This document shows, piece by piece, positions 1 to 64,000 of a stretch of DNA of 64,000 nt (position 1 is its first letter; each line of letters opens with the position of its first letter). Where the stretch lies: NCBI GenBank assembly GCA_029891345.1, contig CM056993.1, positions 227,920,424 to 227,984,423 on the forward strand, given 5' to 3'. This stretch comes from Dryococelus australis (lineage: Eukaryota; Arthropoda; Insecta; Phasmatodea; Phasmatidae). The notes below the pieces were generated by a model, which saw only the letters and a program-made list of their open reading frames with translations, ran no database searches and had not been told where the DNA came from. The translations under genes were made by a program, and so were the position numbers.

Positions 1-21
1 CTCACTTTACCGTGAAAAGCC
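1..21 (+). mobile_element. M1 MITE, right end only
   Basis: The window opens with the last 21 bases of an M1-family element (CTCACTTTACCGTGAAAAGCC), followed by TA. This is the right terminal inverted repeat seen at 23,631-23,651 and 22,800-22,823. The rest of the copy lies outside the window. Confidence 0.75.
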
Positions 22-2394
22 TATACATTTGCTGCCACGCAACCTTGCAAACTTAGAGTACATATTTTTTTTTATTGCCAAACAAATATGTGATTTTTAA
101 TAATCTAGTCAACTTTTTAGAATTCCTAATCTCAATAGTTAAAACGCGTCGTAACTCTACAGTTATCCTTTTTTGTTGTAATTAATACAGCACTGCAATG
201 AAATGAAGATCGCTGATGTATTACAAAGGCCATTGACCAACTAGGCATTCATATAATTTAATAATTATGACGAACAATGTTGAACTTTAATACAGTTATG
301 ATGAGGGATGTGATTTCAAGGAAATAGAGTAATAGCGCTCATCATTTTTGCACAGTCATATGTAAAAATCCGAAATTATTTTTTAAATGGAAATTATATA
401 AATTTATTCAACATAGGAAAAATTATGTGAGCCAAATTAACATACCTATAAAATCACGCGAAGAAAATTTTCTGCAATTTTCTGATAGCTAGTTTACTTT
501 TTTTTTTGGGAATTTTACGGAATTTTGGCCGTTTGTTATATATATTTTAATTACTTTGGTTTCCACATCACAAAATTAATTAGATAAAGACTTAAGCGTC
601 CGGCTACTCTGGTTTCACTTTTGTAGATATCCTGGTTGACGCTTACTGGAGTAATTATTCCTCTTATAAAGGCCGCGAAGAAAAGGTGGTTTTGTGCTTT
701 AAACTCCTGTTATAAGTATAAGGCAACAGTTGGCCACTGGAATCGAATTATATCAACTTCTTTATTAGCCGACAGAGTAAGGATGGGTGAAATATTAACC
801 TGTTAATATTACTAAAATGATCACGGTGTCGCTGAAGTGACATGTGTGTCATTAGGTGTAGAACGGGGTTCGACGTTCCATGTGATGCAAGAAAAGAGGC
901 TTTAATTGACAAAACAAAAAGCCATGCAGGGTCGTTGAAAGTAACCAAGATAATAATGGACCTCATTTATCTGAAGTGGCTTCTACTACAGTGGCTCTTA
1001 TTCACTTTCTGCCTCTACGCTGCAACTTGTCACCTTGGCAATTAGTTTTAATTGCTAGTTAACCGAGGTCCGTACAGTGTCTCAACGAGCATCTAAGGGG
1101 ACATCTCACGAGCTTAATTAGCACTCGCCCTCTACCAAACTGCAATCGTCGAGATCCGGTGCTGTCTTCTGATCCGCCAGCCGGCGCCGTCGCGAGATCT
1201 CTTAATACCGTCCGTCAGCTTTAAGACAGGAAAAAAAAACACCTTGTACCATCAGCAAATTACATAGGGAAAATGTATCCAGGTAATTAAAATTTGATTT
1301 AAGTAATGGGGAGGTTTGGACGGTTTTTTATGGGGTAGCATACATTCCATTTTCGATTTTACTTACAAATCTTCGCAATGACCAGAATATAAAATATAAA
1401 AGCTAGACGTGACAAATAGGACTTTTTAAAATTATTTTTTAATTTATAAGTTTTTAATTACTGGCCTACCTGTATTTCCCCATGTGGGATTGGCATTATT
1501 AAATAATTAGGTAATATAAAATACGGTTACAGAAATGAAACTAATAATGTAAGGAAAATAAGTCGTATTATGAAATAACATTTTAGGTGTTCCCTGTGCC
1601 TTGACACGCTTGGTTCTTAATATTGACTCCGAAAATTAAATAATGGAAGGAAATACTTAATTGCAAGATGACAAGGTTACTTCGCCCTTAACAAAGAGGT
1701 GTTGAGAGGTCTAAGTAATGCGTAGTTAGTCATGGCAAAATATATTTATATGTAACTAGAATTTATATTTTGTGGAAATATATATTAATTAAGGTAATTA
1801 AAATATTGCTATCATATAATTACATTTTCAAAGAAAATAGATACCCTACTTTGAATGATTTTTACAATCAGTAGTGAGTATAAATTGAAACACGTTTCTG
1901 GGGGAGAAAAAGCTACATTTTTTCTCAGCACAATGAAGTGGTGGAGGCTTTGTAAGTATCCGACCAAGGTAATGACAAGTTGACTATCAAAACCAGAATT
2001 CTATGCATCAATGTCTTTACAACCCTGTACATCGTACTTGCTTAGCGTTCAAGAAAATTTGTGTTCAAGGAAAATTTGTTATTTAGGGTTATTAGAAATT
2101 CTTAAAGATATTTAAATTATTTATGCGGGATGTTGCATGGGTGGTGTGGGGAGGGGTAATGCAAATTAAACGCTAATCTGACGAGCGTAGAAGAAGTGCA
2201 TGTACCGGGGAGGGGGTATGTTGGGGGTGGGGGGTAAGAACCACCACTGGCGTTATGATGACCTCCGCTGTAGTTACTATGACCCTCGTGAGCGCCCTTC
2301 CAAGTTCCTTGTTTACTCTAACTTTCGTGGCGCTCGACGAGTATTGCAATGTGTTTGCAATACTAGGTTTTCTGCCAGACTACTACACGTGGGC
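22..2394. other. No gene recognised; AT-rich non-coding
   Basis: Only short open frames (up to about 70 codons) without recognisable motifs are present. Homopolymer runs and AT-rich tracts dominate, with a GC-richer patch at 2,140-2,400. No repeat family defined elsewhere in the window was recognised here with confidence. Confidence 0.5.
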
Positions 2395-2780
2395 CTACTG
2401 TGCTGATCTACAAACAGAACAAACACATCAGACGTAGGCTGTTGAATGCTCCCAAGACGTCATGCACGTTAGAAATACAGTTTCATAATACTCCCAAATA
2501 GATAACAACGGCTTGGTCGAAGTGCAAAATATACGCTTTAGACACACACAAACCACTCTCGGGTCCTGTATTGTAACTTCCTACAGACTTTACACCAGTC
2601 AAATAATAGTATCTCCGCTGATAGTCCCATATGTAGGCGCAGTGCGACGAGAGAACACTCCGTGCAAGTTGAGAGCATCGCGCTTAGAGGCGATGGTGTA
2701 CTTGAGGAGCGAGGAATTGTCGCCCTTATCGCTGCTGCGCTTCTCGGCCTCAAGCGCGGAACAATGCTCTACGTAGGCGG
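2395..2780 (+). repeat. R3 interspersed repeat, copy 1
   Basis: This GC-richer stretch recurs at 23,210-23,790 and 25,050-25,435. Shared landmarks in order are TCTGATCTAC-like sequence, GCACGTTAGAAA, a CACTTTACAC...AAATAATAG segment, GCAGTGCGACGAGA, TTGCGCTTAG and CTTCTCGGCCTCAA. Overlapping open frames on both strands are not conserved between copies, so no coding function is supported. The family could be a non-autonomous transposon or part of a larger element. Confidence 0.6.
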
Positions 2781-4530
2781 GGTCCTTAAGTTCAGTTTAT
2801 ATTTTATATTCTTCTTCCGTATAAAACATATTTGAATGTATACAATCGGTATGAGGCATCACACGATAATGTAGGCTGTGATGTGGTATCACAGAAACCT
2901 GAAATATTTTCCGCCTGTCAACAAAGATCACAATAAAATTCCGTATACACACTCTGAGCATAACCCATAGAGTATTATTTTAGTAGATAAAAAATTATTT
3001 ATCTTGAATTTGATTTCACGAAAATGATATATGTAATATTTTAATGCTTTTCCAAATTGAGTCCAAAATAAAATATTTTGCGATATGAGGTTAACAAGCC
3101 CAAATATAGTAATTAATTTTTATTTAATTATGACTTCATCACTTCAAGGTTATAAATGTCAGACAACGGGTGCATTAATGCACCTGCAGTCAGTCCTTGA
3201 AAGTAATTAATAACTTAACTCAACTGATCAACCATCCATTAAAATGTATAACAATGAGAGAAAACTCCATTTAAAAAAAAACATATTAATGAAGCAAAGG
3301 AATTCGGCAGAGAGCGCGAAAGTAACTCATTTTGACCCAAAGTACGCAATTATATTCATAACGCACGGGACGGTTTGTCTTGGGTTGTGCTGTACACTGC
3401 GATGCTCATTGACCAGAGATCTTCTCGGAAAACAAATGATACCTTAATTGTTCTACTGTCTTCTGTTTCGCATCTTTATCATTGGTGTAACCAAACACAA
3501 AGCCTACCCCACCGGTTTTGGTATCAAAACCAGTGAAATGTACAATTCCCTGTCATTTGTGAAGATAAAAAACATTTGGCATTCTAAAATTTGCCCCTGT
3601 TAACTGTCAGAAAAGAAATCGTCCATACCCTGTTTATTCTAAATAAAAACTTGTCCGGTATTATAATTGTTCCTGTTAACTGCATATAATAATTTGTACT
3701 AGGCATGTTAACATAGTATCAGATTTCTTAAAGTAATAAAATTTTGGCTGCTGTTAACAGGTTAAATTAGGTTTGTAAACTTGGCAACGAAGCCAGAAAA
3801 GATAATTCACTGCCCAAGGAAAACTCTGTAGTTAACAAAATCTGTTGAGTGTGCTAGAAGACGGAATATGTACAAATATACGTGGCTTCTATCTGTGCCT
3901 GCTATTACAGAAAAGAGAGATTTAAAGTATCATTATGTCAATGTGAGGCTCATTACAACATGGTCGTCTATTTTTGTACAGTCTGCGATAGTAGAGAGTC
4001 TGATTTTGTCGCTGGTGGTTTGTTTCCTGGTTTTTAATTGCGTCTAATAAGTAATTGATCATAACTTATTAATACTAAATAGATAATTTCAAGTTCTGTA
4101 GGCCTACGTATTTATGTCTGAGAAGTAAACTGTATTTGCCAAAGTTATTACCAATTTGTGCAGTACTGCTGTGGTAACTTTATGCGAATCTATATACGTG
4201 GAGTTTTGTTTCAGCACTATTGTGCCAAGCTGTAAAGTGTACAGAATTAATAGCAGAAACCAATATTTATTTTCATACGCAAAACCTGAAACCGTAAATT
4301 ATAATGAATGTGGAAGTGTTAAAGAGGTTACGATGAAGGCGGTTCAATAGAGTTTGACACATTGAGTTCTGCTGATGCAATATTGCGTCACATGAATTAA
4401 TGCGAATTGTGAGGAGTATGCCGTAACATTACGACCAGCGCATTACTTGAAGATACTGGCAACGGAATATTACTTGGCCAGGAGTGCTCGCACGGTCCTC
4501 TGCAACGTGACATTAGTCAGCAACACTCAC
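2781..4530. other. No gene recognised
   Basis: AT-rich sequence with scattered short open frames (for example 3,244-3,447 and 4,156-4,350) without known motifs and without copies elsewhere in the window. Confidence 0.45.
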
Positions 4531-4534
4531 AATG

Positions 4535-5322
4535 CACTGAGTGAAAATCGAACAAAATGAATTTGTTTGTATAGGGCCAAATATATATATAATATATATA
4601 ACAATATTATATATATATATATAATATTGTTGCCCTAACAAAATAAATTGTTGAACAAACAAAATTTGAAAAGCAACAAAATTACTTTTGTTCGTCGAAC
4701 AAAATACATGTTTGAATAAACAAAATTTCTGTGCTGGCCCAAAAAAATTTTACTGTCAACTAAATATATGGTTGAATCAACTGCAGGCCTGTATATTTGT
4801 TTGGACAGTCATTTGACTGCCTTCGTTCGAAAATATAGCTCGAGAGTTTGTATTTTTTGTGAAAGTTAGGATAGTAAACGTGTTTGTTAGTGCATCTATT
4901 AATGCTTAACAATCGTATAAACAAATTAATAAAACGATGCAACAAAAAATTGACAAGAAAAGCTGTAAAACTGGAAATATTTGTTTCCGCACGTTGCCCA
5001 TTATTTGCAATATATCTATTCAAAAGCTTTCCAGCATAATCAGTTGTCACAACATTTGAGATTACTAAGGCGTAGCGCTCGGATGCAGGTGATCTAGATT
5101 CGAAACTCGGTCGTACTTGTAAACATTTCACGTCGGCCCAAGTAGCTAAACAATCTTTAGTTGCACCAACCAAATCTTACAGTATGGGGCGACCAAATGG
5201 GAATAACTAAATAAATTGGTTTCATCAACAAAATATTTCTTTGCTCATATACAAACAGATAATTTGGTTACACCAAACAAATCTTGTTTAATTCAAAAAA
5301 ACCATTTCCTTAGTGTGTGGAT
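4535..5322. mobile_element. Possible DNA transposon with subterminal repeats
   Basis: Both ends are rich in short motifs of the type AACAAAAT, GTTGAAC and CAAATTTG. The left end (CACTGAGTGAAAATCGAAC) and the reverse complement of the right end (CACACACTAAGGAAATGG) are loosely similar. A (TA)-rich palindrome sits at 4,580-4,632. A 137-codon open frame on the minus strand (4,760-5,173) shows no transposase motif. Neither target-site duplication nor precise termini could be fixed, so this is a weak call. Confidence 0.25.
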
Positions 5323-6050
5323 AACTGCAAATAACGGGTTGACTTCTATATTGTTCTAGGCAGGAAAGAACATTTGATTGGAACACATCAAACTCGGCGC
5401 TATATTGTCAGAGATCAGGTCAGTCATGAACGTTGTGCAATCAAGTACCATAGTAAGCGGTTTAGGTGTTCTTTCGACTAATACGGCGGTCGGTTTCAAT
5501 GAACTCAGCTGAAGGTCATGGTGCAAACGTCAATAAAGTTGACTCACTTGTAGTTTGACTTAACTATGAGTAAATCTGTATCGCGCTCACGAGAGTCATA
5601 CCACGTGTTTTTAAAACACGGGAAACAAACTTTGGCAGGGAATTTCTTACCAAAATATAAGACGAAAATGTGTTCCCTAAACTGATTGTTAATGAAGCGA
5701 TACGAGTTTTAAAATGCGCTTAGTTGAAAATATCAGAAACCACATGAGACTAAGCAACAAATCTGCGAATAGCGTTTTGTATGGAGAAGTTCTTACACCT
5801 GTAAAAAGGCGGTTGGTAATAGCATTCCATTTATTTTCGGAAATGGCTGTTGGAAAGTATAAATTAATGGAAACGGTCGTCTCACTCTCAGGTGAACCGT
5901 TTGTGAGATAATTCGTGTTGAACATTCCAAATAGAACGTGTTGCATACCAGGTACACAAACCACACTACGAAGTGAGGAAAATTTAATGAGTATTTTTCA
6001 AGGGGAGGGGACAGCTCCTACAATAATCAGTTAACGAGAAAAGTATTATA
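5323..6050. other. No gene recognised
   Basis: Two overlapping antisense open frames (5,689-5,964 minus and 5,714-5,911 plus) lack recognisable motifs and are likely chance. Nothing else is supported. Confidence 0.4.
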
Positions 6051-6476
6051 GGCTGTTCACGATAAAATGAGCACTTTTCAAAGCTCTGCTTAAGTTATAC
6101 TTGTAGACACGTTGTGTGTTCTTCCGCCTTATGTACAACTAGCATTGACGTGGGCCTCATCACTTTATTCATGCGACGGTCACATGAAACTGCGAAATTA
6201 TTAAGAAAGTAAAAAGGTTTTTTATAAATCTACTTATTTTTACACTTCGATGCATGAGATAAACATAAAGCGAAAAAAATAATTTTTAAGTTATCACAAA
6301 TTATTACCTAACACTTTTTATTTCGACATTAACGGATAGAACTACTTTCCATCCATCGTTACCAACTTTACTGGGAAAATGTTACTCAGTGCGCCCATTA
6401 AAATATATGCATGTAGAGGCAATAACATATTTTTTAAGGTTCATTTCTAAAGTGCTCACATTATAGTGAACAGCTC
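6051..6476 (+). mobile_element. M1 MITE, long form
   Basis: It starts TATAGGCTGTTCACGATAAA and ends with AAAGTGCTCACATTATAGTG followed by AACAGC, i.e. imperfect inverted termini of about 28 bp. Its interior (CTTAAGTTATACTTGTAGAC, then TTCTTCCGCCTTATG, then CATCACTTTATTC) matches the copies at 22,403 and 25,445. Insertion next to TA suggests a Tc1/mariner-type transposase in trans. No coding capacity. Confidence 0.85.
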
Positions 6477-6796
6477 TTACTTACATTTTAGTCTTATATG
6501 TATGTCAAACATACACCGCCGATGTTTGTCCCCATGTTTTAGAAACACGCGGTAGTTGCAAAAGAGATTATTTTTGGTCTGGCACTTAATTACGAATTCT
6601 TTACAACAACGTACTCACTCGAACCTGGTAAGTGTTTCAGTAGAGCCATAGCGCAAGTAGCAGCCAATTACAAAACATCTGTGTGCCGCAGCATCTACTA
6701 GCATTGTCCAGGGATAGCGATGCCTGGCTTGGTGCCAGTTTATCACCTTGTGCGGCAGAAACCATGATTTCCCGTATAGGCCACTCACGTTTATTT

Positions 6797-6969
6797 CAAA
6801 CTTTTCTCTAGCAGTGCTTTAGTTCTGCTTCCAGGGTATTATTACATGCTTAGCTAAGTCTAGAAAATTACACCAGAGGACAACGTACAGAGTTCGTGCG
6901 CGCACAGTTATATGTTTTGCATGAGAACTCTTTCTTTATTATATATTAAATATTCTAATATATAAGTAT
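6797..6969 (+). repeat. R2 interspersed repeat, left half
   Basis: This matches the left half of the R2 family (copies at 12,590, 21,983 and 26,231): a CTTTTCT...GAAG-like start, TCTAGAAAATTACACC, and AGAACTCTTTCTTTATT. It is interrupted by an M1 element at 6,971 and resumes at 7,201, so R2 was here first. Confidence 0.6.
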
Positions 6970-6970
6970 A

Positions 6971-7200
6971 GGCTGTTCACGGTAAAGTGAGCACTTTTTA
7001 AGGCCCTACAAAAATTTTCCTTTCAACTAATTTCTAACTTTCCGCCACTTTTTAATATAGACATTGCAATGTTACTAATACACGAAGCGCATATATTTAA
7101 CCACTCTCAAAAGTTAACGTCTTAGGCTGCGATTAAAATATTTATTAGGGATTAATGCATTTGAAAGGGCCTTAAATGGTGCTCAATTTACCGTGAACAT
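6971..7200 (+). mobile_element. M1 MITE, short form, nested in R2
   Basis: Starts TATAGGCTGTTCACGGTAAA and ends in GGTGCTCAATTTACCGTGAA next to ATATA. At about 230 bp it belongs to the short subfamily with the copies at 7,651, 19,652 and 23,421. It splits an R2 repeat. Confidence 0.85.
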
Positions 7201-7372
7201 ATATCTTTAACATCAATTTAACTTAAAAAATAATACTTTTGTTTCAACGAAAGTACATAACGCTTATGATACATAGTATTTTTAGGAACTAACTAAACAC
7301 ATACATGGCGTGATTCTCCCGAGTTTTGATTTAAAAAGTGTGAATAAACCGCGACTAAATTATTAGCTGCAA
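7201..7372 (+). repeat. R2 interspersed repeat, right half
   Basis: Continues the R2 family after the M1 insertion: TTTAACTTAAAAAATAATAC, CGCTTATGATACATAGTATT, AAACACATACATGGCGTGAT and AAAGTGTGAATAAACCGCGA, matching 12,840-13,020 and 26,500-26,620 in the same order. Confidence 0.6.
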
Positions 7373-7650
7373 GGCGTGGGTAAGATGTGAAGTGGAAGAT
7401 AGGTAGGAGGACAGGTGCAGGTGTAAAACAGTGCAGAGAGTGTAATGGGAGCACACTCAGGTGGCGCTGTGGCTTCCAGCATCCGGGCCATGGACCAGCC
7501 AGCCGGTGTATTGATCAGCCGCCAACTGGGTTACCAAGACTACTGCCGTACTAGCCGTGCTGTGTGCCTAGACCCGCTCTGCCGCCTTACCACGTGCCAA
7601 CCTCTCAGTCTGTCACTGCTGCACGCCACGACACGCAGCACGCAAGTATA

Positions 7651-7884
7651 GGCTATTCACTGTCAAGTCAACACTTTTTAAGGCCCCTCCAACAGGTGTT
7701 AATGGCTAATAAATATGTTTTATGCAGCTTGAGACGTTAACTTTTGAGTGTGGTGAAATGAATACACTGTATTTATTATTTTCGTGGCCATGTTTATATT
7801 AAAAAGTTATGGAAATATATCATTTGGCCGAAAAGAAAAATTTAGAAGGGTCATAAAAAGTGCTCACTTTACCGCGCATAGACT
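7651..7884 (+). mobile_element. M1 MITE, short form
   Basis: Starts GTATAGGCTATTCACTGTCA and ends AAGTGCTCACTTTACCGCGC. The interior (AGACGTTAACTTTTGAGTGT, GGTGAAATG) matches the 19,652 and 23,421 copies. The terminal bases are decayed. Confidence 0.8.
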
Positions 7885-8624
7885 AAAGAAAGCTGTAACA
7901 CAAGGCTGTAACGAGATATCCTTATTAGATTAATTTGTTTGCCGAAGCAACCCGAAGTAGGTTCTACGGGACTGCCAACTTCAGAACACACAGTAAAAGA
8001 CTCATTCTCACTTAGTTATTTGTTGGTGGTATTCTAGTGACCTTGTGAGCTGTTCTTTTTTTATATTGTGGTTGGCCTGCTTTGTTTTGTAAGTAGTATT
8101 ATTGATGCTTCTAATATCTACAGTTGTATCATATCTCAAATACACTTAAGCAAATATCATATGTAACTGTAAAGATAAAACACTACATTGCAACCTGTTG
8201 TATGCTTACATTCATGCAAATACACGTGACACGAATAAACAGACGTGAATGATGTATACGCAAAGAAGTCTGTGCTAACACCATCAAAATTTAAATGTGC
8301 CAATAAAATAAGAGTTTATACAATATCTCAAGAGAGAAACTGCATGATTGTTTATTATATATTTATACGATGTGAATGTAGTATTCACTTTTTTTTAAAT
8401 ATGCATTAATTTGTCTAAATGCCGAAGTCGTAAGACCGTAGACCTCGACTTCGGACAGACTTCGGTTATCTTCGGTACGGCTTCGTTTTTCCTACTCGAG
8501 ACGAGATACGAGGACGTGCGCCACGCACTGCAGACAGAGTGCGAATGTCCGCAACAAATGCGTCCATACATATTTACGTTAAGGGAATTACATTTCATGC
8601 ACTGCGGAGTAAAATTATAATTCT
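7885..8624. other. No gene recognised; CTTCGG-rich patch
   Basis: AT-rich sequence without genes. At 8,418-8,500 the motif CTTCGG or its complement recurs several times over about 80 bp next to a long GT tract. No function can be read from it. Confidence 0.4.
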
Positions 8625-9263
<639 letters not shown>

Positions 9264-9264
9264 A

Positions 9265-9646
9265 AGGCTATTCATGGTAAACTGAGCAGTTTCGAAATCA
9301 ACATTTTAAAAATATTACTGCCGCGGACAACATATATTTTAACGTGCTCACTGAGCGGCCTGCGCACAAAAAAGTTGGTAACGAAGGAGTCGAAGTATTC
9401 CCACGTGTTAAAGTTGAATCTAAAATGTTAGGTAAACATTTGTCAGTGATGAAATTACCGTATTTAATTATCTTTACATTGTTTTTAAATGCATATAACT
9501 ATAAACACCTAGCACATATTTCGTAATATTTTTTTTCTATTCTAATAATTTTCTACTTTCATTTGGCTGTTGCATGATGAATGTTGATTTTACATATTGT
9601 GGAAGAATATATAATTTTCAGTTCTCAGTTTGCCATGAACAGCCTA
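9265..9646 (+). mobile_element. M1-related MITE, diverged
   Basis: Termini read AAGGCTATTCATGGTAAACT and CTCAGTTTGCCATGAACAGC, inverted complements of each other and similar to M1, followed by CTAT. The interior differs from other M1 copies, so this is either an older copy or a separate subfamily. Confidence 0.65.
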
Positions 9647-10221
9647 TGCACACATGCATTCGTGAATTTTGAGTACCATTGTTTTTTTAATTCTCTTTAC
9701 CTGCAGTTCAGGAGAACGTGTGTTAAAAAATCTTTAGTAGAATGTACTGTGGTTGTTGGTTGACATTTGGACGTTCCGTTACCCGCGCACTGCGTAACGC
9801 ATGATATCAAATTTGTTTCGTTCCCTCAGTCATGTGTGTCAGCGTAATTACTACGTCACTCTATTCCCAGTGTATCTGACGGACTATGAACGTACGATGT
9901 TTGCACTCGAAGTGCTCAATACGGAGACAAGACTCGTTTACGATTGTCTGTTACGAAAATTATATTTACAAACATCACTTACATACTTGACGTACTGAGT
10001 TAAATGGTGAATAACACGAGTCCTGTGGCGTCAGCTACCGAGCTACGTGTTACTGGTGGAAGTGTCAACTAACAAACAACAGGGTACAGCACACAGCTAA
10101 CGCCAGCTTACCTTGCAACAGATCACCACTCGCCACTGCAGTTTAAAATACATTTTATTAAATTAAGTATCTTTTTTATATGTTTATACATGCCCTCTAT
10201 CCTAGTTTTAATGCAACTAGA
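9647..10221. other. No gene recognised
   Basis: Only short motif-free open frames (for example 9,801-9,998). No repeat shared with the rest of the window was identified. Confidence 0.4.
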
Positions 10222-10413
10222 ATGAGTGAGTGAAAATATTTGGACGGCTCTTAAAATCGAAGTCTTGAGAGCCGATGAGGGTGATTGAGATGAGTGTGGA
10301 GCAGCGTCGGAATGAAAGGGCGGCGGAAACGGGAAATCCCCGATAAAACCCGCCGAGCTACGCATCGTCCGGCACATTTCCCACATACGAAAACCCGGAG
10401 TGACTCGGCCACG
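10222..10413 (-). mobile_element. tRNA-derived SINE, head truncated
   Basis: Reads the SINE in reverse: tail GAGTGAGTGAAAATATTTGG, GAGAGCCGATGAGGGTGA, core AACGGGAAATCCCCGATAAA, then CCGGAGTGACTCGG. It stops before the tRNA-like head, so the 5' end is truncated, as expected for incomplete retrotransposition. Confidence 0.8.
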
Positions 10414-10747
10414 GAAATTTAACTACAACATATTCAAGTAAATCAAAGCATTTCATCTATATAAAAAAAAAAGTGATTTCGCGAACTGTTTTGGAAGCAG
10501 CTTAGACACATCAGTTGTTTACTCACTCGCCCCACTATGGCTGCTACCATGATTCAAGTATAGATGTACTTCTCGTCTCTGTAAAAAAAAAAACGGCTGC
10601 GTTAATAAAACGTTTTCAAAATGGGGGTTATATCCAGAATATCTGATTACACAGAGTGTGGTAAAGCAGGGAAATTATGACTCAAAATATTCTGAATTAA
10701 TAACAAGGTGTTTAGGAATCAGAAATCCTGGGTTCGAATCTGGAAAG

Positions 10748-10986
10748 GGCCACTGTAGCTGAGCGGTTAGACTGCTCGCCTCTCACAAAGGCGAACCGTG
10801 TTAAATCCCCAGCCGGTTCACTCCGGGTTTACGCAAGTGAGAATCGTGCCGGACTATGCCGCTGGTCGCCGGTTTTTTTCTCGGATATCTCCCCTTTTCA
10901 TTCCGGCGCTGCTCCATACCTCGCTTCACCCTCTGCGGCTCTCAAAACCTCGATGTTAAGAGCCACCCAAATCTCTCCACTTACTT
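10748..10986 (+). mobile_element. tRNA-derived SINE, near full length
   Basis: The head GGCCACTGTAGCTGAGCGGT holds a pol III A box (TAGCTGAGCGG) and a B-box-like segment at 10,799-10,808 (TGTTAAATCC). The core (CGGACTATGCCGCTGGTCGC, TCTCGGATATCTCCCC, CCGGCGCTGCTCCATACC) and tail (AAGAGCCACCCAAATCTCTC) follow. This is the clearest + strand reference copy for the family. Confidence 0.85.
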
Positions 10987-12530
10987 TCAATGTAGTACTG
11001 CACCTAACTTTACTACCTACATTCACAAGTTCATAAAATAAAATCGTAGTAAAATTTTCAGAAGAGTAAAATTTATATTGTGAATAAACAAAGAATTAAT
11101 ATATTTTGTAACAATGTAACGTATTTTGCAGGAAATTACTTATTTAAATGTTTAAAATATCGATAAGAATTTATGTTTAGTAAAATTTTAAACATATTGG
11201 CATTCCGATAGATTCAGAAAGCACATTTTGCAAGAAAGTCTTAGTCAAGTAGGGTGACCATGACAGTTACATTGGCTTTGTGTAATCAAATATTAGTAAG
11301 AACGTTAAAATAACTTAAAAAATATTTCTTGATTATGGATTTTATGTACGTTTATTTTAGTTATATAGACGATAAATCAATTTTGCTAAAAAAATATTGG
11401 CATAAATAAATTATTAAATATATTTGTACACGTTATAACTAATTGTCATTACATAGAACCAGAGAAATTACTGTGATAGTCTTGTTTGATGAAGCCTTTA
11501 TTTTTCTTTATCAAAATGTGCTTTCTGGTGCATCCAGAGTGTATGCAAGCTGGATGTTAAGAAATCATGAACTCACATGCTGTAGCTGCCTTCAAGTAGG
11601 AGTAAAATACGTGAACTAAACTTGCTGATCTAACAACAACTATACCGACCAGTTCACAGAAGTGACTTATGGTGAGATGAGATAGGGATGTAGCAGCGGG
11701 GGAATGAAGACGGGGAAAGACGGTTAAATACCCCGAGTAATTAAATACTCGCTATGAAATGGAGGATACCGGTGATGAGAATATAATTTTGACCACTGAG
11801 AAAGTGAGGCTGTCTCGAAATGTAGTTATTAAAATTATTTCCCTAAATTAAAAAGTCATAAAATTCATAGAAGATGTAAAAGAATGAAATTAAAATGAAA
11901 GGTGCAGTTTGTGACAACTCGTTTGTATCTTTGTCTTGGGCCGTGAAACAAGGAAGTGTCAGACTGCAGTTTGCTAGGTTGGTACGTGGCGATATGTCAT
12001 CAGCGGTGTTCACACCCCGGGGGTGGGTGCTACAGTATATCAGCTGCAGTATCGCGTGTACTTTACCTCCCTTGCGGGATAGAGCACACGACGTCGACAA
12101 CAGCAGTCAATATTGAATACCGATACCAGTATTGACACAGCGTTGCCTTGGCGACATGTGTACTCACATCACACAAAGACACACTTGCAACAGTCCGCTC
12201 GGCTTGCGTTATGAGACTGCTACTACCACCCAGAATCCTTTCATATGAGCGTCGCTCGAGCGTCAGCCAACCGGATCGAACTGTCATGTAGAGCGCGCTG
12301 CTGCCTGCCTCTGCAGTTGAAATGCAGCGCCCGTACATCATAAGTAACGTATTTAAACTCTTGTAACTGTCAAGATATCACTTCTCAGATAATATCACGC
12401 AATTTATAACATATCTCGGAGCTCTTTAAAATAACTTGTAACGACTCATTCAAATTACTATACGAATCCATCGAAACATACTGACCGGATCAAATATCCA
12501 CAAAATTTAAGACTCGTCTTTCCTCAACCT
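10987..12530. other. No gene recognised; one weak SINE core
   Basis: Mostly AT-rich. At 11,660-11,760 a stretch (GCAGCGGGGGAATGAAGACG) resembles a diverged minus-strand SINE core. Opposed open frames at 11,843-12,341 in a GC-richer patch have no recognisable motif. Confidence 0.4.
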
Positions 12531-12534
12531 GAGA

Positions 12535-12594
12535 GCCACGGCGGGGTAGTGGTTAGACTACTCGCCTACCACCAAGGCGAACCGGTTGATTCCC
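12535..12594 (+). mobile_element. SINE tRNA-like head only
   Basis: GCCACGGCGGGGTAGTGGTT with an A-box-like GGTAGTGG and a B-box-like GGTTGATTCCC is the head of the SINE seen at 10,748. The body is missing, and R2 repeat sequence starts directly after it. Confidence 0.65.
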
Positions 12595-13025
12595 ACTTTT
12601 CTGAAGCCTGCTCAAGTTTTGTTTCCAGGATATTCCCATACTTCAGCCAAACAAAGCTTAACAAAGTCTAGAAAATTACAGCAAAGCGACAAAGCATCGC
12701 ATCCGTGCGTATTCAGTGTAATGATATTCGGCATTAGAACTATTTATTGCTAGGCATTACCAACACATGTATTTTCTCTCCATTTTTATTTATGTTAACT
12801 TTAAATAAATTATAATTGATGGCTAAATTGTAAGTACAAGTTCAATTTAACCATAAATAAGGTACTTTTCTTTAGACACTATTATAAAACGCTTGTGATG
12901 TGACATACATAGGAACAAACCTGACACATCATATATGGCATGCTTTTGCAAAGTCTTATTTCAAAAAGCGTGAAAAACTGCGAACATACTATAACTCTTA
13001 ATTAGTTTGCAGCTTGAACAACAGA
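12595..13025 (+). repeat. R2 interspersed repeat, near complete
   Basis: Shared landmarks: ACTTTTCTGAAG, AAGTCTAGAAAATTACA, TATTCAGTGTAATGATATTC, GCATTAGAACTATTTATTGC, CTTGTGATGTGACATACATA, CACATCATATATGGCATG and AAAAAGCGTGAAAAACTGCG. It matches 21,983-22,365 and 26,231-26,625 in the same order. No open frame is conserved. Confidence 0.65.
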
Positions 13026-13478
13026 TAACCTTGCCCCACACCCCTGACATTCTTTCTTTCAAATGTTTCTTGGTTCCATTAACAGTAAGTTGCACAATCG
13101 TAACTCACCAGCCAGAATTGAATCGTGACGAACTCAGGGGCCCGAACCTCGTGATTTAGGTTTTCCATCATCTTCTGAAAACTCTAGGAGGCAAATACTG
13201 ACTGTATTCTAAAACAGAACGTTAGCAACACCTTCCTTGTTCAAACTTTTCTAAGACATTTGCTATGGCTGGTATTAGATCACCGTTGACAAGACATTTA
13301 TCACTGCCTACCTTCCTAATCCGGCCAACTTTATTTATCACGTTTTCAGCTTTGCAATAAGAATTTCTGAATTTTTAAATAAGTATGTTTGTGTTATTCT
13401 ATAGTTTGTTAGCAAAAATACTATGCTTCTGTAAGAACACTTTTTGTGGCTGTGACATTTATTTATAATAATGTTTTA

Positions 13479-14783
13479 CACAATGTCCGAAAAATTTTTC
13501 CCTTATTACAAACTTTATTTATATCATATATATACTATATATATACAAGATAAATATGTAAAACTGGTGCCAAAATATTGGAAGACTAATCAAGTTTTTT
13601 GTTGCTAGTTTCTGTAACGTGGTTGTAGTGTAACAATCACAGTGCCCAGGAAACGGGACATTTCACAAATCATGATAAAGCTCAGTGAGCCCTCTGGTAC
13701 CGCAAGACCCGGTCACCAATTGCAGTGCATAGGAAGTTTCAGACAACGTATGGAAAGGTGCGGCCTGATGTCAAGGGTGTTAAGTAGTGATTTCGACAAG
13801 TTCAAGGACACTAGATCTGTCAATGAGTTACCGAGAACTGACCGACCATTAAACCTCAGCTAAAAGGGTGGAAGCACTGAGACAGTCTTTCTTGCGAAGT
13901 CTCGAGAATCAGATGCCAAAAGGTTCTCTTCATGATGTCTTACACAAACGTTTATTGTCTCGTGCATACAAAGTTCAAGTTGTTCAGGCTTTGTTGCCCA
14001 ATGACGCCACGCATAGATAGGACTTTGCAATCGAAATGTTATCACGTGTTTAGGGCAATAATGGTTATCTCGAATGTGTTGCTTTTTCTGACGAGGCGAC
14101 CTTTTCTGTCAGTGATGGTGTAGTGAACCGGCAAAATGTACGTACTTATGTTCCAGAGAGCCTCCTGGTGAGATGTCAGAGTTACCAGAGGCAGCCCAAA
14201 GTTGAATGTTTGGTGAGCGCTTTTGTATGACAAATTTTTCGGACCATATACTTTTTCTCTGAGGGCACCATCATATATCCAGTGTATCTGTGCATGTTAC
14301 AAATGTTTTCTAGTCCTCAGTTTCCTAAGTATCATCCAGATGTCATTCTACAATAAGATAGCGCACCACCTCATTGGGGTTTGGAGGTTCGTGCCTGTCT
14401 CGATATGACTTTTCCTGGGTCATGATGTCCCAACAGTTTGGCCTCCACACTCTCCTGGCATACTCCCATTAGATATTTTTCTTTGGGGTTATGTCAAGGA
14501 CAATGTCTAAAGAACTCCTGTATGAGATGTTGCATCTCTGCAACAACGGATTACATCGATCCCACTTGCGATGATGGCTAATTTATGGGAAAATAATTAA
14601 TATCGACTAGATGCGCTACGGGCTACCAAGGATGCTTACGTAGACACTTGCTGATGTGTTGTGATATCGCAACAGAAAACTTGTTAGTTTGCCAAGATTT
14701 TGGCACCGGTTTCACATCTCTATCTTACATGTAGCGGACAGAACTAAAGTTTGAAAACATGGAAATACTTTTCGGACACTGTG
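13479..14783 (+). mobile_element. Mariner-like DNA transposon, defective
   Basis: Terminal inverted repeats of about 25 bp (CACAATGTCCGAAAAATTTT at the left; CTTTTCGGACACTGTG at the right) are flanked on both sides by TA, the typical Tc1/mariner target. The 1,305-bp interior contains one decayed transposase gene. Size, ends and TA duplication agree with an IS630-Tc1-mariner superfamily element. Confidence 0.9.
13642..14650 (+). pseudogene. Mariner-like transposase remnant
   Basis: Transposase relic of the IS630-Tc1-mariner superfamily, which would cut and paste the element by a DD[D/E] catalytic domain. An N-terminal helix-turn-helix segment ends in a linker with KFKDTRSVNELPRT (about 13,798-13,840). 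Further on, in shifting frames, are a VAFSDEATFSV block carrying the first catalytic Asp (about 14,077-14,110), PTVWPPHSPG (about 14,430) and FLWGYVKDNV (about 14,479-14,508). This series is typical of insect transposases of this type. At least three frameshifts and several stops break it, so it cannot be active. The start at 13,642 is the first in-frame ATG and may not be the original. Confidence 0.8.
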
Positions 14784-15260
14784 TATGTTAGCAAGAGATT
14801 TCAGTACTGTTGATTTCTTGATAATCGACAAAGTGCATTCTTCTCGAGATACCACCTCGGACTAGAGAAGTAACGGGTTCTAATCCCGCTAGCCGCTTGT
14901 ACGGCCAGAGAAACCTTACAGCAACATTTCTGACTGAAATGACCGTTTTGGAGTCGCTATTTGGTAGCCTTCACGTCATGTGCGTCTGGATATAAGTGCT
15001 GTGCAAACCAAGGATGAGCGTACCATTTTCAACATTAATATATGTTTACATCTATGATACGCTGTACATATGTGCAAAGAAGTTGTTCCGATCCCTTGCT
15101 ACAGGCGCATCAGTGTACCTCTTACGTCGTTCAACTACTGGCCAATTTCGTACATCAACTGCATGGGTCTGGACTAGGGCTGTTCGCTATATCGATATAT
15201 AGATAATTATTGATATGAAAATAACTTAGCGATCGATAAGTAACTTCGAAAAATATCGGT

Positions 15261-15490
15261 TTATCGATGTTCCGAAGTTATAGAACTTTTCGGTAGTATC
15301 GAAGATTTCTGTATTGTCGAAATTTTCGGTATTATTAAAATGTTTGGTACTACCCAAGTTTCCAGTATTATCGACATTTCCGATATTATTGAAATTTGCA
15401 ATATTGTATACACAATAGACATTTCCCATATTATCGTCATTCTTGATATTATCGAAGTCAACGATATTATCGATATCATATTATCGGCGT
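15261..15490. repeat. Degenerate ~18-20 bp tandem array
   Basis: Units of the form GGTATTATCGAAATTTTC repeat about a dozen times with drift. They form the left subterminal array of the hAT-like element, and a similar array lies at its right end. Open frames across it encode Asn/Ile/Thr-rich periodic peptides that are artefacts of the repeat. Confidence 0.75.
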
Positions 15491-16436
15491 GGACAATACT
15501 ATCGTAATACCTGGAATACTTATACTTGGAAAATGTGCTGCTTCATGCATTTGAAGTCGGTATAGAGTTTAAACCTCGAATACACTTAAAAAAACTTCTG
15601 ACGATTTTGTTTTGTTATATTTGCCATATGTGTTACAATTCTTAATGTTTCATTAAATGTGTGTGTTATTTAGTATTTACGCGATTCGCAATTTACGAGC
15701 TATTCATCGGCACGTATGTCACTCGTTTCGAAACAATATCACAATGAAAATATTTTATGCTGCACGTGAAACATTGCTCAAGAGTTAGGAATACATTAAA
15801 ACAATGTTGTAGCGTCTGTCGGGACGATTTAATCTGTATGAGCCGATACAGTACACCTTAAGTAATAGATTCCTCATAATTTAACATTCTAGATAAGTAT
15901 TTTGGGGGCAAATTATATTCTGCATTAAATGTGTTCATGCAGTTTCATGAAATTAATCGTCATCGGCTAGGCATTGTGTTATTAGTATTCTAGTGCAGTT
16001 TCGTTCTTATCAGTGTAACTATTTGAATTTTATAAGCGGTAACGGATTTATTTCGTAAGCAAAGTAGTAGGCCTTACCAAACGCAAGTTTCAGGTACTTA
16101 AAAAACTGCACGGCTGGAAGAATATTTCATCGAGTGACAAATATTATTATTTAAGTATGCTGTAAAGATTTGGATCAATTCTGTTCAGCCATTGAGTTTC
16201 AAGAGAACTGTTTTTGTTACTCATAACGTAATAACAATGCCCGTCATTTGCTTGTGTGTAGTTTTATATTAAAATATTGATTTTTGAGGTATTTATGCAA
16301 TATTATTCTACTCGTAAATGTTGTTAAACATAATTCTTAGTCAGTTGACTATTTTTAAGGCACCTTGTCGTATATTTGAAGAACTAAATGTACTGTATTA
16401 TCTAAAAGCGTGCCTTTCTTTAATGGGCCAGCATTT

Positions 16437-16553
16437 CAGCTATTCACACTTTTTAAAGGCGAACGTTCGAAACGTCTTGGCGTTGTTCAACTGACGGGTT
16501 GAAAGTAGAAACTGGGCAGAGCTTTCAACAGTGCTCACTTTACCGCGAACAGC
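16437..16553 (+). mobile_element. M1 MITE, internally deleted
   Basis: CAGCTATTCACACTTTTTAA at the left and AGTGCTCACTTTACCGCGAA with CAGCCT at the right enclose only about 117 bp. The left terminus lacks part of the TIR. It lies inside the hAT-like element, so it is younger than that insertion. Confidence 0.7.
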
Positions 16554-17413
16554 CTGATACCAAAGTCACTGGTACGTTACGTTGATGGTATTGATACATA
16601 ATCACATAAATGTTTACAGTAATATGAGAAGTCAAATGATACCAATATTTACAACGATAATGGAATTTAAATTATGCTGATACTGAAAATAACTATATAA
16701 CTATAGTATAAATGATTTTTATACTATCGACGATTTCGTTATAGAGTAAACAATTATTTCTGTTTCATCAATTATTAGGGTATTATCTAAGAATGTATTA
16801 CGGTATTAAGGTATTACGGTATCGATAATTTATGTTATATATAATTTCGGTACTATCTAATAATTTCGATATTATCTAATACTTTCTGTATTTTCGATCA
16901 TTTCGGTATTATTTATAGTTTTTGGTTTTATCGATAATTTGAATATTATCGATAATGTTTATATAATCGATAGTATCGATATCGATATATCTAAAATACC
17001 AAGTAACTGTGTCTAAATATGTCGATGTAAAGGTATTATGATATCGAACATCCCTAGTCTGGACCACAAATAACGACTTGAACTGACGTCACGTAAGAGC
17101 GAACTTCATGGTACGATAACAAAGTTAAAGATCCTGTACCGTGCCCTGTAATTTTGTAATCGTGTATCTAGACATAGAATAAAATATGACGTAGACGGAT
17201 ATTGCTTGCTTCGCGCAACAAAATCTAAACTGGTTTTCTGCCAATACGACTAGCAAAAACGGCGTGTTTAGGATTTGCGGTTAAACCACTGTTTAGTAAA
17301 CAAGTGATTTGAGATGTTTTATACTTCATCAAACCAATTTTATTAAATTAAAATTGGTGAATGTATTCTGTTCACATGAAATTTACATCAAGACAAACAA
17401 AGACGTTTATCAC

Positions 17414-17962
17414 TAAGGACACCCGAATTTAGCGATAGGATTACACGACCACTTGTATTCATAACAGTGAAGCTCAGATCCACTTTCATGATTTGTTGAT
17501 CCAAGTGTTGCGCGTCTTAGGTGTATGCCCGCGAATTGCAGACGTGCAATATGGCCGATGCCTAAAATTGGATTGCCAGTCAAGTAAGAGTGAGTGAGTG
17601 AAGAGATATGGGCGACTTTTAACATCGAGGTCTCGAGAGCCGATGATTGTAATTGAGGTGAGTGTAGAACAGCGCTTAAATGGAAGGTTGGAGGAAACGG
17701 GAGGTCCCCGAAAAAAACGCGCCGACCAGTGGCATCGTCTTGATCGATTCCCTCATACGAAGATCCGGAGTGACCCAGCCAGGGTCAGAGTGAACCAGGA
17801 TCGCCTTGGTGGCAGGCGAGCAAGCTCAGCCCCCGCGTCCCCTAGTCAAGTAAGACAATGTCTTCTAACAAAGAAACTCCGCTAGTAAGAACTGGTAATA
17901 AGCCAGTGGCGTATTGAAATTCATCACATGCTTAATCCTTTCGCGAAATTCGGGTGTCCCTA
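17414..17962. mobile_element. hAT-like MITE (H2), carrying a SINE
   Basis: TIRs TAAGGACACCCGAATTT and (reverse complement of the right end) TAGGGACACCCGAATTT are bounded by the exact 8-bp duplication TTTATCAC (17,406-17,413 and 17,963-17,970). Without the inserted SINE and its duplicated target the element is about 280 bp, close to the 292-bp copy at 42,824. An 8-bp duplication with these ends suggests the hAT superfamily. Confidence 0.85.
17590..17843 (-). mobile_element. tRNA-derived SINE with target duplication
   Basis: Bounded by a perfect 12-bp direct repeat AGTCAAGTAAGA (17,578-17,589 and 17,844-17,855). It reads tail-to-head: GTGAGTGAAGAGATATGGGC, GAGAGCCGATGATTGTAATT, core GAAACGGGAGGTCCCCG, then the tRNA-like part ending near CGCCTTGGTGGCAGGCGAGC. 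The flanking duplication shows retrotransposition, and it landed inside the H2 element. Confidence 0.9.
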
Positions 17963-17970
17963 TTTATCAC

Positions 17971-18605
17971 TGTCGACTATGGGACTTTGACAGTTGTGCT
18001 CCTGTGGGGTAGGTCAGTGTTAATACTTGCGCAGGATATGAATAAGCGGTCTACCTCAGCTTTAACCCGTGTATCTAGAAGACGTGTTGTAATTATTTTG
18101 TATTTTGAATTTAGGCAATATTACGTATATTAGCTACAGTAACACACTAAATTATGTAAACTTAGGTAAAGACGCGCCATGTTTGTTGACATACTTTGCG
18201 ATCTTCGTATTTGTTTTCATCCTATGATATCTAACAATGACATTTCTTTAGGAAATGGAACACGGCCACAATAACAGGAGCGATATTATACACAAGTATT
18301 TACATCGAACTGACAAGTGGAATACGCAACCTTTTTAATGCGGATATCTAAGATTTTTTAAAATTCATTCCTTAAATTCGTGAATTTACCATCCATTTTT
18401 GGTTTATAGTATCATTATGAAGTTTTCCTTTTTTTGATAAAGTTACAATGTTTCAAAATTTAACATAGGCTCCTACACATTTCATATATTATTTTATGTT
18501 GTATTGAGTTTGTTCATTTTCACCTACTGTAAAAAAAAGGATATGTTCCACAGTGAATTAATTCACTCGCTATAACCATTAATCTACTAATATAACTTAA
18601 GAGTA
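17971..18605. other. No gene recognised
   Basis: AT-rich sequence with no open frame, repeat copy or motif that I can support. Confidence 0.4.
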
Positions 18606-18651
18606 GGATGGACCCCGCGTCCAAAGTCTTAGCCTTGAACGCGGGGTCCAT

Positions 18652-18709
<58 letters not shown>

Positions 18710-18758
18710 ATATATATATATCTATATGGATGGACCCCGCGTTCAAGGCTAAGACTTT

Positions 18759-18760
<2 letters not shown>
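18606..18760. repeat. Inverted GC hairpins flanking a TA tract
   Basis: GGATGGACCCCGCG (18,606) and CGCGGGGTCCATCC (18,640) form a 14-bp stem. After a (TA)n tract the 33-bp segment 18,621-18,653 returns as an exact or near-exact reverse complement at 18,728-18,760. These GC-rich words stand out against pure TA surroundings. Confidence 0.85.
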
Positions 18761-18845
<85 letters not shown>

Positions 18846-18872
18846 TATACATATATATATACATATATATAC

Positions 18873-18904
<32 letters not shown>

Positions 18905-18906
18905 AC

Positions 18907-18950
<44 letters not shown>
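18654..18950. repeat. (TA)n microsatellite
   Basis: Long TA/AT runs with occasional TACATA interruptions, split by the hairpin repeat at 18,728-18,760. Tyr-Ile reading frames across it are artefacts. Confidence 0.95.
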
Positions 18951-18952
<2 letters not shown>

Positions 18953-19489
18953 ATCTGTATTATTTATATATAATACGCTAAAACAAAATCATGGTTAAAT
19001 ATGTTTTTAAATGGTTTCGTGTTTTTATCAATTGTATTTCATGTCAGGCCACGAAAATATAAAATATTCCCAAACACTTTAAAAATGTGGTGTTTCTTTA
19101 GGATATTTTATAATTTTATTAGAAAGTAATTTCATTCCGTTGTCATAATCTTACACACTTTAATTTCATACAAAAACAAAAAAAAAAAATTGAGATTTAA
19201 AAAATGTAGAAAATAATTTTCACATCATAAACGCCCTTAATCTTACCTCTTAAACCAACCTTTACACACTCCCTAGTGTTATTACAGCTGGTTTACGATT
19301 CGTTTAGCATTGCCTACACTAACAAATGAGGGGGGGGGGAAGGGATGCCTACCTGTAAGAGCGCATATTTAACGGAGACATACTGGCGCGCTGTTAGTCA
19401 AGTTGGTAGCGTTGTAGGATCAGCAGTTCCTTGCATTAACATCAGTGGCGTAGCGGGAGCTGAGTTGAGAGGTTGTGGTAGGCGCTTAG
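18951..19489. other. No gene recognised
   Basis: AT-rich sequence with a G run at 19,330-19,339. A GC-richer region starts near 19,385 and leads into a diverged SINE core. Confidence 0.4.
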
Positions 19490-19625
19490 CGTAATGCGGA
19501 GAGAGCGAAGTGACGTGGGGATGATGGAGCGACGAAGGAATGTTAGAGCAGGGGGGACGGGAGTGACCTTGAGAAACCCCGCCAGTCAAGGTTAACGACA
19601 CTGCAGGGGATAGAGTCCGGAGCAC
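19490..19625 (-). mobile_element. Diverged SINE core
   Basis: GATGGAGCGACGAAGGAATG, GGGACGGGAGTGACCTTGAG and AAACCCCGCCAGTC follow the order of the SINE core (GGAGCAGCGCC, GGGGAAACGGGAGATCC, AAACCCGCCGACC) on the minus strand, with many differences. Head and tail are unclear. Confidence 0.45.
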
Positions 19626-19651
19626 CGTGGTGGGACACCAGCACTATCTAT

Positions 19652-19883
19652 AGGCTATCCACGGTAAAGTGAGCACTTTTATAAGCCCCCTAATTTTGGA
19701 TAATAGTTAGTAAATATATTTTACTGTAGCCTTAGACGCAAACTTGTGAGTGCGGTGTAATATATACACTATGTTTACTACTTACATGAAAATATTAATT
19801 TAAAATGGTGGTTTGAGGATAAGAAATGGCTGAAAGAAAAATATAACTAGGACCTCGGAAGTGCTCACTTTACCTTGCACCAA
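19652..19883 (+). mobile_element. M1 MITE, short form
   Basis: Left end CTATAGGCTATCCACGGTAA, right end AAGTGCTCACTTTACCTTGC with decayed last bases. The interior (GACGCAAACTTGTGAGTGCG, GTGTAATATATACAC) matches 23,421 and 7,651. Confidence 0.85.
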
Positions 19884-20132
19884 GGAACGACCAAACTGGG
19901 CGTAAGTCGCCGCACGAAACTGTAAGTACTTCTTAAATAATATTGTTTGGCGGTGAAAAGTTCTTTCGTGAGGACGATACCAACTTGAGTTACAAACGAC
20001 ATGCAGCTCGTAGTTTTGCAACGAACAAGGTTGCATTTCTACAATCGTTTTGTTTTTTAAGATGAAGAATGCGCAGACTCCTCGGGTTGTCAATGAACTC
20101 TGATTGAAGCGTAAGTTCGTTAATGTTGGGCC

Positions 20133-20256
20133 AAAAAAAATGCGGATAGTGTAATTCAGTATGGAAAACTTGTTGGTATAGTTACAGTGTATAAAAATGC
20201 GGGTAGTGTAATTCAGTATGGAAAACTTGTTGGTATAGTTACAGTGTATAAAAATT
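20133..20256. repeat. 57-bp tandem duplication
   Basis: The unit beginning TGCGGATAGTGTAATTCAGT at 20,141 is repeated at 20,198 as TGCGGGTAGTGTAATTCAGT and is otherwise nearly identical. The antisense open frame spanning this (19,800-20,273) also crosses an M1 element and is not considered a gene. Confidence 0.9.
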
Positions 20257-20453
20257 GGCTTTAATGCCAACATTTTAAAGGAAGCTTAGAATTAACATTT
20301 TACTGGAACTCAGTTAGAAATTTTTAAAATTTTAACCAATGCGCAATTACGAGAGTTGAAAATAAACCTTGTGGGCAGGTGAGTGATTCCCGTTATTGCA
20401 TAATAGTTTTTTTATTATTTACCTATTTGAAACAAAAAATATGGGGATTAATG

Positions 20454-20711
20454 AGTAGTATGGTGAGTGAAGAGATTAGGGCTGCTCTTAACAGCGACGT
20501 CTTGAAAGCCGTGGAAGATGATTGAGGTGAGTGTAGAGTGGCGCTGGAGCGAAAGGGCGGGGAAACGGAAGATCGCCGAGAAGACCCGCCGACGAAAGGT
20601 ATTGTTAACCACGATTTTCACATGCGAAAATTCGGTTACTCGGCCGGGTATCGAACCAGTTTCTTCTTGGTGGGAGACTAGCAGGCTAACTATCCAACCA
20701 CCGCATTCCCG
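20454..20711 (-). mobile_element. tRNA-derived SINE
   Basis: Tail GGTGAGTGAAGAGATTAGGG, core GCGGGGAAACGGAAGATCGC, CCGAGAAGACCCGCCGAC, then a head with GGGTATCGAACC (B box complement) and GAGACTAGCAGGCTAACTAT up to the CACCGCATTCCC end. It is followed directly by a second copy. Confidence 0.8.
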
Positions 20712-20915
20712 ATGAGGGTGAAGCGAAATGAGTATGGAAAAGCGCTGGAATGCAAGAACGGGGAAATGGGAGATCCCCGAGAAAACTGCCTACAAGTGCC
20801 ATCGTCTGGCACAATTCCCACATGGAAAAATCTTGGGGCAACCCCGCCGGGAATCAAACTCGGTTCGCCTTTGTGGGAGACGAGCAGTCTAACCGCTACA
20901 CCACAGCAGCCCTAA
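20712..20915 (-). mobile_element. tRNA-derived SINE, tail-less tandem copy
   Basis: Starts within the SINE at GATGAGGGTGAAGCGAAATG, lacking the tail, then has the core GGGAAATGGGAGATCCCCGA, the B-box complement GGGAATCAAACTCGG and the head end CCACAGCAGCCC. The head-to-body junction with the previous copy makes a dimer-like arrangement. Confidence 0.8.
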
Positions 20916-21982
20916 CATCTTAAGTCATATTTTATGCCAGTAGTAGGTATAAGTTGGTTAATAACGCAGAAATTTGACAATTACAACGGATGATTTGGTA
21001 AATCTATCAAACATCTCAGCGTTTTAATCCAGAAATATAAACTCTGGGAATCACTGCAAGTTTAATTTGGCATACTTTCTAGACACAGCATTACAACGCT
21101 TCAGTGAACACTTATACTGTGGAGGTGTTCATCGTGCATAGAACCTATACATAGCTCGTCACGTTTATTGTAATGACACTACCTAATGAAGTGGTTATTA
21201 AATATTCCTTACCATGCAACACTATGTATAGACGGCCAACCTAACACAGACCGCTAAGTGTTAACTGTCAACCTAAATCTGACTGCTAGGAGTAGACTGT
21301 CAACCTAACACTCACTGCTAGGTGTCAACCAAACAACGGCAGCTAGTTTTGACTCTCAATCTTACATGTCATAATAATGATTTGGCATCATTGTTAAAAA
21401 CATTACATTAGATAACGTAATTGTATGCATTTCTAATAAATTAATAAAAATCCAAAACACAACTTATTTTGCGGACCACCTTGGAGCAAACTACGTTAGC
21501 AACAGCGGTTGGCGAACCACAGCCTGTGGTTAAAGCGACGGTGAAGTAACGAATGAGGTGAGTGGAATGGCTAGGAAGAAAGAGGAATAGGACACATGAT
21601 AGTTGGCGAGACTGTAACGGGTCCTTGGTGGTCGCGATTAGCGAACGGCCACGCTCCGCGGGCAAACAGGTCAAACAAGCAGTGGGTGCTCTCCCGCCTG
21701 CTGCAGAATACAAGCCTTCAGCAGTGAGCCACCGCGCACGTGGTTCGGAACCCACTTCCTCACTGAGCAGGGCCGTTGACTGGCTCTGCTTCAGGAAAAT
21801 GTACGTGTGACTACATTTCTGCCCCTAATGGCTTTATTTCACTATAGAGTTGTAAAAAGTTTAACGAATAACACAAACACACAACTACTGATTCCCATCT
21901 GACATAGTCTCTGGCATTATCAATTATTTTACGTCATATGAATTTGTACAACACCCAAAACACAGCAAAGTATAATCATGGT
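20916..21982. other. Tandem repeat, otherwise no gene recognised
   Basis: At 21,232-21,365 about four degenerate ~36-bp units share TCAACCTAACACTGACTGCT-like sequence. A GC-richer patch at 21,480-21,790 has overlapping open frames on both strands without motifs and could be an old SINE or another repeat. Confidence 0.45.
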
Positions 21983-22365
21983 TGCTTCCATATTTTCAGG
22001 AAACCCAACTGAAGTTCTACTTTCAGGAGGTTCCTCCGCCTCATGCAACTTAAACTAGAAAATTACTCCGAAAGGACAACACAACGCCATTCACCGCACT
22101 CAGTGTAATATCATTCCGCATTAGAACTATTTATTTCTAGACATTAATTAGCAACACACATATTTTCTCTGTGTTTCTGATTTATTGTAAATGGAATATT
22201 AAAACATATACATACAATGAAAAGCAAGTAAGTGTCCAACTGAACCAAATATAAGTATTAAGACGCTTGTGATGTATGATATATTTAGGAAACAAAACAC
22301 GTCATAAGTTGATTGATTCTTCAAGAAGTCTGAAGGTACTGTGGAAAGACTGACAAACTGGAACA
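21983..22365 (+). repeat. R2 interspersed repeat
   Basis: Landmarks in family order: GTTGCTTCCATATTTTCAGG, CTCCGCCTCATGC, AACTAGAAAATTACTCCG, CAGTGTAATATCATTCCGCA, TTAGAACTATTTATTTCTAG, GCTTGTGATGTATGATATAT, AAAACACGTCATAAG and AAGAAGTCTGAAGG. Same order as 12,595 and 26,231. Confidence 0.65.
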
Positions 22366-22402
22366 GTTATTCACTTATTAGATTCTGTTATACACACAGT
22401 TA

Positions 22403-22823
22403 GAGGCTGTTCACGGTAAAGTGAGCACTTTTGAAAGCCCTGCTTAAGATCTACTTGTATACACGTTGTGTGTTCTTTCGCCTTATGAAAATTTAACATT
22501 GTCATGGGTCTCCTCACTTTATTAATGCGTAGTTCAAGTAAAACTGTGAACTTATTAGAAATGTAAATATTGTACTAATCTGGTAATTTTTACACTTCGA
22601 AGCATTAAGAAAAAATTAAGCGAGAGAAATAATTTACGTGTTCACAAATGGTTACCTAACACTTTTCGTTCGACGTTAATATATGGGACTACTTTCACCT
22701 CTATCGTTAACAACTTTACTGGACACATGTCACTGATTACGCCCGTTAAAATAAATGCAGGTAGGGACAGTGACCTTTTTCTAAGGTTTATATCAAAAGT
22801 GCTCACTTTATCGTGACCAGCCT
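22403..22823 (+). mobile_element. M1 MITE, long form
   Basis: Left terminus AGGCTGTTCACGGTAAAGTG and right terminus AAAGTGCTCACTTTATCGTG followed by ACCAGCCT. The interior closely follows the 6,051 and 25,445 copies (AAGATCTACTTGTATACACG, TGGGTCTCCTCACTTTATTA). This is one of the best-preserved long copies. Confidence 0.9.
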
Positions 22824-23209
22824 TTATATAAGTTCAACCGTATGGGACTTCGTGTTGGCAGCACATCAACAAAGAAGAGAAGAATGGAAAGAGATAGACA
22901 GGTATTTTGGCGACGATGGGAAAAGCGCCACATCGTTTTCACTGGAAGTAATAAACTTGAGCGAAGATGAGAGGCGTGCTAATCCATGCGTGCTAATCCC
23001 TTCAATACACTGTGGATAAACAAGAGACAACTTTGTTTGTGGACAGATGAAGGAAGAATGACTGCTGTTGGAGGTCGCGAGAGACTGACCGCTAGCCCTT
23101 TTGTTGTATTTGCGGGACATAAAAAGCCCTGGCTACCTGTCGCTTGAAGTGGGTTATGGGGTGCTTCAAATACAAGTATTTTTACGAAACTGCCAAACCT
23201 GCGTCCAAT

Positions 23210-23790
23210 ATTCTGATCTACGGTTAAGCAAGCACAATTCAGATGAGGCCTGTTACGTGTTTCAATACCTCACGCACGTTAGAAACACACTTCAACTCAG
23301 CTAAAAACGGATTGTGTAAAGAGCTGTATCTCGAAATATAGGCGTCATATGCCTACAAACATACCTGGAGGCTACATTGAACCTGGTTACACATTGTCCC
23401 CCAGTAAAATAATAGTAATAGGCCGTTCGCGGTAAAGTGAACACTTTTTTAAGCTGTTTCATCATACATAATAACCAATAAATAAATCTCATTTTGTCCT
23501 AGGACTTTTCGTTTTGGGTATGGTGAATGTATACATGGTGTTTATTACTCACATGACAGGGTTTACATTAACAAGTGGTGGAATGATATACATTTATTGA
23601 AAGAAATATGTAACTACGGCTTCAAAAGTGCTCACTTTAACGTGAACGGCCTATACACGAAACACGACGAGAACACTGCACGCCGGTTCAGAGCCTTGCG
23701 CGTAGAGACGATGGCGCACTCAATACGCATGGCAGAGTCGCCCTTATCTCTCTTGAGCTTCTCGGCCTCAAACCTAGTGGAGGGATGAGA
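23210..23790 (+). repeat. R3 interspersed repeat, split by M1
   Basis: Left part (TTCTGATCTACGGTTAAGCA ... CGCACGTTAGAAACACACTT) and right part (GACGAGAACACTGCACGCCG ... CTTCTCGGCCTCAAACC) match 2,395-2,780 with an M1 copy between them at 23,421-23,651. It is followed almost directly by a SINE. Confidence 0.6.
23421..23651 (+). mobile_element. M1 MITE, short form, clean TA duplication
   Basis: GGCCGTTCGCGGTAAAGTGA ... TTAACGTGAACGGCC with TA on both sides (23,419-23,420 and 23,652-23,653). Termini are nearly perfect complements, making this the reference short copy (231 bp). Confidence 0.92.
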
Positions 23791-24018
23791 TTTGGTCATC
23801 GAGAAATTGCGAGCCGATGAGGGTGAAGCGAGGTGAGTATGGAGCAGCGCCTTAATGCAAGGGACGGGTAAACGGGAGATACCCTAGAAAATCCGCCGAC
23901 CAGCGGTATCGTCCGGTACTATTTCCACATGCGAAAATCCGGAAACGATTCCGCCTGGAATCGAACTAGGTTCGCCTTGGTGAGGGGCGAGTACTCTAAC
24001 CACTGCACCACCGCGGCC
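23790..24018 (-). mobile_element. tRNA-derived SINE
   Basis: TTTGGTCATCGAGAAATTGC (worn tail), GCGAGCCGATGAGGGTGAAG, core AACGGGAGATACCCTAGAAA, B-box complement GGAATCGAACTAGG, A-box region GAGTACTCTAACCACTGCAC and head end CACCGCGGCCCC. Close to full length. Confidence 0.85.
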
Positions 24019-24720
24019 CCGCTTCAAACGCAGAAACTATCTTTAGTGGGTGGATTCTTTAAACTTTCACCCTATTATTTTATTGATGATAAGTCAGTAG
24101 CAAATTTCAATACAGGGTCTTTATCCAGTTTCTCAGGTATTGGCGTATTATACTTAAAGGTAAAATCGTTAGAAAATTTAATTTTTTTGGTAATGTTGGA
24201 CAGCTCCAAAATAGTGTTTGCAATAAGCGCGATGCGTTGAAATTTGTATTCGGCCATCGTTTGAAGTGTTACTTATTTCCGTTTGCAAACAGATTGTGCA
24301 CGCTTAAAGCAGCCTCCTCGTGTATTACCAACAAATTGTTACCCAGTTCGCGTGCCGGGTAGACAAGCACCTTAAGAGGACTTCATAGTAAAATGTGATC
24401 TGTATAATAAGCGTTTGCACGTATACAATTGTATCAGAAAATTAAGTAAATATTCTGGGAACGCTACCATTTCCAAGATAAACAATAATTTACATCTACT
24501 AGGAACCACAAATTTATATTTTTCTCATATTAAAAGTATACAAATAATTGTTGAAAATAACATTTCTAGTACTTTCCTGTGCAATGTCCTTGAAATAAGA
24601 AGAAAATGCAAAAGAGTTTCTCTAGTTTAATTTATAGGCTTAAATTCAATAAAGAAAATATGGTTTTTTATTTCATTTTCTGAAAGAGATTTATATAAAC
24701 TAATTGCGCCTGGTCTACTA
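24019..24720. other. No gene recognised
   Basis: AT-rich sequence. Opposed open frames at 23,929-24,257 overlap the SINE and carry no known motif, and the frame at 24,415-24,630 is likewise unassigned. Confidence 0.4.
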
Positions 24721-25035
24721 ACGGCTGTTCGCCTTAAACTGAACACTTTTGAAATACATGCTTACGATATACTTCTTGGATTACATTGTATACCTCCGCC
24801 ATATGATAATTTAACACTTTTGTGGGCATTATCGCTTTATTCACGTGTCGGCCGTGTAAAACTGCGATCTTCTTAGAAACGTAGATAACTTACAAACATC
24901 TTAATTCTTACACTTAAAAAACAAATAAAAAACGAGGAATTTAAAAAAAATACCAGTATCAAGAAATGTTTGCCTAACATTTGGCATTCAACGCTGAGAC
25001 ATGGAACTACATATTTCGCGTTGCTACCACCTTTA
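24721..25035 (+). mobile_element. M1 MITE, long form, 3' truncated
   Basis: Starts AACGGCTGTTCGCCTTAAAC and follows the long-form interior (GCTTACGATATACTTCTTGG, CTCCGCCATATGATAATTTA, TTATCGCTTTATTCACGTGT) up to CTACCACCTTTAATGCG. It then joins R3 sequence without a right TIR. The junction is a deletion or rearrangement point. Confidence 0.75.
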
Positions 25036-25049
25036 ATGCGCGCATGACG

Positions 25050-25435
25050 TCGTGTCCCGGCTAAGTAGTTCGCGTCTTTCTGCGCACCTATTATACGTGT
25101 GCCCACTCTGTTTATCTACGGCAAGACCAATCAGTTCAGGCGAGGGTTGTCGACTGCTATCAACACATCACGCTAATTACGAACACCATTTCCGAGTACA
25201 CGAAACTACCCAGGGGCCCTGCATTCAACATTCCTACACACTTTACACTAATTAAATAATAGGGCCACCGCTGAAAGTTCCGTAGGCAGTGCGACGAGAA
25301 TACTGCTCGTTAGTTCGTAGCCTTGCGCTTAGTGGCGAAGGCGAACTTGAAGCGCGTGGCAGTGTCACCCTTATAGCTCGCGCGCCTCTCGGGCCACACA
25401 CGCAGAAACTAAAGCTCGAGGTAGGCGGGATATAT
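25050..25435 (+). repeat. R3 interspersed repeat
   Basis: Shares with 2,395-2,780 the ordered landmarks CCTACACACTTTACACTAAT, AAATAATAGGGCCACCGCTG, GCAGTGCGACGAGAATACTG, CCTTGCGCTTAGTGGCGAAG and GTGTCACCCTTATAGCTC. It sits between two M1 elements. Confidence 0.6.
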
Positions 25436-25442
25436 ACAAGTG

Positions 25443-25864
25443 TAGGCTGTTCACGGTAAAAGGAGAACTTTTGAAAGCCCTGCTTAAGATCTACTTGTAT
25501 ACATGTTGTGCGTTCTTCCGCCTTATGTAAAATTAACATTGGCATGGGCCTCATCACTTAATTCGTGCGTCTGTCAATTGATACTGTGAAATTATTATAA
25601 AAGGAAATATTTTACAAATCTGCTAATTTTTACACTTCAATGGATTAAAAATTACAGAAAGCAAGATAAATTATTTAAGTTATCAAAAATGGTTACCTAA
25701 CACACTTTGTTCAGCTTTAATATATGAAACTACTTTCTCATTCATCGTTACCAACTTTACTGGACACATGTCACTCAGGGTGCCTGTTAAAATATATGGA
25801 TCTAGGGGAAGTGACTTTTTCTAAGGTTGATTTCAAAAGTGCTCACTTCATTGTGAACAGCCTT
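25443..25864 (+). mobile_element. M1 MITE, long form
   Basis: TAGGCTGTTCACGGTAAAAG at the left; AAAGTGCTCACTTCATTGTG then AACAGCCTTTA at the right. The interior is the long form. The last ~65 bp are duplicated just downstream (25,865-25,927). Confidence 0.9.
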
Positions 25865-25927
25865 TAGGAGCAGTGACATTTTTCAAAGGTTGATTGGACA
25901 AGTGCTCGCTTGACCGTGAACGGGGTC
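25865..25927 (+). repeat. Duplicated M1 right end
   Basis: GGAGCAGTGACATTTTTCAA, GGTTGATTGGACAAGTGCTC and GCTTGACCGTGAACGGGG repeat the final segment of the M1 copy ending at 25,864, with mutations, as a tandem partial copy. Confidence 0.75.
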
Positions 25928-26230
25928 TAGTTGTGTGTTGGGGCAGTTGTAGTGGCAGATGTTTTCACCGCACATAGTACACAAGCACGCACATCAGCTG
26001 CTCGGCGAAGGAAATAACCGTGTTGTGGACCAACAGGTTCCCCCCGCCTCACCAGAGGTTCGGCGCGGCTTGCCCGTGACCGCGGTACTGGAGGAGCTCT
26101 CCTCTCCCAGCCTCACTTACAAGGAGACGAATACTTACACAAGATACCTCAAAGACAGCTTCTGCCACCCTAGACCGGCGTCATTCGAAATATTGCACTA
26201 ACTCTTAACATAATATTCACTATAATATAT

Positions 26231-26625
26231 TCACGGTTGCTTCCAACTTTTCTGAAGTTCTACTACCTATGTATTCCTCCGCCTCATGCGAACAAACCAT
26301 AACCAAGTCTAGAAAATGACACCAGAGGGACAACGCACCATATTCGTGAGCACTCACTTAGTAATATTTTTCATGAGAATAATTCCTTACTAGGCATATC
26401 AACACGCCTATTTTCGCCCTGTTTTTATTATTGATATTTCTGAATTGTATATTATAATTGACAGGTAATATATAAACAAAAGTTCAGTTTAACGAAAAAT
26501 AAGATACCTTTTGTCAACAGAAAAAAAAAAAAAAAACCTTGTGGTAAACGGCGTATTTAGGATAGGCCTACTACCAAACACGTCATACGTGATTTCTCAA
26601 AGTGTGAGAAGCCGCGAAAAGACTA
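26231..26625 (+). repeat. R2 interspersed repeat
   Basis: Landmarks: GGTTGCTTCCAACTTTTCTG, CTCCGCCTCATGCGAAC, AAGTCTAGAAAATGACACC, ACTTAGTAATATTTTTCATG, AGTTTAACGAAAAATAAGA, AAACACGTCATACGTGATTT and AAAGTGTGAGAAGCCGCGAA. A poly-A run (26,521-26,537) is internal. Confidence 0.65.
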
Positions 26626-27397
26626 GATATACGTACGCATCGCGTAAATATACAAAACCATAATGTAGTTTTTATCTTCATGTATAATGGAAACCTATGC
26701 TTGTTGCATATTTCCACTTGGATGGCGGTAGCACAATACTCTTTGTCTATGTCTGTCTATGTTTTGTTTAGAAGTGTTACAACATATCACGTACAGTTTC
26801 GTTAATATCTGCATGAAATTATTAACAATAATCTTCCTTATTTTGATTTTCGTTCTCTGAAATTCATTTGTGGTGCTAATGAAATACGCAGTCATTAATT
26901 TCGCCCAGGAAACGTAGACCAGTATTCAAATAAATAAATAAACAAACAAACAAATAAATAAAATCAAGATGGTGACGTCAAACGTAACCAAGTGAACCAC
27001 TTGTAAGTTCACTCCTGTTTCTAACGTTAGCTGTACAGTGAAACCTTTCTTCGGCCGATTTCGTTATACCCTTGAGTTGAGTTGCAACTCTATGCTTGTA
27101 TGCTCTTTGGTATACGATCTCCGAGCGCTCTAAAGCTGGAACATTGTGGATTAAGAATTGTGCAGTAACCATAGTTCTTCCACATGGAGATACGTCATCT
27201 AGATTTACGAGTCAAAATGCACATGAGTATTCATAAGTCCGGCCAGTGTGTACAGTTTGTTCTATGATCATAACTATTCCTTACCTGGCCTTGCATAACA
27301 CACGTATACAAACAGTTCGTCCTTTAAAGCAAACTTTTTCTGACAGAGAACTAATTACTGTGAACTTAATTCAAATTCTTTATGTATAAAATGAAGT
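26626..27397. other. No gene recognised
   Basis: AT-rich with an AAAT/AAAC tract at 26,930-26,962. Open frames at 26,695-26,895 and 26,978-27,172 (minus) carry no motif. Confidence 0.4.
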
Positions 27398-27620
27398 GTC
27401 CCAACTGACTTGACTAACTGACTTACTAGGTGATTTACATTCTGATGTGTTATTGTGACTTACATTTATTGACGTACTTAATTGACGATTTACTTACTAA
27501 CTTACTGAGTAAATACTTACTGACTTACTTATTTACTTACTAACGACTTACTTACAGACTTACTGGCTGACTGACTTACCGACTGACTTAAATACGGACA
27601 GACATACAGACTGATTAACA
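27398..27620. repeat. Degenerate GACTTACT/TTAC tandem repeat
   Basis: Imperfect four- and eight-base units (ACTTACTGACTTACTTATTT-like) extend over about 220 bp, an ageing simple-sequence tract. Confidence 0.85.
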
Positions 27621-28111
27621 AGCAGGCCAAACCGCTGGACGCAAAAGCATGAAAATTTAAGAATGGCTTCCGCTTATGGCACAGAAACGTACTAAAAGAA
27701 AGATTTTACAAAATCCGACCTCTAACAGTTTGAAAAGAAGTAAAAGTATTTTTTCGAGGACTCCTCAATGTCCCATTAATCCGATGACATCAGGAGTGGA
27801 TCTAGACTGTCAGTTTGGGGGGGTAGGAGCGGAGTCATTAGCTCATTTTGCTGGTGCAGATCTAGATTATTTATTCGTGGCATGAGAATGGGCCACTATT
27901 TCATCATACTTTGAAGAAAGATTACTAAAATAATGAAATGAAGTCAGTATTAAATAATGTGTAATATTATTTTAGTTTTAATATATTCTCAGTATTATTT
28001 AATGTCGAAGTGAGAGATTTTGGGGGATTGGGTGTTATTCCATATCCGCTGTGACACTTCCCCCCCCCCCCCTTTTTGGGACCGTATTTTGTTGTGATAT
28101 CTTCTTACCCG

Positions 28112-28610
28112 TAGCTTTAAAGGTAGCACATGCAAACACACAAAACTTAATTAAAGGATTTAATTGAAATTCAACCCCTAAGAGAATTTAAAGCCATACA
28201 TTTTTTTTTCGAGGACCTATAGAATAGATCATTAACCCTATGAGATATCCTTGTGCTATTACCATGTAAAGGTAGCCTATGTAAAACCTAAAAGCTTATT
28301 TAAAGATTTTTGGAAATTCACTCCCTAAGACGGCGAAAAGAGACACTGTACACGATGAGATATTGTTAGTATCGTTGCTTTAAAAGACTACCGATATAAT
28401 AGCTTAAAAATTAATTTCAAAGTTTTTTCAGAAATTATACTGTTAAGGGACGAAAAGGGGTAAAATGTGTTTTCGAAGACTCCTCAACAGCTCAGTAAGT
28501 CAATAACCTTATGCACTTTGCTTTAAAAGGTTAGTTGTGTAAACACCTAAGAACTAACTCCAGGGTTTATATAAATTCTGATCTCTAAGAAGGTGAAAAG
28601 GATTGTTACA
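28112..28610. repeat. Degenerate ~130-bp tandem repeat
   Basis: About four units each contain, in order, a GCTTTAAAGGTAG-like start, AACTTAATT...AAATTCA, a CCCTAAGA..GGCGAAAAG-like block and TTTTCGAGGACTCCTCAA or derivatives. A related fragment lies at 27,700-27,790 (TTTTTTCGAGGACTCCTCAA). Units have drifted strongly. A C run lies just upstream at 28,061-28,072. Confidence 0.6.
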
Positions 28611-28688
28611 TGTGGGAAACACGACGGACGTTTCCTTTGGCCGTCGGGCTTTCTCACACAAAAAAAAAGTATTTTGTGGCGGTTACAA

Positions 28689-28876
28689 GTGAGTGAGTGA
28701 AGAGATTTGGGCGGCTCATATCAAGGAGGTATTGAGCGCCGGAATGCAACGGTGTGGCGGGGGATACGGGAGATCCCTGAGAAAACCCGCCGACCAGCGG
28801 AAATCTAGGAGCGACCCCGGGCCCGATTCGACTTGATGGGATACGAGTAGTCTAACCACTACACCACCGTGGCCCC
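28689..28876 (-). mobile_element. tRNA-derived SINE, internally deleted
   Basis: Tail GTGAGTGAGTGAAGAGATTT, GGGCGGCTCATATCAAGGAG, then directly GAGCGCCGGAATGCAACG, core GATACGGGAGATCCCTGAGA, and the head ending ACTACACCACCGTGGCCCCC. The segment between AGGT and the core is shorter than in other copies. Confidence 0.85.
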
Positions 28877-29771
28877 CACGGCCACTAAGTGTTTTCTAGG
28901 TATTCACAGTGCCAGTTTTGTTTTGTGGCGAACACAAAATATTTTGGCTCTCTGCACTCTATGCTATGGGCATTATCTTTTTTTTTTCGCTAGTTACGGT
29001 ATAGTGTGGCACAAATAACTCTCCCACCGCCGGCTACAAACTAAGTCATGCGCGATCGATTCATATCCTGTAGATCACTATTATTACTATGACGGAATTT
29101 TAGGTAACGTCTACAGTGGAATTACTGTACGCTTAATAACTTTTCAGTCGATCAGCGCAATGAAAACTAGAGGCTATTATTTCACACAGGCCTTGTTTCA
29201 CCTCCAAAAGATATACTTGTAATCGAACCAAAGTTCACTATTATTCGAAGAAATAACAGTTATTACAACAAGACCGCGGGCAATTACTTCCAAAAGAAAA
29301 AAAAATTAACTGTCGGAATAGACAGGAGACAGTGAAGAACGAGACACTAAGGAATGGATCTATATACAGTTGCTCTGACTCACGTAAAGTATGACGTGTC
29401 GTACTAGCACAAACAAAAGTGGACAGAGTGTCCGATATTTCTGCATATTCATGAAGATTTATACGTAAGCGAGCTATTAAAAAACGGCAACAACGTCTGT
29501 AATAACGAGAAATAGAACTTAGCTCTGCGCGTACAAGATGCGCACCATACACAGCTAAACTTCCAACATTCTAACCATTATTACCTAACCAGATAGTGAA
29601 AAGTCGTGTGCAATGCTAATTAAATATATTTAAAGTAATTGGCTGAAATTATTTTTTTTCTTTCTGTTTAATACTATATTATAGCAACGATTTTCATATT
29701 CTGGTTATACACAGTGAAACATGTGCATCGTGACAATATAAAGTTGGTTTTTGTAATCCCACTTCCAAAAC

Positions 29772-29807
<36 letters not shown>

Positions 29808-30194
29808 GAAGTCATCTTGAGTACTTTTGATTGCTCTAGTAGCTTATTATTTCTTCTCATAATCTATCCTAAATTAAACATAATTTATATTTGTTCTGCT
29901 GCATAATGTTTCTTGGAATTGTTACATAAATATGCATTACATTACAACGCTTTGCATTATTTAGGTATGAAATACAAATATTTTGATTCCGTTTACAACG
30001 ATATTAAATGTGATTTACAAAACGACGCTACGTCACAGAACTAACTCTCTTAATTCACTTCCAGTTACAGTTGTTCTTTAGATCCAGTAGCTAATTAAAA
30101 CAATACTTGTTTTGAGCACCATTTATTCTCCGAAGATGTATTTTCAAAAGCGCTCTAAGAGTAGCGAACACATATACTAACTAGTTCCGTACAG
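28877..30194. other. No gene recognised; A30 run
   Basis: AT-rich. A pure A run spans 29,775-29,804. The minus-strand open frame at 29,241-29,552 has no recognisable domain. Confidence 0.4.
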
Positions 30195-30400
30195 GGGGCC
30201 GTGGTTCGATTCCGGGCGAGGTCGCTCCCGGCTTTTCGCATGTGGAAACTGTGCTGTACGATGCCGCTGGTCAGCGGGTTTTCTCAGTTATCTCCCGTTT
30301 ATACTGCCCTTGCATTCCAGCGCTCCTCCATACTTACCTTGCTTCACCCTCATCGGCTCTCAAGGCCTTCCCCACACGTCTCCACTAGTTGCTTGCAGAT
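30195..30400 (+). mobile_element. tRNA-derived SINE, head worn
   Basis: Starts in the tRNA part (GGGGCCGTGGTTCGATTCCG, which has the B box GGTTCGATTCC), then CGATGCCGCTGGTCAGCGGG, TCTCAGTTATCTCCCG, CCAGCGCTCCTCCATACTTA and CTTCACCCTCATCGGCTCTC. The 145-codon open frame from 30,201 runs through this SINE and is not a real gene. Confidence 0.8.
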
Positions 30401-31265
30401 GCGAGGTGACAAGGGGACTGTGCAGCGGATATCACGGTCTGTACGTCTCTTGCCCAACTCGCCTTACCTTCTCTTCTTTGTTGTCCCTTTCCCTCTTTCT
30501 TTCTTTTTGTACTGGCATTCGCCAGACTGGGGCAGGGTAGGATATTTAGTTTTAATTAATTCCACTTCAATTACTCCGACCTTAATGCGTGGCGGGAAGC
30601 AGCTTGGAGGATCTGCATTCTTTCTGGAAAAGAAATAGTGCTGGTTATAATAACTACCATTATAACAAAAACGTCAAGTTCAATTTCTGAATTATGTTTT
30701 CATTGACATTATCAACTGCGTTCGTACACAACATCATTTAAAGGCTGACAATTACAGTCACACTGTAGACTAATTACTCGTCTGGACGTGTCTAACGCCT
30801 GTTACTCAATCATCTTATATATCTGTTGCAGCTGTACAAGGACATTAACAAGAACATATTTCTTCATACTTCTTAATATGTTTCCCCTCTCTGTTGCTTT
30901 TTTTTAATACTATATGACGGTTAAAATTTTTATGATATATATATATAAAGATATATCCAACACATTATAACTTGTATATATGTATATAAGATAAACTGAT
31001 CCAAAAAAGTTTTGGATCAAACGAAAAGTCATCAGTGTTCCAAAGTTATTACTAGTATAATGTTGACGCATTTTTCAAGCTTCTTTGACAAAATGTATTT
31101 GCTCCACTTGACTGAAGTTCACTTTTACTGCGCTGTCTCTGTGACAGACGAATGTCATTTTGCTTTCGTTCAGCGATGTGGAGACTGTTAGCGACGACTT
31201 GGCAGCAGAAGTGTTAGGATCATCCCCCGGCACCCAATAAAAAAGTTTCAACGTACTAGAATCGT
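30401..31265. other. No gene recognised
   Basis: A pyrimidine-rich stretch (30,450-30,520) follows the SINE, then AT-rich sequence. A short palindrome (TCCAAAAAAGTTTTGGA, 30,992-31,008) may lie near the left end of the Tc1 relic that follows. Confidence 0.4.
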
Positions 31266-32170
31266 TTGTCTCGTTCAAAGTGGTGTTGTACAACATATGA
31301 CTGCTGAAACTGTGAGTGTGTCAGAAAGTGATGTGTTTAGGATCTGTTAATGAACGACCACAATCTGGTCGCCCGAGAGTGAGACTTAATGTATTCCGGA
31401 ACAAAATATCAACAGCAAGGGATATACGAGCTCCTCTCCGAACAGCCTCGGGTGTACAAATCTCTGTCCAGACCGTGCGCAATAGTCTTCGAGAGAAAGA
31501 GGCATACGTGCTAGGAGACCCATGAGACGCCCTTATCGCAACATACAACAACGGTAGAACCACTTGCAATGGGCACGGTATCACCAAGAGTGGACAGCTG
31601 AAGAATGGTCTCAAGTTTACTGATGAGACAAGAATTAGTTTTAGGCCAGATTCCAGAAGTTTTAGAGTGTGGAGAAGACGAGGTGCCCAGGAAAGGCGTT
31701 GTGTTGGGCAAGAAGTCCATGCATACCGAGGTGGAGGAATCCTGATCTGGACAGGAATCATGCTAGGACGTCGAACGCCTTTAGTTCGTATTGATGGTAC
31801 AATGACAGCTCGGCGGTACATCACAGATGTCCGTCAGACTGTTGTGCATCCTTCCCGGCAGGCATTTGGTGAACTGTTTCTGCTGGCGGATGATAATACT
31901 CGCGCACACCGTGCAAGAGTTGCCGTCAACAAGCCAGTATTCAAAGAATGAATTGGCCAGCAGTAAGTCCAGACATGAACTGCATAGAGCTGGAACCTTC
32001 TGAAAACTGCCATTCAAGCACGCTATCAACAACCAAACAATATACAGGAGCGTATACTGGCCACGCAGACAGTATGGGACAAGTTGCGACAAGAGCGACT
32101 GGATAACCTCATTCTCAGTACGGATCTTGTGAGTTCCCGAGGATGTCACACACTGCATTGATCTATGTGG
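31266..32170 (+). pseudogene. Tc1-like transposase remnant
   Basis: Relic of a Tc1-family DDE transposase. Blocks in order: a linker with NERPQSGRPRVR (about 31,349-31,384); a helix-turn-helix with ISVQTVRNSLRE (about 31,460-31,495); FTDETRISFR with the first catalytic Asp (about 31,616-31,645); RGGGILIWTGIM (about 31,730); a GTMTARRYITDV block (about 31,795-31,830); LADDNTRAHRAR with the second Asp (about 31,884-31,920); and NWPAVSPDMNCIELE with the third acidic position (about 31,952-31,995). At least three frameshifts and stops separate them. Clear terminal inverted repeats were not found, so element limits are unresolved. Confidence 0.85.
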
Positions 32171-34166
32171 AGAGTGACAGTAGAAGAGAAGAGAACAGAC
32201 AGCTAGTGAGTTTTGTTTTATTGTTATGACACAAAATAATTTTTTTTTTCCAAAATTTGTGTTATTTTGTAAAATATGCATTTGCAACATGCTTGCATAA
32301 ATGATAAATGTTATGCTATGGTATTAGTGGTACAATAAATCTCTGATGGGAAAATTTGTTTTTGAGCAGTTTAGCAAGCACAACTCGAAATTACATTTTA
32401 CATTTAATGATCTATTTTAATATAATGTTTTAAAGGCGCGCGAGCGTCACTCAACTGAAAGATTGACGTCCATTAAGATTCTAAGCAAGTAAATATTTCC
32501 CACGACTATAAAGATGGCGGACCATAGAAATCGTGTCAGGATACTCTCGTTCCCCCATCAAAACGTCAATCCATTCCCCCTGCAGTCTGCGGGAGATCAC
32601 TGGCCGTTTATGGGCTGGGGAGGGATGTCATATGAACGTATCAGAGATGGCGACAATATAAATACAAGTAAATCCAACCACTGGAAAGTCAAGTAGCTTA
32701 AAGAACAGGTAACGCTAACGAAACGGAAGTAAACTTTTTTTCTATTTCAAAGTTATTAAACTCCTGAGGTGTTCCGTAAGCCACGCAGTAATTATGTGAC
32801 CAGAGATTTTTGTTTTGAAAATGAATATGTGAAATCGTGTAGGGATTACAGCGATCCCACATGGGAGAATTCAGTATAGCGAGGCCGCGGGCAGTGGAAC
32901 CTGATTCGTCTGGGTGTGAGGTTAGTAGTGTGGCGACTAGAACACCGCGAGCCATGCACTGGCAACGTCTGGAGCAGCCGCAGGAAGGAAGAGCGGCTCT
33001 CGAGAGTGAGGCTTGCTGAGACAGTGTGGCAAGCTCCTCCCACCCTGCTCTAGTTACAAGCGCGCCATTGTTTTTCCCTCGCGCAGTATCCGCGGATGTC
33101 TGGCCCGGCTCGCTCTTTCACAAGAGACAGCGCGCGAATGCGGAACAGCCACATGTAGTCCGGACCACGGCGGCTGATAATTGCCTACGTAACACGTCGT
33201 TAGGATCAGCTGTTGTAAGAGAGGCTCTTACATCCGCCCTACCTTCACACGTGTTTCACAACAACAAATACCTGCGATCCATGCCCAGGAAAATATTTCA
33301 GGAAACCACTTTAACATCTGCTGGCACGAAAATAGGATTGCTGCGGCGAGTTTTATTGCAAGTAGACTAGTAACCTGCCACCCCTCCCGCACCGCGGCCA
33401 TTTGTAATTCTCAACTTTTTCCTGTACACTTTACAAAACACATTTGGTATTTAAATTTACTGATCGTGTCGTATTTATTGGCATGTTATATAAAAGCTAT
33501 TACTCTTGCCTAGCGTTACAATACGTCCAGGAAATCCCAGACTTGTCCTAAAATGCAAACTTGTGTCCGGTGCCCGGGAGTAATTTATGTAAAATATTGA
33601 CTGTCCTACTTTTTGTGAAAATGCAACATTATCCAAAGACATGGATAGTTTTTCAAGACAATGTAAATGTCGACCCTTCACCTATCTGCGACTTGCTGTT
33701 TCTTTTGGAGAATGTCCTGTGGAAGTGATCGCCTTCTCGTTTTTGCAGCTCCTATCGCAAAATGCCGAACAGACAATGCAAATTCGGTAATGATTTAGAA
33801 AACAAGTACAACCTGTTCCAAATAGGGTGATACAAACAGAAAACATCGTGCAAAATATGTATCTAGTGCAAATAAAAGCAAGGTTGTAAATTCCTTTTTA
33901 TTCAGAATTATTCTTTAAACAAAAAATATACTTTATGCGATGATTGAAGTTTTAACTGAAATATATTTAAAACAATAATTGACATTTACTAGTTACCATA
34001 GTTTTTCGTATTCAATCTGCTGATAAACATCACGTTTAACACCGAACTGGATAATTATTTACATATAGGTTCAAAAGATTGGGAAAATCATCTGCTTTCG
34101 CAGAAACGCAAAAACTCGCTCCAAATTATGTTGATGGCGCTAACAAAAAGGAATTCTTATTTTAGT
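32171..34166. other. No gene recognised; CpG-richer island
   Basis: AT-rich flanks surround a GC- and CpG-richer block (about 32,870-33,240). Several overlapping open frames on both strands there (32,698-33,370) lack recognisable domains. The block could be an unrecognised repeat or a host regulatory/5' exon region; the sequence alone does not decide. Confidence 0.4.
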
Positions 34167-37100
34167 TATAGTCCATTTAATATAAGTGGTCTCAAATTTG
34201 ACACTTCTAGGAAAGTAGTGCCACTGGCATCTGGGTGACTATGCATCCTTCCGTCACAGCTGAACTGTCATTGAAGGTGACTGTTTGCAAACAAATACCA
34301 TATGAGTGCAAGTAAGTGTAAACAAACGAACATATGACTGCCTGTTTTTGTAAACAAACTGCATCTGCGCCTCCTCCCAAATGACTTTTAGAAGCTGTGA
34401 AGGGCTGTTCAAGCAGTTTGCTGGTTGGCAACAATCCCATTTTTTTTAGTTTTTAAATATTTTATGTAAATTATTAACAGCCCATGTTATAAGTCTATAA
34501 ATTGATCGTCTTTACCTTGCAATAAATTTGTAACCGGGATGTACGAAAATGAAATTGTATTTTGACTGTCAAGTGAATGTTTTACTGTTTTTTATATATG
34601 GTATTCGAAATATCTTAATGACAACTAATCTTGTCACAATTACTTGAGGAAAGTCTTGTAAACATAAAAATTTTGCATGGTTTCCACGAACACCAAATAC
34701 CAAGATCCCCCCCCCCCCCCAGGAATATACAAATACCGAAATACTCCCCACCCCCTCCAGAACCTTTTTTTCAAAGACAGTATACATTCTTACATACAGA
34801 CTATGCCTTTTTTTGCATTAAAAATACAAAATTCAGCTTCTTGGTGTGATACGACAACAAACTCTGTACAGCCGGATACTTTTATGGTGGTTATAATTCT
34901 CAGGATGTTAAAGTATGTACGTAGCCAAAATAATATTTAAGCCAATTTTACTTAATTTCAGTATGTTAATAGCTCTCATTTAGTAACTCAAATGTTAAGT
35001 ATTGCAGGTCTACATACAAAATACTTTAATAACTTTTCTTAAATACCTACGTGTTCGGATTGTCATGCTGTGAATAAAATCTTATTTCTGACTAACTCAG
35101 TGTCGATATTTACACTGAAGATAAGTCGCACAACCTCCCTCCTCAAAATGGTGAATACAGCCCTAAGCTTGTTCTCGGGTACCTAATGAAAAATTGTGAC
35201 ATACAGTAACAATATAGCAAACGAGCATGTTACTTACTCACTAAAAGAATGCTCCACCTACCCAAGATTGAAGACATCATAAAGTTAATTTTCCTTAGCG
35301 ATACATTTTGGAATGACGCAGTTCCTGCTGATGAATGAGACACTTCTTTATGATGTAGCACCTTCTTTGGGTGCTTAAATTGAAAGAATTTTGTTTGATA
35401 AGCATGTTGTAATTTACTTCGAAAAGTTGTCTTTCCAATGCAAATCCTGTTTATGTGAATTATTCTTCCGACTCTTACAATATTCTTAACAAAGTATGTT
35501 AAAACATACGAGTACTTTTAATTTGCAAAACAAAAATGCTCAAAACTTTTATGAAAGATTTCAACGTTGAAACCTACATGCCATTATGTTACTTTCAAAT
35601 ACAGCCTTTTAAAACAGGAAAAACCTTTAAATTTACTTGATAACAAGTATCCTTGTGTAACAAGCTTAACAAATTTTATATACGTTCTAAAAAAATACAA
35701 ATGATACAAATTACAAGTTTGTATGGCCAGTAAGCTTTCATTTTTAAACCCTCCAGAACCAGAGTGTTAGAGTTTCAATCTATAATAACACAGATAAATG
35801 TTCATAGCAATGAAATGTGGGCCCAAATAGGGTATCATCTTAATTTTATTTCGAGGGATAAAGGAAAAAGTGTGCCTGGGGGGGGGGGGGGGGAGGCCTT
35901 CAGTTTATCGTCTTTCTTGAGACGGGATTATTTTGATGTTCTTACGATGCCGGAATCACATAGTCTCAACGCGCACGATACGACGGCCAACAGCCAATGA
36001 AATACAAGATTCTATCGTCCGACCAGCAATTTTGGATTAGAAATGATATCTACTCTTCATCGTGTCGTGCGCCACGACGCACAGAATGTACAACATTGCA
36101 AAATGAAATTGTATTGCAAGCTTTCCCTACAATGGTAAATATACAGCTTAAAAGAAAAATTAATGGAAAACTACTGTACCTAACTCTCAAAAATAATAAT
36201 TTTACTTTTGTATGCATTGGTGATACCAATTTGTCATCATTATGTATTACAATTTCCCTCTTGTTCACCGCCTTTGAGACTAATGTTGCTTATCAGAGCC
36301 TTCTAAATAGTTAGGTTTAATACCGAGAGCGTGGTGTCAGTCGTGCTGTAAATTCAAGTAGTCACATTGAAATGTGTCGTGGTTGCGTATTTGGTCGTGT
36401 CGTGCTTTGTTGATCGTGTCTATTTGATTCCAGCATGAGTGTGTGGCATTTTGAGTTTTGATGGAGCAGTGGAAAATTTTGCTCGTATGGAAATATCATT
36501 TAAATTATTTAACTTCGGAAATTATAACTTTAATTAAAATACAAACAAACAAACTTAAACTTATATACGGAAATTATATTCGTGTCATTACATTGTGGAA
36601 GGCGGTTAGGAAAATGGCGGAACGAGCAGTTTAACGACGTGCCGATTAATATTACATTTCACTGAACAAAACGCACTACAACGGTACCTACAACCAACTA
36701 TGTTTGGAGAAAGCAAATAAAAAATAAATAACTACCGATTAAATATTCCAACAACACCAATAAGATATTCGTATAATAAACACGATGAGAAAAAACGCGC
36801 TCGCACAACTTCCTTCACCGGGCTGGAAATATAAACATGTCTAGCCATTGGCTGGAAATGTTTACTGTTCATATATGTCGACATAATCTGTCATAAATGC
36901 TGAACGTGTTTTAAAGTCCCGTTACTAATAGCAAAGAAAATTTAATATTACTTTAGAAACATGATTTAAACCATAAATGTTGCAAGTATAACCAAAGTTT
37001 TAAATTACAACTTTTAGTTCCGAGCGCTATTTTCTTCCAAAGACATCATCAAATTTGCCAACCTAACAACACGGATCCCGCAGCAATTCATCAGCTGATA

Positions 37101-37200
37101 CAATACTGTAGGAGCGAGAGAATTTACTGTTTTCATACTGTGTAGGTTGGTCACATTGTCAAATTTGAGACCTGAGACCACTTATTTGAAATGGACTATA
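34167..37200. mobile_element. 3.03 kb TIR element without transposase
   Basis: Left end TATAGTCCATTTAATATAAG continues as TGGTCTCAAATTTGACA. The right end is its reverse complement with one 7-bp tandem duplication (TGAGACC, 37,170-37,183). Ends abut TA, suggesting a TA target. The interior has only short open frames without motifs, plus C and G homopolymers (34,707-34,720; 35,879-35,893). It is non-autonomous or an old copy that lost its gene. Confidence 0.75.
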
Positions 37201-37202
37201 TC

Positions 37203-37500
37203 ATCACGTATTGGTGAACGATTTCTTCTCACTTTTTTAAATCAAACCTTTGAAAGCACTCCGACATGCTAGGTTGTTTCTTAAACACGCTAAGAATCAC
37301 AAGCGTTTTAAACTTGTGATAACATAAACGTGCCTTATTTTAGGTTAAACTTAATTTTATCTTATATTTTATCAGTTAATTATAACATTTTATTCATAAC
37401 TAATATGAATGAATACAGAGAGAAATTATGTGTGTTGGTAATTCCTAGCAAGAAATAGTTCTTATGCATATAATTGTTACATGCGAGGACGCCCGAGAGT
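37203..37500 (-). repeat. R2 interspersed repeat, reverse
   Basis: Reverse-complement landmarks of R2: TTCTTCTCACTTTTTTAAAT, CATGCTAGGTTGTTTCTTAA, ATCACAAGCGTTTTAAACTT, GTGCCTTATTTTAGGTTAAA, AATTCCTAGCAAGAAATAG and TTCTTATGCATATAATTGTT. It adjoins the right end of the 3 kb element. Confidence 0.6.
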
Positions 37501-39476
37501 GTACCTAAGTTCGTAAGGGATGGGGTCTTAATAATAAGAAAAATAAAAGAAGGAAACTAAGCACGATTTCTAATTTATTCACTCTGCTACTATGTACATC
37601 ATCAATTCGCTGTCTCCACTTTTAATCTTTCTATTTCACAGTGAGTGTAATATTTAATTTTTATTTTAACATATTTAATGTCCTCCTTAATGTCTCTCTT
37701 GATTACAGTCAAGTGTTCAGTCTACCTGTTTCTATCAGTTATAATGTCTTTCACTCACGCGCTTTATCCAATAAGCAAGGTTCCAGCCACGTCCTTCAAA
37801 ACGTTCACACTACAGTCGCTGCCTTCCTTATCCCACAGCTGAACACACCGCTCGCTCATTTATCCACCCAGCCACTCCAACTCTAAACTGCCGGCTCGGA
37901 AGTCTGACGCTGTTATTATAGTCTAAACCTGGCCATGCTCATCCTGGTGTATGAAAAAACAGTGTAATCCAAAGAGGACTTTGTCGCCTGCATAGTTCCA
38001 GCTGCAGGGATTATTCGGGACAATGAGGGTATTTTCAAAAATACCCGGCAATCGTTGGTGCGGCGATGTGAACTGTGCGTCGAATATGGCGGCAGTACCA
38101 TCGAACCTTTACTTTCAAAGTGTTTGTGATACATGTTTCTACAATAAAACCTATGGATTGCTACAGCTTTTGTTGTCAAATGCAATGTGTTGCCTGATAC
38201 TGCTTAAATGTGATGCGTTTTAATGGAGTTGCTCTACACTGCTGCAACTAATGTTTCAACATTCAAAAATCCACACAGTACACAGCAGCAGCGATACAGT
38301 TCAAGGTGCGTAGGCAATTTCAATATCTTTATGTCTTGTATGGAATCACACATCGACTGTCGCCACAATCGAACAGTTTTTATGCTTATTAATTTATGGT
38401 ACACATTGTTTACAGTAGGTGTTAACCTTGTCCGCCACCCTCGGCTGTGCTGTGGCCTTACACGCATGTCATGCGTATTGCCTACGTATGAGGCGCTGTA
38501 TTGCTGCTGTGGAATCTAGCGGAATCTGTGTGCGTTTCAAACGAAAACGGTGGATCCTAGGCAGTTGCAACAAGGGAAAGATGTTTGTTTTGTAGGCCAT
38601 ACTGCTCAATAAACCAGTATCAAACGTCCATAATTTCCCACGGTAATGAAGTTGCCGGCAATAAGAAGATGGCCACCCCTCTTGTTTTCGGAAAGGGGAG
38701 TGTTTTTATTGTGCATTTGCTCTTAGACTGAAGATCCCTAGATGCCTAGAAGGTTTCCAAAATAATGCTACTGTTACAGACTCACCGCATCCCAGGAACA
38801 CAACGGGAGCTAGCGACGCCACAGAGTTAGTGATGTGGGTTGTGAGAGTTGGCTGTAATCTGACTTTCACGGTTTCATTCCGATTGGCTCGTAAGGAAAT
38901 CATTTGCTATTCTGTCATACTAGTCAGAGCTGCCTGGTCTTGATTAGCATCGTCTAAACGCGACATACAATGCCCGAAACCATGTGCAATATTTACTTGT
39001 TTGTAAGTGCTTGTAACTACTTTTCGTTACATAATATTTTTTGTATCGGTTAGCATCGGTATATAATAATGTCGACATTTACGCTGCCCCTGTTTATAGA
39101 ATCTGTCACACTATTTTATTTTAGTAGAATGTGATGTACGTTGCTCTATGCTCGCACATTATGTGTTGGTTGGTAGTGGAATTTGTGTGACTCTGTACTG
39201 TTGCGTAGCTCGGTTGGATAGTATGTGGGGAAAATCGTTCGCTACTTTGCTGTACTAACTAACGTCAATTTTTCAGACGCATGGTCAATGACTGATGCGA
39301 TGTACAGTACTCGTCTCTTGTGCAATACAGGTTGGTTGGTAAATGTTTCTAATTTTTTTATACCTGCTGGCATCAGTGCTTCGCGACTGAAATATTATGG
39401 TCTAACATTATGTACAGCGTTCATTGCTCGCGCAGTATGCATTGGTTGTTAGGAGTAGATGTCTATTGCCGATATT
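37501..39476. other. No gene recognised
   Basis: Mixed-composition sequence with several overlapping open frames of 60-98 codons (for example 38,023-38,519 plus; 37,916-38,185 minus) lacking recognisable domains. No copies elsewhere in the window were seen. Confidence 0.4.
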
Positions 39477-39976
39477 GGCGCCACTAAATGATTTAACTAA
39501 AGTTGAACCAATTTCACGCTAAATTAAAACACATTTATAGTTTACTGTCGAATATTTCAAAGCGCAACTCAAAATCAATCATATTTGGGGTCAAAACCAA
39601 AATAAATTTTCAACATGTGTTCGCTCTTTGTGTGTGGTTCTTCAAAGACTAATTTTCAAGCTAAATCATAATATTTTTGATGAAATTCCAAGAATTTTCA
39701 TACATTTCTTGTGATATTATTCAAGTTTTAAGTAAATATTTACCCTTTTTGACCTAAATTTATCCTCATTCGTCCTGAAAATGGACCACTGATCAAAGAG
39801 TAAACAATGTATGTTTTGAAAAAGTGCGCTTAATTGAGAACGCATATTTGTATCGAATTATCTGGTTTTTGGGGGTGAAATTGAAAATATGAATCGTATT
39901 TTCATAAGATATTGAGAAAATGATGCTTGAAAGTGAGATATTTGCGTTATTTTTAGTTAAATCATTGAGTTGCGCC
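39477..39976. mobile_element. 500-bp MITE with GGCGC termini
   Basis: Left GGCGCCACTAAATGATTTAA and the reverse complement of the right end GGCGCAACTCAATGATTTAA form ~27-bp inverted repeats with three differences. The interior is AT-rich and non-coding. The flanking duplication is unclear (ATATT/AATAT-like). Confidence 0.75.
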
Positions 39977-40204
39977 AAATATGCAACAGTGTTCTACTGA
40001 TTTATAAAAAATGTGTACATATAAACACAAGAGAAAGAAAAAAATTTCACTTATATTTGAAAAAATGTTTTTTCATTCAATAAAACATCTCAACCAAATA
40101 TATAAAAAAAATTGTATGAAAATATCGAATAATATCTAGTATCTGTAAAATCATTTACATTATACATATAATAAAATAAAAAAATGATATATCATTAGTG
40201 ATAT

Positions 40205-41145
40205 TTTCTTTCAAATAATCATAAGTTAATTTCCGTTGGCTTATTAAACCACATTACAAATTTTATTAGCCTCAACAGATTTTTAAAAATCTACTTTAAT
40301 TTTTATATTTTTTTTATCTTTAAATTCTGCTGTTTTTCTATATAGACAGTCAATAACATATAAAGGTCTTCGCCCCCAAAATAAATAATAATTTATATCG
40401 CCATGATAGTTTGTAGTTGATTTATAATAAAGTTCATTATTTATGTATATAGTATCTAATTTTGTTCTAGAAATTCTAAAATCATTAAAATCCAGAACAT
40501 TTAAAGACAAAGATCATTTTCAATATCTAGATTCCAAATTTTTCTTTGGAATATTTTCATTTCTACCATTTTCAACAAAAATATTCCTTACATTACAATT
40601 ATTAAACATTGAAGCATGAATATATTGCTCAGCGCGATTTTTTCTATTAGTTTAGAAACTCACAATTACAAAATCAGGCTTGTCAAATCGCAAATTATTA
40701 AACTGATCTTTCATATAAAAGTTAAAAACAGTTGTCCCAGTAGGAACATCTTTTCAAAAAATTACCAACACTTAAAACCAATATGGACCTTAGCATTTAA
40801 TTTTTTTTTCCTTAATTGCAATTGATGTGTTAGATTCGTATTCTACAAGAGACCACAAAATTTAAAATTTTTCAATAACAATTTTGCCTGGATCAGCATA
40901 GCTTTTATGAACCGAACCATCTACTTTTTTAGTTCCATAAACAAATAAACAATTGTTATCTGACGAATTTCTAAAAAAAAAAAAAAAGTGATTTTATAAT
41001 TACCTTTCCAGTAAACTTCATTATTATCGCGAATAAAGCCAAACAAAAAATCTAAATGGATACATTATTTCATTTTATTTATCGTTACGAACAGATTTTA
41101 TTCGAAATATATTATCAACACTACTAGACTCTAAATAATTTTGCC
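40205..41145 (-). pseudogene. Polinton A major-capsid-like remnant
   Basis: Matches the capsid-like gene of copy B along its length. Visible minus-strand blocks, each at most 20 residues: YWKGNYKITFF near the N-terminus, KSYADPGKIVIEKF, FNFYMKDQFNNLRF, RAEQYIHASMFNN, and toward the C-terminus NDFRISRTKLDTIYIN and YYLFWGRRPLYVID. The FxxCN/VRNIF and PLYVID blocks resemble the C-terminal jelly-roll part of Polinton major capsid proteins. It is shorter than a usual capsid (about 300 versus 500-650 codons), broken by stops and frameshifts, and its N-terminal codons are lost in the deletion near 41,140. Confidence 0.5.
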
Positions 41146-41149
41146 TGAA

Positions 41150-41455
41150 ATGCATTTGCCAGGTTATAATTATTGTAGAGCATTTACAAAATTAAATTAA
41201 ATATTAGAAATAGGAGATGCAGGAATAAATAAATAAGACGAAGCTTGTAAATTTCATAACATTGCTTATAACGACCACAAAGATTAGAATCTAGGCATCA
41301 AGCAGATAAAATTTTACAAAAAGATGCAAAAGAAATCATGTTAATTAAAGATACTCCCATTGGAGAAAACATTACTTCTGCAGCTGTGGCCTAAACAATG
41401 TTGACAAAAAAATCTTGGTTGGGATATTAAAATTTCTTTATGTATTAAAAATGTT
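41150..41455 (+). pseudogene. Polinton A phospholipase-A2-like remnant
   Basis: Begins at an ATG with MHLPGYNYC, a Ca-binding-loop-like region in parvovirus/Polinton PLA2 domains. It continues to DEACKFHNIAYNDHKD, which occupies the place of the Cys-x-x-His-Asp catalytic helix; the Asp after His reads Asn. The loop Gly-Pro has become Arg-Ala (YCRAFTKLN). Several stops follow. In virions this enzyme would help membrane escape; here it is dead by both residue loss and stops. Confidence 0.6.
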
Positions 41456-41584
41456 TTGTTATTATGTCTTTTATTCTTATAATTATCTTAAACTCCAGAC
41501 GACAAAGGTTTGCGCGTCTGAGATAATACTTATTTTTTATCAATATTTTAATATTTTTTAATTATTCAATATTTTTACTTATAA

Positions 41585-41960
41585 ATGAAGATAAAAAGCT
41601 TAAATGTCACTATACCCATTGATCAATTAAGATATTTGGGTATAGATAAATTTTTAACAAAAGAACAAATTGAGAAAAAAAATGAAAATCTGAAAGAAGG
41701 AAACCGTTTTAAACTAACTTTACCATTGCCAACATTGCTAATAATGAAACAGGAAGTGGTTTACATCATGGAGGATTTTTACCAATTTTATTTGCAGCTT
41801 TAGGAGCTCTTGGCGGAATAGCTGGAGGAGCTAGTGTAATCTATAATTATGTTGAAAAAACTAAAAAATAAAAAATAAAAAAGAATTAGAAGAACAACAT
41901 AGACACAGTTTAGAAATAGAAAACAAGGCTGGTAGTGGTGTAGTTGCGAAAAAAAAGAGG
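41585..41960 (+). pseudogene. Polinton A hydrophobic virion-type protein
   Basis: A 60-residue N-terminal part (MKIKSLNVTIPIDQLRYLGI ...) ends in TLPLPTL. A frameshift then leads to a Gly/Ala-rich hydrophobic stretch (LPILFAALGALGGIAGGASV, about 41,779-41,838) and a basic tail with KKKRKAKK (about 41,950-41,973). A hydrophobic segment followed by a Lys-rich tail just before the protease gene suggests a membrane-active or DNA-binding minor virion protein like those processed by adenovirus-type proteases. That role is inference. Confidence 0.5.
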
Positions 41961-41964
41961 AAGG

Positions 41965-42339
41965 CCAAAAAATTAGCTTCTTTTTCTAATATCGATATTG
42001 AAAAATATGTAAAAAAATTAAATATAAAAAATTTCAGAAATAGTTTATATAATTGACGAACTACCAAAAAATATGCTCAAAAATGTATGTGCTGTGGTTA
42101 TTTTGATATTTCAACAAATCCTGGCACTCACTGGGTTTGCTATTTTAAAGAAAATAATAATGTTTATTATTTTGAATCATTTGGTGGCAATTTTCCTAAT
42201 AATTCAATTAATTATTTCAAAAACAGTAATAATTATTACAACGATGATCGAGTTCAGAATTTTGATTCAGTTATATGTGGACATTTATGTTTAATTGTTT
42301 TACACCTTTTTCGAGAAAATTTAAGTTTCGCGATATAAT
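41965..42339 (+). pseudogene. Polinton A adenovirus-type cysteine protease
   Basis: Cysteine protease (adenain-like, C5/C48 clan) that would mature virion proteins. From 42,087 the open frame shows the His block NPGTHWVCYF, the acidic block YYFESFGG (usual Asp replaced by Glu) and the Cys block VICGHLCL. Upstream, NIDIEKYVKKLNIKNF (about 41,991) and a DELPKN block belong to the same gene but are separated by a stop and a frame change. It matches copy B at 49,975-50,345. The catalytic His and Cys are present; the gene is broken. Confidence 0.8.
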
Positions 42340-42352
42340 TTCTATGATATTA

Positions 42353-43365
42353 TTGACAGATATATTTGAGAAACCATTTATCAAATCATTAAATATAAAC
42401 TTGGACAATATTGCTGAAGATAAAAAAATTTTTTTTAGATTCTAAATGCAATTCGAGTGTTTCTTCTTTACAAAGCGAACTGAGCACTTGTTTTGATTTT
42501 ACAAAATCGCATGTCTCATTTTTGGACGAAGAAATGTTAATATAGGCAAACCTGTATATAAAAAAGATGCGAACAATAAAAGATATTTCGATATGTATAT
42601 AACATATTATGCATTAAAACAGGATGTTGATTGAAAATACAAAAGCATTGGTTCTGATTATGTTCTAAAAGAAGATATTAATTTACAATTCAATAACAGC
42701 ATTGCCGATTATATAAAACTAAAAAATAATGCAAAACACACATCAAAATATAAAACTACGGCTTCTAACTATGTATCAAAAAATTATGTAGATTCAAAAT
42801 ATAAAACTATTGTTTCTGATTTTCAGGGGCACCCGAATTTCGCGAAAAGATTTCACGACCTGTTGTATTTCAATACACTTTAGCTCAGATCCACTTTTGC
42901 GATAGGGTGATCTAGTTGTTACGCATGTTAAATGCCTGTCCCCGAATCAGAGACGTACAGTATCGGAGTAACTGAGTTCTTATTGGCCAGTCAACTAAGA
43001 AAATGTTTCTCACAGACAGACGCCGCCAATGAACTAAAGAAAACTGCTGGTACGCTCGTAGAGTATTGAAATTTAGCATGAGCGGAAATCTTTTCGCGAA
43101 ATTCGTGTATACCTACTGACTATGCATTAAAAAATGATATTGAATCAAAATACAACACGTGTTTCTGATTTAAAATCATATGTAGATTCAAAATATAATA
43201 CAATAGTTTCTGCTTTACGACATCAAATAAGTAAAGATTTTGATTACACAACAGAATATGTTTCAATTCAAAATCACATAATTAATAATATTGCAGATGC
43301 TATATACTATTGCTGGAAATGTCATCTACTGTTATGTGTTTATAACTATTTTATTTGATATATTT
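42353..43365 (+). pseudogene. Polinton A fibre-like repeat protein
   Basis: Starts where copy B has ATGACAGATATATTT, but here the codon is TTG (42,353). The body carries 15-residue units of the type DVDSKYNTIVSDLKK (for example SKYKTIVSDF at about 42,797-42,826 and SYVDSKYNTIVSAL at about 43,173-43,214), ending in HQISKDFDYTTEYVSIQNHI. A 292-bp hAT-like MITE with its duplication splits the repeat region. The fibre role is inferred from the regular repeat and its position after the protease. Confidence 0.55.
42824..43115. mobile_element. hAT-like MITE (H2) in the fibre gene
   Basis: CAGGGGCACCCGAATTTCGC at the left and CGCGAAATTCGTGTATACCT at the right are worn inverted ends of the family at 17,414. 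Flanking octamers CTGATTTT (42,816) and CTGACTAT (43,116) look like a diverged 8-bp duplication. The interior (TTAGCTCAGATCCACTTT) matches the 17,414 copy in order. It interrupts a reading frame, so it postdates the Polinton. Confidence 0.85.
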
Positions 43366-44602
43366 ATATATCTAATCATCAATATGTAGCAGTGAGGTTG
43401 TCTTTTGCATGGCCACCCATGTCGCTGTAGTCCTTCTGTACTATAGGTACCATCGAGCTGCAACCCTCCATCGTGCTTGTATAGAAACCTTGTGCAATTG
43501 CTATTTTTTTAACTAGTTGCACCGAGTACTGCATGTATGTGTGCGTGTTCTGCATGCTACACATCGAAATTTCGAAATGTGATTCGACATGAGTGCCCCC
43601 TAGCCACCACCATCAGTAACACACCGATGTTGGCGTCCTCTGACAAGTGATAGGGGAAGTAACGATGGACGAAGGCCACCACGACCCTAGCAGACGTAGA
43701 TCTTGCACTCTAGCTGTCGACTGGGTATACACAGATAGTGAGAGCATCTGTGTATTGACCAAGTAGCCAGTGGCAAGGACTTGAGTTATAGAGTTGACAC
43801 ATTGGTTAATTATAAATAAACAACACAAATAATTTATACACATCATGATGACATCGCGGAGGTGACGCTTCTCACTTGCTAATGCCAACTTGGGATACTG
43901 AGATGACCTGGATGACTCTAATTCATCTAGGGAAAGTGGAGGAAAAATTAACATATACAAGGACTATATTTATTGGTAAAAAAATATATATAGTTAAATT
44001 TTAATATATAGGTGTTATGTAATTATTAAAATATTTAAAAGAAATTTTTAGTAATTTAAATGTTACATATTTAAATTAATAATTGAAGAAAATTAGTATC
44101 TATAGTGTTAATAATAATAATAATTGAATTGTGATTATAAAGTGATTAACATGTAATTGTAATTGTGGCCTACTGTAACTGTGTACTATTGGTTGAATAT
44201 TGATGTTAGTATTTTTGAAATTTTTGTTCCTTGTTTTAATAGTATTGAGAATTTTCAAACATGTTTCAAAATTCACAAATCTAAGGAGGGTCATCTGTAA
44301 GGGTATGTTGAAACGAACATATAATTATACCCTACAGACCCCTACCCAGATTTGAAAATTATGTGTATGCAGAGATATAAATGAATTTGAAGCAATTTAT
44401 TATTTAGATAAGTTACATGCATGTGTAAATAAGAAATAAGTATTAATAAACTATTTAATCTCACTTAACAAAGTAACGAGCATAAGCTCTACTGTATAAT
44501 TTAAACCAGGCATGTTAGAATAATTTTCTTCCATCCATGAAAGTGCTAGGAGTAATTGATTACTATACTGTTAATGTTAGAGATACTCTTTACAACAAGC
44601 AG
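43366..44602. other. No gene recognised between Polinton copies
   Basis: A GC-richer block (43,390-43,960) with a 115-codon minus-strand frame of no known motif could be a fragment of another element. The remainder is AT-rich. CTGTAAGGGTAT and ATACCCTACAG at 44,297-44,336 form a short inverted pair. Confidence 0.4.
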
Positions 44603-45117
44603 TTAAAATAAATGTAAAACATATTTTAAAACCAACTTTTATTTATAAGTGCACTAAAAAGGGAAAAATAACTATAATAGTTACACAATTTGTAGAACTT
44701 GTAAGCTGTGGTCGAACAGCCGTAATAAACTTCACTACAAATTAATATGTTTATATCAATTAATATATACTATATAAAAGCTTGGCACGAACAGTCAAGA
44801 GTCTTACGCACGATATGTGCTTCCATTGGTAACACAAATGTGATATAAGTTCTATATTGTTAATAGTTAAGAGCCTTACACAATATATATGCTTACCACG
44901 CTTATACAAATGAAGTATAAGTTCTATATTTCGCCAAGCTTTTATATGGTAAATATAAATTGATGCAAATATATTAATTTGTAGAAAAGTTTATTATGGC
45001 TTTCGACGACATCTTACAAGTTCTATAAATTGTTCAACTATTATAATTATTTTTCTCTTTTTAGTGCAATTTATAAATGAAAGATTGTTTTAAAATATTT
45101 TTTTAAATTTATTTTAT
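44603..45117. mobile_element. Foldback-type element, 185-bp arms
   Basis: The arm 44,603-44,787 is mirrored as an imperfect reverse complement at 44,932-45,117 (for example TATAAAAGCTTGGC versus GCCAAGCTTTTATA; TTGTAGAACTTGTAAG versus CTTACAAGTTCTATAA). The 144-bp centre contains two direct ~68-bp repeats (each with CTTAC...ATGTGCTT or ATATGCTT and TATAAGTTCTATAT). Long arms plus a short repeated centre resemble foldback elements or a large MITE. Confidence 0.85.
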
Positions 45118-46441
45118 TTTTACTTTTTAGTCTCCAACCGTGTGTTTGTATCACTAATACGGCTTTCCCTTGCTAAGAAAGATCCCCATTATGTATCGTG
45201 ATCAACAAGTAGTTCGCTTTTATTCCAATACAGGACATACAGTAAGAGCAAAATACAAAAATAGTTTTCAGAACCATTTGCTGCTACAAAATAGGGCACG
45301 CACTCAAAAGCAGTGACTCTTCTTATCTTCATTTTACTGTTACTCGATTCAATAAAACAAACTCGGTACGACATTTACCGCATGTAGTTGTAGAGTTACT
45401 ATTTCCACCGTTTTGCTCCAACATCAGATCACCTCAGTGTGGTACCTTCACAATGTATTGTCATGGGAACTACACATATATGCGAAATTTCAGCTTAATT
45501 GGATATTGAGAAGTGGTTTAAAATCGACTTGCAATATTTCACCCGAATGTACAAACTAACTAACAAGGTAATTTTAATAAAAGCTTCTAAAAACTGTTGT
45601 TATGTATGAATATAACTTCTGTTATGAAAGGAAATGAATGATTATCCATTGTGTGTACTGGATGAATATTTATTCTGTAAACCAGTAATTTGTCTTGAAA
45701 TTTAATATGCCAACTTAATCTGGAAGCACTGACGTTGAGATATGGAACAGATGATATATGTGACTATTAATAAGCCATAGCAAAAAGTCTTATATGTTCC
45801 ATTTGAAAATGAGGATATATATCTTACGAGCAGCACAATGGTAATGTAAAAGATCTTATATGCATAAACTGTAATTATGTCATCAAACAAAATGGTACTA
45901 TAACTGTTACTTTAAAATACACCGAGACTAAATGCCCTATCGATACTGAGTTCATAGAGAGTCTTAAACGCCATACTACTTAATAAGAGAAAACATTCGA
46001 AATTTAAAATTTTTGTAAAATTTTAAATAGATTTCTTAATAAAATTTTTACTTTTAAAAAATGTTTTTTTTTTAGCCATTTTTATCATTTGTTTGGGAAT
46101 TTTCAGAACAATTTTTCCTTCACTTATTGAATTATTGACTGAGTGATATATTCAAATGATTCATCATCAATTTCATCCGCTGTTTTTCAGGGATTTTTTT
46201 TACTAATATATCAGTTAAACCAGGGGTATCAAATGAAACTAAAGTAATAAAGTAATAAAAATATAAAGCATTTTTTGAAAATCTGAGTTTCGTCTTTTAT
46301 AATTCCATTTTACAAGGCAAATTGGGCATTAAGTTTTTACTCCCTTTTATCGTCACTCATTTCGTTTTCACATAATCGCCTTAGCGCTCGTGAACCATGC
46401 TGCCGCTGCTGTTTCTGTGGCTCGCGTTATGAATTCCCGAT
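45118..46441. other. No gene recognised left of Polinton B
   Basis: AT-rich, with short open frames (45,189-45,374 and 45,702-45,890 minus) lacking motifs. A GC-richer patch at 46,370-46,440 directly abuts the left terminal repeat of copy B. Confidence 0.4.
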
Positions 46442-46524
46442 GTTGGCCAAAGACAAGCAAATTTTCAATTTTTCAAAAATGGTCGTGCAGGATTTGTTTC
46501 ATTTAACAAACAGCAAATTTAGCA
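46442..46524 (+). repeat. Polinton B left terminal inverted repeat
   Basis: TTGGCCAAAGACAAGCAAAT ... GTCGTGCAGGATTTG ... AACAAACAGCAAATTTAGC is the imperfect reverse complement of 62,671-62,755. The shared core is GTCGTGCAGGATTTG. The outermost bases are uncertain by a few positions. Confidence 0.85.
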
Positions 46525-46526
46525 TA

Positions 46527-46622
46527 AAGTAAAATAAATATAAGATAAAATAAAATAAATATAAGATAAAATAAAATAAATATAAGATAAAATAAAATAA
46601 ATATAAGATAAAATGAAATAAA
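46527..46622. repeat. 21-bp minisatellite
   Basis: Four consecutive units of the form TATAAGATAAAATAAAATAAA directly inside the left TIR. The right TIR lacks this array, so it arose after or during divergence of the two ends. Confidence 0.9.
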
Positions 46623-46639
46623 ATATTATATTATAGTTT

Positions 46640-46885
46640 ATATTCCAAGCTCTACTAATTTTTTTAGAACTTCTTCTATATCCTATATTTTTTCATTTAT
46701 TTCGCAAAGTTCATATTTGTCGTCAATGTTTTCTATGAGCGTTAATTGTAAGCTTTGTAAATTTGAATGTAATTTGTAAACCAATTTTTTGAAATTTCAG
46801 ATGCATTATCTAATGTATAGGAAGGTGGCTCACAACAGCTACCACCCTTAAAAATGTTAGTCACACTGCATGGAAGCAAAGACAT
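46640..46885 (-). pseudogene. Polinton B small terminal ORF
   Basis: Reads MSLLPCSVTNIFKGGSCCEP from an ATG at 46,885, then after a frameshift an acidic, coiled-coil-like end (about EINEKI.DIEEVLKKLVELG). It has four Cys in the first 30 residues. It is the first gene inside the left TIR and of unknown function. It may be a small structural or regulatory protein; the family is not recognised. Confidence 0.4.
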
Positions 46886-47099
46886 TTTCATTTCATTAGT
46901 AAAGAAATACATTTATTAAAACATCCCAAAAATTCATAAAAAATTTTAAATGATTTACTGAACGTCTTAAAATTTTTTAAAGGTTCGAAAAGATGTAACC
47001 ATATAACTATACGTCTTAGACTTTGTTTTAAACTATCAAAACTTTTGTTGATTCTTCCATTTATTAATTTAAACAATTTATATATCTTCAGCAATTCTT

Positions 47100-47991
47100 T
47101 TTTTTTCTTCGAATAATCATAAATTAGATTTATTTTGCTAATTGAAACAATATTACAAATTATACCTGCCTCAACAGCTTTATTAAAATCTACACTTATT
47201 TCTATATTGGTTTATACTTTAACTAAGAGTAGTTTTTCTATATAAACAATAATGGTCGTCGCCCCCAAAATAAATAATAATTGATATCAGTTTGAGTGTT
47301 TACAGTTGGTTTAAAATAAAGTTCATTATATATATATATATTAGCTAGTTTTGTTTTTGAATTTCTAAAATCATTATAAGCATGAATCATTTTATTACGA
47401 AGGCCATTTTCATAATCGTGATTCCAATTTTACTTTCAAAAAATTTAATTTCTCCTGTTTTTAACATAAATATTTCTAAGATTACATTGATCAAACATAG
47501 AAGCGTGTACATATTGTTCAGCACGATTTTTTATATTAGTTTGAAATCCTTCAATTTCAAAATCAGGCATGTAAAATTGTAAATTATCAAACTGATCTCT
47601 TATATCAAAGTTAAAAACAGTTGTTCCAGTAGGAACTTCTTTTCTAAAATTGCCAATAATCAGAGCTATAGGCCACATAATTTCTAATTTTTGAATTATA
47701 ATTTTACCTGGATCGACATAGCTTTTCTGAACCACACCATCTGCATTTTTTGTTTTACAAACAAATAAACAATAGTCATCAGACGAATTACGGGGGAAAA
47801 AAAAGAAATTTTATAGTCTCCTTTCCAGTTAATTTCAGTGTTATCGTGAACAAAACCAACAAATACCTCAGAGGATAGGTTATTTCATTTGTTGTATTAC
47901 TATAAACAGATTTTACTCGATATTTATCATCAACACCAGTACATTCTAAATAATTTTGTCTACTTGGTGATCTTAACAAATCGTTCATCAT
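47100..47991 (-). pseudogene. Polinton B major-capsid-like gene
   Basis: Begins MNDLLRSPSRQNYLE, with EITYPLRYL, NWKGDYKISFFF (after a frame change) and KSYVDPGKIIIQKLEIMWP following. A 96-codon uninterrupted stretch (47,445-47,735) has FNFDIRDQFDNLQF, EIEGFQTNIKNRAEQY and ASMFDQCNLRNIYV. After further stops comes YYLFWGRRPL (about 47,265). The FQTN...FDQCN and PL-hydrophobic blocks resemble the C-terminal region of Polinton major capsid proteins (double jelly roll). About 300 codons remain, short for that family, so part may be deleted or it may be another structural protein. Confidence 0.55.
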
Positions 47992-47994
47992 TTT

Positions 47995-48237
47995 TTATGT
48001 TATTCCTGGATTATCAAGAGCCTCAATTAATTTCCATGTTTTGAGAAACGAAAAAAAGTTTGAACAAACATCAATACTATCTAATATTTCATATTTTTCA
48101 TAATTTGGAAAAGGAAAGCCATCTCCTCTAGGAATATCAAATTCAATTATATTATCGTAAAAATTTAAATTCCCCTTAATTTTTTCATTTGGGGGAAAAG
48201 TTTGTCTATCAAAGCTCTCAATACTTCTATAACTCAT
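47995..48237 (-). CDS. Small ORF upstream of capsid-like gene
   Basis: An intact 80-codon frame, MSYRSIESFDRQTFPPNEKI at its start, ending four bases before the ATG of the capsid-like gene region, on the same strand. Hydrophilic, no signal peptide or membrane segment. It has no counterpart in copy A, where the region is deleted. Function unknown. It could be a complete small gene or the surviving start of a longer one. Confidence 0.4.
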   Translation of the reverse strand: MSYRSIESFDRQTFPPNEKIKGNLNFYDNIIEFDIPRGDGFPFPNYEKYEILDSIDVCSNFFSFLKTWKLIEALDNPGIT

Positions 48238-48261
48238 TTAGAAGAAAAAAATTATATATAG

Positions 48262-49292
48262 ATGAAAGATTCAGAGGACATTTCTAGAGTCAAATTACTC
48301 ATCGAAAAATACAGAAATTTTAAAAAGAATCATGAGACAGAATTTGAAAAAAAAAAAAAAAAATAAGAAAAAAGAGCTGCTATTAATTGACGAATTACGA
48401 AATATCGGAAAAAAAAAAAAAGTAGAACAAGGTAGTGAAGAAAATTAAAATTTAATAACTACTTTAGTTCCAGTAGCAATAAAATTTTTGATTATCCACC
48501 AACACCACAAGAATTATCTTTTGAAAGAGAATTATTCTCAAAATCGCCTAATTTAGAAGAGCACATGGGAATTGTACCCATAAAAAATTTACGTGTACGC
48601 ATCTGATTCTACTATAAATCTCGGAAAAGAAATTTAAAAAAATTTGTTAAAGCACTATATGATTTATGAGGATATGAGCATGATTTTTACATTGAAGATA
48701 CAGGAGTAATGTTAAATAATGAAAAACTATTTGTCAAAGGAAAAGAATATGAATTCACAGAATGGCTTTCTAATTTGTTAACAAAAAATTAACAATTAGA
48801 TCTTGAAGGTAACTAAACAGACCATGATTATGAAAATTCACCGAAATTATTTTATCACCAAATGCCGCATTGAAATAATATAAGCCTAATAAGCAAGTAA
48901 ACGCGAATAGAAGTTGGAAAGACAATCATATAATTAAACCAATCTGTGATAATTATATAATAGAATCTAGATCAAGGCCAAACACACCCAAAAGAATGAT
49001 TTCTCCAAGAACTCCTAGATTTAGAGAAGGTATAAAAAATACAATATTTTACCAAGAACATATTTGGAAGACTGATGTTAGAAAATTTATCTACAGATTG
49101 TTAATTATTCACGGCGAAGAAAATGCTGGGAATAAACATTATTACAATGAAAAAGTAAGCATGATGAATATGTTGAGCAATAAATTTTCTGAAATTGTTA
49201 TTAATAATCGAAAAGGAATTCCGTATCTTATAAAAGATTTAAATGTAATTCTGAACATCATGGTAAAGGTATTTATTATAAATAAGGCTTGA
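48262..49292 (+). pseudogene. Polinton B virion-type ORF of unknown role
   Basis: Starts MKDSEDISRVKLLIEKY, then low-complexity Lys-rich sequence, LSFERELFSKSPNLEE, MGIVPIKNLRVRI, KNLKKFVKALYDL-like sequence, DTGVMLNNEKLFVKGKEYEF, and a final 98-codon open stretch (48,996-49,292) with ENAGNKHYYNEKVSMMN and NNRKGIPYLIKDL. The lay-out (a short D..V..N...V.G..Y motif followed by Pro/Arg-rich and helical parts) resembles an uncharacterised conserved Maverick ORF. It is divergent from the capsid-like gene and missing in copy A. Several stops and A-run frameshifts disable it. Confidence 0.5.
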
Positions 49293-49313
49293 AACAAATA
49301 AATTTTATCTGAA

Positions 49314-49588
49314 ATGTATTTGCCTGGTTATAAGTATTGTGGACCATTTACAAAGTTAAACGAAAGGTTCGAAAGAGGTGACACAGGAATAAATAAATAA
49401 AATGAAGCATACAAATATTACAATGTTGCTTATAGAGATCACAAATATCAAGAGTCTATAGACATGAAGTTAACGAGATTATGTTAAATAAAGGTACTCC
49501 AAATGGTGAAAAAATTGCTTCTGTGGCCGTTGCTTCAACTATGTTTACAAAAATCAAATTTGGTTGGAGTATTAAAATGTTTAACTAA
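49314..49588 (+). pseudogene. Polinton B phospholipase-A2-like remnant
   Basis: MYLPGYKYCGPFTKLNERF keeps the YCGPxT Ca-loop block of parvovirus-type PLA2, and YYNVAYRDHKY lies where Cys-x-x-His-Asp should be. Here Cys, His and Asp are all replaced (Y-Y-N-V). A C-terminal part reads ASVAVASTMFTKIKFGWSIK. It is complementary to copy A, which lost the Gly-Pro but keeps Cys and His. Stops interrupt it. Confidence 0.65.
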
Positions 49589-49610
49589 ATATTTTTTTTT
49601 AACTCATAAA

Positions 49611-49960
49611 TGAAGATAACAAATATAACATTCGATATACACATTGATCAATTTTGAGATTTGGGTATAGACCATTATTTAAAAAAAATATCAAATTGAT
49701 AGAAAAAATAAAAAAATTGAAAGAAGGGAAAGCTTTCAAATTAACTTTATCAATACCAACAATCAATATTTTTACAAATTTTATTTTCTGTTTTAGGTAC
49801 ACTTGGTGTTTTAGCTGGTGGAGCTACTGCAATTTACAATTCTGTTGAACAAACTAGAAAAATATATAATTAGAAGAACAACAGCGACATAATATTGCAT
49901 TGGAAAATAAATCAGAAAGTTGCTTAGTTGAAAAAAAAGGGAGACCAAAAAAAATTGAAT
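49611..49960 (+). pseudogene. Polinton B hydrophobic virion-type protein
   Basis: Aligns with 41,585-41,960 of copy A: start MKITNITFDIHIDQF, Lys-rich middle, then in another frame a Gly/Ala-rich hydrophobic run (TLGVLAGGATAIYNSVEQTR) and a Lys-rich tail near 49,935. Lies directly before the protease. Role inferred as in copy A. Confidence 0.45.
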
Positions 49961-49974
49961 ATACCACCATATAT

Positions 49975-50345
49975 CTAATATCGATATAGAAAAATATGTA
50001 AAATGATTAAATATTAAAATTTTTAGAAATGTTTATATTATTGAAGAATAACGAAATAGAATGCACAAAAATGAATATGCTGTGTTTAATTTTAACATAT
50101 CAATACATCCTGGTACTCATTGGGTTTTTTGTTTTGAAGAAAATAGTAATATTTATCACTTTGATTCATTTGGAGCAAATATTACTACTAATTTAACTAA
50201 TTACTTAAAAAACAGAAATGTTTATTACAATGATAATCAAATTCGGAATTTTAAATCAGTTATATGTGAACATTTATGTTTAATGGTATTATCTTTTTTC
50301 GAATGGTTTTTATTTTCACAATATAATTTATTTGTAATTAAATGA
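49975..50345 (+). pseudogene. Polinton B adenovirus-type cysteine protease
   Basis: A 94-codon open stretch from 50,061 holds all three catalytic blocks: HPGTHWVFCFEENSN (His), YHFDSFG (Asp) and KSVICEHLCLMV (Cys). The N-terminal 30-40 residues lie in other frames upstream. Copy A has Glu at the acidic position, so B retains the canonical triad although the gene is 5'-broken. Confidence 0.85.
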
Positions 50346-51467
50346 CAGATATATTTCGGAAACCATTAACCAAATCTTTAAAAAAAAATTTGACACTAAT
50401 GCTTTTGATTTAAAAACAGATGTAGATTTAAAATACAAAACTATTGCTTCTGATTTTAAAAATGGATGAAAATTCAAGATATAAAACTATAATTTCTAAT
50501 TTTAAAAAAGATGTAGATTCAATATACAATATTATAGTTTCCGATTTTAAAAAAAATATGTAGATTCAAAATATAAAACTATTGCTTCTGATTTAAAAGA
50601 AGATTTATATTCAAATTACAATAGTTTTGTTTCTGCTTATGCTTTAAAAACAGATGTAGATTCGAGATACAAAACTGTTTTATCTATTACTTCATCTATA
50701 ATCTCTGTTTATGCAAAAAGCAGGTGTATATTCAAGATTCGATTCTATTGTTTCTGATTATGCAATGAAAAAGATGTAGATTCAAAATACAATACTATTG
50801 TTTCTGATTTAAATAAAGCTGTAGATTCAAAATACGATATAATTTCTTCTGCTTTGCAATATCAAATAAGAAATGTTTTTGCCTATACAAAAAATTTTGT
50901 TTCTCTTCAAAATTGTATAATTGCTTGTTTAGATAACCCTATAAACGAAAAAGATGGATCAAATAAAAGATTTTTTGAGAAAAAAAAATAGTTGATTTTG
51001 CATTTTAAAAGTATGTACATTCTAAATACAATACTATTGTTTCTTATTATGATTTAAAAACATATGCAGATTCAAGCTATAATATTATAGTTTCTGCTTT
51101 ATATGATCAACTCAGTAAAGTTTTGTTTATACAAAATATTACATTTCTATTCAAAATCATAGAATTAATCATATGGCTGATTCTACAGATGGAAAATATG
51201 TGGTCAATGAAAGACTTTTGATAAAGAAATAACTGATAAATTGCAAAATTTAAACTAATAGTTTTGAATTATTGTGTTACACTTGTTAACTCAAAAGCTG
51301 AAAAAAGCAAAGAAGATTCTAATATTAAGTTAGATATTAAATTACAAAATTTAAACCAAACTGCTGTGAATTATTGTGATACACTTGTTAACTCTAAAGT
51401 TGAAGAAAAATCCTATATATTTTATATGCGTGCAAAGTGGGATAAATATTTAAATTTGTTGTCTTAA
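50342..51467 (+). pseudogene. Polinton B fibre-like 15-residue repeat protein
   Basis: ATG at 50,342 (MTDIFRKPLTKSLKK). From about 50,405 a 45-bp unit repeats about ten times; its consensus reads DFKKDVDSKYKTIVS per 15 residues. The unit conserves Asp-x-x-x-Tyr and a hydrophobic pair with 15-residue spacing, compatible with a trimeric coiled coil or shaft. The C-terminal part has two copies of NYC(V/D)TLVNSK. Frame changes are frequent. A receptor-binding fibre is the likely role because it follows the protease in the virion block, but no knob domain is recognisable. Confidence 0.6.
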
Positions 51468-51491
51468 ATAATTGCAATAATTTTATCTCTT

Positions 51492-51701
51492 ATGATCGGT
51501 TCTACTGTCTATAAAATAATGGCTGATGAACCTACTTTATATACTAGTAATTTGGATGTTTATAAGAATTGTAATACAAAAATAGACTACAGTAAGCAGA
51601 TTGATGTTATTGGGCACAGTATTTTAACTTTAAAGAAAAAAAAACATAAACAAGATGGAATGTTGACTACAATAGGTATATTTGTAAAATATAAAGATTG
51701 A
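51492..51701 (+). CDS. Small Polinton B ORF, unknown
   Basis: An intact 69-codon frame beginning MIGSTVYKIMADEPTLYTSN and ending in a Lys-rich region (KKKKHKQDG). No membrane segment or Cys cluster. It lies between the fibre-like gene and the small Cys-containing ORF on the same strand. It could be a real small virion gene or the end of a longer decayed frame. Confidence 0.4.
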   Translation: MIGSTVYKIMADEPTLYTSNLDVYKNCNTKIDYSKQIDVIGHSILTLKKKKHKQDGMLTTIGIFVKYKD

Positions 51702-51722
51702 CTATATATTTTTTACTATTAA

Positions 51723-51860
51723 ATGGAGAATACTTGTTGTTTGAAGTGTAAGAAAATCACCAAAGTAGTAATATAAAATGAAAATACAAAACATGAACTA
51801 TTAATTCAGAAAAATAAAAGTTCTATATGCAATTCTAATAAATTAACAATAAAAATAATG
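51723..51860 (+). pseudogene. Small Cys-pair ORF, Polinton B
   Basis: ATG at 51,723: MENTCCLKCKKITKVV, one stop, then NENTKHELLIQKNKSSICNS. A Cys-x-x-Cys pair near the N-terminus plus a later Cys and a Lys-rich middle suggests a small zinc-binding or core protein of the type often placed next to the integrase in Polintons. Too short to assign. Confidence 0.45.
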
Positions 51861-51869
51861 CCCAATGTA

Positions 51870-54254
51870 AGAGAAGGCAAGAAGAAATTTCCCCAGAAGA
51901 AAAGTAATATCATATGGAATTGATGATTTATAGCAAATTGATCATGTTGAGATGGACACTGGAAATTTAGAAAGGAAAACAAGTATAAACAATATCAACA
52001 AATATACTATGACAATAATAGATTTTTTTTCAAAATATGCATTTGTAATACCTATAAATTATTAAACACCTAAAAATGTAGCAAATTCTTTAGAATGTAT
52101 GTTCATAAAAAAAAAACCCATGTAATATTCAGTGACAATGTGTCAGAATTTTATGTTAAAATATTTATTGAACTTACGAAAAAATATAATATCAATCATT
52201 ATTCTGTATTCAGTGAACTTAAAGCCAGTGTTGTAGAAAGATATAATCGTAAGATGAAGAATAAAAAGTGGGAAAAATATGCATTAAATGGTAATAATAA
52301 ATGGGTTAGTATAATGATGCTGTGGAGTGGGATGGCATGAGGTCAATTGTAAACAGGAAGCAGTAATGACTTGGCGACACATTGGGAAGTCAATTTGACC
52401 ACTGTCATCGCTTGGAAAAAGGGTTGGTTGTGGTTACAAGGATGGTGAACAATTTGGGAGGAGACTGGTTTGGAAATTATTACCTGGTTGGCGCTAGATA
52501 TCGCCATGGTGGCATTAATGATGATGATGGGGTAGAGCTCAAATCTCCTTGGCTCACACGGGGTGCTGCAGGCCGATCATCTGGCCAAACTTTTCCACGA
52601 CGATCTTGCTGCTGATCGCCGTGTACGGGGCCTAGTTTGTTTGTTAAACGAGGGGCTCTTTGGGCAGTCCAATCGCCGCATGGTATAGCATATTATTGAA
52701 AAATGCTTTGATCGGCGCAATCAGACTACCTACTTGTGGACTGTTTGGGCCAACTACAAGCCCATAAATGCTTAACATTAACACTTTAAAATATGCTGCA
52801 GCACACATGAGAATAAATAATCACCCTTGACAATTCACATAACACTTGCATAGAAAATGGCAGGTTTAAGGGTCCGTGCACTGAAATGCCTATCAGCGAC
52901 TGTAATAAAATGCACTTTATCACTACATGCTATGTATTTGGTGACTATACAGTTCCTCCAGGAGAACAACTGACAATGATTGCTCACTTTTAGCCTGCGA
53001 TGAAGGCTAAACTGATAAAAGAGCTTTAAGCTATGTGAACATTAAGTGTGCTGTTGAGTTTACAAACTCCCCAGGCGATGCAATTCCTGGGGTGGCGAGG
53101 GGGAGTATCCTGGACAGCAGGAAACAAAAACCTTCCAAAGATTTATGCTATTGCAGAAGAATTACCGGTTATGAAGAAGTTGAGACTGTCCGGGCAGAAA
53201 ACGCAACCGTGAATCCCATTCCAACCTCCCCCTCTGGCGTGACTTGCTGACTGACTTGTTGCCATGATAGAGGGATCTACTTGCACACGTGGAAGAACTT
53301 CTACTGTTACATTGTGGCAAATGATACTTAAAACCCTGCAGAATCACATGAAACAAATATAACTCCAGGCCTATATCTGTAACATGGTGGAGTAAGGTGG
53401 GAAAAACACTAATGGGGGTTAGAAAAAACATTTATGAAAAACACAACATTGCAAAAACAAAACCACAACTAGTAGCATGAGGGTTTTCCATGCATATCAT
53501 CTCTGCTTCCTGTACATGTGTCCTTTACATATGTCCCAAAAATTCCCTTGAAAATGTTTAAGAACCCTTTTTTATGCATACTACACATATTTGTGTATCA
53601 CTCTGCCCTTGTCCCAGACTGCTCAGCGCATGTGGTGTTGCACCACTTACAGTTTCCTGCACTTGCATTCGCTTGCACTGCTCCTGCACTGCATGCCACT
53701 AAATACACATTCGCTGGTGATAACATGTCGAGTGCAGTTGTGTGCTGCTCTGGGGAACTGGTTGACATGATGAATGGCCTAAGGTGGGGAGCAACACATG
53801 TCAATTATAGATGATTTAGTCAAAGAATACAACAATACAAAACATAGAACTATTGACATGAATCGAATTGAAATAAATTAATATGAAAAATAAAAAAATT
53901 AAGACAACAAGATTTTGCAAATATGTTTACTAAACCGAAATGTAAAGTTCACAATGTTGTCCATGTTAACCAAATAAACGAATTTTTAAAAAGAATGACA
54001 CTTCTAATTGGACAACGGCATTGTTTACTATTTTTGAGGGTTTAAATTATTATGTGCCAACTTACAAACAGAAAGATATCAAGGGAAAATAAATAAAAGG
54101 TAATTTTTATGAATACAAAATTACTGAAACTAACTATCCTAATTAGTATTTGGGTGAAAGAGATTTAAAACCTAAAGGCAATAAAATGAATGCAAAATGG
54201 TTAGGATATACCAATTATCAAAACTTCTCGATTAATAAAACAGAGGTTTTTTAA
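51870..54254 (+). pseudogene. Polinton B retrovirus-like integrase, split
   Basis: DDE integrase that would insert the element and make 6-bp duplications. Core blocks: YGIDDL.QIDHVEMD with the first Asp (about 51,915-51,957), SKYAFVIPI (about 52,035), FSDNVSEFYVK with the second Asp (about 52,130) and KASVVERYNRKMK with the Glu (about 52,222-52,260). A 1,492-bp insertion (52,319-53,810) follows; the frame resumes with DDLVKEYNNTKHRTID (53,811). The C-terminus has DLKPKGNKMNAKWLGY...FSINKTEVF, a chromo-like end, stopping at 54,254. The N-terminal zinc-binding part is missing or unrecognisable. Besides the insertion there are stops and frame changes. Confidence 0.85.
52319..53810. mobile_element. 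1.49 kb insertion in the integrase gene
   Basis: GC-richer than its surroundings and bounded by ATGAT on both sides (52,314-52,318 and 53,811-53,815), a likely 5-bp duplication. It has no evident terminal inverted repeats or poly-A. Open frames inside (for example 53,035-53,250 and 53,518-53,814) have no motif I recognise. The element type is unknown. Confidence 0.75.
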
Positions 54255-54299
54255 TTTTAAATATTTTTCTGTAATTTGTATTTTCAAAATATTATATTT

Positions 54300-55011
54300 T
54301 ATTTAAATGCAATACAATTCTATCGACCACATAGGCTATTTTCAAATCTATTTCATCTGGATTAAATCTTATAAGTTTTATAACTTAATGGAATCTCTAA
54401 ATACTTTTGCCTTTCTATTTTATAAATAGCACCTCTATCTTTATGGTTGAATTCACCACATTCAATAGTTAATTTTAGATCACGAAAATATAAATATATT
54501 TTTAACAGTCAATAGTCTGTTGCTGGTTATAATTTAAATGTTAAAAATATTTAATGATATGGGAGTAATATTTTGTTTCTTTTTTTCATAAAAGTTTATG
54601 TTTAAATTAAGCCAGTTAGAAATATTTTTATCAGTGATTTCTTGGCTGTTCTAGGTTTTGCCAATAGTTGTGTTAATCCTTTTTTATTGATATAAACTGC
54701 TACACCATTATAATATTTATTAAAATTTTTAAGAAGTGCTTTCACTTAATTGCCAGTATATTAATTTTTTCTTTATGATTTTATAAATATTTCTATGGTT
54801 TGCACTAACATGTTTTTTGATTGTGGCTTTGGTATCCTTATATTCTAAAATTTGGGCAATATTTTTTCCTCTAAATCAAGGCTCATTATTAACATATAAT
54901 ACAACAATTCATTTTTCATTAAATTCAAATTATTTAAATTAAATGATGTATCAATACATTACCATTTCCTAGTTTTAAGTTCTCTAATTCTTTAGCTAGA
55001 GATTCAGCCAT
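54300..55011 (-). pseudogene. Polinton B BRO-N-like / endonuclease-like ORF
   Basis: Starts MAESLAKELENLKLGNGNV (ATG ending at 55,011). In a second frame comes FRGKNIAQILEYKDTKATIK, a clear BRO-N (Bro/prophage-antirepressor) DNA-binding block, then VSANHRNIYKI and YYNGVAVYINKKGLTQLLAK. After a decayed middle the C-terminal part reads IECGEFNHKDRGAIYKIERQ and then an Asn-Pro-Asp region. This acidic block looks like the nuclease-like C-terminal domain found with MSV199/BRO proteins in large DNA viruses. A gene of this kind could regulate expression. Frameshifts and stops abolish it. Confidence 0.6.
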
Positions 55012-56200
55012 CTTGTAACTAGGAAAATATGTTTTTATTAATATTCTTTTCAATAAGGAAATACAAAATTCAAGGAAAAATAAAATTAAAGAATAGACCA
55101 AATTCATTGAAAAATGTAGACTTTTGCTGTGTATTTAAAGGCATCCCTTCCATAGGTATACCTTTAAGTTCAGAATATCAACATTTTTAAAACTACAAAA
55201 GGTTTCCAGATGCTTCTATCGTGCCAGTGACCTTCATTATGGGGTTACAAATATTCCTATTGTTCCAGTACCCCAATTTTTTTCACTTTCGAGCCTTATT
55301 TTAGCATCTACAAAACACCAGTGGAGAAACCCCTCACCTCTCCACTTGGCTGGCCAATTTTTTTTTAGTGGAGATGTGAAGGCTTTATTTTATATATTTT
55401 TTAAATTTTTTGGGGTCCCTTTCATATGGTATAGGTGCCTTACACCATATGAGAAACACCAGCCATACTTCAGTTATATTGCAAATGTAGCATTGAGACT
55501 AATTTTCTGGTACTTCAGGTTTACAATTTAATTTGCATCAATACTAATACATTGCTGTATGAGCATGAGCAATGAAATTTTTTTAGCTCAAATTTTGAAT
55601 GACTTAGCTGATAATTTAATAGTGTGGGCACCCTCACATGGTTAAATTATTCTTTTCACTCAGGGATTCGATCCCAGAAATCTTGAGTCTGAAGTTGGAC
55701 GTCTTGCCAACTGAGCCATGGTACAAGATGAGCAAGACGATGATTATAGATCTCTATGTGGCGAGATACTTGACAAGATGATTTTTAATATTCTTATTGC
55801 GAGTCAGCCGAGTGTTCACGGCACCACACCACAGCTATATAGAAGCACCAACTTTTCCCTCCCCCACAAGTAGATAACAACACTCTACACCTGTTTTTTC
55901 CAGTTGCTAGTAGATAGCACAGCAGTCGTGGAAAGAATATAGGGAAAACTCATATACAGTTCACAAGACAGAGTTAGTTTATGAAATCTTTAATCTTGGT
56001 TATGAACTTCCCATTATTCTTTTTTCTATCAAAGCTAATGTCATAAAATTCTTTTCTTTATTCCAACAATTTGCAGAAATCACTTTAAATTTGTCATAAG
56101 TCATGTCCCTACAAATAAAATAAATATAGTATATAAATATATTATAAATAAATATATAATATATAATATATTATAAATTAATATATTATAAATATATTTC
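55012..56200. other. Polinton B spacer with a tRNA-like segment
   Basis: No gene recognised. At 55,657-55,724 (minus) a tRNA-like head appears: ATGGCTCAGTTGGCAAG (A box) and GGGATCGAATCCC (B box). It does not fold into a complete tRNA by eye, so it is more likely the head of a different SINE family or a decayed tRNA. A (TA)-rich tract lies at 56,118-56,206. Confidence 0.45.
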
Positions 56201-56209
56201 AAGTTCATG

Positions 56210-56740
56210 TAATCTTGTCTAAATATACACAGAAAATTCATATTATCCCTTACCAATTCCTTTTGTACTTATGAATCAGTTTGTGTTTAATAAAATACAT
56301 CTGTATTCTTGTGTCGCCGTATAGAAAGATATTCAAGACTCGCATCTTGATTGTCTAAAATGACATCATCAAATACAGCAAAGGAATTATTTTCACAACA
56401 CTCAAAGAGAATCATATCATCATTATTGTGAAAAAAGTAACCAATGTTTGCTTTAAGTGTTTTTGATAACTCATCAAAATCATTTTGGTACTGAATATAT
56501 CTTGGTTGATTTAAACTTTTTGAAGAAACATAGAATTTATAAAAATGAAGCTATCCTGTGTTATAAATGAAATTTATCATCAAATTGGTTTATACATACT
56601 TACTCAGACTTACTATAATTGCTCTTACATTATCAGGCAAACGTTCACCATTATTTTTATACTTCACATTTTGTTTGGTAATTAAAAAACCGAAACTCCA
56701 ATCAATTTTTTCATTTAATAAGCAAATATTTTAGAGTTTA
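56210..56740 (-). pseudogene. Polinton B genome-packaging ATPase remnant
   Basis: FtsK/HerA-type packaging ATPase, which would pump DNA into capsids. Minus-strand blocks: IDWSFGFLITKQ, LPDNVRAIIVSLSKYV (where the P-loop should be; the Gly-x4-Gly-Lys-Thr residues are not intact), TNLMINFIYN, YVSSKSLNQPRYIQYQNDF, the Walker B-like FAVFDDVILDN, and RRHKNTDVFY followed by QKELVRDNMN, the sensor/arginine-finger region. The gene has at least three stops. Divergently placed against the penton-like gene. Confidence 0.75.
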
Positions 56741-56764
56741 TAAAAGGATAATAAAGTGTTTAAG

Positions 56765-57491
56765 TTAACAAACAGTTGTTTTGTACTTAATAAGAAACTT
56801 CCCTATTATATAATTCATCTAAATAAATGGATTGCATTGATTAGTATTCATGCAAAATTTGTATCACCTAATATAGAAAACAATACTATAAAGACAATTG
56901 AAAAATTGAGTGTTGTTGTTCATTAAAATGAAGTTATAACTATTCCTAGATGCCAATATGATATTGAATCGTTAAAAGAAACTATACATTTATTTGTACC
57001 ATTTGGAACTAATAAAATTTAATTCACATCAGACAATGTGAATAACAGAATATCGATTAAATCTAATGTTGATATTAAATTTGGTGACCAATCCTCCAAT
57101 ATTCTTGGGTTTGAATTAAATATGACTGTTGAAACAGAAAAAATTGTGGTAGTACTAACTGGCCACATTTTAATCCCTTAAAAAATATATATGTTTACTG
57201 TAATTTGGCATAGGATATGTTCATAAAATATGATTACTCTAATCATTTAGAAACTGATATAATTGCTACTTTTCAATCAAATATCATGTTGGGTTTTAGA
57301 GAGTATATTATTTATGAGCAGGCATATTCAATTTTTTTATCAAAAATAAAAATGAACAGTTTAATCATATTGTTGTAGAAATTATAAATTGAAAATATAA
57401 TAATAAACAAATTGATTTTAATGGCGCGGATATCGATGTTGTTTTAGAAACTAAAACTGTTAAAAATATTACAGATTTTATGGATCTATAA
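56765..57491 (+). pseudogene. Polinton B penton-like minor capsid remnant
   Basis: Read mostly in one frame: KKLPYYIIHLNKW (where the family has a 'Y-x-I-x-L' strand), NTIKTIEKLSVVV, YDIESLKETIHLF, NNRISIKSNVDIKFGDQSSN followed by ILGFELN, and at the C-terminus DFNGADIDVVLETKTVKNIT ending with a stop at 57,491. The SIKSNVDI...ILGFE block is characteristic of the Polinton penton/minor capsid (single jelly roll). Four or more stops and one frame change occur. It is convergent with the polymerase. Confidence 0.7.
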
Positions 57492-57539
57492 AATGTAAAT
57501 AGAATATAATAAAGAATAAAATAAATATAAAATATTGGT

Positions 57540-59245
57540 TTAGTATCCCCATGGTAATATATCTATAATATTATGTTTTTCATTTGATATCATATGTTTG
57601 CCATAGTTAAAATTAAATTCCTTAGCCATAAACTTATTCACCAAATTTTTTTATTATCTCTTGATATCTTATTGTTTTTATAATCACATTTTTCTTTTCT
57701 TTTTTGTACTAAAACACCCATCGATTTAATATTCAATTGTAAGTAATTTTTGTGATTTAGAGTGAATCCTTTAATTTTGTAACTTGTTTTCCTAAAAATG
57801 TTTTATAACCACAACTTTTTGGCCCTGTATTTATCCAATTTTTACCATAATCTTTTTTTCCAAATAGGTCTGTCCATTCACCAAGCATACAAACTGTTTT
57901 AACAGTATTTTTACCATGTCAATGTAAACTACACTATCTGTATCATAATTTACTACTTTATCACCTAATTTACTAAACATATATTATAATTTTAATTGTG
58001 CATTTGATGTGGTCAAATTTGCTATAAATACATTTGTTGCAGTGATATCTTGTACATTGTAATTATATTAAACTTCAACTTTTTTGTCAATAAAATAAAC
58101 GATTTAATTTATATTTACATTATTGTCCAATAGCAATTCGTATGAACCATGTGGAACAGTAATATATTCTGTTTATATCAAATTTTGTCTCTGTCCACTT
58201 TTCCTGAAAGTGAATGCTTCCCTGGATTTTGTTCAATATTTTCGATGTTTAAATCGATATTTTGTTCTTTTTTTTATAATGCGAATATAATCTTCTTTTG
58301 ATTTATATTCGTATTTCACAAGGGATGCTTTCTAATTTAATTTTCATAAACGTTTTAATATAATTTCTGAACATATTATTACTTTTTGGTTCGAAATGAT
58401 AAACGTCATGTATTTAAAAAATTTGTAACCTTATTCGATAGTTTTATTTAATTCTAATATAATCCATGTTCCATTTAATGCTCTTTTTCCATTACTTTGT
58501 TTACATTCTCCTTTTTTCTGTACAACACATTTTGAACATATAGTAAAAAATATTTTCTGTTGTTTAATTGGTAGTTCTATATGACATAAATTTTGTGGTT
58601 GGTAAATTTTACATTTGCTCTATCCAAACCAATTTTCGTCGTAAATTTTGGTGTTAAATATTTAAATTGAATGACCAACTGGATAATAATCATGAAACAT
58701 CAATGTTGTATGAAAACTACATATATCTATATATCTTAATGGTTATGCTAAAACTTTTAATTTTGTAGCATTTGCTCTAGCACCAAAAAATTTATCTCTA
58801 GGCTGTAATGGTTCTGTTATATTTTTTGTTTTTTTTCTAAATTGTTTTTGTACGAGATCGATTTTTTCCATTTCCCAGCCCATTTTTCCCTTACTTTGTA
58901 ACCATCTCGTCTTAAAATTGTCGTTCGATTGTTTGTTCTAATAAGCAAATCATCCATACTTTCATTATTTCAATTATTTATTGTGTCTGGTGAATAACAA
59001 CCTGGACAACCCTGCCAAAAACAACCATGACATTGATATATTGTTCTAGTTTTATCATCATAATCCTTTGCTCTACAAATAGTAACTTCTCCACTATTTA
59101 ATGCATGTTGAGCATTTGGAAGTGTATTTATCCACGAAATTGATTCTTTACTAAACATTGCTTTTTTATTTTCTTTAACTACAGCAATAGTATCTGATTT
59201 ACGAAAATTTGTATCTATAAACAGCCATACAAATACTCGCTAGTG

Positions 59246-59318
<73 letters not shown>

Positions 59319-61168
59319 ATTGATCGATGTTAGCTATTTCTAGGAAATAGTATTTAAATTTAAGACACCCACGTTGTAAAATATTAACATTAGAATTATA
59401 ATATTCAGGAAGTTATTTTATGAAACCAAAAATATAATTTTTCTTTCACTTTTTCTACATGCCAATTTAAAAAAGTCTTTTTGTGGTTCTTGTTTCATCT
59501 TATTGACACCACAATATTTTGTAGCAGGTATTTTTCCTACATAATTTTGATTATCATGTTTATGAAAAAGTGTGGAAAATATCCTTTTTTAAGATCTTCT
59601 AAACCAAATGTTTTGGAAAATGATGCAAAACTTCCTTGCATAAAGTTTATGCTATCAATTATGTTGATAGCAAGACTCGAATTTCAAGTTGCATAATTTT
59701 TGAGCCTTGATATATTGTTCGAGGTTTTGTGCTGTTTCTATTGTAAAATATAATATCAATCGTAGCCTTTAGAGTTATGCACGATAAATATAGAACACCT
59801 GTTTTCATGATATATCATCCATTCACGAAATTCATCTTTTGTTTCAAAATGTCGTTAGTTACCATTAAAGTTATGAACAGCTTTAGAATTTGGTGTATTA
59901 AAACCACTATCTTGTGTTGCTTCGTAGTAAAAAAAGTAGTGTCTTTCAGTGTTAGAACAATGAAAATACCTCTCATTTTCATTTAAGCGACCATTGCAAG
60001 TACGTTTAAAATGTGTGCATAAACTGTCCCGTTGATGTTCCTTTGTATGTAACAATCATGTTCATCAGTTTTTAAAAAATCCTTACAATTCCTACATTCG
60101 GCATAATATTCGTGTTTTTTATTTCTCTAGGATATTGTGTTACAAATCTTGCACTTATTAGCCGTCTTACATACTTTATCGTGATTACAAAAACATTCCT
60201 GTCCGAAACAATATCTATTACATTTTTGGCAATATATTCTAATACGATTTTCACCTACCCAAACATTTTTGTGTTGTAGTTTTTTGCACAGAGTACTTTT
60301 TTTTTTTCTCGCACGCGTGTTGATATTTATTTTGGTATGGCTTGTCACAAATTTACAATAATAAACACTACCTAAAAATGCTTTCATTCTATTAATTACA
60401 TCGTAATGTTCATTGTGTAAATACAGTTTGTATAATTAATATGAAATGTGCATCTAAAAGAACTTTAATTTGAACATCGAAAAATTTTCTGTACCCATAA
60501 TATCTTCCAAACTGAAACCAATTGCATAACTTTCTTCCTTTTCTAATGTAAATAATTTCTTTATTCCTTAGTTAGCTATCCGAAATTATATTAGTTTCGT
60601 AGGGTAAAGCCATAATTATTGCTCTAGGTCCACATTAATCATCATTATTGTTAATTTCATTTTACATTGTTTTGCTCACATATATTAAGTTTAATTGACC
60701 TTTTGCACCATTACCACTGGGTATTTTCTAAACATCAATATCAAAAGAAGTTTCATTTATGTCTACATTTTCATTCGATGTAATTATTCTTTCAAGTTGT
60801 TTAAGTGAATTTTATGCATTTAAATTATTATTTCATGCAGCTGAAATTACATAATGAAAATTCAGATTATTTGCATCTATTCTCATTTGATCATCTTGTT
60901 TATAATCAATTTTTTTTACTGATTTCATTGTTGCATGAACCGCATTAATTTTTTCTATCGAATTGCCTTGTAAATTGTTTATGCGTATACTGTATTTTGT
61001 TTGCCAAATGTTGAATTTTTCAATTACATTACGGCTAATCTCACGAATTTCGAATAAATTTTTCTTTTCCACGAGCTCATTAAAAATGTTTTGTTTAAAA
61101 TAAAAAAATTTGTTATTTTTTGGTTTTACAAATATCTGATTAGATAAAGGGAATAAATCTTTTAACAC
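57540..61168 (-). pseudogene. Polinton B protein-primed DNA polymerase B
   Basis: Protein-primed family B polymerase that would replicate the element; about 1,200 codons, the usual size. Order from the N-terminus: open stretch 61,168-60,833; CGPRAIIMALPYETN (about 60,640-60,600); Cys-rich zinc region IRIYCQKCNRYCFGQECFCN (about 60,250-60,190); exonuclease-like FFYYEATQDSG (about 59,935, first Asp of Asp-x-Glu replaced by Tyr); HNSKGYD (about 59,780); YQCHGCFWQGCPGCY (about 59,035-58,990); palm motif A region RYIDICSFHTT (about 58,735); motif C YDTDSVVY intact (57,924-57,949); C-terminus ending DILPWGY at 57,542. A (TA)n tract (59,250-59,314) and many stops break it. Confidence 0.92.
59250..59314. 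repeat. (TA)n tract inside polymerase gene
   Basis: About 65 bp of pure AT alternation interrupts the polymerase coding sequence between its exonuclease and CHGC regions, an expansion after the gene lost constraint. Confidence 0.9.
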
Positions 61169-61779
61169 TTTTAAAATTTCTTTTTGTTATTTTATAACCT
61201 GAAAAGGGTAAGCGTGTAAAATTATTCCTAATTTTTTATTATCTTATATTTTTTATGATTATTTGAATTTGTAAATAATGCTTGAAATTAAATCTACTTT
61301 CCTTAAACATTACCAATTTTTATTTTTAATGCTTTCCTTATAGTTCCCAAATCATGCACTCTCATTGCACACAGATCTGTTATTGAGTTTTATGTAGTCA
61401 TATTTAATTGTTTGATTTATAAGAAAACTAATTTAATAAGACTACAAAAAAATAAACACTAAATTAAAAATATACAAAAATAAGAAATATAAATTATTAA
61501 AATCGAGCAAGAAATTGATAATTTATTAATTTATAAGAATTCAAATTTAATAAGAAATTAAAAAAATAAAGATAATAATTTTAGCTATATAATTTCTTGT
61601 TATGGACAATATTTGTCATTATAAATTTTTTACGTAATTTTGTATGTTTGTCCTTAGCATTTTTACTAAGAGAAAATAATTTTACTGATTTAACCTCACT
61701 GCACACTTAACATGTTTTTGTTGGGTAATTGTCATTTCGAATTTCATTTAGATTATCTAGTAGTAACATATAGCGTCTT

Positions 61780-62145
61780 TCAGTTTCTTTGTACTTTTTG
61801 AGGTAAGCACTTCAAATATATTTTTTTACGTTCGCACAACATTTTCTCACTAAAACACTTTTTACATTTTGCTGTGTGATTGTCAAAAGTCGCTTTATGG
61901 GGATAAAATATAGGTATTGATTTAGTCTCATTACATGATATGCACGTCTTAGTTGAATAATCACAATGTCGAAATTCATTTGTTCTGTGTAATTTAGTAT
62001 TTTTATGAATTTTGAGATTATGATCATCCACGTTCACATAGTACGTTCTGTTTTTTTTTTTATGCCTTACAACTTCTATCATATTCTCTATAACATTTTG
62101 TACAGGTACTAATATGCTTATCTTTTGTATATTTATGTGATGCAA
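61780..62145 (-). CDS. Zinc-ribbon-like Polinton B ORF
   Basis: A 121-codon open frame. After a basic N-terminal half (VVRHKKKNRTYYVNVDDHNL) it shows STKTCISCNETKSIPIF and HTAKCKKCFSEKMLCE, i.e. two Cys-x2-Cys pairs about 27 residues apart, a four-Cys zinc-ribbon pattern. It lies between the polymerase start and the right TIR on the polymerase strand. Its start may be later than the first Met. It could be a small DNA-binding regulator; the function is not known. Confidence 0.5.
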   Translation of the reverse strand: MHHINIQKISILVPVQNVIENMIEVVRHKKKNRTYYVNVDDHNLKIHKNTKLHRTNEFRHCDYSTKTCISCNETKSIPIFYPHKATFDNHTAKCKKCFSEKMLCERKKIYLKCLPQKVQRN

Positions 62146-62314
62146 AATTTTATATGTTTAATATTTCAACATATTTCGTTATTTTCCATTTCCGAGCATC
62201 AATTATATTTTTTAATTTATAATAAAATAAATTTTATGCAGCGAATTTTTTTATAATTTTAAATAACCATTTTTGTTTTTTTATTAAGTTTGTTTCATTT
62301 ACAAATAAACAAAT

Positions 62315-62568
62315 ATGGAATATCTGCTCAAAATATTATATAATTCCTTTGAATTCACTACACTACAAGATCTCGATAAAGATAAATGGATTACTGCTAC
62401 AGAATTTCAAATTTATGAATCAAAATTTGGTATAATAAAATTAATTGTATTTTAGATAGTAAGTATAAAATTTCATTAACAGAGTGCTATGTGAAAATAA
62501 TTGATAAAAATTCTTTGAAACTACTAAATGAGAAGGAAGTTTTTATAGAAAAAAGTGGCTTAAAATAA
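62315..62568 (+). pseudogene. Small ORF next to the right TIR
   Basis: ATG at 62,315: MEYLLKILYNSFEFTTLQDL, then ITATEFQIYESKFG. After a frameshift comes DSKYKISLTECYVKIIDKNS with a short Lys-rich end at 62,568. The alternation of beta-type segments around a Lys-Phe-Gly turn could be an OB-like fold (single-strand DNA binding), but this is speculation. One frameshift and an in-frame stop. Confidence 0.4.
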
Positions 62569-62670
62569 ATTAAAAATTGAAAATTTTTACATGATATAGA
62601 GTTCTCTTAAAATTATACGTACAATTTATATGAATATTTCATTTGATTTAATATTAGATTTACTTGAATT

Positions 62671-62755
62671 TAGCTTAAAATTAGCTGTTTTTTAAATTGA
62701 CGCAAATCCTGCACGACAATTTCTAAATAATTGAACATTTGTTTGTTTTTGGCAA
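62671..62755 (-). repeat. Polinton B right terminal inverted repeat
   Basis: The reverse complement of TAGCTTAAAATTAGCTG ... CAAATCCTGCACGAC ... TTTGTTTTTGGCAA pairs with 46,442-46,524. Identity is highest over CAAATCCTGCACGAC. The outer boundary may extend a few bases. Confidence 0.85.
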
Positions 62756-64000
62756 TTTTTTGGTCATTTTTAATGTTTTTTTGGTCTAAATTGGGTTTGT
62801 CCTCGATCTATACTACTATCTACTTGTGGGGCAGCACGCCGAGATTTGATAAAATGTGGGAGTATGTTTTTCAGCGTTTACTTTATTTATTTATTACTGC
62901 CGATACAAGAGAGGAGACGAACTGGTGAATGGTGGATTGTGCTAATATGCTTACGAAATGTTTGGGCAAGTAGATAAAGGTAGAATAGTGTTGTTGTAGT
63001 AGTTTGCCATAGTAGCAGACCTCGCAAGGTGTTTTGTTTTATTTATAATATTTGGCTTGGCACCATGCAAAGTTTAATCGAGTTACTTCCGTGTTTTGAG
63101 AGGCTGAATTTTGCAACCAGTCGTTTACTTAGCATCTGTCAGAGTCTGCGGACCCATCTACCCTTACCCCTGTTGCTTGGTAAATACAGCTGTTAACCAC
63201 TCACTTCTTCGTTTATTAAGTTTTAAGTATGCGTGCTTTTGGAAATATTTTACGATAGCATTCTTCAATTGAGTTAGTTTACACTAGTTATTTAATCGCC
63301 ATGCTTCCGACTTTAAACTTTTAGGGAATCTTTTAATTTGCGTACAGCGTTTGTTTTATGTACGACGTACGTTTGATATGATTTATTGACGCGCCTCCTA
63401 TCAGTTACAACCAGACACGCAGCGCGTTTTCACAAATGAATGTTTACAAAGCGTGCTTATTATACTGCTCCTGACCTCGGGTATTGGGTGTCTTTGCTAC
63501 ATTTGAAGAATTCTCAGAATTTTTTACTTCGTTTTCTCAGCGTTACTCGGGGTTCATTGAACATTATATGTGGTCAGGACGACTGATATGAAAGTGCGCC
63601 AGGGCCCCGAGCCAAGAGTTGATGTGTGGAGTTGGTGGAGAGCTTATGACAGGCGGAAGTTTGGGCGATTGTAGGGCATCGAGCGAAACACAACGATCGA
63701 GAGGAGCAACGAGTGGCGCTCGAAGTGACCAGAGGGAGGAAATAGCAGTGAATATTATGACTGCAGGCTGAATTATTTGACTGGGTACGTGAATGAGACA
63801 AATTACAAATAATGGCAACAGATAGACTGAATATATTTCAATGATAAGTATGAGTTAGTTGTCTATAACCAAACAGGTACATTCATAAGGCCGTCAAATA
63901 GAGTTGAAAAAGACATTAAATGTTGCACTCACTGAGAAATAGAAAGCGTAATAGTGGAAGTAGATATATTAATACTGTATATAACAGCTGTGAAATAAAT
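62756..64000. other. Right flank; possible Copia-like pol end
   Basis: At 62,931-62,973 one frame reads MVDCANMLTKCLGK, reminiscent of the end of Copia-type RNase H, followed by AGGTAGAATAG then TGTTGTTG, which could be a worn polypurine tract and LTR start. Nothing else supports an LTR element in the window. Overlapping open frames at 63,564-63,818 are motif-free. Confidence 0.25.

Follow-up and report, generated by a model that had tools for sequence, protein, structure and literature searches.

The 64,000-nucleotide window of the Dryococelus australis genome analysed here contains a dead, nearly full-length insect-type Polinton/Maverick (copy 1, 46446 to ~62817) belonging to a family that amplified in one old burst and then decayed; for the fossil and the burst taken together we put the probability at about 0.9. 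Inverted repeats, gene set and size all agree with the Maverick/Polinton identity proposed in the first-pass annotation. A second, partial Polinton in the same orientation (copy 2), which that annotation had not noticed, lies 3.1 kb away. Features of both copies are collected in Table 1.

Table 1. Features of the two Polinton copies in the window (a dot marks a feature without assigned strand).
Feature	Position	Strand	Basis
Copy 2: remnants of capsid, CAP, protease and repeat genes; internally deleted	40007..43309	+	Similarity to copy 1, sister copies
Inner part of left terminal inverted repeat (outer part lost)	46446..46562	+	Repeat match, sister comparison
Broken gene for double-jelly-roll major capsid protein	47058..48237	-	PF21738 in matching sister ORF
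Conserved ORF, broken	48262..49289	+	Matches to sister loci
CAP-type gene: PLA2-like domain followed by glycine-rich hydrophobic stretch	49302..49986	+	PF08398
Adenain-like cysteine protease, broken	50052..50342	+	PGTHWV motif
Gene with about 45-bp (15-residue) repeats	50395..51220	+	Repeat structure
RVE integrase, first part	51777..52313	+	Weak rve match, motif, sister profile
Nested insert, 1.49 kb, GC 0.443, splits integrase	about 52314..53807	.	Absent from sister loci
RVE integrase, remainder	53808..54251	+	Sister loci continuous across insert point
Bro-N domain gene, broken	54605..54958	-	PF02498 6.9e-5, 23.8 bits, cut-off 25.6
A32/FtsK-type packaging ATPase, broken	56003..56730	-	Weak Pox_A32 in one sister ORF
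PolB region	57560..61600	-	PF03175 1e-4 at 59540-59683 (below cut-off), motifs
Cysteine-rich, zinc-type ORF	61584..62157	-	PHROG matches, zone common to both polymerase modules
Right terminal inverted repeat and type B outer part; ACTACT end motif 62812-62817	62634..62817	-	Repeat match, sister comparison

The claimed match between the terminal repeats was confirmed (46446-46562 against 62634-62753, with 18 mismatches in 116 gap-free columns). These repeats are genuine, since their local score of 116 is well above the maximum of 46 among 1,000 Markov-simulated pairs. The element ends had been misplaced at 46442 and 62755, as sister copies extend further outward: the right arm of copy 1 tracks them out to about 62811-62828, and the outer left arm that they possess is absent from copy 1. 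A putative target duplication, TTGGCC/TTGGCA at 46.44/62.75 kb, was dropped because these positions are not element ends. Sister copy L023 bears AGTAGT at both ends, flanked by a candidate target duplication, TCTATC/TCTATT, which agrees at 5/6 positions (1.1% of random pairs do so); of 41 ends scanned, only 2 carried AGTAGT beyond the repeat core. GC content of the copy 1 body is 0.235-0.249 outside two richer blocks, and that of the flanks 0.311-0.391.

The 15-base repeat core has 148 exact occurrences in the 3.4-Gb genome, against 2 occurrences of a reversed control. Among 100 core places listed, 9 pairs lie no more than 20 kb apart, all inward-facing and copy 1 one of them. The first-pass annotation had let its reading depend on the end repeats being paired in other genomic copies, and this Polinton feature was found in L013, L014 and L023. 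We estimate the family at ~400 copies, several hundred in all. The tree of copies is star-shaped with near-equal divergence, which points to a single old burst.

Profile evidence was drawn from 98 hand-chosen pieces of copy 1 of at least 30 aa, on the strand taken as coding, and from ORFs of sister copies. No single window piece passed a curated Pfam cut-off. The top three families were Bro-N (6.9e-5), DNA_pol_B_2 (1e-4) and PLA2-like (1.7e-4), followed by Citrate_ly_lig (5.9e-4) and Ubiquitin_3 (6.4e-4); the last two are implausible, so a lone E-value near 1e-3 means little among these pieces. An opposite-strand control of 64 pieces from 46.6-55.0 kb returned no Pfam family at E <= 0.01. Capsid and PLA2 domains exceed their cut-offs in unmended sister-copy ORFs. 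Profile searches, the other test proposed in the earlier annotation, thus matched several of the families it had named, in window pieces and sister ORFs. From its gene set, PolB, integrase and double-jelly-roll capsid are upheld, the ATPase has a weak match, the protease is suggested by motifs, and the second capsid-type gene is probably a PLA2-domain CAP. No penton (minor capsid) gene was matched by profile in any window piece or sister ORF scanned. Motif patterns were composed after the translations had been read, and that for motif C was too strict.

The double-jelly-roll major capsid protein, a Polinton feature, was identified through a sister ORF of the same gene (L027:1038-1574:-; PF21738 DJR-like_dom, 1.3e-6, 28.3 bits, cut-off 27), which aligns with window piece 47791-47994 at 55% over 65 aa. 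Window pieces from the capsid region of copy 1 had no Pfam match, and a second capsid-position sister ORF (L026:8391-8804:+) gave only SNaCT8 at 0.006. Two sister ORFs of the adjacent conserved ORF matched no Pfam family. In the CAP gene, PF08398 reaches 9.4e-14 in a sister ORF (L021:551-856:-; 51.9 bits, cut-off 23.9), and Adeno_PX was detected below cut-off in copy 2 (0.0024). We take PGTHWV in copy 1 to be an adenain-like protease motif, and presume the same of a Q-x6-C-G-H motif seen in copy 2 only; no protease profile matched pieces of copy 1, copy 2 or the sister ORFs scanned. Structure models of the capsid piece (mean pLDDT 33.0) and protease piece (47.7) were set aside, the latter as too poor for use. 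A fibre-like role for the repeat gene would be a guess.

RVE integrase, also a Polinton feature, was detected below cut-off in one of two sister ORFs (L021:3310-3783:+; 1.1e-5, 26 bits, cut-off 32.6), with no rve match in the other (L028:4125-4442:-) and 0.11 in the copy 1 piece; the first part of the gene also holds an integrase motif. The GC-rich block splitting this gene is a nested insert, as it is missing from 9/9 sister loci holding both flanks. A second such insert at 55.1-55.95 kb, also GC-rich, was rejected because 55.19-55.69 kb is common to sister copies, and ARAGORN found no tRNA at a tRNA-like box seen there by eye. Pox_A32 was matched below cut-off in one of three ATPase-position sister ORFs (L022:7507-7818:-; 6e-4, 19.8 bits, cut-off 22.8); L011:3866-4249:- and L013:1657-1932:- had no A32 match, and the ATPase region of copy 1 no Walker A match. 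The protein-primed type B polymerase expected of a Polinton has a sub-threshold window match, PF03175 at 0.034 in a sister ORF (L027:9134-9427:-) and polymerase motifs. The neighbouring cysteine-rich ORF resembles Lar-like (5.9e-6) and endonuclease VII (0.0021) PHROG families.

Sister copies bear either of two PolB genes on one shared backbone: PolB I accompanies type B outer ends, the subtype of copy 1, and PolB II type A outer ends. PolB type matched outer-repeat type at 12/12 ends (p = 0.002) with queries trimmed after one exception had appeared, and at 12/13 (p = 0.007) untrimmed; the types were defined by visually chosen exemplars, and two or three of these exemplars also sit in the table of counts. 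The backbone is not separated by PolB type in 4/5 regions, the capsid region showing a borderline difference (60/1,000 shuffles). At odds slightly short of even, the polymerase gene and the outermost repeat, two separate blocks, may have been replaced jointly while the virion-and-integration backbone stayed constant, perhaps because polymerase and outer ends must fit each other. Alternatively, the two types might merely mark two lines of descent without functional link, to which we give a slightly smaller chance: the sample is small, and one exchange event, inherited thereafter, could explain both blocks. Nonetheless, 4/5 backbone regions are mixed between types even though the two blocks lie apart, which simple descent would not explain unless exchange also took place. 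If joint replacement is correct, the outer repeat would be the cognate replication origin of its polymerase, Polintons would evolve through swaps of matched polymerase/origin pairs, and both subtypes would have amplified within the same burst.

By analogy with known Polintons, living ancestors would have replicated as linear DNA, with protein-primed synthesis starting at the terminal repeats; an A32-type ATPase would have filled double-jelly-roll capsids with this DNA, and an RVE integrase would have carried out its insertion. The family, in two replication subtypes on one backbone, multiplied during its old burst to an estimated several hundred copies, which have since decayed. From the capsid and packaging genes we infer that the element once formed virions. 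The copies might instead descend from repeated germline entry by an infectious, adintovirus-like virus rather than from a resident transposing element. The capsid, PLA2 and packaging-type genes are compatible with this, as is a hint of coding constraint before decay: differences between copies 1 and 2 number 87, 81 and 117 by codon position (392 codons, p = 0.02), and all pairs of 12 copies in the protease frame differ by 0.167, 0.120 and 0.205, a third-position excess that suggests such constraint in pieces picked by protein similarity and pairs that are non-independent. We nevertheless consider a viral source unlikely, because the star tree and ~400 estimated near-equally diverged copies fit amplification within the genome at least equally well, and the viral contigs scanned yielded no free virus relative. 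Protein database searches with short pieces gave no candidate, and PDB sequence searches no credible match. Bidnaviridae, which have a segmented ssDNA genome, a parvovirus-type capsid and no integrase, were rejected given the integrated DNA, terminal repeats, rve integrase and double-jelly-roll capsid.

Copy 2, in which no terminal repeat was found, looks like an independent family member. Its orientation and proximity would suit a local duplicate of copy 1, but this is very improbable: the 39 relatives elsewhere that score best against it show 82-87% identity, with copy 1 not among the 40 scored, p-distance between the two is 0.20-0.22, and they are ungrouped in a tree without strong forks. 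An accidental inverted repeat in an AT-rich region, with which the failure of every window piece to reach a curated Pfam cut-off would be compatible, has a negligible chance in light of the repeat score, the clean opposite-strand control, the sister copies and the genome-wide paired repeats, which refute it.

Polinton fossils are common in arthropods, and this element alone is ordinary, its kind being well known. What appears new is the presence of two PolB genes on one backbone, each seemingly tied to its own outer ends. Nematode Polintons reportedly offer a precedent for polymerase swapping itself, with two pPolB types on a single family body, and are not known to show co-variation of pPolB with outer repeats. 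Several hundred (by estimate) dead, near-equally diverged copies in two polymerase subtypes offer ready material for studying the end-sequence requirements of a protein-primed polymerase and the origin of large Polinton bursts in animal genomes.

Size, pPolB, RVE integrase and PY-type capsid are shared with Polintons as defined in PMC4028283, which include the penton PX, not found here; the protease and ATPase are weakly supported in our element. As described in PMC5803895, Sf Maverick 1 and 2 of Spodoptera frugiperda likewise have POLB, ATP, INT, PRO and a CAP with PLA2 domain, two related lineages per genome and a weak endonuclease VII match near POLB. They differ in gene order and strands, copy 1 is broken throughout, and that account reports them without the PY (double-jelly-roll) gene present in the Dryococelus family. 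Vertebrate Mavericks, as described in PMC8097293, share terminal repeats, capsid, integrase and polymerase but have a two-module gene order; their ends carry (AGT)2 and they duplicate 6 bp at the target, for which L023 offers a candidate counterpart here, the duplication at 5/6. They usually number few copies (mean 22, median 8), and the same paper terms large bursts in two vertebrates perplexing.

The terminal inverted repeats reported by the first-pass annotation for copy 1, a decayed Polinton/Maverick, pair with 18 mismatches in 116 columns and reach a local score of 116 against a maximum of 46 in 1,000 simulated pairs; they are genuine. The claimed span of 46442..62755 agrees with the paired repeats but falls short on the right. 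Repeats at sister loci (further genomic copies, L011–L049) extend outward beyond the inner repeat, and the right arm of copy 1 keeps pace with them as far as an ACTACT; the left arm ends at 46446. Because alignments of L022 and L028 to the right arm extend to 62828, the right end is uncertain by ~10 bases. Less its nested insert, copy 1 measures ~14.9 kb. An 18-base resemblance between its interior and the sequence just beyond its right end may be chance.

Features of the two Polinton copies and other repeats in the window
Feature	Position	Remarks
Copy 1	46446 to about 62817	
Left inverted repeat, copy 1	46446–46562	
Right inverted repeat, copy 1	62634–62753	
ACTACT, copy 1 right arm	62812–62817	
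15-residue repeats, copy 1	50395–51220	
Nested insert, copy 1	52314–53807	
18-base stretch inside copy 1	55859–55876	resembles inversely 62817–62834
Conserved plus-strand pieces	56744–57375	between ATPase and polymerase zones
Module I PolB	about 57.56–61.6 kb	
Copy 2	40007–43309	capsid, CAP, protease, repeat gene; internal deletion
15-residue repeats, copy 2	42606–43302	
Fold-back or MITE-like repeat	44604–45116	~510 bp, between Polinton copies; 77% match to own reverse complement
Dispersed repeat family	6046–6474, 22400–22821, 25443–25861	78–83% identity within window
Long microsatellites, TG and AT	8626–9250 and 18606–18972	
Near-perfect palindrome	18620–18761	97%; inside AT array

Searching the genome (3,415,067,245 bases, 646 contigs) with the inner repeat arm revealed at least 39 further places at 84–91% (best 40 of 481 candidates scored), all of which were fetched, 20 as 10-kb stretches (L011–L030) and 19 as 2.6-kb stretches (L031–L049). 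Long interior matches to copy 1 occurred in 17 of the 20 longer stretches; in L012, L014 and L025 the match lay near the right end only. Inverted partner arms were present within the stretch in L013 (7.2 kb), L014 (2.7 kb) and L023 (6.2 kb), which are shortened copies, and the ends are therefore paired in other copies too, as the first-pass reading demanded. L023 bears AGTAGT at both ends and flanks of TCTATC/TCTATT (agreement as good in 1.1% of random 6-mer trials), resembling vertebrate Mavericks, for which PMC8097293 gives this end motif and a 6-base flanking duplication. However, AGTAGT lies within the outer bases of 2 of 41 ends scanned, which counts against it as an end motif. Genome-wide there are 148 exact occurrences of the 15-base repeat core (2 for the reversed control), and among the 100 core places listed, nine pairs lie within 20 kb, all inward-facing, copy 1 included. 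Nine double and 82 single core matches imply a ~0.18 chance of an intact core and ~280 elements for the 100 listed places, or ~410 scaled to 148, a rough estimate premised on two arms per element, kept independently and both surviving.

The claimed catalytic motifs were borne out in part. Seven of ten patterns, drawn up after the translations had been read, are present in the element and arose in 0 of 400 shuffles, with none of the ten within window positions 1–39,499, but copy 1 lacks Walker A, motif C in the form written and the protease motif Q-C-G-H, which copy 2 does have. Profiles likewise supported the claimed gene set incompletely. Among 98 author-chosen window pieces of ≥30 aa (presumed coding strand, leaving aside 62.2–62.6 kb and a handful of pieces of low complexity), seven Pfam families matched at E ≤ 0.01, led by Bro-N, DNA_pol_B_2 and a PLA2-like domain, but none above its curated cut-off; chance probably accounts for Citrate_ly_lig, Ubiquitin_3, DUF6617 and DUF7791. 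The opposite-strand control gave no family at that threshold in 64 pieces from 46.6–55.0 kb. In 20 unmended open frames of sister copies, capsid (DJR-like_dom, 1.3e-6, in one of two capsid-position frames scanned) and PLA2 (9.4e-14) exceeded the cut-off, but integrase (rve, 1.1e-5, one of two), ATPase (Pox_A32, 6e-4, one of three) and polymerase (DNA_pol_B_2, 0.034, one module I frame) fell below it. The expected families were absent from the protease frame and three module II frames scanned, and the remaining frames gave no match or weak, implausible ones. Both copies carry 15-residue repeats of type VDSKYKTIVSDL; a pattern derived from them has 10 matches, none in window positions 1–42000, and the product may be a virion component of fibre-like or coiled-coil type. 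The conserved plus-strand pieces, found across sister loci, possibly represent an unrecognised gene; their counterparts in the two sister frames scanned gave no Pfam match.

The body of copy 1, excepting blocks of 44% at about 52.3–53.8 kb and 38% at 55.1–55.95 kb, has a GC content of 23.5–24.9%, and its flanks 31–39%. Since all nine sister loci with both flanks are continuous across the nested insert point (1–11 bases between flanks) and none matches the insert, it entered the integrase gene at a later time. Sister loci share the 38% block at 55.19–55.69 kb, which makes it part of the element. The genes of copy 1 are broken, with longest open pieces of 117 (polymerase zone), 88 (integrase), 97 (protease) and 87 aa (ATPase), far below the 1162, 310, 133 and 228 aa of Sf Mavericks in Table 2 of PMC5803895.

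No terminal repeat was found for copy 2, the second Polinton member. Because its 39 other places among the best 40 scored (82–87%) exclude copy 1, it is most likely an independent insertion. By reading the lists, those best 40 places and the best 40 of the repeat query have none in common within 20 kb.

Two PolB gene types occupy the same zone of one backbone, module I in copy 1, L011, L027 and L042, and module II in L013, L015, L016, L019, L020, L021, L026, L029, L030, L047 and L049. With trimmed queries no locus matched both; untrimmed queries blur the borders, with matches at the edges reaching 310 bp. In tblastn with copy 1 PolB pieces, L011 and L027 alone matched among eleven zones. A short stretch at 61.1–61.4 kb is common to copy 1, L020, L023, L030 and L047, and the 61.6–62.6 kb zone and inner repeat are common to both modules. 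At E ≤ 0.001, PF03175 has at least 54 genomic matches (scoring covered the best 91 of 6,288 candidates), whereas 14 control genomes gave none. Because L021 module pieces match the best of these loci, L001–L008 (77–86 bits; best 3.5e-25 among matches listed), and the copy 1 polymerase does not, module II carries a polymerase from another lineage.

Outside the inner repeat, two outer-repeat sequence types were distinguished with exemplars picked by eye (A: L013, L016, L024; B: L014, L018, L023, L028; self-score excluded). Typing succeeded for 37 of the 41 ends (those of 39 loci plus the left and right ends of copy 1), 24 A and 13 B; L021, L047, L049 and the copy 1 left end were untypable. The PolB zone is absent from the fetched stretch for most typed ends, and the 13 with both labels, untrimmed, comprised A/II 8, B/I 4 and B/II 1 (p = 0.007), the sole B/II end being L023 with a 310 bp match. 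Trimmed to the core, 12 ends gave A/II 8 and B/I 4 (p = 0.002), a trimming chosen after the L023 exception had been seen, because the module I locus L042 likewise gave a 268 bp edge match. Backbone distances within/between types were similar in all five regions, at 0.190/0.196, 0.188/0.186, 0.200/0.198, 0.236/0.241 and 0.212/0.211, the difference being attained by 60, 708, 639, 195 and 496 label shuffles per 1,000; that of the capsid region (60) is borderline. Protein-primed polymerases initiate at the extreme ends of linear genomes, so a recognition constraint would yield matched exchange, and joint exchange of polymerase and outermost repeat would be its expected product. Jeong reportedly described, in 2023, an otherwise related nematode Polinton group with a different pPolB.

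End branches of a 12-copy tree span 0.08–0.16 (median 0.12), and none of nine inner branches reaches the support mark; such near-equal end branches with no supported inner branch indicate a burst. Half-distances from arm-to-arm divergence are 0.053–0.116 in four copies which, at substitution rates for insects between 3e-9 and 1e-8 per site per year, correspond to an age of roughly 10–40 million years, with wide error.

Copy 1 belongs to an already known kind of element, to which the scale of the burst and the coupling of polymerase type with end type add somewhat in interest. In one survey Mavericks are among the transposons found in all arthropods investigated (PMC6327564), a PLA2-type CAP, as the gene with the PLA2-like domain is called here, is already published for insect Mavericks (PMC5803895), some polintons carry Bro-N genes (PMC12721341), and Maverick copy number reaches 287, in the axolotl (PMC8097293).
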